31,976 bases of DNA, taken from IMG/VR virus record IMGVR_UViG_3300049737_000151, positions 1 to 31,976 of that record; one strand, given 5' to 3'. Each line of letters starts with the position of its first letter. Within the stretch, counting starts at the first letter, position 1. The notes below the pieces were generated by a model, which was not told where the DNA came from, did no database searches, and was given only the letters and a program-made list of their open reading frames with translations. Of this stretch, positions 1-31,976 are shown one piece after another. Source of the stretch: a virus. Both the position numbers and the translations under genes were made by a program.

Positions 1-1
1 T

Positions 2-1885
2 ATTGCTAAGAAGTGGATATCTGATCAAAAGTCTTCTAGAAACAGAATGAATGAAAAATTAGACGCATCTGATTCAATGGGTAAGTGGATTGATGATTTC
101 CAGAAGTCTGATGCACCACAATTCAAAGGTAAGAATAAAAAGAAACGACGCCAAATGGCAGTCGCAGCAAAGTTGGATGCTATGGATGAGAAAACAGAAG
201 TAAGACAGGATAACGATATCGCTAAGAGGAAAGGCAGTCAACCTGCCAAGTACCACGCAGGTTTGAGTAAATCTACCAAACAAAAGCGGGATGCACAATT
301 CAAACGCCAATCGAAAATGTCTGATAGTAATCCAAAGGCATATAAACCAGCACCTGGAGATGCAACTGCGAAGACTAAACCTTCAAAGTATACAAAGTTT
401 GTTCAACGTATGATGGACGAAGAAGGGTTTGAGCCACACATGATGTACCACCCAAAGACTGGAAAGGGTATCATGGCGAAAAGGTATGCAGACCACGTTA
501 GACTCGACAAACTCGGTTACGTCCACGACAAGAAAGATGTTAAAGAAAAGGTAGAAGATGTCTTGGTTGATCCAAAGACTAAGAAAGACCCAATGGCTCT
601 ACCCAAAATAGGTAAACTTCGCAACGTACAGAAACGTGTCTCGAAACAACGTGTGAAAGATACCAAAGTATTCGATAAGATTAAAATTGACGAGAACGAA
701 CTTCCTAGATCAACTTCCTTAGATGAAGTTTCAATGTCAGATATCGTTAAATCCAAGACGATCTATAAAGACAAATATGCTCAAATGGCTAAATCAGTTC
801 TTGACGACTATAAGAAAGATAAAAAAAGTCGAGGCGGTAGAGCAAGGCATGATGTATATTTTTATGCAGGAAAACTACTTCGCAAGTTTAATTTGACAAA
901 CAAATTCAATACAAAGATTCTTGGTAAACAGGCAGTCGACCTATTAGGTGAAGAAGCCAAGTACGAACGAGGAACTCCTGAAGCTACTGCATATATGAAA
1001 GCGATGACTCCAGGAGAGCCAGGAAAAACTACTAAGAAAAATAAAACATCCTCAAAAAGACATTATAGAGTAGACGAGAAAAGTATCTGCGAAGAAGATG
1101 GTATAATGTGTGGCGAAGGTAAGTATTACTGTAGACAACGTAAAGCGTGTGTCGACATTCCCGAGGGGTATAAAGATCGCGGAGATGGATACATTGTCAG
1201 AGAAAGTGTTGCTGATGCAATAGAACACGTGAATAATTTGTACGCAGGTATTCTTGAGAATCTAGAGGATAATGGAAAACCAATTGTCGCTGAGCCAATG
1301 GACACTGCATTGACTGAAAAAGATATACGAGATATGATGCTTCAGGCAGACAACGTCACGATTGATGATATGGTAGACCTTGGAATATTAGAACCCGATG
1401 AAGTGGTAGAAGTAGAGGTAGATGACGAAGAAGGTAATTACGAAGATGACATTCAAGTCACAGAAGCATTAACACCTCTGGGAAGAATTAAACGTCGTCA
1501 GGCTGCAAGAAGAAACAAAACGAAATTAAAACTCGCACGCATTCGTGCATCGAAACGTGCAGGCGGTAACACTCGTATTAAAATGCGTGCTACTCGTGGT
1601 GCTAGAAATATGATGTATAAGCGTCTTCTTCGCGGAAGAGATAAGGCAGGTCTTCCACCAGCAGAAAAGGCAAGACTAGAAACTATGATTAAAAGGTTCC
1701 AACCCCTTATTTCTCGTATCGCTGTGAGGCTTATACCTCAGGTGCGCAAGGTTGAATTGAATCGTCTTAAAAACAAACGTGGAACAATGACCTCTCAGAA
1801 AGCGAAGAAGTTTTCTGTTAAGAAGGGCGGTAGTGTTTCTAAATATAAAGCAAAGAAATTTAAGATCAAAAAGGCAAAGAAATGA
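2..1885 (+). CDS. Basic, multi-motif phage protein, 5' end missing (probable virion-associated)
   Basis: The reading frame is open to the left edge of the window, so the gene starts upstream. The first ATG (47) has no ribosome binding site, and the codons before it encode a segment (AKKWISDQKSS) echoing the next one (GKWIDDFQKSDAPQF). This WI-DF-SD-P-F repeat type is one I associate with marine T4-like phage proteins. The protein is very rich in Lys and Arg. Counting from the ATG at 47, it has a cysteine cluster near residues 345-370 (four Cys in about 20 residues) and an acidic stretch near 440-465. The last 150 residues form a strongly basic domain ending in Lys-rich repeats. The downstream gene overlaps by ATGA. 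No enzyme motif is visible. A structural or DNA-packaging-associated role is inferred from position and charge only. Confidence 0.6.
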   Translation: MAKKWISDQKSSRNRMNEKLDASDSMGKWIDDFQKSDAPQFKGKNKKKRRQMAVAAKLDAMDEKTEVRQDNDIAKRKGSQPAKYHAGLSKSTKQKRDAQFKRQSKMSDSNPKAYKPAPGDATAKTKPSKYTKFVQRMMDEEGFEPHMMYHPKTGKGIMAKRYADHVRLDKLGYVHDKKDVKEKVEDVLVDPKTKKDPMALPKIGKLRNVQKRVSKQRVKDTKVFDKIKIDENELPRSTSLDEVSMSDIVKSKTIYKDKYAQMAKSVLDDYKKDKKSRGGRARHDVYFYAGKLLRKFNLTNKFNTKILGKQAVDLLGEEAKYERGTPEATAYMKAMTPGEPGKTTKKNKTSSKRHYRVDEKSICEEDGIMCGEGKYYCRQRKACVDIPEGYKDRGDGYIVRESVADAIEHVNNLYAGILENLEDNGKPIVAEPMDTALTEKDIRDMMLQADNVTIDDMVDLGILEPDEVVEVEVDDEEGNYEDDIQVTEALTPLGRIKRRQAARRNKTKLKLARIRASKRAGGNTRIKMRATRGARNMMYKRLLRGRDKAGLPPAEKARLETMIKRFQPLISRIAVRLIPQVRKVELNRLKNKRGTMTSQKAKKFSVKKGGSVSKYKAKKFKIKKAKK

Positions 1886-2475
1886 ACAATTTTAAAGATC
1901 ATTTAATTGAAGGTGCGTTAGCTGATAAAGCAAAGAAATCAGGTATCTCAGTTTCTACATTGCGTAAAGTTTACAATCGAGGTATGGCTGCATGGAAGAC
2001 TGGTCACCGACCAGGAACTACTCCACAACAATGGGGACATGCTCGTGTAAACGCATTCATCACCAAAAAGAAAAAAGGTGGTTTGAATCACGATACTGAT
2101 CTTGCCCACACTGAGTATGATGATAATATGGTTTTGGAAGATTCTTGCTGCGATGATTGCTCACATCTTGATGAAGTGTTGGATATAGAAGATGCGATCA
2201 TTATGGAAGACGGAGAAAAGAAAGGTGTTAAATTAAATAAAATTATCCGAACTTCTGAAAACCCAAATAAAAAATTCAAAGTGTATGTTCGCGATCCATC
2301 AACCAAGAAAATTAAAGTAGTTCGTTTCGGTGATCCTAATATGGAAATCAAACGAGACGATCCAGGAAGACGAGCAAACTTTAGAGCAAGACACGATTGT
2401 GCTAATAAGAAGGATAAGACTACAGCAGGTTATTGGTCTTGTCGTCAATGGTCTACCTCAAAGGTCGCAGATTAG
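1882..2475 (+). CDS. Conserved phage protein, basic, two-domain (function unknown)
   Basis: A 197-residue protein whose ATG overlaps the previous stop (ATGA), so the two are translationally coupled. The N-terminal part (about residues 1-75) contains the pattern GHRPGTTPQQWGHARVNAF followed by a Lys-rich patch. I associate this with small conserved domains of unknown function in marine phages. A Cys-Cys-Asp-Asp-Cys cluster and an acidic linker follow. The C-terminal 75 residues (KKFKVYVRDPSTKKIK, GDPNMEIKRDDPGRRANFRA, then two spaced Cys in AGYWSC) form a second conserved module that recurs in phage structural regions. No catalytic motif is recognised. It is the last gene before a strong intrinsic terminator. 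Confidence 0.65.
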   Translation: MNNFKDHLIEGALADKAKKSGISVSTLRKVYNRGMAAWKTGHRPGTTPQQWGHARVNAFITKKKKGGLNHDTDLAHTEYDDNMVLEDSCCDDCSHLDEVLDIEDAIIMEDGEKKGVKLNKIIRTSENPNKKFKVYVRDPSTKKIKVVRFGDPNMEIKRDDPGRRANFRARHDCANKKDKTTAGYWSCRQWSTSKVAD

Positions 2476-2499
2476 TACATTTAAATGTTTGATTGAACC

Positions 2500-2530
2500 A
2501 AAAAGAAGCCCCTTATGGGGCTTTTTCTTT
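2500..2530 (+). terminator. Intrinsic (Rho-independent) terminator
   Basis: A perfect 7-bp stem, AAGCCCC (2506-2512) and GGGGCTT (2517-2523), encloses a TTAT tetraloop. It is followed by a T-rich tract with one interruption and flanked upstream by A residues. It lies 25 nt after the stop of the 1882 gene and just before a late promoter, so it separates two transcription units. Confidence 0.9.
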
Positions 2531-2563
2531 ATGCGTATAAGTATAAGTGGAAGAAGTTGAGTT

Positions 2564-2571
2564 TATAAATA
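2564..2571 (+). promoter_or_regulatory. T4-type late promoter (TATAAATA)
   Basis: An exact match to the T4 late promoter octamer TATAAATA, in an AT-rich stretch after the terminator and 37 nt before the ATG at 2609. In T4 this element is read by RNA polymerase carrying gp55 with gp33/gp45. No -35 element is expected. Confidence 0.8.
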
Positions 2572-2608
2572 ATAATTATAAAAAGAATTATCCTAGGAGA
2601 TTACTATA

Positions 2609-4165
2609 ATGTCACTTGAGAAAGAAATCCGAGAAAAGTTACTTGCTGAAGCTGCAGATTACAAAAAGTTAGATCAGCTCGTGCGTCAAGGAATGCTTCC
2701 TTCTTCACAACTCCCTATGTTACATAGAGGGTTGGATAAAATGCAATCTGGTAAAGCATTGAACCCACAAGAAAGAGAAGCAGTAAACAAAGTAATGCAA
2801 TCTATGCTTTACATCGTTACTGGTGACAGTCAAGTCTTCCAAAAGGCAAAACAACATACTCAAAAAACTCGCTATCAAACTGAAGAAACTATCGTCGAAG
2901 GCGAAGAAATCTATGTTATGAAGAAGGGTTCTTTCCAACGTAAGGTTGATGGCGCCACTGCTGACCGAATGAAAAAACAAGGTTGGTCTATGATTGGTAA
3001 GGATAGCCGAGAAGAAGTTGAAGAACAAAACTATGTTGGTGCTAAAGGCGAGAAAGGTCAAGATTACCATAATGCTGGAACCTTTGATAAGAAAACTGCA
3101 GATATTCATGCTAAGAAAACCAAAGGTGTTGCACACAAAGACGTTTCTGGAAAATATGTTGTGAAGCACGGCAAAAATGCTAGTGTTGTTGAAGACTCAC
3201 TAGATGAGTATGGTATGATGAAAGCATCTGCCAAAGATGGATACAAAGCCAAATTCGACGCAATGCTGAAGAAAGCAGGTAAGTCTCTCAAAGATATGTC
3301 GGACGACGAAAAGAAAGAATTTTTCAATAAAGTTGATGCGTCTCATAAAGCAAAAGACGAATCAATTGAAGAAGGTTACGGAAAAAAGAAAAAGGCAAAA
3401 GAAGAAGCAGACATCAAAGAATATATCACAGGCAAGCAAGTCAAAATGGCTAAAGGTATCGCCTTTGATAAACGCCACAAGGGTGGTGATATGACTGGTG
3501 CTGTGAAAAAGATGGAGAAAATCAAAAAAGGATTATCTAACCATCCTGGAGCCCAAAAGGCATTGAAGACTGCAAACGAAGACGCAACCCATGTTGTAAA
3601 ATATACTGACAGCAAGGGTAAACATGTAAATTCCTCAAAACCAATGACATCTGACAAAGCTAAAGCACATGCCATGAAGGCGCAAAAGGTAGATAAAGTT
3701 GGTGGTAAGTACACAGTCCATGGTGTTAACGAAGATATGGCGAGTGATTCTGAAGAAATGCGAGCAAAGACGCAACGAAAACTGCAACGTCTTTCAAATA
3801 TGAAGGCTCGTCAAGAAAAGGAAACTGATAAGGGTTATCAAGCAGCACAGAAAGAAAGTGCAGCAGCAGACGCAAAAAGGGATGCTCGTGCTGATTCTAG
3901 GGGTTTGGCTCCAACTAAAAAGGACTCAACGCCTGCAAAACCTGCCGTAAAGAAAGACGATCATGGCGGTCATATAGTTATGCAACTACGCAAAGCTGTA
4001 ACAATAGACAAGCCAGTTAAATTTAAAGATGGATCTTCTCACAATGTAAGTAAGGCAGACGCTCATAAATATATGTCTAAATATATGAAAGCGAAACCTG
4101 CTGATAAAGAGAAGATGCATAGTGCGCATGACTCACACGATTCATTTCAAAGTCATCTTAAATAA
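2609..4165 (+). CDS. Lys-rich modular phage protein (probable late virion or scaffold-type protein)
   Basis: A 518-residue highly charged protein with a good ribosome binding site (AGGAG) and a late promoter upstream. The N-terminal 85 residues look globular and alpha-helical. After that come low-complexity Lys/Glu/Ala-rich linkers joining short repeated modules. These include beta-type segments (KYVVKHGKNASVVED, HVVKYTDSKGKHV, KYTVHGVNED) and a helical one (FDAMLKKAGKSLKDMSDDEK). The C-terminus has a His-rich helical tail (HSAHDSHDSFQSHLK). Modules like these are, from memory, common in marine T4-like phage proteins of unknown function. No enzymatic motif is seen. The late promoter and the neighbours support expression with virion genes; the role is unknown. 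Confidence 0.65.
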   Translation: MSLEKEIREKLLAEAADYKKLDQLVRQGMLPSSQLPMLHRGLDKMQSGKALNPQEREAVNKVMQSMLYIVTGDSQVFQKAKQHTQKTRYQTEETIVEGEEIYVMKKGSFQRKVDGATADRMKKQGWSMIGKDSREEVEEQNYVGAKGEKGQDYHNAGTFDKKTADIHAKKTKGVAHKDVSGKYVVKHGKNASVVEDSLDEYGMMKASAKDGYKAKFDAMLKKAGKSLKDMSDDEKKEFFNKVDASHKAKDESIEEGYGKKKKAKEEADIKEYITGKQVKMAKGIAFDKRHKGGDMTGAVKKMEKIKKGLSNHPGAQKALKTANEDATHVVKYTDSKGKHVNSSKPMTSDKAKAHAMKAQKVDKVGGKYTVHGVNEDMASDSEEMRAKTQRKLQRLSNMKARQEKETDKGYQAAQKESAAADAKRDARADSRGLAPTKKDSTPAKPAVKKDDHGGHIVMQLRKAVTIDKPVKFKDGSSHNVSKADAHKYMSKYMKAKPADKEKMHSAHDSHDSFQSHLK

Positions 4166-4168
4166 ATG

Positions 4169-4176
4169 TATAAATA
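4169..4176 (+). promoter_or_regulatory. T4-type late promoter (TATAAATA)
   Basis: An exact TATAAATA octamer beginning 3 nt after the stop of the 2609 gene and ending 41 nt before the ATG at 4218. The leader carries a strong AGGAGAG ribosome binding site. It probably drives the late unit from 4218 to about 6870. Confidence 0.8.
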
Positions 4177-4217
4177 GAAAGAATTAAACAAAACACTCAA
4201 TTTTAGGAGAGAAAAAA

Positions 4218-5009
4218 ATGTCAGGTTGGGGAATAAAAGACGATAAAACGTCAACAGGCACAATTGCTTGGTATAGGTCATCCATTACCAATTTACAAAC
4301 ACCTGGAGCTGTGACAGGGACAGGAACTGCCTTCACAACGGAAGCTGCAGTCGGTGATATTCTCACTGCCAATTCTATTGACTTTAGAATCACAGCTATT
4401 GCTTCCAATACAGCATGTACTGTAGTAGATGCAGATACATCCAATACACCATCATTGTCAGCAATTAGTGATGGTGAAAACTTCACTCTAAGTGAAAAGC
4501 CAAGCGGTATGATCAAAGCCAATAGTACATCAGGAGTTTCTTCTGAAACTATTTTTGGTGTTGATCAAGCGGAGGTTGCTGCTGCAACTGCCGATGGTAA
4601 AGGTATTGCTCAAACAGGATGGGTTAATGTTAAAACTGTAGCATCAGGTCGTATTGCTGCTGTTGATACAATCGGTGCAGCTGATACTGATCGTGCTGCA
4701 GGAACTTACATCCTAGACCCAAGCATGTACTCAACTGCTTCAAATGGCGTTGGTGCTAGGTTCCAAATTGTTGTTGCTCCATCAACTGGTGCTGCAACTG
4801 TAACTGTATTGAATCCAGGAACAGGTTTTGCCAACAATGAAGTTGTTACAGTTGCTGATGCGCAACTTGGTGGCGGTGGTGCTGCTGCTTTGACATTCGC
4901 TGTTGATGGCGTTACTGAACGCAAGCAATACGAAACACTTGTTGCTCTAGCAGATGGTTCTGCTTCAACAATGGGTGATGCTGAAGATACTGAATTCCCA
5001 GATTCTTAA
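4218..5009 (+). CDS. Predicted virion structural protein (beta-rich, Gly/Ala/Thr-rich)
   Basis: A 263-residue protein low in charge and rich in Ala, Gly, Thr and Val, typical of phage decoration, fibre or tail structural proteins. The start (MSGWGIKDDKTSTGTI) and the end (VALADGSASTMGDAEDTEFP) resemble a structural family I recall from marine T4-like phages. There, an N-terminal SGWG-KD motif and a C-terminal YETLVA...DAEDTEFPD motif frame a variable middle. A glycine-rich turn (LGGGGAAAL) lies near residues 217-226. Directly preceded by a late promoter and AGGAGAG ribosome binding site. The exact virion location is not determinable. Confidence 0.7.
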   Translation: MSGWGIKDDKTSTGTIAWYRSSITNLQTPGAVTGTGTAFTTEAAVGDILTANSIDFRITAIASNTACTVVDADTSNTPSLSAISDGENFTLSEKPSGMIKANSTSGVSSETIFGVDQAEVAAATADGKGIAQTGWVNVKTVASGRIAAVDTIGAADTDRAAGTYILDPSMYSTASNGVGARFQIVVAPSTGAATVTVLNPGTGFANNEVVTVADAQLGGGGAAALTFAVDGVTERKQYETLVALADGSASTMGDAEDTEFPDS

Positions 5010-5031
5010 TCGTAACTGAGGACTCTGAATA

Positions 5032-5487
5032 ATGGCTGATCAAAAACTAAGTGAATTAACTGCTGCGACTAGTGCTGCCCCTGCCGATAACTTATATCTG
5101 GTCAAGGGTGGCGCGAGTCAAAAGTTATCAATAGCAAATCTGTTTGCTGACGTTGACACTCCAGTCAAACTAGGCTCAACACTCACTTTTGATGAAACTG
5201 CAAATCGTGAAGTTATTAGTGGTGCTGGTGCTGTTTCTGTTACTAAGACTGTTACAGTTCTAGTCAGCCCAGCAGCATCGGGAACATTGACTATTGCTCC
5301 TGGAATTGAGGGGCAAATTAAATTTATTGTGATGGTAGCGAATACAACTAATAACACGTTGACCTTAGACGATACTGATCTTGGGCACGACACAGTTGTA
5401 TTCGATGGGCAAGGTGATACTGCTACTTTGATGTACTTAAATCAGAAGTGGTGGGTCGTTGGAGGCACTGCTGCAGTTACCAACTAA
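5032..5487 (+). CDS. Predicted virion/fibre-associated beta protein
   Basis: A 151-residue protein opening with MADQKLSELTAATSAAPADN, a start typical of short phage fibre or baseplate-associated beta proteins (K-I/L-S-E/D-L-T-A). Middle and C-terminal segments alternate hydrophobic and Thr/Asn residues (LTIAPGIEGQIKFIVMVANT, DTATLMYLNQKWWVVGG), consistent with a beta-helix or sandwich. It lies 22 nt after the previous virion-type gene with a GAGGACT-type ribosome binding site, in the same late unit. No enzymatic signature. Confidence 0.65.
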   Translation: MADQKLSELTAATSAAPADNLYLVKGGASQKLSIANLFADVDTPVKLGSTLTFDETANREVISGAGAVSVTKTVTVLVSPAASGTLTIAPGIEGQIKFIVMVANTTNNTLTLDDTDLGHDTVVFDGQGDTATLMYLNQKWWVVGGTAAVTN

Positions 5488-5503
5488 AAGAAAAAAATAT
5501 AAT

Positions 5504-5872
5504 ATGGAATTGACTGAATCAAATTTTTTGATCTATGCTATAAAAAAATACAATAACCCTCAATGCGAGGGAATGGAAGACTTAGAAGAAGACTTGAATA
5601 GATTCAAGTATCTCAAACGTCTTTTTCGTCGCTATGAGAAGAATGGTGTTTTAAGTGAAAGATTGATCATTAACCACCTAATAGTTTTGTACAATGTTTT
5701 TGGGACTAATGCAACTGAACTGTTGTTTTATAAAACAGACCCAGAACATTTTGCTATTTTAAAATCGTTTCTAGTTTACTTAAATAGAGTACCACTGGAA
5801 ACAATAGGCTCAAATGAATATTCAGATATTCCGCTAGATGCCAACATATTAGACGAATTAAGGAAACTATAA
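5504..5872 (+). CDS. Conserved T4-like marine phage protein, unknown function
   Basis: A 122-residue protein beginning MELTESNFLIYAIKKYNNPQ. The ATG at 5504 is preferred over an earlier in-frame ATG at 5459, which would overlap the previous gene and add residues with no family resemblance. The pattern NPQC...EDLNRFKYLKRLFRRYE...RLIINHLIVLYNVFG, ending in SDIPLDANILDELRKL, matches a small conserved helical family I recall from cyanophages and other marine T4-like phages. Its function is unknown. The stop overlaps the next start (TAATG). It lies in the late unit. Confidence 0.7.
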   Translation: MELTESNFLIYAIKKYNNPQCEGMEDLEEDLNRFKYLKRLFRRYEKNGVLSERLIINHLIVLYNVFGTNATELLFYKTDPEHFAILKSFLVYLNRVPLETIGSNEYSDIPLDANILDELRKL

Positions 5873-6405
5873 TGTCAAGGTTTGTAGATACAGTTGTAGC
5901 ATATAGACTCCTGCGAATGTTGGCAACTCCAATTGAACGCAGTGATGCGTTTAAACTTGGTATAATCGACAAAGACGGAAATAAGTTAAAAGATCCTGTC
6001 TCATCACAAGAAGCTGATTCTTATTCTCTCCTTCAGCGGTTTGTGTTCAAGGTTCAAAAGTCTCTTATGAAATCGCCCGATCGCAACGCAAAAAGATTGT
6101 TGACTTTTGCTGCTGCGATGGCTATACTAAAAGAGTATAGAGAGGATGATGAAGATAATATTGATGCGTTACTTGAAGTCTTTATGCAAGACGATGATGT
6201 AATAAAACAAGCGGAACTATTAGAGAGTTCTAATCTAATTTCATTTAACAACTTCGTATCAGAAGACCTCGCTGCAAATAATGCGGGTGGCGGTGCTGTT
6301 CATGGTATCGGAGTTGGACCAAAGGGCGAGCCTGGAAGAGATCCACGTGTCATGCCTCTCGTAAGAAGAAGGAAAAAGAAACGTGACGCAAAGCCCAGAA
6401 ACTAA
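5872..6405 (+). CDS. Conserved T4-like phage protein, unknown function
   Basis: A 177-residue protein starting MSRFVDTVVAYRLLRMLATP, with a helical N-terminal domain (FKLGIIDKDGNKL near residues 27-39) and an acidic middle. The C-terminal tail has a Gly-rich stretch (GGGAVHGIGVGPKGEPG) followed by a basic end (RRRKKKRDAKPR). This architecture recurs in T4-like phages as an uncharacterised protein. It overlaps the previous stop by 1 nt and the following GTG-started gene by 23 nt, implying coupled translation. No catalytic motif is seen. Confidence 0.7.
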   Translation: MSRFVDTVVAYRLLRMLATPIERSDAFKLGIIDKDGNKLKDPVSSQEADSYSLLQRFVFKVQKSLMKSPDRNAKRLLTFAAAMAILKEYREDDEDNIDALLEVFMQDDDVIKQAELLESSNLISFNNFVSEDLAANNAGGGAVHGIGVGPKGEPGRDPRVMPLVRRRKKKRDAKPRN

Positions 6406-6871
6406 AATAGCAGTTCTATCAACCGAAGTCGAGCAGATGAAAGATTTGTTCGGCAAGTTGGACGAGTCGATAGAAAAAATGGCTGATGCAGCAGGTGCCA
6501 TTCAACAAATGCTAGCAGTACACGATTCACAACTAGAAGACCAAGCAAAAGATTACGAAAATCTAGTACATCTCGTTGAGCAAAGGCGATTAGAAAGAGA
6601 TGAAAATTTAAAAGAACTTCATTCTCGAATCACCACAGGAAATAAAGAGATGGCCAAGGATATGCAAGATTTTGCATCCAGAGTTATGGATGCTCTTGAC
6701 GATTTAAAGCAATCTATTGAGATTAGAGACGAGAATATTCGTCAAGAACAAGAAGAACTCGAGAAACGAATAAATGAGTTAGAAAAAAGAGGTTACTTTA
6801 TGATGGGTGTTGCTGCCGTGGGTGGTTTTGTCGTAGGTGCTTTTGACTGGATCGCTGAAATCTTTTCCTAA
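6383..6871 (+). CDS. Coiled-coil protein with C-terminal membrane anchor
   Basis: A 162-residue protein with a GTG start at 6383 and an AAGGA-type ribosome binding site inside the preceding gene. Heptad-like charged helices run from about residue 5 to 135 (for example QEELEKRINELEKR). One hydrophobic segment follows at about residues 138-158 (MMGVAAVGGFVVGAFDWIAE), consistent with a C-terminal transmembrane anchor. Similar coiled-coil plus anchor proteins occur in marine T4-like phages with no assigned role. A lysis (spanin-like) or membrane-attachment function is possible but not shown. It is the last gene before the primase promoter. Confidence 0.65.
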   Translation: MTQSPETKIAVLSTEVEQMKDLFGKLDESIEKMADAAGAIQQMLAVHDSQLEDQAKDYENLVHLVEQRRLERDENLKELHSRITTGNKEMAKDMQDFASRVMDALDDLKQSIEIRDENIRQEQEELEKRINELEKRGYFMMGVAAVGGFVVGAFDWIAEIFS

Positions 6872-6879
6872 AATATCCC

Positions 6880-6908
6880 TTGCCTTTTCAACAAAAATAG
6901 TGCATAAT
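6880..6908 (+). promoter_or_regulatory. Sigma70-type promoter before the primase gene
   Basis: TTGCCT (6880-6885), a 17-bp spacer, then CATAAT (6903-6908). The predicted transcription start is near 6915, almost exactly at the ATG (6916). Confidence 0.6.
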
Positions 6909-6915
6909 ATGCATT

Positions 6916-7932
6916 ATGTCTTTATATGTCGATGTAAAATACCTTAACATGGCTTCCTCTCGCTTCGAGTTATTCAAGCGAAAGGGGGAGTATCTTTTTA
7001 ATGTCCGTTGCCCTATCTGCGGTGACTCTCAAAAGAACAAGCGCAAAATGCGTGGATACCTATTCAAGAGAAACAACGACCTTCTTTATAAATGTCATAA
7101 CTGTCAATGGTCTGGTTCTTTCGGCAAACTTCTTAAAGAAATAGATTCAGTCCTGTATAAACAGTATGTTTTAGAAAGATTTGCTGATGGTGAGACTGGA
7201 AAGGGTAAGGGGCATTCTAAACCTGAGAAGGTCATAGACTTCAAACCAAAATTTGAGAAAAAGACTCTCGTTGATCAGTTGATGGATAAGTTATCCATTC
7301 TTCCGAGAGATCACGAGGCAGTTGAATATGCCCTTGGTCGAGGTATACCAAAAGAATCCTTAGATCAACTATATTTCGTGGATAATGTCCAGAACGTAGC
7401 AAATCTAAACCCGAAGTATAAAGAATCAATTAAAACTACTGAGCCAAGACTTGCCATACCATTTATTGATGAGTATGGTAGGTTGACTGCTGTTTCGCTG
7501 CGAGGCATGCGAGGAGAGGCTCTAAGGTACATACTCGTAAAGGTAGACGAGGATGCTCCTACTGTCTTTGGTATGGACAAAGTCGATAAGAACAAGCCAG
7601 TTATCGTCGTTGAAGCACCACTTGACAGTTTATTCATCCCCAACTCTATTGCTTGTGCTGGCACTTCTTTCAACAAGATTGATGAGTTGGGGTTGAATAA
7701 GGATCAAACAACAATTGTATTTGACAATCAGCCTCGTAACAAAGAAGTTTGTAAACTGCTTGACAAATACATTAATCTGGGTTATAATGTAGTCATCTGG
7801 CCAAATAGTATCAGCGGTAAAGATATAAACGAAATGGAAAACGAAGGAATTGACTCGTATAAATTAATAATGGAAAACACTTTTTCTGGTCTTTCCGCAA
7901 AGGCAAAATACTCGTTATGGAGAAAAATATGA
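6916..7932 (+). CDS. DNA primase, T4 gp61-like
   Basis: A 338-residue protein close in length to T4 gp61. It should synthesise RNA primers for lagging-strand replication together with a gp41-type helicase, which is not in this window. An N-terminal zinc-binding domain is visible, with C32-x2-C35 and C60-x2-C63. The C-terminal half carries TOPRIM signatures: VIVVEAPLDSLF (E233, D237) and IVFDNQP (D270), followed by KDINEM. No ribosome binding site precedes the ATG, and the upstream promoter would start transcription about at the ATG. The N-terminus (YVDVKYLN) looks family-like, so this start is kept. The stop overlaps the thyX start (ATGA). Confidence 0.88.
   Translation: MSLYVDVKYLNMASSRFELFKRKGEYLFNVRCPICGDSQKNKRKMRGYLFKRNNDLLYKCHNCQWSGSFGKLLKEIDSVLYKQYVLERFADGETGKGKGHSKPEKVIDFKPKFEKKTLVDQLMDKLSILPRDHEAVEYALGRGIPKESLDQLYFVDNVQNVANLNPKYKESIKTTEPRLAIPFIDEYGRLTAVSLRGMRGEALRYILVKVDEDAPTVFGMDKVDKNKPVIVVEAPLDSLFIPNSIACAGTSFNKIDELGLNKDQTTIVFDNQPRNKEVCKLLDKYINLGYNVVIWPNSISGKDINEMENEGIDSYKLIMENTFSGLSAKAKYSLWRKI
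7760..7788 (+). promoter_or_regulatory. Perfect-consensus sigma70 promoter inside the primase gene
   Basis: TTGACA (7760-7765), exactly 17 bp, then TATAAT (7783-7788): both hexamers match consensus fully. It lies in the last 175 nt of the primase coding region, about 140 nt upstream of thyX, and would drive the thyX-nrdA-nrdB nucleotide operon independently of the primase promoter. Coding constraint in this stretch is a caveat, but a perfect match by chance is unlikely. Confidence 0.65.
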
Positions 7933-8588
7933 GTGAAGTAAAATTAGTTGCTTTGAGTAAACCATCAGCAACAACCGATTGTAGTACTGCTGCAGAACTA
8001 ATTGCATATACAGCAAGAGTCAGTAATCCTACTAACCAATCAAACAAAGAAACTGCACCAAGATTATTGCGCTATTTAATGCGTGAGAATCACTGGTCTC
8101 CATTTGAAATGGTTCACATGACGTTAGAAATAAAGACAACAAGAGATATTGCTCGACAGATTCTACGTCATCGCTCTTTTTCATTCCAAGAGTTTTCTCA
8201 GCGATATGCAGTCAGCGAAAATATTGACGTTGTCCGAGAAGCTAGAACTCAAGACGAGAAAAACAGACAAAATTCAAATGTGTCAGATGATAAAAATCTA
8301 AACGATGAATGGTGGAGATCTCAAGCAAGAGTTAGAAACTTCGCCAAGAAAGAATATACGGCTGCACTTAAAATGGGTATCGCCAAAGAGCAAGCAAGAG
8401 CATTGTTACCCGAAGGTCTTACCGAAACAACTCTTTACATGGCTGGTTCTCTTCGATCGTGGATTCATTACTGTGATCTAAGACGTGCCAATGGAACGCA
8501 AAAAGAGCATATGATTGTGGCTGATCAATGCTGGGATGTCATAGGGCAACACTTCCCCGACATCGTACAAGCACTTGATGAACAATAA
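7929..8588 (+). CDS. thyX: Flavin-dependent thymidylate synthase ThyX
   Basis: It makes dTMP from dUMP using methylenetetrahydrofolate, FAD and NADPH. The ThyX signature is present at residues 80-93 (RHRSFSFQEFSQRY, the RHR-x7-8-S motif), with the upstream HWSPFEM motif and a C-terminal RSWIHYCDLR segment. About 219 residues is normal for the family. ATG 7929 is chosen over 7917 because GGAG (7919-7922) lies 6 nt upstream of it and it gives an ATGA overlap with the primase stop. It heads a deoxynucleotide operon with nrdA, glutaredoxin and nrdB. An internal promoter in the primase gene precedes it. Confidence 0.93.
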   Translation: MSEVKLVALSKPSATTDCSTAAELIAYTARVSNPTNQSNKETAPRLLRYLMRENHWSPFEMVHMTLEIKTTRDIARQILRHRSFSFQEFSQRYAVSENIDVVREARTQDEKNRQNSNVSDDKNLNDEWWRSQARVRNFAKKEYTAALKMGIAKEQARALLPEGLTETTLYMAGSLRSWIHYCDLRRANGTQKEHMIVADQCWDVIGQHFPDIVQALDEQ

Positions 8589-8616
8589 TAAACAGATTTA
8601 CCCTCAGGAGAAATAA

Positions 8617-10416
8617 ATGGCAAAACGAGAATATATGGGGATTCAGATTGATGAATCTCGTGACGATTTATTTGATAAATTAGGTCTTCAACGTCTTCAA
8701 GAAAGTTATATGCGAGACGAAGAAACTACACCTCAAGAGAGGTTTGCATATGTGAGTAAATCGTTCTCGTCAAATCCAGAACACGCACAAAGACTATATG
8801 ATTATAGTAGTAAACATTGGCTATCGTATTCTACACCGATCCTTTCTTATGGTCGTTCAAAGCGTGGTATGCCTATCTCTTGCTTCTTGAATTATATCGA
8901 AGACACCGCTGAAGGTCTTGTTCAAAATTTCAGCGAAACAGCTTGGTTATCTATGCTTGGCGGTGGTGTTGGTATTGGTTTTGGTATACGTGCATCCGAC
9001 GATAAGTCTACTGGTGTTATGCCTCACCTAAAAACGTATGATGCTTCTTCTCTTGCGTATCGTCAAGGTAAGACTAGACGTGGAAGTTATGCTGCATATT
9101 TGGATATATCACATCCAGACATTATGATGTTCTTGGAGATGCGTAAGCCGACTGGCGATCCCAATATGCGTGCGCTTAATCTTCATCATGGCATCAATAT
9201 TAGCGATAGATTCATGGAAGTTGTTGAACGCTGTATGCAAGATCCAGATGCAGATGATGGTTGGAACTTACTAGATCCGCATTCAGGTGCTATACGAGAA
9301 ACAGTATCGGCAAAAGACCTTTGGCAAAAGATCCTAGAATTACGAATGGAAACAGGTGAGCCATACATACATTTCATCGATCAAAGTAATCGCCAAATGC
9401 CAGAGTTCCAAAAAGAACTCGGTCTTAAGATTCATCAGTCTAATCTTTGTTCAGAGATTATTTTACCAACAAGCGAAGAAAGAACTGCTGTTTGTTGCCT
9501 TTCCTCTGTGAACTTAGAAAATTATGATGCTTGGTCAAAAGATCCTATGTTTTTGAAAGATACCGCAGAAATGCTTGATAATGTGCTACAATATTTTATC
9601 GACAATGCTCCAGACTCTGTATCACGAGCAAAATTTAGTGCGACTCGTGAACGCTCTATTGGTATTGGTGCACTAGGTTTTCACGCATATCTTCAAAGAA
9701 AGGGTATCGCTTGGGAAAGTGCAGTCGCCAAAGGTGCGAATATGCGTATGTTTAGACTTGTTAGGAGTAAATTAGATGAAGCAAATATTCAGTTGGGTAA
9801 ACAGAGAGGAGAAGCCCCAGACGCTGTGGGAACAGGCAAACGATTTAGTCATGTTATGGCTATCGCTCCTAATGCTTCCTCCTCTATTATTATGGGAAAC
9901 ACTTCGCCTTCTATTGAACCTTTTAGAGCGAATGCCTATAGACAGGATACTTTATCGGGAGCTTTTCTTAACAAAAATAAGTATCTTGATGCTCTCATTA
10001 AAGATAAATGTGATCAAAACAAAAAGTTGGATTATGACGAAACTTGGTCGTCGATAATTGCAAATGATGGATCAGTCCAACACTTGAAATGTCTTACAGA
10101 TGATGAAAAATATATATACAAGACCTCAATGGAAATTGATCAGAGATGGTTGATTGAGCATGCAGCAGATAGGCAGGCATTTATTGACCAAGCCCAGTCT
10201 CTCAATCTATTCTTCCGTCCTGACGTGAATATCAAATACCTTCACGCAATTCATTATTTAGCATGGAAACAAGGGTTAAAAACTCTTTATTATTGTAGAT
10301 CCGAAAAACTAGGTAAAGCCGACAGAGTCTCAAAGCGCATTGAGCGAAACGTGATCAAAGAAATTGATATGCAGGCATTAATTGATGAAGAAACTTGTAT
10401 CGCGTGTGAGGGATGA
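8617..10416 (+). CDS. nrdA: Class I ribonucleotide reductase, large subunit (NrdA-like)
   Basis: It reduces ribonucleotides to deoxyribonucleotides with NrdB. Catalytic residues are visible: SNLCSEI (N276, C278, E280), the redox cysteines C89 (PISCF) and one of C293/C294 (AVCCLSS), and the radical-transfer tyrosine pair YY at 558-559. A C-terminal thiol pair, CIAC (594/597), exchanges with glutaredoxin. At 599 residues it is shorter than the roughly 750 typical for T4 or E. coli NrdA. The N-terminus begins near the catalytic domain, so the ATP-cone allosteric domain appears to be missing, which predicts lack of dATP feedback inhibition. The ribosome binding site is CAGGAG. Its end overlaps the QueC-like gene. 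Confidence 0.94.
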   Translation: MAKREYMGIQIDESRDDLFDKLGLQRLQESYMRDEETTPQERFAYVSKSFSSNPEHAQRLYDYSSKHWLSYSTPILSYGRSKRGMPISCFLNYIEDTAEGLVQNFSETAWLSMLGGGVGIGFGIRASDDKSTGVMPHLKTYDASSLAYRQGKTRRGSYAAYLDISHPDIMMFLEMRKPTGDPNMRALNLHHGINISDRFMEVVERCMQDPDADDGWNLLDPHSGAIRETVSAKDLWQKILELRMETGEPYIHFIDQSNRQMPEFQKELGLKIHQSNLCSEIILPTSEERTAVCCLSSVNLENYDAWSKDPMFLKDTAEMLDNVLQYFIDNAPDSVSRAKFSATRERSIGIGALGFHAYLQRKGIAWESAVAKGANMRMFRLVRSKLDEANIQLGKQRGEAPDAVGTGKRFSHVMAIAPNASSSIIMGNTSPSIEPFRANAYRQDTLSGAFLNKNKYLDALIKDKCDQNKKLDYDETWSSIIANDGSVQHLKCLTDDEKYIYKTSMEIDQRWLIEHAADRQAFIDQAQSLNLFFRPDVNIKYLHAIHYLAWKQGLKTLYYCRSEKLGKADRVSKRIERNVIKEIDMQALIDEETCIACEG

Positions 10417-10981
10417 TATACCTGATGGCAAACGCATAGCAGTTTGTGTTTCAGGTGGTTGGGATAGTGCTGTTCTTTGGCATATAATTTACGAAGAATG
10501 TAAGAAACGTGGTCAAATCTGTAAACCATACACTGTCCCAAAAATTGATGGCGCATTAAAATACGCAAAAAAAGTCCTGAAGAACTCAGGTTATGACGCA
10601 GATCCTACTGTGGTGGGACAAGTCGACTCTGAGAATCCCTCGGACTATGTTAAAAGCGGTGTTGCTGAAATATTGTCAAGGGGATATGCAGACATAGTGT
10701 ATGTTGCAATGACTGCGTATTATGATGAAATGCACGCTGACCATGATAGGGGTGGAACCAAAGATACTCCTTTCGAACACATTGTAAGACAACCATTTGC
10801 TGATATGACTAAAGATAAGGTCGTTCAGCTAGGTTTTGATTTAGGTATTGCCGACGACATTATGGATATAACCCACAGCTGCACTGAACTCGATGAGGGT
10901 AGGTGTGGATACTGCCCATGGTGTAAAGAAAGAGAATGGGCATTCACCCAAATTAATAAACAAGATAAAGGAACAAACTAA
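10385..10981 (+). CDS. queC: QueC-like PP-loop ATPase (7-cyano-7-deazaguanine synthase family)
   Basis: A 198-residue PP-loop enzyme with the ATP-binding motif SGGWDS (23-28). A C-terminal zinc site (C166, C174, C177, C180 in THSC...GRCGYCPWC) matches the QueC arrangement. QueC converts 7-carboxy-7-deazaguanine and ammonia to preQ0 using ATP. The ATG at 10385 is preferred over the TTG immediately before it, and the start overlaps nrdA by 32 nt. It sits inside a ribonucleotide reductase operon with no QueD, QueE or FolE homologue in the window. Phages use QueC-type enzymes for deazaguanine DNA modification or for tRNA queuosine. Another PP-loop amidating or thiolating role remains possible. 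Confidence 0.7.
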   Translation: MKKLVSRVRDDIPDGKRIAVCVSGGWDSAVLWHIIYEECKKRGQICKPYTVPKIDGALKYAKKVLKNSGYDADPTVVGQVDSENPSDYVKSGVAEILSRGYADIVYVAMTAYYDEMHADHDRGGTKDTPFEHIVRQPFADMTKDKVVQLGFDLGIADDIMDITHSCTELDEGRCGYCPWCKEREWAFTQINKQDKGTN

Positions 10982-11193
10982 TGCTAGTTAAAATATATTC
11001 TAGAGACAACTGCAGTTTCTGTAACGACGCAAAACAATTTTTAAATGGCATGGAAATAGAATTCCAAGAAGAATATCAAGAAACTGGTAGTGTCCCACAA
11101 ATTTATGCGGGAGAAAAGCATATCGGTGGCTACACAGAATTATTAGAACTTTCACAATCACTAACTGAATGGGATGAAACCTTCAATGGCTAA
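10981..11193 (+). CDS. nrdC: Glutaredoxin (NrdC/NrdH-like)
   Basis: A 70-residue glutaredoxin-fold protein with the redox motif CSFC at 11-14, the cis-Pro segment GSVPQIY and GGYTELL near the C-terminus. It is the electron donor expected for the neighbouring ribonucleotide reductase. It overlaps the previous stop by 1 nt (TAATG), and the nrdB start lies inside its end, so the reductase genes are translationally linked. Confidence 0.9.
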   Translation: MLVKIYSRDNCSFCNDAKQFLNGMEIEFQEEYQETGSVPQIYAGEKHIGGYTELLELSQSLTEWDETFNG

Positions 11194-12172
11194 AAAACTA
11201 AACCTTCAAGACGAACGAGATTACTTCAAACCATTCAATTATCCATGGGCATATGAGGCGTGGTTAAAACACGAACAATCTCATTGGCTTCACACAGAAG
11301 TTCCTATGGCTGAAGACGTAAAAGATTGGAAAAACAAACTAAGCGAAGCTGAGCAGTCGTTTCTAACAAATATCTTTCGTTTCTTTACACAGGGAGATAT
11401 TGACGTTGCTGGTGGTTACGTCACAAATTATCTTCCACACTTTCCTCAACCCGAAGTTCGTATGATGCTTGCTGGGTTTGCTGCACGTGAAGCATTACAC
11501 GTTGCTGCATATTCTCATTTAATCGAAACTCTGGGTATGCCCGAGTCGACTTATAGCGAGTTCTTAGAATATGAGGCAATGAAAGACAAACACGAATACT
11601 TTATGGAAATGTCTAGTGCCTCGCAAGATAAGAAAACTGTAGCAACTAACATTGCAGCATTTAGTGCGTTCACTGAGGGTATGCAGTTATTCTCGTCATT
11701 TATTATGTTGTTAAACTTCCCTCGCCACGGAAAGATGAAAGGCATGGGGCAGATTGTTACATGGTCTATTGTTGACGAAACAATGCACGCTGAATCAATG
11801 ATCAAATTGTTCAGACAATATGTTGAGGAAAACTTAGAGATCTGGAATGACGATCTAAAAGGTAAGATCTACACTATCGCTGAAAAAATGGTAGAACTTG
11901 AAGACAAATTTATTGACCTCGCATTTGCTATGGGTGAAATGGAAGAACTAACAGCAGAAGAAGTCAAAAAGTATATCAGATATATCTGTGATCGAAGATT
12001 GATTAGTCTTGGTATGAAAGGCATCTTCAAAGTCAAGAAGAACCCACTTCTATGGGTTGAAGAAATGATAAACGCACCAACTCACACAAATTTCTTTGAA
12101 AATCGTGCTACGGATTATGCACGTGGAGCACTTGCTGGTGATTGGGGGGATGTTTGGGGGTCTGCAGCATAG
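11186..12172 (+). CDS. nrdB: Class I ribonucleotide reductase, small subunit (NrdB-like)
   Basis: A 328-residue diiron, radical-generating subunit. Expected ligands are present: D71, E102, H105 (REALHVAAY), E164 (FTEG), E198 and H201 (DETMH). Y109 sits where E. coli Tyr122 forms the stable radical, so a tyrosyl-radical enzyme is expected rather than a Tyr-less variant. ATG 11186 (MAKKLNL) is chosen over 11174, because the earlier ATG has no spacing from any ribosome binding site. It overlaps the glutaredoxin end by 8 nt and is followed without a gap by a small zinc-ribbon gene. Confidence 0.94.
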   Translation: MAKKLNLQDERDYFKPFNYPWAYEAWLKHEQSHWLHTEVPMAEDVKDWKNKLSEAEQSFLTNIFRFFTQGDIDVAGGYVTNYLPHFPQPEVRMMLAGFAAREALHVAAYSHLIETLGMPESTYSEFLEYEAMKDKHEYFMEMSSASQDKKTVATNIAAFSAFTEGMQLFSSFIMLLNFPRHGKMKGMGQIVTWSIVDETMHAESMIKLFRQYVEENLEIWNDDLKGKIYTIAEKMVELEDKFIDLAFAMGEMEELTAEEVKKYIRYICDRRLISLGMKGIFKVKKNPLLWVEEMINAPTHTNFFENRATDYARGALAGDWGDVWGSAA

Positions 12173-12337
12173 ATGGATAAGACTAGATGTGAGTGTTCAT
12201 CTTGCGATGCAATTTTTTGGGTTGAACACGAAATGGAAAAACAATTTTACCCAATAAAAAACTGCGTATTTTGCGGTGAAGAGTTGGATTTTGAAGAAGA
12301 ATTAAAATTAGATTACGGAGAAGAGTTTGATGTATGA
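12173..12337 (+). CDS. Small zinc-ribbon protein
   Basis: A 54-residue acidic protein whose ATG follows the nrdB stop with no gap and whose end overlaps the thermonuclease start by 8 nt, an arrangement typical of real coupled phage genes. It has two CxxC-type knuckles, C8-SS-C11 and C31-VF-C34, plus C6, consistent with one zinc-ribbon. Residues after 35 are mostly acidic. The function is unknown; a small adaptor or regulator of a neighbouring enzyme is only a guess. Confidence 0.6.
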   Translation: MDKTRCECSSCDAIFWVEHEMEKQFYPIKNCVFCGEELDFEEELKLDYGEEFDV

Positions 12338-12758
12338 ATATACTGCAAAGATTAAGAGGGTGGTTGATGGTGACACTGTGGATGTCGATATTGATCTTGG
12401 CTTCGGTGTCGTGTTTGCTAATCAGCGTGTTCGGTTATATGGTATTGACACCCCTGAGTCTCGTACACGGGATCCTATCGAAAAGGTTTTCGGAAAGATG
12501 GCAGGTGAATTCCTCAAAGAAAAACTTGGAGAAAAATGCACCCTTCGCACTAGAATGGATGGAAAGGGTAAGTTCGGTCGTATACTCGGGGAGTTTTTGG
12601 TCTACGATTCGAAAGAAGATAGGGAAATGACTGTAAACGATATTATGATTCGTGATAATCTTGCCGTTGCCTATCATGGTCAATCTAAAGATGACATCGA
12701 AGCCGAACATCTGAAGAATCGCCAAATCCTGATAGAACGTCTGGATATGCAAATATAG
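12330..12758 (+). CDS. Thermonuclease (staphylococcal nuclease-like, SNase domain)
   Basis: A 142-residue single SNase domain, expected to be a Ca2+-dependent phosphodiesterase cleaving DNA or RNA. Motifs seen are VVDGDTVDVDIDLGFGV (11-27) and RVRLYGIDTPESR (33-45), with R35, D40, T41 and E43 matching the catalytic and metal-binding residues of the staphylococcal enzyme. FGRILGEF follows, with R84 as the likely second catalytic Arg. No signal peptide is seen, so it should act in the cytoplasm, for example in host DNA breakdown or nucleotide salvage. ATG 12330 has GGAG 9 nt upstream. It closes the nucleotide-metabolism operon. Confidence 0.88.
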   Translation: MYEYTAKIKRVVDGDTVDVDIDLGFGVVFANQRVRLYGIDTPESRTRDPIEKVFGKMAGEFLKEKLGEKCTLRTRMDGKGKFGRILGEFLVYDSKEDREMTVNDIMIRDNLAVAYHGQSKDDIEAEHLKNRQILIERLDMQI

Positions 12759-12772
12759 GTTGTTAAATGCGC

Positions 12773-12780
12773 TATAAATA
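12773..12780 (+). promoter_or_regulatory. T4-type late promoter (TATAAATA) abutting a start codon
   Basis: An exact TATAAATA octamer whose last base lies 4 nt before the ATG at 12785. A T4 late promoter of this form would start transcription near 12786, so the transcript would be leaderless for this ATG or would mainly serve the following sulfotransferase-like gene. Confidence 0.6.
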
Positions 12781-12784
12781 GTGC

Positions 12785-13123
12785 ATGGCTAAAAAACGAA
12801 AACCTAAAGAAAAACAGGTTCATCGAGTTTACTGCACATATTTCCCGAATGGTGACTATTACATAGGTTATTCGGGAAAACCGCAGAAACTGTATGAGAA
12901 GTATTATGGCTCGTCAAAGTATGTGCTACAATACGAAGGTGAATTAGTGAAAGAAACGATTGCTGAATTCGACAAGAAATCTTGGGCGAAGATGCAGGAG
13001 TTTTTGCTGCAATGGCAACAGAGGCATGACCCAAAATGCCTAAACTCTATGTTGAACATACGTTTGAACAAAGAGCCATTAGCAGAATTTGAGGGAATAG
13101 TATGGGAACCGAAAACCTTTTAG
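12785..13123 (+). CDS. GIY-YIG-like putative endonuclease (SegE-type)
   Basis: A 112-residue protein with HRVYCTYFPNGDYYIGYSGK near residues 13-32 (a VY...YIG pattern), then YYGSSKYV and a C-terminal E-x-LLQWQQRHDPKCLNSMLN segment. This spacing resembles the small GIY-YIG endonucleases of T4-like phages, in which Y-x-GSGK and a late catalytic Glu follow YIG. The canonical Arg after YIG is not obvious, so activity is uncertain. T4 homing endonucleases are often late-transcribed, which fits the TATAAATA immediately upstream. It overlaps the next gene by 22 nt. No intron is evident at this site. Confidence 0.55.
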   Translation: MAKKRKPKEKQVHRVYCTYFPNGDYYIGYSGKPQKLYEKYYGSSKYVLQYEGELVKETIAEFDKKSWAKMQEFLLQWQQRHDPKCLNSMLNIRLNKEPLAEFEGIVWEPKTF

Positions 13124-13923
13124 AATATTCGAAGTATGCTATCACAGCAATAAGAACTGATAAATTCATTATAGGGTTTATGGGTCGCACTGGCAGTAGA
13201 ACAATTATGTCAGATATTCTTGGCGGGACTTGTTCTCACGCAGCATTATTTGAATCGTTTTCTGATTTCAACAACCGAGACTACCAAAAAGATCTTGGTT
13301 CAATTCCCCATATCCTAGTGCTACGAGATCCAGTTGAGCGTGCTGCATCTGGACAGAGACTAGGTTTACACCCTGAGTATCATGGTCATCCGTTTTTATC
13401 CAATATAGATTTTGATACCATCACGCATATAATCAGGTTTGAAGATTTACCATTGTATTTTGATTCTCACGAAGGATTTATCTCTGACAGCGATAAGTCA
13501 AAATTAGACCAGAATGATGAAAGCGTGAAAGAATTAAGAAACAAAGAACTAGTAAGAGTTTTCAGTGGAATACACGAAGAAACTGACAGAGTAAAATATA
13601 AATTTTTATCTGCATTACTTAAAACTGACTTTGGTGTTTTACATTTCGGGGAACTACCTGATATGCCTGAACTAAAACCAGAGAACGAGGAGAATCCAGG
13701 AAAACTTTCTGTTGACGAATTTCAACTTCTAGCCAGTAACTGGGTTCAAATGCAAAGGGTAAAAGGGGAAAAGAATATCACAATTTCTGATTGGATTGGA
13801 GTTACAGATTATGGTGATATTTCATTTGATGAGGAAAACGAATTATATCAAAAATTCTTGAGAGAGAAACCTTTGATGGATCCAGCCGTTTTCAGCGATA
13901 TGATGGAAGAAATCAAACCTTAA
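13102..13923 (+). CDS. Sulfotransferase-like protein
   Basis: A 273-residue protein with two signatures of PAPS-dependent sulfotransferases. The first is an N-terminal phosphosulfate loop (FIIGFMGRTGSRTI, about 22-35). The second is a downstream RDPVERAAS motif (R75-S83) corresponding to the 3'-phosphate-binding R-DP-x-R-x-x-S segment. It would transfer sulfate from PAPS to a hydroxyl or amine of a glycan, peptide or small molecule; the acceptor is unknown. ATG 13102 has GAGGGA just upstream and overlaps the GIY-YIG gene. With the SGNH hydrolases and the UDP-sugar dehydrogenase further on, a role in host or virion surface glycan modification is plausible. Confidence 0.65.
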   Translation: MGTENLLEYSKYAITAIRTDKFIIGFMGRTGSRTIMSDILGGTCSHAALFESFSDFNNRDYQKDLGSIPHILVLRDPVERAASGQRLGLHPEYHGHPFLSNIDFDTITHIIRFEDLPLYFDSHEGFISDSDKSKLDQNDESVKELRNKELVRVFSGIHEETDRVKYKFLSALLKTDFGVLHFGELPDMPELKPENEENPGKLSVDEFQLLASNWVQMQRVKGEKNITISDWIGVTDYGDISFDEENELYQKFLREKPLMDPAVFSDMMEEIKP

Positions 13924-13933
13924 AGGAGAAACT

Positions 13934-14893
13934 ATGGGATATGTAGCATTACTATTCGCATCTGCATTGGGTGTATCAGCAGTGGCTGGTTATTTCTCAA
14001 TTGTAGGACTTATGGCGATATTTCCTGCAGCAGCAATGTCTATTTTAGCAATGGGTGTTGTCCTTGAAATTGCAAAACTGGTTACAGCTTCGTGGCTATA
14101 TCAAAACTGGTCGCGAGCCAACATATTGATGAAACTGTACTTTGTCCCAGCAGTGGCAATACTTTCTATCATCACATCTATGGGTATCTTTGGATTTCTA
14201 TCAAAGGCACACATTGATCAAGGAATAGAAAGCGGAGATGCAACTGCCAAGATAGAAAGACTTGACATTCGTATCGCTTCAAATGATAAAGCTATCTCTC
14301 GTGCTCAAAAGACATTAGATGGGTTTGACGAAGCACTTGACAGATATACTGAATTGGGATATGTTACACGTGGTCTCAATGCTCGTAAAGAACAATCAGA
14401 GGAACGTATTGCTATGCGTGCTATCATTGACGAAGCGGAAGTTGAAAATGATAAGCTATTTGACAAACGATCTGTATTATCTTCTGAGGTAAGGGCATTC
14501 GAGGTAGAAGTTGGACCAATTAAGTATATAGCTGATCTATTATACGAGAAAGGGCGAGAGAACCTGGAGCAAGCTGTTAGAGCAGTTATTATACTACTTG
14601 TATTAGTATTTGACCCACTGGCAATTCTTCTTGTTGTAGCAGCAAATATGCAACTAAACTCGGCAACAGGTAAAAGAATTGAGTTTATGTCTCTCGATGA
14701 AACTTCTACTGAGACTGCTGAAGAAATCATTGAACCCGATCCAAGTCCTCCTTCTGCAGTAGACGATGCTGCAGATATAATGTCGGATTATGAGAGCGTG
14801 GTTGATAAGATTGAATCTGGTGATGCACTAAACCCATCTGAAAGAAAAAGTTTCAGATCTAATTTAGAATGGTTGATTGATAAAAAGAAATAA
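13934..14893 (+). CDS. Membrane protein with periplasmic or cytoplasmic coiled coil
   Basis: A 319-residue protein with three N-terminal hydrophobic segments (about 3-25, 28-50 and 68-90). A long charged helical region follows (about 100-195, probable coiled coil), then a fourth hydrophobic segment (about 213-236: AVIILLVLVFDPLAILLVVA) and an acidic, Pro-containing tail. From memory, marine T4-like phages often carry this four-helix architecture with a VLEIAKLVTASWLY motif as an uncharacterised inner-membrane protein. The ribosome binding site AAGGAG is strong. The stop overlaps the radical SAM start (TAATG). Superinfection exclusion or membrane remodelling is speculative. Confidence 0.7.
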   Translation: MGYVALLFASALGVSAVAGYFSIVGLMAIFPAAAMSILAMGVVLEIAKLVTASWLYQNWSRANILMKLYFVPAVAILSIITSMGIFGFLSKAHIDQGIESGDATAKIERLDIRIASNDKAISRAQKTLDGFDEALDRYTELGYVTRGLNARKEQSEERIAMRAIIDEAEVENDKLFDKRSVLSSEVRAFEVEVGPIKYIADLLYEKGRENLEQAVRAVIILLVLVFDPLAILLVVAANMQLNSATGKRIEFMSLDETSTETAEEIIEPDPSPPSAVDDAADIMSDYESVVDKIESGDALNPSERKSFRSNLEWLIDKKK

Positions 14894-16191
14894 TGGATGG
14901 TCTTTTTGATGTAGTAAAATCCAAGAACGATTCTAAAGGTTCTGGGTTTTGTATTTTGAAATGGTGGCATGCTGAGATGCATCTAGCAGAGGGCATCAAC
15001 ATGTCTTGTTACCACTGCCCGCCACACAATCTAAATTTAGATCAAGACCTACATAATACGGATTTCAAGAAACAGCAACGAAAAACAATGTTGGAAGGCG
15101 GTAAACCATCAGAGTGTTCTCGTTGCTGGGATCTTGAGGATACTGGTGATATTGCATCTCCACGGCAAGTTCTAACTACAATGTTTTTGAAAAAGAAAAT
15201 GTCGTTAGACATCATAGATGATACTGCAAAAATCCCTTGGAATGAAAATGTTTATCCAAAATACCTTGAGTTGAGTTTCAGCAATCGCTGTCAATTGAAG
15301 TGTAGTTATTGCGCACCGCAAAAAAGCTCAGCGTGGTTTAACGAAATGAAAGAGCATGGTGATTATGACCTTTCTGAAGATAATAAAAAGCAGTATAGTT
15401 TAGACGCAGGGTGGACTTTATATGAGGAAGAAACTAATCCTTACATAAAAAAGTTTTGGGATTGGTTCCCTGAAGCATATGAACACTTAGATACTTTGCG
15501 TGTCACAGGTGGCGAACCATTCTTATCCGACCACGTCTATCGTCTAATAGACTACATACGCTGTAATCCAAAACCAATTGAATTTCACGTCAATAGTAAT
15601 CTCTGTGTCTCAGAACGCAGGATTAACAAATACATCGAGGCGAGCGAGGGTCTGGATTCCAAGGTTTATGTGAGCATAGATTCTTGGGGTAAGCAGGCTG
15701 AGTGGATACGTCACGGATTGAATCTAGAACTATTTGAAAGTAATTTGTATAAGTTACTAGATGCAGGCGAAAAGATAGGGTTTATGGTTACGTTTTGTTT
15801 GCTCTCAATCCCCAATTTCAACGAACTCTTAGAGAAAATACGAGAGTTACAACTAAAGTATCCTGACCAAGTTATAATTGACACACCTCATATGACGAGT
15901 CCTGTGCACCTATCGGCTGCAATTGCTGACGACGAACTGAAATATATGGCTCAAGATTCCTTGCTGTATATGAAAGAACTAGGATTTAGCGATTATGAAT
16001 TCTCTAAATTTAAGTCTTGCGTAGACTGGGTAAAAAATAGCAGTTGTGACGACATCGACAAACATCGTAAAGATTTTGCTGATTTTGTTGACCAACACGA
16101 TTCTAGAAGGGGAACTGATTGGCACGAAACCTTCCCTGAACTAAAAAACTTTTACAACCTATGTAAAAAAGATGTTGACTTTTGTGAATAA
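14893..16191 (+). CDS. Radical SAM protein with extra Cys pairs (twitch-type)
   Basis: A 432-residue radical SAM enzyme. The [4Fe-4S] motif CxxxCxxC is at C133, C137 and C140 (NRCQLKCSYC) and the SAM-binding GGEPF follows near residue 177. Additional cysteine pairs occur before the core (C39-x2-C42 and C75-x2-C78), and further Cys lie near the C-terminus, suggesting an auxiliary cluster or zinc site. Related proteins are frequent in marine phages with no assigned substrate. It is not QueE-like: it is far longer and its CxxxCxxC is internal. Modification of a peptide, a nucleic acid base or a sugar is possible. It is translationally coupled to the upstream membrane protein. Confidence 0.75.
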   Translation: MDGLFDVVKSKNDSKGSGFCILKWWHAEMHLAEGINMSCYHCPPHNLNLDQDLHNTDFKKQQRKTMLEGGKPSECSRCWDLEDTGDIASPRQVLTTMFLKKKMSLDIIDDTAKIPWNENVYPKYLELSFSNRCQLKCSYCAPQKSSAWFNEMKEHGDYDLSEDNKKQYSLDAGWTLYEEETNPYIKKFWDWFPEAYEHLDTLRVTGGEPFLSDHVYRLIDYIRCNPKPIEFHVNSNLCVSERRINKYIEASEGLDSKVYVSIDSWGKQAEWIRHGLNLELFESNLYKLLDAGEKIGFMVTFCLLSIPNFNELLEKIRELQLKYPDQVIIDTPHMTSPVHLSAAIADDELKYMAQDSLLYMKELGFSDYEFSKFKSCVDWVKNSSCDDIDKHRKDFADFVDQHDSRRGTDWHETFPELKNFYNLCKKDVDFCE

Positions 16192-16203
16192 ATGTTTTAG
16201 AAT
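16175..16203 (+). promoter_or_regulatory. Sigma70-type promoter
   Basis: TTGACT (16175-16180), 17-bp spacer, TAGAAT (16198-16203). It overlaps the last codons of the radical SAM gene and would start transcription near 16210, upstream of the gene at 16246. Confidence 0.55.
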
Positions 16204-16245
16204 TATCTAACTTTAACTTGAACCTTTTATATTATGGAGATAAAA

Positions 16246-16464
16246 ATGACTGATATTGTAAATGAACTTAATAATCGAGTAGTTGAAATCACCTTTGATA
16301 AACTAGACGGCACAGAACGTGTAATGAATTGCACGTTGCAGGATAGTGTTGTTCCTGAAACTACTTCAGCTTCTAAACAATCAGATACACATTTAGTTGT
16401 GTATGATGTTGATAAAAGCGGTTGGAGAACCATCATCGTAGACCGAATCAAAAAGGTTGCGTAA
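16246..16464 (+). CDS. Small conserved phage protein (DUF2693-like)
   Basis: A 72-residue protein with VEITFDKLDGTERVMNCTL in the N-terminal half and VVYDVDKSGWRTIIVDRIKK at the end. This matches my memory of a small beta-barrel-like phage family (DUF2693) in which a KxDGTERxMxCTL strand pair is followed by VWDVExxGWRSFRxDxI. Function unknown. ATG 16246 is chosen over 16234 because GGAG (16236-16239) is spaced 6 nt from it. It lies alone between two sigma70-type promoters. Confidence 0.7.
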   Translation: MTDIVNELNNRVVEITFDKLDGTERVMNCTLQDSVVPETTSASKQSDTHLVVYDVDKSGWRTIIVDRIKKVA

Positions 16465-16473
16465 AAAAAGTGC

Positions 16474-16502
16474 TTGACTTTTTTGACTCTATGATATATA
16501 CT
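16474..16502 (+). promoter_or_regulatory. Sigma70-type promoter
   Basis: TTGACT (16474-16479), 17-bp spacer, TATACT (16497-16502). The predicted start near 16509 precedes an AAGGAG ribosome binding site (16516-16521) and the ATG at 16529. It probably drives 16529 through the RNase H gene and beyond. Confidence 0.75.
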
Positions 16503-16528
16503 TGCTATATTAACTAAGGAGTCCTTAA

Positions 16529-17047
16529 ATGGCAAAGCGTATATCAATAGACGATTTTCGTAAAACTCCCAAAAAGGTGAAGCGCAAGCGTAAACCTATG
16601 ACGGAGGAACAACGAAAGGCTGCAGGTGAGAGGTTGGCAAAAGCACGTGCAGCTCGTCAAGCAGCAAATCCAACCCAACCCAAGAACGTATGTAAGAAAG
16701 TGCTCGAGTTAGATGATGAGCACTATCTTTCATATAAAAAAGTCAAAGAGTGGATAAAATCCAACCAAGACAAACTCGTGTGTGCGAGGTCTGAACTTAG
16801 ATCTTCAGTCAAAGGTGCTGAAGCTAAAGTGAAGTCTCTTGAAGGTTACATTAAACATATGAATGCATATCTTCGAGATGGTGAGTGGGTTCACAACTTC
16901 TATGGTGAGAACGCAGACAAACGAACTAATTGGGTTTGTACTGCGATGGCGTTTGATAAAGATGGAAACCCCAAACGCTCGCATGGTGTGTTTTACCCAG
17001 ACCTCGGATATACTTGGGGATATGAACCAACGGAGGATGAAGAATGA
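16529..17047 (+). CDS. Conserved basic phage protein, unknown function
   Basis: A 172-residue protein with a very basic N-terminus (about residues 1-50, many KR clusters and Ala-rich helix), then a helical segment (LSYKKVKEWIKSNQDKL, about 67-83). The C-terminal part is more hydrophobic and aromatic (NWVCTAMAFDKDGNPKRSHG, YPDLGYTWGYEP). The AAGGAG ribosome binding site and a promoter just upstream make it a confident gene. The basic N-terminus suggests nucleic-acid binding. It ends in an ATGA overlap with the RNase H gene. Confidence 0.65.
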   Translation: MAKRISIDDFRKTPKKVKRKRKPMTEEQRKAAGERLAKARAARQAANPTQPKNVCKKVLELDDEHYLSYKKVKEWIKSNQDKLVCARSELRSSVKGAEAKVKSLEGYIKHMNAYLRDGEWVHNFYGENADKRTNWVCTAMAFDKDGNPKRSHGVFYPDLGYTWGYEPTEDEE

Positions 17048-17925
17048 TTGTTATTGATTACAACCAAACTTTCATCTCTAATTATATGGCGGAAACACGT
17101 GGTCATCCAGATGTTGAGATGAACATTGATCTTTTGCGTCATATGATTTTAAATCAAATCAGAAACTATAGAAAGCGATTTGGTAATGAATATGGTGAGG
17201 TGGTTATCGCTTGTGATAATCGCCATTACTGGCGCAGAGATATTTATCCTTACTACAAGGCATCTCGTAAAAAATCTAGAGAGTCTAGCGGTCATGACTG
17301 GTCTTCTATTTTTGATGCATTACATCAGATAAGAAATGAGTTAGATGAGTATCTACCTTATCCTGTAATTGACATTGATGGCGCAGAAGCTGATGACGTT
17401 ATTGGTGCACTTGCTGAGTACAGCCAAACATCTAAAGAAGGTGCTTTGTTTGAAGAATCAGAACCTTTCCTTATCCTTTCTGGAGACCACGACTTCCAGC
17501 AATTACAAAAGTTCTCTAATGTACAACAGTTTTCACCTATCAAGAAAAAGTGGGTGAAGTTGGATGGTACACCAGAAGAAGTATTGATGGAACACATCAT
17601 CACTGGAGATAAGGGTGATGGTGTCCCCAATATTCTAAGCGACGATGATACATTTGTCACAGAGGGTAAACGTCAAAAGCCGATACGAAAGACTCTACTT
17701 GCTGAGTGGAAAAAACAAAAACCTGAAGAGTTCGTTTCGGGTGAGATGGCTTCTGGGTATATTAGAAATCGTCAACTTGTTGATCTTGCAATGACACCGC
17801 AAGAAATTAAAGAAAATGTGATCAACGAGTACGAGGCACAAAAAGGTAAGAGCCGTGCAAACTTATTGAACTATTTTGTGAAGTTTAGATTGCGAAATAT
17901 GATGGAAGTTGCGGAGGACTTCTAG
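17044..17925 (+). CDS. rnh: RNase H / 5'-3' FEN-type exonuclease (T4 Rnh-like)
   Basis: A 293-residue T4 RNase H-type nuclease, expected to remove RNA primers and adjacent DNA from lagging-strand fragments. Conserved acidic metal-binding motifs appear in order: IDYN at the N-terminus, ACDNRHYWRRDIYPYYKASR near residues 56-75, DGAEADDVIG near 116-125, SGDHDFQQLQ near 149-158, and GDKGDGVPN in the helix-hairpin-helix region. The length matches the T4 protein (about 305). The ATGA overlap with the upstream gene fixes the start. The downstream gene begins at the last base of its stop codon. Confidence 0.92.
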   Translation: MIVIDYNQTFISNYMAETRGHPDVEMNIDLLRHMILNQIRNYRKRFGNEYGEVVIACDNRHYWRRDIYPYYKASRKKSRESSGHDWSSIFDALHQIRNELDEYLPYPVIDIDGAEADDVIGALAEYSQTSKEGALFEESEPFLILSGDHDFQQLQKFSNVQQFSPIKKKWVKLDGTPEEVLMEHIITGDKGDGVPNILSDDDTFVTEGKRQKPIRKTLLAEWKKQKPEEFVSGEMASGYIRNRQLVDLAMTPQEIKENVINEYEAQKGKSRANLLNYFVKFRLRNMMEVAEDF

Positions 17926-18179
17926 TGGCGAAGAAGTATATCCATGTAAATCAGCATAAGATTCGTGCTAATTTAAAACACGGAACTGACGAACCTGTCA
18001 TAACAGTGAAGGAAGGCAGGTCTAATAAATACTGCCACGACGTAGAGATTCTCGGACCAAGTGTGGTCAGATACTCTGATAATGGAAACCCCATCTTAGC
18101 GTGTGGTGCAAGGGTGGTTATTGAAACTGAAGCAGATGTAATAACACATCTTCGTGAGGAAAAAAATGATAAAATTTAG
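17925..18179 (+). CDS. Small conserved phage protein, unknown function
   Basis: An 84-residue protein with a GTG start overlapping the RNase H stop by 1 nt (TAGTG). Recognisable segments are IHVNQHKIRANLKHGTDEPV, NKYCHDVEILGPSVVRYSDN and ACGARVVIETEA, predicted as beta-rich. It sits where T4 has dsbA, between rnh and gene 33, but does not resemble DsbA. No catalytic motif. Translation is coupled on both sides. Confidence 0.7.
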   Translation: MAKKYIHVNQHKIRANLKHGTDEPVITVKEGRSNKYCHDVEILGPSVVRYSDNGNPILACGARVVIETEADVITHLREEKNDKI

Positions 18180-18663
18180 GCAAGTAGATGAAGGGTTCGA
18201 CTATGTGTTCGAAGCAAAAACAATTGAAGATCAGGTTGATCGTCTCAAAAAATGGGCATCAACAAATCAAACAATTGTCCCTCTAGTTAGGGCAGGGGTT
18301 GGAGCGCAGGAAATTGAGTGGGGTCTTCCCGACGGCATGCCAGAAAATGTAAAGTTGGATAGAGATATTCCAGTTGGTATGGGTGATACGACTATTCAAA
18401 TGGAGTGGCGTAGAATTAACTCATTCCTCGATCCTAATGGAAACCTAAAGAATCTTCCGACTTGGAAACAAGAAATGAATTGGGTTCAAATACTCGAAGG
18501 TCTTCATTTTAAAGAGGCAGATATTCTCACAAGCGTCAAAGATGGCAAGTTATTAGAAATGTATCCCAAACTTGAGAAGTTGATGAAGCCACTCGGCATC
18601 GAGGAATACAATAAGCCAGCGAAAAAGAAACCCCGCAAAAAGAAAAATGCAAAAAGCGATTGA
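18166..18663 (+). CDS. DUF6433-like conserved phage protein
   Basis: A 165-residue protein. ATG 18166 is chosen over the upstream GTG (18154) because GAGGA sits 5 nt before it. The pattern VFEAKTIEDQVDRLKKW, EWGLPDGMPEN, then ILEGLHFKEADILTSVKDGK and MYPKLEKLMKPLGI matches what I recall of the DUF6433 family of T4-like phages. These proteins end with an ILEGLHP-KEA-LL...KDG-L...YPGLT pattern. The C-terminal tail is Lys-rich. In this family the role is uncharacterised. It overlaps both neighbours. Confidence 0.65.
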   Translation: MIKFRQVDEGFDYVFEAKTIEDQVDRLKKWASTNQTIVPLVRAGVGAQEIEWGLPDGMPENVKLDRDIPVGMGDTTIQMEWRRINSFLDPNGNLKNLPTWKQEMNWVQILEGLHFKEADILTSVKDGKLLEMYPKLEKLMKPLGIEEYNKPAKKKPRKKKNAKSD

Positions 18664-19369
18664 TTACCACCACGAAGTTAGGGGAAAGACCCTAAAGTGG
18701 TTTTCAGTTGATAATCCTAAACGTGCTCAATACGAAGCACCAATAGAATATCGTTTCAATTCTCATGGATTTCGGATGGACATCGAAATGTGGGAGATTG
18801 AAGAAGGGTGTGACATTTACATTGGAGACAGCACGACTCTTGCATTTGGTCTTAATCCTGAAGAAGGTTGGGCATATAAGCACAACACTAAAGAGCAGTT
18901 TGTGAATTTATCCCAAGCAGGTTCTGGGTTAGATACTGTTACAAGACTTCTTGGGTACTGGGTTCCGATACTCAAACCAGAAAATGTTTACATTCAAGAG
19001 ACAGCACCAAACCGACAAGAGTTTTTGAATGCTGATGGAGTAGGGTGGTCTTCCGCTTACTGGGATCAAATAAGTATTCAAAAGTTTGGTGACCGAGAGA
19101 TTACTGACGAAAGTCACTTCAGAGAAAAATTGTTTATTGATCTGGTATCGCAAGAACCACAGGTAACTGTCCAAAGACAAAAGAACTTAGACGCAATTCA
19201 ATGGATTTGTAGAGACACTAAACTACACTTCGCTGATCTGTTTCCAACCAATAGTGAATTTATTGGAGCATCTAGAGATGGTTTTCACCCTGGAGCAGAA
19301 CAACAAGACAAAATACTAGACAGGTTTATAAGGGTCAAAAAATCTTCCCCATTGCCATCCTTCTGGTAA
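18647..19369 (+). CDS. SGNH/GDSL-like hydrolase (first paralogue)
   Basis: A 240-residue protein with block I GDST (nucleophile S62), preceded by YRFNSHGFRMD, and a late catalytic pair in SRDGFHPG (D211, H214). This is consistent with an SGNH esterase or lipase fold. The substrate could be an acyl or acetyl group on host glycan, lipid or protein. A diverged paralogue lies at 21162-21944. It starts 17 nt inside the upstream gene. Its last 54 nt overlap, on the other strand, the end of the minus-strand NUMOD3 gene, so the final residues (about KKSSPLPSFW) may have been reshaped by that insertion. Confidence 0.7.
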   Translation: MQKAIDYHHEVRGKTLKWFSVDNPKRAQYEAPIEYRFNSHGFRMDIEMWEIEEGCDIYIGDSTTLAFGLNPEEGWAYKHNTKEQFVNLSQAGSGLDTVTRLLGYWVPILKPENVYIQETAPNRQEFLNADGVGWSSAYWDQISIQKFGDREITDESHFREKLFIDLVSQEPQVTVQRQKNLDAIQWICRDTKLHFADLFPTNSEFIGASRDGFHPGAEQQDKILDRFIRVKKSSPLPSFW

Positions 19370-19834
19370 TTGTGCTGTTGCTTCTATTAGATGCATATTT
19401 CCGTTTGGTTCAACGCACCATTTTCGCTTCGGTCTCTCATATGCTTTTTGACGGATCTTTGCGATTGTTTCGGGAGAATGTTTTCTTCCGTACATTGGAT
19501 TAAATTCACCAACACGAGTTCCTGACATAGTGTTACTGATCCTTTCTCGATGCGTATCCGACAAACCATTTTTATGGGGGTGCTTATTCCCCAGTTTGGC
19601 TTGGCGTATCCTCTCTCGACCTTCTGGTGTATGCCATTCGGTTCTGTCGCGACATCTATCAACGATTGGTAAATCTGTTTTATTTTGGGTGAGAACATAC
19701 TCGCGAATAGATTCTATATTCGCTTTTTTGATTAGCATTTCTCTTGGTTTTGGAACGTCTTGGAGGGTCTTTTCGTCTACAATCCAGAACTCATCCCTTG
19801 TACGAAACGCAAAAAATCGGGATGCTCTTTCCAT
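19316..19834 (-). CDS. NUMOD3-type homing-endonuclease-associated protein, the only confident minus-strand gene
   Basis: A 172-residue protein read against all neighbours. It has NUMOD3-like DNA-binding repeats: one around GNKHPHKNGLSDTHRERISN, then FNPMYGRKHSPETIAKIRQK. A C-terminal motif (WCVEPNG...LPEGWQWGR) recurs in such proteins. No GIY-YIG or HNH catalytic core is visible. It may be a reduced or nuclease-less relative, or the N-terminal 60 residues may hold an unrecognised domain. A GAGG ribosome binding site precedes the ATG, and an exact TATAAATA octamer lies on the same strand about 30 nt further upstream. Its 3' end overlaps the end of the plus-strand SGNH gene by 54 nt. It is most simply a recent mobile insertion. 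Confidence 0.7.
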   Translation of the reverse strand: MERASRFFAFRTRDEFWIVDEKTLQDVPKPREMLIKKANIESIREYVLTQNKTDLPIVDRCRDRTEWHTPEGRERIRQAKLGNKHPHKNGLSDTHRERISNTMSGTRVGEFNPMYGRKHSPETIAKIRQKAYERPKRKWCVEPNGNMHLIEATAQLPEGWQWGRFFDPYKPV

Positions 19835-19864
19835 AATAACCTCACTTAATACATATGTTTCATC

Positions 19865-19872
19865 TATTTATA
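19865..19872 (-). promoter_or_regulatory. T4-type late promoter on the minus strand
   Basis: TATTTATA on the plus strand reads as TATAAATA on the minus strand, 30 nt upstream of the start of the NUMOD3 gene at 19834. It fits late expression, as is usual for T4 homing-type genes. Confidence 0.75.
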
Positions 19873-19885
19873 TTGAAGAAAAGTG

Positions 19886-19914
19886 TTGACTTTTGCGTTG
19901 TTTTATTGTATAAT
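19886..19914 (+). promoter_or_regulatory. Sigma70-type promoter, near consensus
   Basis: TTGACT (19886-19891), 17-bp spacer, TATAAT (19909-19914). It drives the plus-strand genes from 19949 and lies back to back with the minus-strand late promoter. A GGAG ribosome binding site precedes the ATG at 19949. Confidence 0.85.
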
Positions 19915-19948
19915 AGCTGTATTGAAATGATAACTTGGAGAGATAATT

Positions 19949-20146
19949 ATGAGTAAGATGAGTCAGTTTGTTTTTGAGTGTCAAGAGTTGGCTGCAAATA
20001 ACTGGAATGAGCCGTCTGATATTTTGGCTTATCAGGTTTATGAGCAGTTCGCTGATAGACCTGAACTTCGAGACTATGCTCTCGAAACAACAATGGCTGA
20101 GTGGGATGTTATCCAACAAGATCTCTCCAGTGTGTGGGAGGTATGA
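19949..20146 (+). CDS. Small acidic phage protein, unknown function
   Basis: A 65-residue acidic, helical protein (MSKMSQFVFECQELAANNW at the start, TMAEWDVIQQDLSSVWEV at the end). It has a strong promoter and GGAG ribosome binding site and is followed immediately by the HAD gene with a stop/start overlap. Aromatic and acidic composition suggests a small protein-binding early product, but nothing specific can be assigned. Confidence 0.65.
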   Translation: MSKMSQFVFECQELAANNWNEPSDILAYQVYEQFADRPELRDYALETTMAEWDVIQQDLSSVWEV

Positions 20147-20736
20147 TGAAAGATAAGTATATCCTCACAGATTGTGATGGAGTTTGCCTCGACTGGGAAG
20201 AGGCGTTCATGGTTTGGATGGAAAACAGAGGACAATCTCCTATTGAAGATTACAAAAAGGTTTATAGTGTAAACCAAAGATTCGATATGAAGAGATCCGA
20301 AGCCAGAAAAATCGTCAGTGTGTTTAATGAATCTGCTGCGATTGGTTTTCTACCGCCACTCAGAGATGCTCAATACTACATCAAGAAGCTACACGAAAAG
20401 CATAAATATAAATTTATTGCTGTCACTAGTCTGTCACTAGATCCTTATGCCCAAAAACTTCGAGAAAGAAACCTGAATAAATTATTCGGTGAGAACACTT
20501 TTGAGAAAGTTATTTGTCTTGATACTGGTGCCGATAAAGACGAGATTCTTGCTGAATTGAGTAAAAAATATCGTGGTTGTTATTGGATTGAAGATAAACC
20601 TGAAAATGCAAATGTCGGTGCCGATGTTGGTTTTGAAAGTCTTTTAATTGAGCATGGTCATAATATGCATTCCAAAGGTGATTTCAAGACAATGAAGAAT
20701 TGGGAGGATGTTTATAATGAAGTTACAAGATCGTAA
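20146..20736 (+). CDS. HAD-family phosphatase (possible deoxyribonucleotidase)
   Basis: A 196-residue HAD-superfamily hydrolase with motif I DCDGV (D9, D11), a downstream VTSLS segment as motif II and YWIEDKPENANVG as the motif IV acidic region. This arrangement fits small 5'-nucleotidase-type or polynucleotide-phosphatase-type HAD enzymes. A nucleotide substrate is inferred from the dCMP deaminase nearby. ATG 20146 is chosen (20143 is possible), with GGAGG just upstream. It overlaps the preceding stop by 1 nt, and its end overlaps the next gene by 20 nt. Confidence 0.7.
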   Translation: MKDKYILTDCDGVCLDWEEAFMVWMENRGQSPIEDYKKVYSVNQRFDMKRSEARKIVSVFNESAAIGFLPPLRDAQYYIKKLHEKHKYKFIAVTSLSLDPYAQKLRERNLNKLFGENTFEKVICLDTGADKDEILAELSKKYRGCYWIEDKPENANVGADVGFESLLIEHGHNMHSKGDFKTMKNWEDVYNEVTRS

Positions 20737-20929
20737 ATTTTATGAATGGGCGAAACGTATGTGGCACAAAAATTGTACCGAACGTGATATGTTCGGAGAG
20801 TGCATCTATACCTTTAATGATTATGTCCAGAATAATGAGACTTTCTTGTTAGAAAAATATCGCGAAAAATTAGCCAAAGAAAGCTCAGCTAATTGGGTCG
20901 AAACTATTAGGGTAGGGAGTAAACCTTAA
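20717..20929 (+). CDS. Small conserved phage protein, unknown function
   Basis: A 70-residue protein with a helical, aromatic-rich N-terminus (KFYEWAKRMWHKNCTERDMF) and a charged helix (LEKYREKLAKESSANW). ATG 20717 has GGAGG 9 nt upstream; an earlier ATG at 20708 directly abuts that site and is less likely. It overlaps the HAD gene by 20 nt. No domain is recognised. Confidence 0.6.
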   Translation: MKLQDRKFYEWAKRMWHKNCTERDMFGECIYTFNDYVQNNETFLLEKYREKLAKESSANWVETIRVGSKP

Positions 20930-20969
20930 TTTTTGTTATAGATATGTAACATTAATTGGAGAGAAGTAT

Positions 20970-21158
20970 ATGGATTCATTAACACATACGTTTATAGCAT
21001 GGACTTGCATTGGTGTTGCATATGTTATCGGTCATTATTATGGTGAGAGAAAGGGTTCTCAAATAGGTGCCCAAGTTGTTTTAGAATGGGTTGAGGATAA
21101 AGTAGGTACAACCCAATTTAATGAGTGGGTTCAACAAGACCGAGAAGAGAAAGAGTAG
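20970..21158 (+). CDS. Small single-pass membrane protein
   Basis: A 62-residue protein with one hydrophobic segment at about residues 6-24 (HTFIAWTCIGVAYVIGHYY), followed by a charged helical tail ending in DREEKE. GGAGAG precedes the ATG. It lies directly before the second SGNH hydrolase. Function unknown. Confidence 0.6.
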   Translation: MDSLTHTFIAWTCIGVAYVIGHYYGERKGSQIGAQVVLEWVEDKVGTTQFNEWVQQDREEKE

Positions 21159-21161
21159 TCG

Positions 21162-21944
21162 ATGAAAGAAAGTTGGGGAAAAGCAAACGGAAAAGACCAT
21201 ACTCCAGAAGAACTGCCTTTTTATATGGACGACAGCGAAGAACAGTATGCGCTGAATTGGTCACATAACTACGACGAGTTACTCAGAAATGGATGGATTT
21301 TTCAAGAACCTGAGGGAGCAGAAGATGTAGTCGGTTACAAATATGACTACAATACCATGGATCCTAAGCAGGGCGATTGGGTCAACCTTTCTTATAGAAT
21401 TAATTCTCATGGGTTCAGGGGTGAAGAAATGCCCACAGAACCAAAGAAACGTAGTATTATCTGTCTCGGTGATTCAAATACATTTGGGATTGGCATGCCA
21501 GAGGGCAAACTTTGGTCTACTCGTATCGGGCATACTTTAAAGGTGAGATCATATAATCTAGGCATACCAAATGGTTCTCTAGACTCTGCATTTAGAGTTT
21601 TAATGTACTGGTTGCCCAAGATAAAACCATCTCATGTGTTTATGTGCACTCCATTCGAGGGTTATGAACACCACATACATTCTGGTATCCTCAATGCAGG
21701 GTATCCATTAGCAACAACAGAAGATGAGTGGATACTACACAAAGAAAAGGTTTTGCGAGCCATGCAACATTTATGTGATCAATTTGATACTCCTTTAATC
21801 CAAGATGATTGCTGTGGCGACGACTATTTTTCTATATTTCAAGAACACGATCTCTCTAGAGATTTAAAATATTATGGTTCAAACAGGCACATATACATTG
21901 CGATGAACCTATTGAGGAAAGCTGGATATGAGTGGGATGTCTAA
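21162..21944 (+). CDS. SGNH/GDSL-like hydrolase (second paralogue)
   Basis: A 260-residue protein sharing the RINSHGFRG lead-in and block I LGDSN-F-G-G (S105) with the 18647 gene, but with an extra N-terminal region of about 75 residues. The C-terminal catalytic pair is less canonical: SRDLKYYGSNRH places D234 and H243 further apart than the usual D-x-x-H. It probably still has the SGNH fold, with esterase activity uncertain. The two copies in one window suggest different substrates or divergence after duplication. Its ATG follows the membrane-protein stop by 3 nt. Confidence 0.65.
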   Translation: MKESWGKANGKDHTPEELPFYMDDSEEQYALNWSHNYDELLRNGWIFQEPEGAEDVVGYKYDYNTMDPKQGDWVNLSYRINSHGFRGEEMPTEPKKRSIICLGDSNTFGIGMPEGKLWSTRIGHTLKVRSYNLGIPNGSLDSAFRVLMYWLPKIKPSHVFMCTPFEGYEHHIHSGILNAGYPLATTEDEWILHKEKVLRAMQHLCDQFDTPLIQDDCCGDDYFSIFQEHDLSRDLKYYGSNRHIYIAMNLLRKAGYEWDV

Positions 21945-21946
21945 GA

Positions 21947-22420
21947 ATGACTGATACATACACAAGAACTTGGGGTATTCTACCCAATAAATGGGACAGG
22001 GCGCATATGAAAGTTGCCCGAGTTTACTCTAAACTTTCTACCGCAAAAAGATTACAGGTTGGTGCCGTTATCGTAAAAGATAACCGCATTATCTCCATTG
22101 GTTATAATGGTATGCCCTCTGGTTGGGACAATGTGTGTGAAAATGAAATCAAATGGCCAAATGGCGACGTTCAATTCCTAGAGACAAAACCAGAAGTGCT
22201 TCACGCTGAATCAAATGCAATTGCTAAAGTTGCTAAATCTTCTGATAATTGCGAGGGTGCTACGATTTATACAACAACAGCACCTTGTATTGAATGTGCT
22301 AAATTGATATATCAATCTGGGATAAAACGTGTTGTTTGGGAGAAACCTCATCTAAGAAATGATGATGGTGTCAAGTTTCTTGATAAATGTGATGGGATAG
22401 TTGTGGAGAAATACGAATGA
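21947..22420 (+). CDS. dCMP deaminase
   Basis: A 157-residue zinc-dependent deaminase converting dCMP to dUMP, the substrate of the ThyX encoded at 7929. The zinc and catalytic residues are in HAESNAIAK (H86, E88) and TAPCIECAKLI (C114, C117). GYNGMPSGWDN is the typical substrate-loop motif. ATG 21947, 2 nt after the previous stop, is chosen over an overlapping GTG at 21932. It ends in an ATGA overlap with the next gene. Together with ThyX and the reductase it would enlarge the dTTP pool. Confidence 0.92.
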   Translation: MTDTYTRTWGILPNKWDRAHMKVARVYSKLSTAKRLQVGAVIVKDNRIISIGYNGMPSGWDNVCENEIKWPNGDVQFLETKPEVLHAESNAIAKVAKSSDNCEGATIYTTTAPCIECAKLIYQSGIKRVVWEKPHLRNDDGVKFLDKCDGIVVEKYE

Positions 22421-23178
22421 AGATAACAGTTTTCGGGTATGGGTTTGTCGGGAGAGCGCACGAAATGGCTCTTTCAGTCAATAAGGGCAACGAAATAACA
22501 GTCGTAGACCCAGCGTTCAACGACAATACTATTGGAGATCCAGAAGCGGTTATCATTGCAGTAGCCACTCCAATGTCTGATGTTGATGTTGGTATTTGTG
22601 ATATGACAAATGTCTTTGATGTCCTTGATGAATGCCCCACTGATATCCCAGTTCTCATCAAAAGTACAATATCTTTGGAAGGCTGGAGATATATCAAAGA
22701 AGTTTACCCAGACCACAACATCACATTTAGTCCAGAGTTCCTTCGAGCTGAACACGCACTCGAAGATTTCAACAATAGAACTTCAATGTACTTTGGTGGG
22801 GGTGACGACCTTTTTTGGGCGACATTGTTTTGGAAGCAGGGTTGTGAAATGATAATTAGAGACCCTGAAGAACTCATAATTATGAAATACACTGTAAACT
22901 CATTCCTTGCAGCAAAGGTTGCCTTCTTCAATCAGATCTACGATGTGTGTAAATCTGCAGGTATAAATTATGATACAGTGAAAGATTTAGTAAGCCGAGA
23001 CGAAAGAATAGGCACTAGTCATATGGAAATAACAGAAGAAAGAGGTTATGGTGGTCACTGTTTTCCAAAAGACACCAATGCCTTGATATATTCTGCAGGT
23101 CAACTTGGCGTTGATATGTCGATTTTAAGAATAGCTTCGAACTACAATAATGTTATACGTTTGAGCAAAGAAATTTAA
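22417..23178 (+). CDS. UDP-glucose/GDP-mannose 6-dehydrogenase-like enzyme
   Basis: A 253-residue nucleotide-sugar dehydrogenase. It has an N-terminal NAD-binding Rossmann motif (VFGYGFVG), FSPEFLRAEHA near 104-114, KYTVNSFLAAKVAFFNQ with K157, and the catalytic cysteine in GYGGHCFPKD (C215). It would oxidise a UDP- or GDP-sugar to the uronic acid. Bacterial enzymes are usually 400 or more residues. This copy ends soon after the catalytic Cys and lacks the C-terminal NDP-binding domain, a short form I recall from marine phages, so the true substrate is uncertain. It is translationally coupled to the dCMP deaminase. Confidence 0.8.
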   Translation: MKITVFGYGFVGRAHEMALSVNKGNEITVVDPAFNDNTIGDPEAVIIAVATPMSDVDVGICDMTNVFDVLDECPTDIPVLIKSTISLEGWRYIKEVYPDHNITFSPEFLRAEHALEDFNNRTSMYFGGGDDLFWATLFWKQGCEMIIRDPEELIIMKYTVNSFLAAKVAFFNQIYDVCKSAGINYDTVKDLVSRDERIGTSHMEITEERGYGGHCFPKDTNALIYSAGQLGVDMSILRIASNYNNVIRLSKEI

Positions 23179-23193
23179 TTAAGGGTTTAATTT

Positions 23194-23463
23194 ATGAGAA
23201 TGTTAAGAGATAATGTGTTAGTGCAGGAAATGAGTTCTAAGGAAACAGAAACAGCAGGTGGTATCATCCTTACTGCTCCATTAGATAATAAAGGTGCGAT
23301 TCCTGCATTTGTGGTCGCAGTTGGACCAGAAGTTACTTTGGTGAAACCAAAAGATAAAGTATTCCTTGATTGGAGTAAGGGGACTGCAGTTGAAGTTGCG
23401 GATAATGTGCAAGGTGTTTCTATCCAAGAGAAATACATCAAAGCAGTTGTTGAAGAAGAATAA
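23194..23463 (+). CDS. GroES-like co-chaperonin (Cpn10; gp31 analogue)
   Basis: An 89-residue Cpn10-fold protein: LRDNVLVQEMSSKETETAGG with the mobile-loop region GGIILTAP, then VVAVGPEVTLVKPKDKVFLD and EKYIKAVVEE at the end. It should cap host GroEL, as T4 gp31 does for folding the major capsid protein. The sequence is clearly GroES-like rather than a diverged gp31. It lies 15 nt after the dehydrogenase gene and just before the promoter of the modification cluster. Confidence 0.85.
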   Translation: MRMLRDNVLVQEMSSKETETAGGIILTAPLDNKGAIPAFVVAVGPEVTLVKPKDKVFLDWSKGTAVEVADNVQGVSIQEKYIKAVVEEE

Positions 23464-23477
23464 TTTAGAAATAATGC

Positions 23478-23506
23478 TTGACTTCTTAAAAGGGAGAGAG
23501 TATAAT
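23478..23506 (+). promoter_or_regulatory. Sigma70-type promoter overlapping a start codon
   Basis: TTGACT (23478-23483), 17-bp spacer, TATAAT (23501-23506). The -10 box overlaps the ATG at 23505, so transcripts from here (start near 23513) would lack that start codon and mainly serve the dioxygenase gene at 23703. The spacer also contains GGGAGAGAG, the ribosome binding site for the 23505 ATG when read from upstream. Confidence 0.75.
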
Positions 23507-23687
23507 GTATAAATGGTGGAGAATATGGGCGAAAAGTCTTGGTGAGAAAGTTGGAGAGACTGACAAACAAGCCAATACTGTTGCTGGTATTCGCACTATT
23601 TGGTGGATTACTCATATGGCGACTTGTTGGTTTATTATACTCAACGCGATCGCCACACATGGGTGGGGACTAATCGGTCTAAATTGA
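23505..23687 (+). CDS. Small membrane protein
   Basis: A 60-residue Trp-rich protein with one hydrophobic segment at about residues 33-57 (IWWITHMATCWFIILNAIAT). The ribosome binding site GGGAGAG is well spaced from the ATG. The ATG is embedded in the -10 box of a near-consensus promoter, so the protein can only be made from transcripts starting further upstream. Function unknown. It could also be a chance reading frame in a promoter and leader region. Confidence 0.5.
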   Translation: MYKWWRIWAKSLGEKVGETDKQANTVAGIRTIWWITHMATCWFIILNAIATHGWGLIGLN

Positions 23688-23702
23688 TTGGGATGATATA
23701 TT

Positions 23703-25007
23703 ATGATAAAAGAACTAACGATTGAAAAGATAAACTGTGATGATAAACTAGGTGGCTGGCTTGATGACTCCACATACGATCAAATCATTACTGAAGACAC
23801 TGACTTGTATGCCCTCGATAAATTTGAGGAAAACAGTGAACATAACGTAATCTTCAAGTTCCGTAAGGGAGTTTTCTCCAAAGAAGAACAAGAGGGTGCA
23901 ATGGAAGGGTTGGCTCCTGCCGCAGTAGAAACACAGAATCGTGGTATGGCTGCAGGTCCAAGGCAAGAGCAGTTAGGTAATAGAGACTGGGTTACGCCAT
24001 TACAAACTGAGATCCTTGACGCAATCTTCTCTGCCCCTGATTCTTCCCTTGATGGTGACTTTGATGCAATTGAAGATGCTATTGCTCGCCACAAACCATC
24101 TGGGGGTGGTCGTGGTAGTGTTTGGCTGAGAGAAAAAATTAAAAAGGCTGGTGTTGAATACACTGGGTTTTTTGACCATTGGCTCGAAAGTGTTCGCCCG
24201 ATGTCTCCTGCTGAACGAAAAGTTGCAGCAAAAGATATGGTTGATACTTATATCTCTGATACCTCGTATGCAAATACAGTTAATTCTGGTATTTGCGGTT
24301 GGTTTGATCGGTATCCTCGCATACCATATGGTCGTGCTACAGCATACACTGAAAAGAATCCTGAGTTATTTTCAAAGTCGTACCCATATTTGCAGACTTT
24401 GTCTCGTAAGTTTGAAGAGTTGCTCCCTGTAAGGTATGGAAAGCAAAAGGCATTCACTGATAAAATTGATCCAGCTTTTGTTGTTCCTGGAACACCATAC
24501 ACAACTCTTACAGTAAACCGAACATTCCGTACTGCTGCACACAGAGATGCTGGTGACTTCTCAGATGGCTTCTCTAATATCAGCTGTATCTCTCCTGATG
24601 GCAAAAAGAGTTGGGAAGGGTGTTTGTTTGTACTTCCCGAGTATCGCATTGCTGTTGAACTTCATCCAGGAGATCTTCTTCTTGTGAATAACCACGATGG
24701 TATTCACGGCAATACTGAAATCATTGGCGATAATTCTGATCGTATCTCGATTGTTGCCTATGCTCGTGAGAAAATGGCTCTACTTGGGTCGTTTGAATAC
24801 GAGAACTTGCGTCGTCAGTTCGTTGACTACAGACGACTCAATCAGGAACATCCCGAGTGGCGTCCTCTCTGGAATGGTGTATCTTCTAAGATGTGGGAAT
24901 CCACTGAATGGTATGATTACCTAAAAGAGCAGGGCGGTCAAGAGATGCTTGATACATATCATCCCACAGCATCTGTTGAATCCGCATCACTCGAGGATTT
25001 GTTCTGA
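23703..25007 (+). CDS. TET/JBP-like 2-oxoglutarate/Fe(II) dioxygenase (DNA base oxygenase)
   Basis: A 434-residue protein whose C-terminal half matches the TET/JBP double-stranded beta-helix family that hydroxylates 5-methylcytosine or thymine in DNA. Visible: NTVNSGICGWFDR near 191-203, VPGTPYTTLTVNR (261-273), the iron-binding HRD (H280, D282), EGCLFVLPEYRIAVELHPGD (305-324), the third ligand in HDGIHGN (H335), and the 2-oxoglutarate-binding Arg in DRISIVAYARE (R347). About 180 N-terminal residues resemble no domain I recognise and include a helical, acidic segment. It heads a colinear set of modification-type genes: class II amidotransferase, amidoligase, GNAT and aGPT-Pplase-like. No DNA methyltransferase is nearby, so thymine oxidation to 5-hydroxymethyluracil is an open alternative to 5-methylcytosine. 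Confidence 0.82.
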   Translation: MIKELTIEKINCDDKLGGWLDDSTYDQIITEDTDLYALDKFEENSEHNVIFKFRKGVFSKEEQEGAMEGLAPAAVETQNRGMAAGPRQEQLGNRDWVTPLQTEILDAIFSAPDSSLDGDFDAIEDAIARHKPSGGGRGSVWLREKIKKAGVEYTGFFDHWLESVRPMSPAERKVAAKDMVDTYISDTSYANTVNSGICGWFDRYPRIPYGRATAYTEKNPELFSKSYPYLQTLSRKFEELLPVRYGKQKAFTDKIDPAFVVPGTPYTTLTVNRTFRTAAHRDAGDFSDGFSNISCISPDGKKSWEGCLFVLPEYRIAVELHPGDLLLVNNHDGIHGNTEIIGDNSDRISIVAYAREKMALLGSFEYENLRRQFVDYRRLNQEHPEWRPLWNGVSSKMWESTEWYDYLKEQGGQEMLDTYHPTASVESASLEDLF

Positions 25008-25008
25008 T

Positions 25009-25656
25009 ATGTGCGCAGTGATTGGCGCACAATTAAATTCCCCCACGTCTGAAGATTTAGATTTGGTGCGGAATGTTTTCCTTGAATCTCGTATTCGGGG
25101 ATTACACGCGACTGGATTGTCGTATGTAAAGAATGGTAAGGTTGTCACCCTCATTGAAGCAGTCCCTGCTCCTGACTTCTCTCCTCTCTCAAATATGGAG
25201 CATTTGTTAAATGAGGATGGCAACCTCTACCTTATCGGTCACTGTCGTTATTCAACCAGTGACCTCAGATTCAATCAACCCATACAAACTAGCCCTGATT
25301 TATCAATCGTGCATAACGGAGTTGTCTCGCAAGAGTTACCTGAGAACTGGGAAAGGATGTATGGGTTCACAACTGAAACTCAGAACGACACTGAACTTCT
25401 CAATAAAACGATTGAGGCTCGCCTTGACCCATTGGATATCTGGGAAAATTCTTCTTTGGCGGTCATCGAGTTGCGTTCTGATAAAAGTCTAAATGTTTAT
25501 CGAAATGGAAAACGTCCTCTATACAAAACAACTATGGAGAACGGATACATTGTCACATCTACTGAAGATATAGCAAATCGTGCTGGTCTTCCACATAATT
25601 GTGCCATGTTAGATAATGCTGGTACAACTGCTGAATTACAACCATGTTACTACTGA
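25009..25656 (+). CDS. Class II (Ntn-type) glutamine amidotransferase domain protein
   Basis: A 215-residue stand-alone glutaminase domain. After Met removal the N-terminal Cys (MCAVIGA, C2) would be the nucleophile. RGLHATG near 30-36, GHCRYST (77-83, with R80) and VHNG (101-104) match the glutamine-binding and oxyanion residues of the GlmS/PurF/AsnB amidotransferase domain. It has no synthetase partner domain, so it should supply ammonia to a separate enzyme; the adjacent amidoligase is the obvious candidate. The start at 25009 is fixed by the N-terminal Cys requirement and lies 1 nt after the dioxygenase stop. Alternative in-frame upstream starts would mask the Cys and are rejected. Confidence 0.85.
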   Translation: MCAVIGAQLNSPTSEDLDLVRNVFLESRIRGLHATGLSYVKNGKVVTLIEAVPAPDFSPLSNMEHLLNEDGNLYLIGHCRYSTSDLRFNQPIQTSPDLSIVHNGVVSQELPENWERMYGFTTETQNDTELLNKTIEARLDPLDIWENSSLAVIELRSDKSLNVYRNGKRPLYKTTMENGYIVTSTEDIANRAGLPHNCAMLDNAGTTAELQPCYY

Positions 25657-25666
25657 GGAAAAAAGT

Positions 25667-26617
25667 ATGACCAAACATTATGATCCTTCTACATTCACCT
25701 ATGGGTTCGAGATTGAATGGGGTGATATCGATAGAAACGTACCAATCCCTGCACATCTTGGTGCTTGGGAGTATTGTGAAACTGATATTGTGAATCTCAG
25801 AGAACCATATCGTGGTCTTGGTTCTGATCCCGCAGGTGTTAATCCTCCTGTTGGCGGTGAAATCAATACGATGCCGACTGATACTTGGGAAAAACAAGTC
25901 GATCGTATTATGGAAATCAAAGATATTTTTGACAAACATGGGACAGAACCGACTGCTAGTTGCGTGAATCATGGTCACCTGCATGTCCATGTTCCAGGAT
26001 TGACGGATGACGTTGACGCATTGAAACGTATTATGCTCTATATCGGTAGAAATCAGCACCTTGTTATGCGCAGAGTATATCAATTCGCTCAAGATAGTCG
26101 TATGAAGGGTACTAAAAAAGCCAAAGCATATCTTGCTTATGATGGTGGTCGTATTATTCCAGACTGGCTGATTCGCAATCTGTCAACAGTTCCTACTGAC
26201 TTTGAAGATTGGTTGCGTGTTCACTGTTGCGGTAAAGATGCTGTAGTTCGTTCTAGACCTTTCCGATATGGAATCCATACTTATGCTCTGAAGAATTCAA
26301 ATACGATTGAGTTCCGTTGTTTCCGTAGTTCTACAAAACGTGAAGAACTTGAATCGTCATTCAGATTTGCTAAGAAGTTTATTGAATGTGCACTGAACGA
26401 TGGTCCAGATGTTGACGAGTGGATTGACGAAGATAACTACCAGTTCCCTCCGTTTGACTACGACCACGAAATGTATGTTTCTTGGGAAAAGACAAAATAC
26501 GATCAAGTAGATAATAATCTTGATAAAGAAACTGCAGAGAAACTTGGTTTGTCACGTCTTGGTAAATCTCGAAAGTTCTTAGAAGTCACTGAAAATGTTG
26601 TACAAGAAAGTAAATAA
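25667..26617 (+). CDS. COOH-NH2 amidoligase-like protein (glutamine synthetase-like fold)
   Basis: A 316-residue protein with FTYGFEIEWGD near the N-terminus, GGEINTMPTDTWEKQ near 62-76, HGHLHVHVPGLTDD near 101-114, and NTIEFRCFRSS in the C-terminal half. These acidic, His and Arg motifs (E-x-E, GGE, H-x-H-V, E-F-R) match the phage and bacterial amidoligase family with a glutamine synthetase-like metal-binding core, which forms amide bonds from a carboxylate, an amine and ATP. ATG 25667 has GAGGA upstream. It follows the amidotransferase by 10 nt and overlaps the GNAT gene by 23 nt. The substrate is unknown; here it may act on the modified base or on its precursor. Confidence 0.75.
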   Translation: MTKHYDPSTFTYGFEIEWGDIDRNVPIPAHLGAWEYCETDIVNLREPYRGLGSDPAGVNPPVGGEINTMPTDTWEKQVDRIMEIKDIFDKHGTEPTASCVNHGHLHVHVPGLTDDVDALKRIMLYIGRNQHLVMRRVYQFAQDSRMKGTKKAKAYLAYDGGRIIPDWLIRNLSTVPTDFEDWLRVHCCGKDAVVRSRPFRYGIHTYALKNSNTIEFRCFRSSTKREELESSFRFAKKFIECALNDGPDVDEWIDEDNYQFPPFDYDHEMYVSWEKTKYDQVDNNLDKETAEKLGLSRLGKSRKFLEVTENVVQESK

Positions 26618-27230
26618 AACTGATTATCTGAAGATCCATGCCTCTCTAACGGATCCTGCTGATATAAAATTCTCTAAAACCGCTATTGGTATGTGGGATT
26701 TTATGAAAGCATGGGATGCGTGGGGGGTGAGGATTCTTGAGGATGAAGAAGGAATTTGCTGTATCTGCTTCATGAAAGTATCTGGTCAAGCAGGCACAAA
26801 GGTTTTATTTCTTTCTAATATCTTCACTCCTGCTTCTGGAAGGGGTAAGGGTTCTGCTAGGACTATGATTGATTTCAATATCAAAGAAGCTGTCAATCTA
26901 GGTGCAGAGACAATTCGTTTAGATTGTAATAAATCTGCTCTTGGGTTTTATGATAAGATTGGTTTGTCTTATTGGGGTACAACAAGAGATAAGTCAATGT
27001 TTTGTGACCTGCCAATAGACTCTACTGGTGTTTCTTGTTTTCAGCAAACAAAAAACAAAACTGCAGCAGAGATTTTAGACTCTTATTCTGAAAGAGTTCG
27101 TACAGCAAAGATTAAATGGATTTACAAAAAGGTAAAGATGCACGAAGAAACCGACCATGGTCATCCCTGTCGTTATGATGATTTTATGGATATTTACAAT
27201 AACAAAGCCACACTGGAATTACTTTTATAA
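26595..27230 (+). CDS. GNAT-family N-acetyltransferase
   Basis: A 211-residue protein with a GNAT core: FLSNIFTPASGRGKGSARTM, which contains the R-G-x-G-S/A acetyl-CoA loop after beta4, then GAETIRLDCNKSALGFYDKI and GLSYWG, the beta5-alpha4 and beta6 signature. The C-terminal 70 residues go beyond a typical GNAT domain. It overlaps the amidoligase gene by 23 nt and the aGPT-Pplase-like gene by 1 nt, so all three are probably translationally coupled. In a DNA-modification context it could acylate an amino group attached to the base. An unrelated small-molecule or protein substrate cannot be excluded. Confidence 0.75.
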   Translation: MLYKKVNKTDYLKIHASLTDPADIKFSKTAIGMWDFMKAWDAWGVRILEDEEGICCICFMKVSGQAGTKVLFLSNIFTPASGRGKGSARTMIDFNIKEAVNLGAETIRLDCNKSALGFYDKIGLSYWGTTRDKSMFCDLPIDSTGVSCFQQTKNKTAAEILDSYSERVRTAKIKWIYKKVKMHEETDHGHPCRYDDFMDIYNNKATLELLL

Positions 27231-28246
27231 TGGATTACAGAGAACCCAATAATCGTCTCGAGGCTTTCAAGCGATGGTATGCTTGGTCACTTAAATATAA
27301 TGACTGTGACCCAGCGATCTGGCTTGCGAATTATCTCAATAAAAGATATGAGCACAATGACGAGCAAAGACTTTGGTTTGCTTGGTTGTATGGCAACACA
27401 TATTACCTGCCGACGTCTTGGGTTCTTATGAACGAGTTCCCTGACTTTGAGTTGGCTACGTTTGATCGTATGGATGCTTGGAACACCGAGAACTATAAAA
27501 GACTCCGCTATCAGACTGACACCAAATGGAGTAAAGGTCATCTGGCTGATATGTTTCACTCATACGAACGATTTATTGGGTCAGAAAGAACGCAACGTCA
27601 AGCACTTGAATCATATTATGGTGCTAACGAGGAACAAAACTTTGACAATCTTTGGCGAGTAATCAAGGATGGGTTGTACAAGTTCGGTAGATACTCAACG
27701 TGGTTCTATATGCAACAACTGAAGCATACTGCCGAGGTTCCGATGGAACCCACTAGTTTGATGTTCAATGATTACTCTGGTTCTAAGTCTCATAGAAATG
27801 GTTGGTTATATGCTCTTGGTCAAGAAGACAAGCTAAATACTAAACTAACTGCAGGGGAATATGCAGATTTAGAAGCAAAGGGTCGGGATCTTATAATTGA
27901 AATGCGATCAGAGTATCCTGAGTTGGCTAAAGATATAAACTATTTCTCAATGGAGACATGCCTCTGTTCGTTCAAGAAATTATTCCGAAAACATCATGGT
28001 CGGTATCTTGGATATTATCTAGATAGACAGGCTGAAGAGATACTGAAAGTTGAGCAAGATGGATGGCATGGTATAGAATGGGAAGTATTGTGGCAAGCGA
28101 GGAACGAAACTCTTGACTTGACTTTATCAAATAAAACAGGTATAATTAAAGAAAAATATTCCTCATTTCTAAATACAGGTAAGTTAGATCGCTTAGAGAT
28201 GATGTATGATGATGAAACTAATGTTGAAGGAGTACTACAATTTTGA
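27230..28246 (+). CDS. aGPT-Pplase-family protein (putative amino acid:DNA transferase of thymine hypermodification)
   Basis: A 338-residue largely helical protein. The conserved blocks RLWFAWLYGNTYYLPTSWVL (47-66), KFGRYSTWFYMQQL (151-164), DYSGSKSHRNGW (181-192), GRYLGYYLDRQAEEI (257-271) and GWHGIEWEVLWQAR (278-291) match my memory of the alpha-glutamyl/putrescinyl thymine pyrophosphorylase group. Characterised relatives replace the pyrophosphate of an activated 5-hydroxymethyl-deoxyuridine in DNA with an amino acid or amine. The clade is uncertain and no database check was possible. The position between a GNAT and a P-loop kinase, downstream of a base dioxygenase, strongly supports the call. 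Its 3' end contains a near-consensus promoter. Confidence 0.62.
   Translation: MDYREPNNRLEAFKRWYAWSLKYNDCDPAIWLANYLNKRYEHNDEQRLWFAWLYGNTYYLPTSWVLMNEFPDFELATFDRMDAWNTENYKRLRYQTDTKWSKGHLADMFHSYERFIGSERTQRQALESYYGANEEQNFDNLWRVIKDGLYKFGRYSTWFYMQQLKHTAEVPMEPTSLMFNDYSGSKSHRNGWLYALGQEDKLNTKLTAGEYADLEAKGRDLIIEMRSEYPELAKDINYFSMETCLCSFKKLFRKHHGRYLGYYLDRQAEEILKVEQDGWHGIEWEVLWQARNETLDLTLSNKTGIIKEKYSSFLNTGKLDRLEMMYDDETNVEGVLQF
28118..28146 (+). promoter_or_regulatory. Sigma70-type promoter inside the aGPT-Pplase-like gene
   Basis: TTGACT (28118-28123), 17-bp spacer, TATAAT (28141-28146), about 97 nt upstream of the TTG start at 28243. It would give independent expression of the gp4-like nuclease, the 79-aa protein and the P-loop kinase. 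Confidence 0.65.
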
Positions 28247-28623
28247 AAACAAATAATTTTAAGGGTAGGTTCTGGCCAAGAAACCCAGAAAAGTACGAGG
28301 GAAACTCGAAGCAAATTATCTTCAGAAGTAGTTGGGAAAGACTTCTCATGGTATATTGCGATAAGAAAGATGAGATCCTTCGTTGGTCTAGTGAAGAAAT
28401 CAGGATACCATATGTGTTCGAAGGTAAAAATCGTTCATACTATCCCGACTTCTGGATAGAGTTCGTCAATAAAGATTGCAATGTCGAAAGACGAATCATT
28501 GAAATCAAACCACATTATCAACGCAATTGGGATGTGAATAAGGCGAAGTGGAGTGCTGCGACAAAATATGCGCAGGACAATGAAATGTCGTTTCAAGTTA
28601 TGACTGAGAAGGAGTTATTCTAA
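28243..28623 (+). CDS. Head-completion nuclease-like protein (T4 gp4 type)
   Basis: A 126-residue protein beginning KTNNFKGRFWPRNPEKYEGN, with IIFRSSWERLL (E32), LRWSSEEIRIPY, YYPDFWIEF (D69) and RRIIEIKPH (E87, K89). This is the PD-(D/E)xK nuclease-like arrangement of T4 gp4 (gp50), a head-completion protein, and of TnsA-type folds. T4 gp4 is about 150 residues. The start is a TTG whose last bases form the previous stop (TTGA). AAGGAG (28227-28232) lies 10 nt upstream and no ATG occurs before residue 36, so the TTG start is accepted. Its place inside the modification cluster is notable. Confidence 0.72.
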   Translation: MKTNNFKGRFWPRNPEKYEGNSKQIIFRSSWERLLMVYCDKKDEILRWSSEEIRIPYVFEGKNRSYYPDFWIEFVNKDCNVERRIIEIKPHYQRNWDVNKAKWSAATKYAQDNEMSFQVMTEKELF

Positions 28624-28862
28624 TGGGTCCATATGGTATATTCCGATTTACTGGTGTAAAGGCAAAGATGTTTCGTAAACTGGTAAACTTCTGTGATCTA
28701 GCTGAGTGCTGGCTCAAAGAAACATTTAACGTCAATATGCAAAACCACAGACAAAGGGTTCTTGAGTTCTCTCAAGACAATGTTCCCCTGAGTATGTTGG
28801 ATAAAACTATTGGTGTGAATTTAGATATTGTTGAGAAGAAGAAAAAGAGAAAGAAAAAATGA
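28623..28862 (+). CDS. Small basic-tailed phage protein, unknown function
   Basis: A 79-residue protein with a helical core (VKAKMFRKLVNFCDLAECWL) and a C-terminal Lys-rich tail (EKKKKRKKK) that suggests nucleic-acid contact. It overlaps both neighbours, the gp4-like gene by 1 nt (TAATG) and the kinase by 4 nt (ATGA), so it lies in the same coupled unit. No family recognised. Confidence 0.65.
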   Translation: MGPYGIFRFTGVKAKMFRKLVNFCDLAECWLKETFNVNMQNHRQRVLEFSQDNVPLSMLDKTIGVNLDIVEKKKKRKKK

Positions 28863-29407
28863 GCACAGTCATAGCAGTTGTGGGTGTTCCTGGATCAGGG
28901 AAGACAACTCTAATCAAAGAGTTTATGAAGAGCGATGAATGGTTCTCTTGTAAGCCAGTTGATTTGGTCGAGGGTTACATCTCGCTCAAGAAAAATATAT
29001 TCCTCATGGGTAAATACGAGGAAGGCGAGGTGTTCTCTGGAACTGATCGTCTTTCGATGGCGGTTCAACCCAAAGCCATTGAATATCTCGAAGGTGAGCC
29101 AGCAGATGTGGTTCTTTTTGAGGGCGATCGCCTCACAACTACCTCATTCTTTGACGCAGTGAAAAAGGCAGGTCACGAACTAGTCATTGTAGAGTTAACA
29201 GTCTCTGACGATATTAGAGAACAACGATACAAAGAACGTGGAAGTGATCAGAGCGAGCAATTCATTCAGTCTCGATTCACCAAACTCAAGAACATCAAGA
29301 ATGGGTTTGGAGCAAACTTGTTTGACGATGGTCATATTCGTTCATTTGAGCACACAAATGAGCAAGACACTTTGGATGTAATCAATTTCATTAATGGGTA
29401 TATGTAA
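28859..29407 (+). CDS. P-loop kinase (candidate modified-base kinase)
   Basis: A 182-residue P-loop NTPase with Walker A GVPGSGKTT (9-17), a probable Walker B acidic segment in VVLFEGDRL, and a lid-like Arg cluster (IREQRYKERGS). The size and layout fit small kinases of the adenylate/uridine-kinase group. P-loop kinases accompany aGPT-Pplase genes in phages that hypermodify thymine, where a kinase activates hydroxymethyluracil in DNA. That association, not a specific motif, is the basis for the suggested role. A nucleotide or polynucleotide kinase is the alternative. It is translationally coupled on both sides (ATGA, TAATG). Confidence 0.65.
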   Translation: MSTVIAVVGVPGSGKTTLIKEFMKSDEWFSCKPVDLVEGYISLKKNIFLMGKYEEGEVFSGTDRLSMAVQPKAIEYLEGEPADVVLFEGDRLTTTSFFDAVKKAGHELVIVELTVSDDIREQRYKERGSDQSEQFIQSRFTKLKNIKNGFGANLFDDGHIRSFEHTNEQDTLDVINFINGYM

Positions 29408-29613
29408 TGTCTAAATGGCATGGCGGTAAAGGCGACAAGCCACGCAAAACAACTGTGTCGCAAGAGAAAATAGATTCTAACTGGGATGCTATCTTCGGTG
29501 GTAAAGAAAAGAAAAACATTGAAGAAACTTGGGAACATTGGTGTACAGTAAAAGCAAGAAAACTCCTTGTGACCAAAGAAAAGGAATGCCCATTCTGCGG
29601 CATATCAGAGTAA
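29407..29613 (+). CDS. Small conserved phage protein with HGGKGD motif
   Basis: A 68-residue protein starting MSKWHGGKGDKPRKT, with SNWDAIFGGKE near residues 24-34 and a Cys pair, CPFC (61-64), at the end. The HGGKGDKPR...F-x-x-NWDxIF pattern is widespread in small phage proteins of unknown function. It is the last gene of the modification-type series, coupled to the kinase by TAATG. Confidence 0.72.
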   Translation: MSKWHGGKGDKPRKTTVSQEKIDSNWDAIFGGKEKKNIEETWEHWCTVKARKLLVTKEKECPFCGISE

Positions 29614-29667
29614 CGCTACATATACTCAAAAGTTCTAAAAAAATCTTTTCTTATAACAAAATAGTTG

Positions 29668-29695
29668 TTGCTTTTTATCTCTATTGTAGTATAAT
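29668..29695 (+). promoter_or_regulatory. Early-type promoter, member of a repeated module
   Basis: TTGCTT (29668-29673), 16-bp spacer, TATAAT (29690-29695) within CTATTGTAGTATAATA, a block repeated almost exactly at 30839-30853. A GA-rich leader with ribosome binding site leads to the ATG at 29730. Confidence 0.7.
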
Positions 29696-29729
29696 AACTG
29701 TATAAATTGAGATGAAGAGAGAGATTATT

Positions 29730-30095
29730 ATGGCTTATATATCGCAAGAAAAGAAAAAGGCACTCGCCCCTGCTATCAAAGCAGTCCTAAAGAAGTATAA
29801 AGTAAAAGCATCAATCGCTGTTCGCAATCATTCTACTTTGGTTGTTAACGTGAAAGAAGGTGCTGTTCCGTTTGATCCATCTAGTCACTATCAAATAAAT
29901 CAGTACTGGTTTAGAGAGCATTTCTTAGGTAACAACACTCTTGTTTCGTTTATCGATGAGTTGCTTTCAGCGATGAAAGGTCCAGATTACTACAACAATG
30001 ATAATGCGATGGTTGATTATTATGATCGTAGTCATTATACTGATATCAATATGGGTCAGTGGGATAAACCTTATAAATTCGTTCCTGCTAAATAA
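29730..30095 (+). CDS. Conserved phage protein (MAYISQE... family), unknown function
   Basis: A 121-residue protein. The ATG at 29730 after a GAGAG ribosome binding site is preferred over 29712, which lies in the leader. Segments such as APAIKAVLKKYKVKASIAVR, HSTLVVNVKEG and YTDINMGQWDKPYKF match a small conserved phage and bacterial family I recall without a known role. It has its own promoter and is followed by a closely spaced second gene. Confidence 0.7.
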   Translation: MAYISQEKKKALAPAIKAVLKKYKVKASIAVRNHSTLVVNVKEGAVPFDPSSHYQINQYWFREHFLGNNTLVSFIDELLSAMKGPDYYNNDNAMVDYYDRSHYTDINMGQWDKPYKFVPAK

Positions 30096-30105
30096 GGAGA
30101 TTGTG

Positions 30106-30441
30106 ATGATTAAAGAAATTGAAACTCTAATTGAAGACATCAAAGATGATTATGCCAAATTCATGGCTCCTGTCGATGATGTGTCAAAACAAATGAACGA
30201 AAGATTTCGTTCGGGTGTCTCTGTTAAAGAAGGTCGAAAGTACATCAAGATTCTCACTGATCGCTCGGTGTGGGGTTTTGTTGTGAATACCGACAATGAT
30301 AATAAGTTTAAGAGGGGTGATATTCTGATGGCTGCAGGTTATAATGCTCCCGCTAGAAACCATCCTCGTGGTAATATTTTTGGTAAATACTCAGTCTCTT
30401 GGACTGGTCCGCATTATATTGGTGATGGGAGGTTATTGTAA
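30106..30441 (+). CDS. Conserved phage protein, unknown function
   Basis: A 111-residue protein from ATG 30106 (AAGGAGA upstream). The conserved middle and end are NERFRSGVSVKEGRKYIKIL, RSVWGFVV, FKRGDILMAAGYNAPARNHP and a Trp-Thr-Gly-Pro end, predicted as beta-rich. I recall this as an uncharacterised small family in phage early regions. It ends at the start of the next gene (TAATG). Confidence 0.7.
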   Translation: MIKEIETLIEDIKDDYAKFMAPVDDVSKQMNERFRSGVSVKEGRKYIKILTDRSVWGFVVNTDNDNKFKRGDILMAAGYNAPARNHPRGNIFGKYSVSWTGPHYIGDGRLL

Positions 30442-30623
30442 TGCAATTTGATAGCAATCTTTTGGTTTCACACTTCGCGTCAATGACATTGGCATTTTTT
30501 GTCGGTGTCTTGATTGCTGCTTGTTCGGTTCAAAACAGCTGGAGGGTAGATGCTGCTGCGACTGAATGTGCTCAATTTAACCCACTAAATGGTCATTTCG
30601 AATGGCACGAGGAAAAGGAATAA
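30441..30623 (+). CDS. Small membrane-anchored protein
   Basis: A 60-residue protein with one hydrophobic segment at about residues 10-28 (HFASMTLAFFVGVLIAACS), then a short domain with CAQFNPLNGHFEWHE. The segment is signal-anchor-like, and the C-A-x-F/Y-N-P-x-x-G-x-F-x-W ending recurs in small phage membrane proteins. Function unknown. It overlaps the previous gene by 1 nt and abuts the next. Confidence 0.65.
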   Translation: MQFDSNLLVSHFASMTLAFFVGVLIAACSVQNSWRVDAAATECAQFNPLNGHFEWHEEKE

Positions 30624-30782
30624 ATGAAGAATTACATGGTTTGGTGCGTCAGTTGGTATGACGAAAACGATAAAAGGTACATCGAGTGGGATGTACCTGA
30701 TCCATGGTTTTTACAGAAGACTTTGATTGATAGAGGTATTGATCCAGAAAAGATCGATATCTATGAGAAAGACGTATCATAA
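30624..30782 (+). CDS. Small acidic phage protein
   Basis: A 52-residue acidic protein (MKNYMVWCVSWYDENDKRYI at the start, DPEKIDIYEKDVS at the end) with an AAGGA ribosome binding site. It starts directly after the previous stop and is the last gene before the next promoter. No domain recognised. Confidence 0.6.
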   Translation: MKNYMVWCVSWYDENDKRYIEWDVPDPWFLQKTLIDRGIDPEKIDIYEKDVS

Positions 30783-30824
30783 CTTTTGGTTATAAAAATA
30801 TGATTCCATATTCCAAAATATTAT

Positions 30825-30852
30825 TTTACTTTATTCTCTATTGTAGTATAAT
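30825..30852 (+). promoter_or_regulatory. Early-type promoter, repeated module
   Basis: TTTACT (30825-30830), 16-bp spacer, TATAAT (30847-30852), sharing the block CTCTATTGTAGTATAATA with the promoter near 29690. A short leader with GGAGAG precedes the ATG at 30877. Confidence 0.7.
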
Positions 30853-30876
30853 ACTTGTATTGAATGGAGAGTTGTT

Positions 30877-31029
30877 ATGAATTTTTTGAAAGGTTTAGTC
30901 GGTGCTTTTTTGGTGTTGGGTTCTGTTGGTGGATTAGAGCAGGATTCTATGTCGATTGTTGAGTGTTTGTTTTATTCTACTATCGGTTTTGTTTTAATTT
31001 GGTCAGTTGTGAAGGAGATTGTGAAATGA
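30877..31029 (+). CDS. Small two-helix membrane protein
   Basis: A 50-residue hydrophobic protein with two segments (about 4-20 and 28-46), opening MNFLKGLVGAFLVLGSVGGL. It has its own promoter and GGAGAG ribosome binding site, and its stop overlaps the next start (ATGA). I recall similar two-helix proteins in marine T4-like phages; function unknown. Confidence 0.65.
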   Translation: MNFLKGLVGAFLVLGSVGGLEQDSMSIVECLFYSTIGFVLIWSVVKEIVK

Positions 31030-31412
31030 AATTAGTTATCCGTACGCAAGTCAAAGAGAACTATGGTGCTCACACTTGGGAAGGTGAGGGTGAATGTCCG
31101 CAACACTGGAAATTCAAGGGTGGTCAAACCTTTGTGGTTGAGAATGTAGACCAGTATGCTGGTCGTTGTCATCCGTATGTTGAGTTGCTCGATTTAATCG
31201 AGTTCGCTGATGAGTATTATGAGGAGTATGTGATTGAATCCAGCGAGATCGAAGACTCTGAGTTGTATTGTGAAGAGTGGGAGCAGGATTATGTTGTCCG
31301 TTGTACTCGTAATGCTCTTGGTGTCTGGATCGCTGAGACCAAGTCTGCTTCTTGGGTTATGATGCCCAAAGGTGAGCAAACTGATTTCAAAGTCAAGAAA
31401 TATATCGCTTGA
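31026..31412 (+). CDS. Conserved phage protein, acidic, unknown function
   Basis: A 128-residue acidic protein from ATG 31026. An earlier in-frame ATG (30963) lies inside the 30877 gene and lacks family resemblance. Features include IRTQVKENYGAHTWEGEGEC, a central very acidic stretch (EYYEEYVIESSEIEDSELYC) and several Cys and Trp. I recall this N-terminal pattern from marine phage early regions. No enzymatic motif. Confidence 0.65.
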   Translation: MKLVIRTQVKENYGAHTWEGEGECPQHWKFKGGQTFVVENVDQYAGRCHPYVELLDLIEFADEYYEEYVIESSEIEDSELYCEEWEQDYVVRCTRNALGVWIAETKSASWVMMPKGEQTDFKVKKYIA

Positions 31413-31437
31413 CTTTTGTCTCGTTTTGTAGTATAAT
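31409..31437 (+). promoter_or_regulatory. Sigma70-type promoter, near consensus
   Basis: TTGACT (31409-31414), 17-bp spacer, TATAAT (31432-31437). The -35 box overlaps the stop of the 31026 gene. The GA-rich leader (31450-31472) closely resembles the leader at 29708-29729. Confidence 0.85.
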
Positions 31438-31472
31438 GTTGTTCTAATTTGAGATTGAGAGAGGAGATTGTT

Positions 31473-31757
31473 ATGGCTTATGCCCCGAGTTCGACTTATA
31501 AAGATGCTGATGATACTATCATTGGTTTCTTTCGTGAGCGTGATACTGATAATGCGTTTGAGTTTTCCGTGAATGACGACGACACTGAGTTCGGTGAGCA
31601 ATTTCCTCATAAGATTTGGGTTGATGACAGGATCGCAAATCCCTATCGTTATGCCCATGTTCTGAAGACTGTTGCGTATGTCGCTGTTGATGAGAACGCT
31701 GACGGAACGCCTGTCATTGAAAAGTGGTCAATCAAGAACTGGAGACAGTACTCGTGA
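31473..31757 (+). CDS. Small acidic phage protein, unknown function
   Basis: A 94-residue acidic protein from ATG 31473 (GAGGAG upstream), starting MAYAPSSTYKDADDTI. A middle segment (FEFSVNDDDTEFGEQFPHKI) and a Trp-containing end (KWSIKNWRQYS) are visible. It shares its leader and first residues (MAY) with the 29730 gene but not the rest. It overlaps the next start by 1 nt (TGATG). Confidence 0.6.
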   Translation: MAYAPSSTYKDADDTIIGFFRERDTDNAFEFSVNDDDTEFGEQFPHKIWVDDRIANPYRYAHVLKTVAYVAVDENADGTPVIEKWSIKNWRQYS

Positions 31758-31942
31758 TGGATAATGTTACTTGGTTTCAAGAGACGACCGATTGGGAATA
31801 TCCCAATCACACTTATGCTCTGAACGAGAAGAATCAGATGGTGGCGTATATTCGTGCGAGTGATGGTGAGATGGTGGTGCTGAAGAATCCATCAAAGCAG
31901 TTTAGTAAAAGTCGAAGAAAATTCAAGAGGATAAAGTTATGA
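31757..31942 (+). CDS. Small conserved phage protein, unknown function
   Basis: A 61-residue protein starting MDNVTWFQETTDWEYPNHTY and ending in a basic tail (FSKSRRKFKRIKL). The TDW-x-x-PNHTYALN...MVAYI pattern recurs in marine T4-like phages without assigned function. ATG 31757 overlaps the previous stop and 31939 begins inside its own stop (ATGA). Confidence 0.65.
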   Translation: MDNVTWFQETTDWEYPNHTYALNEKNQMVAYIRASDGEMVVLKNPSKQFSKSRRKFKRIKL

Positions 31943-31976
31943 CTCCGAAGAAACAGTTAATCGAAATCTGTGCTGT
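31939..31976 (+). CDS. Start of a further gene, cut by the window end
   Basis: An ATG at 31939 overlaps the previous stop (ATGA) and reads MTPKKQLIEICAV to the last base of the window with no stop. Coupled spacing makes a real gene likely; too little is visible to assign a function. Confidence 0.5.
   Translation, partial: MTPKKQLIEICA

Follow-up and report, generated by a model that had tools for sequence, protein, structure and literature searches.

A glutaminase-bearing variant of a predicted thymidine hypermodification cassette in T4-like viruses

TET-dependent hypermodification of phage DNA is known mostly from gene content; in other thymidine-hypermodifying phages the hydroxymethyl group is made by a dUMP hydroxymethylase. 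The published description of Rhodococcus phage Tonitrus (PMC11955845) presents its TET, aGPT-Pplase2 and kinase genes as a system for thymidine hypermodification. In phages M6, ViI and phiW-14 (5-NedU, 5-NeOmdU, putrescinylthymine) the order of steps is hydroxymethyl-dU, DNA kinase, nitrogen transferase and tailoring (PMC6449724). CmoX/CmoY of cyanophage S-B43 belong to a 5-carboxymethylcytosine-glycine amide pathway, in which some ligases carry a glutaminase domain (PMC12783734).

The window (the whole 31,976-nucleotide stretch analysed here, IMG/VR record IMGVR_UViG_3300049737_000151) encodes TET/JBP, GAT2, amidoligase-like, GNAT and ADDT genes in a tight series at 23703-29407, with a kinase gene beyond two small genes. 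ADDT is the Pfam name for aGPT-Pplase2/AADT, spelled out as amino acid:DNA transferase. All six cassette genes lie on the + strand with open reading frames. The source virus is marine-type and T4-like, and is known from metagenomes only.

23703..25007, + strand: TET/JBP 2-oxoglutarate/Fe(II) dioxygenase, 434 aa (PF12851, phrog_24024)
25009..25656, + strand: GAT2, stand-alone class II (Ntn) glutaminase domain (PF13522, GATase_6)
25667..26617, + strand: amidoligase-like (COOH-NH2 ligase, GS/GCS-like) protein (weak PF12224 match; homologue L192; conserved residues)
26595..27230, + strand: GNAT acyltransferase, type A (PF00583, Acetyltransf_1)
27230..28246, + strand: ADDT clade I, aGPT-Pplase2-like (PF18724; AlphaFold model and Foldseek)
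28243..28623, + strand: T4 gp2-like head-closure / TnsA-fold nuclease (phrog_218, 6e-38; PF08722, 8e-19)
28623..28862, + strand: small ORF, 79 aa (no Pfam or PHROG family match)
28859..29407, + strand: P-loop kinase, Ploopntkinase3 (PF18751; Walker A)

The order TET-GAT2-amidoligase-GNAT-ADDT-kinase was repeated in dozens of IMG/VR contigs (amidoligase identity 44-76%), the junctions in related cassettes typically measuring -1, -4 and -4 nt. Because the same order and coupled junctions recur so widely, the arrangement is not due to chance. The cassette is frequent in aquatic T4-like viruses, with at least hundreds of IMG/VR matches; megablast of 20000-30500 against published phages gave no match. 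A sequence-only reading had described a colinear series of genes with family motifs, followed by a kinase after two small genes, and this was borne out by Pfam matches and the recurring order, the amidoligase match being weak alone. The same reading set the candidate pathway at 23703-29407. Six genes do belong together; the nuclease gene, found at the ADDT-kinase position only in the window and one other contig (L107), and the 79-aa ORF, missing from that position in most relatives, were placed outside the cassette as unrelated, because ADDT abuts the kinase in most relatives. The invariant core is TET, GAT2, clade-I ADDT and kinase, with exchangeable end modules. A hydroxymethyl-generating enzyme, a DNA kinase and a nitrogen transferase, which make up a thymidine hypermodification gene set, are encoded together in the window and its relatives, and the cassette very probably rebuilds thymine in phage DNA into a larger amine-derived base.

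The TET/JBP protein matched PF12851 (1e-19, 70.8 bits against a cut-off of 34.9, residues 215-356) and phrog_24024 (5e-150). Its HxD...H iron triad (H280/D282/H335) and 2OG-binding R347 were present in 100% of 218 homologues, and relatives include those of DLP_6 (52%), C48C1 (46%) and Cr30 (42%). The kinase matched Ploopntkinase3 (9e-17), which places 28859-29407 in a hypermodification-associated P-loop kinase family as had been expected; the lysine of its Walker A motif GVPGSGKT was conserved in 100% of 257 homologues, and ADDT-kinase fusions occur in four loci (L373, L410, L412, L413). It matched PF18751 and not PF18748 of the 5-hmdU DNA kinase family HMUDK (PF18748/PF18723). Although outside HMUDK it may work like HMUDK, and it is predicted to be a hydroxymethyl-base DNA kinase.

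The base had been left open in the sequence-only reading, as either 5-methylcytosine or thymine. The window's virus, represented by about 145 kb (G006 plus the window), gave no match to the C5-cytosine methylase profile PF00145. Seven further clade-I records, each 126-173 kb long, lacked such a methylase too, as did nearly all relatives; a single clade-II record, G024, has one. Nonlabens phage P12024L was rejected as a positive control, since its annotated DNA methyltransferase gave no PF00145 match, and control genomes were therefore used instead (10/14 positive). The absence points to thymine as the TET substrate and away from 5-methylcytosine, and the window enzyme is predicted to hydroxylate the thymine 5-methyl group in DNA. 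If instead TET oxidised 5-methylcytosine, the later steps would act on 5-hydroxymethylcytosine. In favour of this, the phage TET enzymes that have been studied biochemically reportedly act on 5-methylcytosine, the kinase family differs from that of the hydroxymethyl-dU kinase of phage Simon, and there is the methylase of G024. Besides the missing methylases, this reading is opposed by phosphomethyl-dU being the substrate of a fold relative of ADDT and by ThyX, encoded in the window for thymidylate supply; we regard it as improbable.

The ADDT protein matched PF18724 (2e-18, 67.3 bits against a cut-off of 26.2), confirming the assignment of 27230-28246 to aGPT-Pplase2/ADDT. Its AlphaFold model (pLDDT 93.5, pTM 0.92) had as best Foldseek matches the 5-PmdU glycinyltransferase structures 8z2m/8z2n (probability 0.95-0.99, TM 0.48-0.59), and clade-I ADDT is predicted to displace the phosphate of 5-phosphomethyl-dU. 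PDB sequence searches with the window ADDT, the ADDT profile A7, the clade-II ADDT of locus L414, the window kinase and the amidoligase gave nothing useful. Two clades were distinguished, with R98/R270 in clade II and T98/E270 in clade I. PALP-like PLP enzymes occur in clade II only (25/48 against 0/83 in clade I), are fused to the clade-II ADDT in 7 ORFs, and would process an installed amino acid. A flavin lyase had been predicted in L414, which has an amidoligase and a clade-II ADDT and lacks GAT2; the prediction failed, and L414 has a PLP-like enzyme.

GAT2 matched GATase_6 (4e-9, 37 bits against a cut-off of 27), and among NCBIfam models it came closest to purF (8e-8) and asparagine synthase, in both cases to their glutaminase domain and far under the equivalog cut-offs. 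The best start is 25009 (MCAVIGA), 1 nt past the TET stop, and the N-terminal Cys, R80, N103-G104 and D127 were present in 100% of 180 homologues. Among non-redundant loci with sufficient flanks, GAT2 was present at 83/83 clade-I and 0/48 clade-II ADDT loci; searches of whole records gave 8/8 and 0/8. On the ADDT tree GAT2 changed 3 times and the amidoligase about 24 times, the three clade-I rows without GAT2 being truncated contigs, and where amidoligase content differed between the members of an independent pair (about 10 such pairs), GAT2 content seldom did. The link between GAT2 and clade I rests on one evolutionary transition, so the large counts are not independent tests; since the loci share ancestry, a Fisher test comparing 83/83 with 0/48 was set aside. 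GAT2 is predicted to be the ammonia source for ADDT. T98/E270 together with the strict pairing suggests that clade-I ADDT takes ammonia rather than a free amino acid; R270 shows no obvious conservation in the crystallised glycinyltransferase, which counts against this model.

The window amidoligase scored below its Pfam cut-off (Amidoligase_2, PF12224, E = 0.049, 13.9 bits against 22). In support of the call, its homologue L192 scored 26.1 bits, above that cut-off, and E32/E34/E82/H121/R217/E232/R234 were invariant in 116 members. The top Foldseek matches of its model (pLDDT 62) were all to glutamine synthetase, glutamate-cysteine ligase, YbdK and PafA/Dop, with E values of at least 0.012. The longest ORF begins at 25616; comparison with homologues places the start probably at 25667, 10 nt past GAT2. 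A scan of a genome collection for the amidoligase yielded two MAG contigs only. The GNAT matched Acetyltransf_1 (5e-5, 23.9 bits against a cut-off of 20.7). Type A GNAT pairs with the amidoligase, and other GNATs substitute in relatives without one; other cassettes have a GNAT alone, or an amidoligase and a small phosphatase. The amidoligase, a predicted tailoring enzyme, is optional in clade I (55/83 cassettes).

Glutaminase and amidoligase had been read from the sequence as one amidating step. That was not supported: GAT2 follows the ADDT clade, and co-occurrence led us to reject an obligate pair. A route of this kind would have clade-I ADDT put an amino acid on 5-phosphomethyl-dU, the amidoligase and GAT2 ammonia turn the carboxylate into a carboxamide, and GNAT acylate the remaining amine. 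Characterised ADDT relatives transfer glycine (8z2m), and glutaminases are classically paired with carboxylate ligases. For the 5-carboxymethylcytosine pathway a DNA-acting ligase carrying a glutaminase domain was proposed (PMC12783734), and Vibrio phage 2.275.O has an amidoligase alongside GATase_6 within a 7-deazaguanine gene set, which fits the two cooperating. Yet 28/83 clade-I cassettes keep GAT2 without an amidoligase, L414 and Simon have an amidoligase without GAT2, and GAT2 is missing from every clade-II cassette with flanks; we think this route unlikely. Carboxyl bases can be produced by TET enzymes, and over-oxidation of the methyl group to a 5-carboxyl would suit a glutaminase and ligase making a base carboxamide with GAT2 ammonia. 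It would leave the kinase and ADDT, in all complete cassettes, without a role, and the amidoligase is often missing; this is scarcely plausible.

Amidoligase neighbourhoods of LUZ24-like phages have been predicted to serve peptide or metabolite synthesis or protein modification, and LUZ24-like Pseudomonas phages have a 28% identical GAT2. By analogy GAT2, amidoligase and GNAT could make a small peptide or metabolite or modify a protein, with only TET, ADDT and kinase acting on DNA. We judge this very improbable: the three genes sit among the DNA-modifying genes and are coupled to them in translation, all 67 GAT2 loci with flanks also have TET, clade-I ADDT and kinase (just 44/67 have an amidoligase), and the same amidoligase family is found again in the hmdU cluster of Simon.

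The preferred model has the cassette acting post-replicatively on thymine in phage DNA. TET would convert the 5-methyl group to 5-hydroxymethyl-dU, replacing dUMP hydroxymethylase, and the kinase would form 5-phosphomethyl-dU. Clade-I ADDT would then let glutamine ammonia released by GAT2 displace the phosphate, giving 5-aminomethyl-dU by PurF-like logic on DNA. The amine would be capped by an exchangeable module, in the window amidoligase, which would couple the amine to a carboxylic acid, and type A GNAT, which would acylate it; such bulky bases would shield the genome from host nucleases. Reactions, substrates, products and protection are inferred here from gene content, conservation, co-occurrence and fold similarity, and we hold the full model with about even confidence. 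The earlier outline of oxidation, kinase activation, conjugation, then amidation or acylation is supported as a predicted pathway. If correct, it would imply glutamine-dependent DNA amination, a thymine-acting TET and base diversity through swapped capping enzymes, would offer enzymes to place amines and amides on DNA, and would help explain restriction evasion by abundant viruses.

The gene set is inferred to be a thymidine hypermodification system that differs from those described by its glutaminase-fed amination, a route suggested by comparison with related viruses and undescribed in the literature searched. The cassette was unmatched in a search on amidoligase and DNA modification, an earlier depiction in Iyer 2013 being possible. 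The TET, aGPT-Pplase2 and kinase part of the series was already published for Tonitrus, and the GAT2-bearing variant would be new. With slightly less than even confidence, we propose a third way to put nitrogen on phage thymine, in which a two-subunit PurF-like DNA amidotransferase (GAT2 and clade-I ADDT) would make 5-aminomethyl-dU directly from TET-derived phosphorylated hydroxymethyl-dU, and swappable amidoligase, GNAT or phosphatase caps would yield a family of N-acyl-aminomethyl thymines.

Tonitrus and mycobacteriophages of the Bane2 type (ParB-like, TET-like, aGPT-Pplase2, kinase) share the TET, ADDT and kinase run with the window; Bane2 gp2-gp3 gave Tet_JBP and ADDT matches, and a whole-record search found no GAT2 in Bane2. 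Their ADDT belongs to clade II and neither amidoligase nor GNAT is reported, whereas the window has clade I and both genes. Caulobacter phage Cr30 is likewise T4-like, with TET 42%, ADDT 27% and kinase 37% identical, but its ADDT is clade II, it has its own thymidylate synthase family gene, and no GAT2 was found in its complete genome. The systems of M6, ViI and phiW-14 share the order of steps, but lack TET and tailor with other enzymes; we know of no glutaminase in them. CmoX/CmoY share with our proposal an amide bond on a DNA base, built with an AMP-forming ligase on a carboxymethyl handle of cytosine, as against a GS/GCS-like amidoligase and a hydroxymethyl handle. The 5-aminomethyl-dU (5-NmdU) pathway of Pseudomonas phage PaMx (gp46 5-PmdU glycinyltransferase, 8z2m/8z2n; flavin-dependent lyase, 8z2o/8z79) has the same ADDT fold and the predicted phosphomethyl-dU substrate and aminomethyl product, but uses glycine and a flavin lyase in place of the predicted GAT2 ammonia. 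Its hydroxymethyl group is formed at the nucleotide level, and that of the window would be formed by TET. Phage Simon encodes both the glycinyltransferase (9e-61) and the flavin-dependent lyase (7e-62), together with a dUMP-HMase-like gene and an amidoligase-phosphatase pair. This pair is that of some clade-I cassettes, and the upstream part is the crystallised 5-aminomethyl-dU pathway; finding a single downstream module behind two different upstream routes suggests that both pass through an aminomethyl intermediate.

The six genes that the sequence-only reading had placed in series at 23703-29407 were all found, intact and serial: a TET/JBP dioxygenase (TET), a class II glutaminase (GAT2), an amidoligase, a GNAT, an amino acid:DNA transferase (ADDT, Pfam name for aGPT-Pplase2) and a P-loop kinase. 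Searching with the amidoligase alone yielded 27 viral contigs, nearly all with these genes in the same order and with nearly constant junction spacings (TET/GAT2 -1 nt, GAT2/amidoligase -4, amidoligase/GNAT -4). When the search was broadened to alignments of the amidoligase, TET, ADDT and GAT2, more than 300 loci were recovered, falling into 207 non-redundant groups. Catalytic residues of TET (n = 218), GAT2 (n = 180) and the amidoligase (n = 116) were essentially invariant, as was the kinase Walker lysine (n = 257 sequences), so these four genes are functional and under selection. Together the six form a genuine, conserved cassette. A gene for a T4 gp2-like head-closure/TnsA-fold nuclease (28243-28623) lies between ADDT and kinase only in the window and in its relative L107.

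A branch with 98% local support divided the ADDT tree (FastTree) into clade I, which holds the window-like proteins, and clade II, with the Cr30, mycobacteriophage and Simon-like ones. Clade counts were restricted to non-redundant loci flanked on each side by 2.5 kb or more. GAT2 was present in 83/83 clade I loci and 0/48 clade II loci, the amidoligase in 55/83 and 2/48, and a PLP-like enzyme in 0/83 and 25/48; TET was found in 40/48 of clade II. Slightly different filters gave GAT2 in 81/81 versus 0/48, the subset from ADDT queries only 25/25 versus 0/47, and whole-record searches 8/8 versus 0/8; among the whole records were the complete Cr30, Simon and Bane2 genomes. All 67 loci of the GAT2-started set contained TET, ADDT-I and kinase (amidoligase, 44/67). 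The three clade I rows lacking GAT2 (L143, L176, L177) are contigs that end close upstream. GAT2 required 3 changes on the ADDT tree and the amidoligase 24; by gene content, GAT2 goes with the transferase, not with the amidoligase. Since the GAT2/ADDT-I link arose once, the counts show retention of GAT2 and not repeated independent gain.

The predicted model of the window's ADDT (pLDDT 93.5, pTM 0.92) had good structural matches only to 8z2m and 8z2n, both structures of gp46/PUGT, a Pseudomonas phage PaMx enzyme that acts as 5-phosphomethyl-dU glycinyltransferase (Foldseek probability 0.95-0.99, TM 0.48-0.59; with E-values of 0.27-0.51, the likeness rests on probability and TM). This supports kinase-made phosphomethyl-dU as the probable substrate, and fusion of ADDT to kinase in four clade II ORFs supports the proposed order of steps. 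ADDT positions 98 and 270 are arginine in 72/76 clade II rows and threonine/glutamate in 133/138 clade I rows; an ERRH motif in PUGT and Simon apparently matches the arginine at 98. Loss of these arginines in clade I would fit ammonia or another nucleophile that carries no carboxylate. PLP-like enzymes fused or adjacent to clade II ADDT, which clade I lacks, would process an installed amino acid; their PALP-like assignment has weak Pfam support. PALP-like (fold-type II PLP) enzymes accompany about half of clade II ADDTs and share a single ORF with ADDT in L422, L435, L436, L419, L420, L427 and L354.

Among named proteins, GAT2 comes closest to the glutaminase domains found in PurF and asparagine synthase. 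In PurF, glutamine-derived ammonia displaces pyrophosphate; the proposed GAT2 and ADDT-I step follows the same logic, in which ammonia from GAT2 would displace the phosphate on the base. In phage Simon, the crystallised glycinyltransferase and the crystallised flavin-dependent lyase both have close relatives (9e-61 and 7e-62, respectively). This phage also carries HMUDK domains, a dUMP hydroxymethylase-like gene from the thymidylate synthase family, and an amidoligase belonging to the cassette's family with a small phosphatase after it. The same amidoligase-phosphatase pair is present in clade I cassettes (e.g. L192, L135). Because one downstream module is attached to two upstream routes, 5-aminomethyl-dU (5-NmdU) is suggested as the intermediate common to both. 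5-NmdU is named in the title of the article on the crystallised glycinyltransferase and lyase (Wen et al., 2024, as cited in PMC11946847).

Three variants filled the slot between GAT2 and ADDT: amidoligase plus GNAT-A (the window and many other loci); another GNAT alone, either GNAT-B (L107, L108, L111 and L112, the nearest relatives of the window) or GNAT-C (about 45 groups); and amidoligase followed by a low-molecular-weight phosphatase (PF01451) replacing GNAT (L192, L135 and others), at:
L192, 6594-7016
L135, 5229-5645
L035, 8860-9381
The window's TET, GAT2 and ADDT are nearest to L107 (82-91% identity), which has no amidoligase, and its amidoligase is nearest to L037 (76%) and the L006-like group; this indicates that the amidoligase-GNAT pair has been exchanged as a module. 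An ORF read by eye as GIY-YIG-like plus ParB-like, with no Pfam match, lies between GNAT and ADDT in L025 (11444-12739) and about 40 further cassettes (ParB-like, about 40 groups).

The window is one whole IMG/VR record of 31,976 bases, and its gene content is T4-like, with ThyX, both subunits of ribonucleotide reductase, T4 RNase H and a T4 gp2-like protein. Record G006 (138,660 bases) and window 1-25421 were more than 99.9% identical over the two stretches compared; they are the same virus and jointly span about 145 kb. Other window features were:
10382-10981, lone QueC-like preQ0 synthase gene (PF06508, 3e-11) adjoining the genes for ribonucleotide reductase; G006 gave no match to PTPS/QueD
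14893-16191, Twitch-domain radical SAM protein (NF033640, 1e-85)
19316-19834, minus strand (opposite), homing-endonuclease-like ORF with NUMOD3
22417-23178, UDP-glucose dehydrogenase-like gene just upstream of the cassette
23194-23463, GroES-like ORF (by eye) directly 5' of the cassette

A C5-cytosine methylase (PF00145) was not found in G006, in seven further clade I records of 126-173 kb, or in Cr30, DLP_6, C48C1 and shorter relatives; it was present in one clade II record (G024), and the search matched in 10/14 control genomes. The missing methylase points to thymine as the probable modified base, and the window encodes ThyX. A methyl mark of host origin or of an unrecognised kind may be present. 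Under the thymine reading, TET replaces the hydroxymethylase, because nearly all TET records searched had no thymidylate-synthase-family genes. By analogy with known systems, the modification is assumed to shield the DNA against host nucleases. TET homologues without ADDT lie near a glycosyltransferase-like gene in L116, L123, L126, L128, L138 and others, and TAGT-like genes are carried by Cr30 and L135; these may form a base-J-like branch among phages that lack a C5 methylase.

None of the papers compared, which did not include the key computational survey of Iyer et al. from 2013, describes a TET/ADDT cassette with GAT2, an amidoligase or a GNAT. That survey reportedly already proposed TET-generated hydroxymethylpyrimidines as starting points for more modification. 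Vibrio phage 2.275.O (L036) carries an amidoligase and GATase_6 inside a 7-deazaguanine gene set. Amide ligation on a phage base is known from carboxymethylcytosine, with some of the ligases glutaminase-linked (PMC12783734). The thymidine hypermodification system published for Rhodococcus phage Tonitrus (PMC11955845) shares TET, aGPT-Pplase2 and kinase with the window's cassette.
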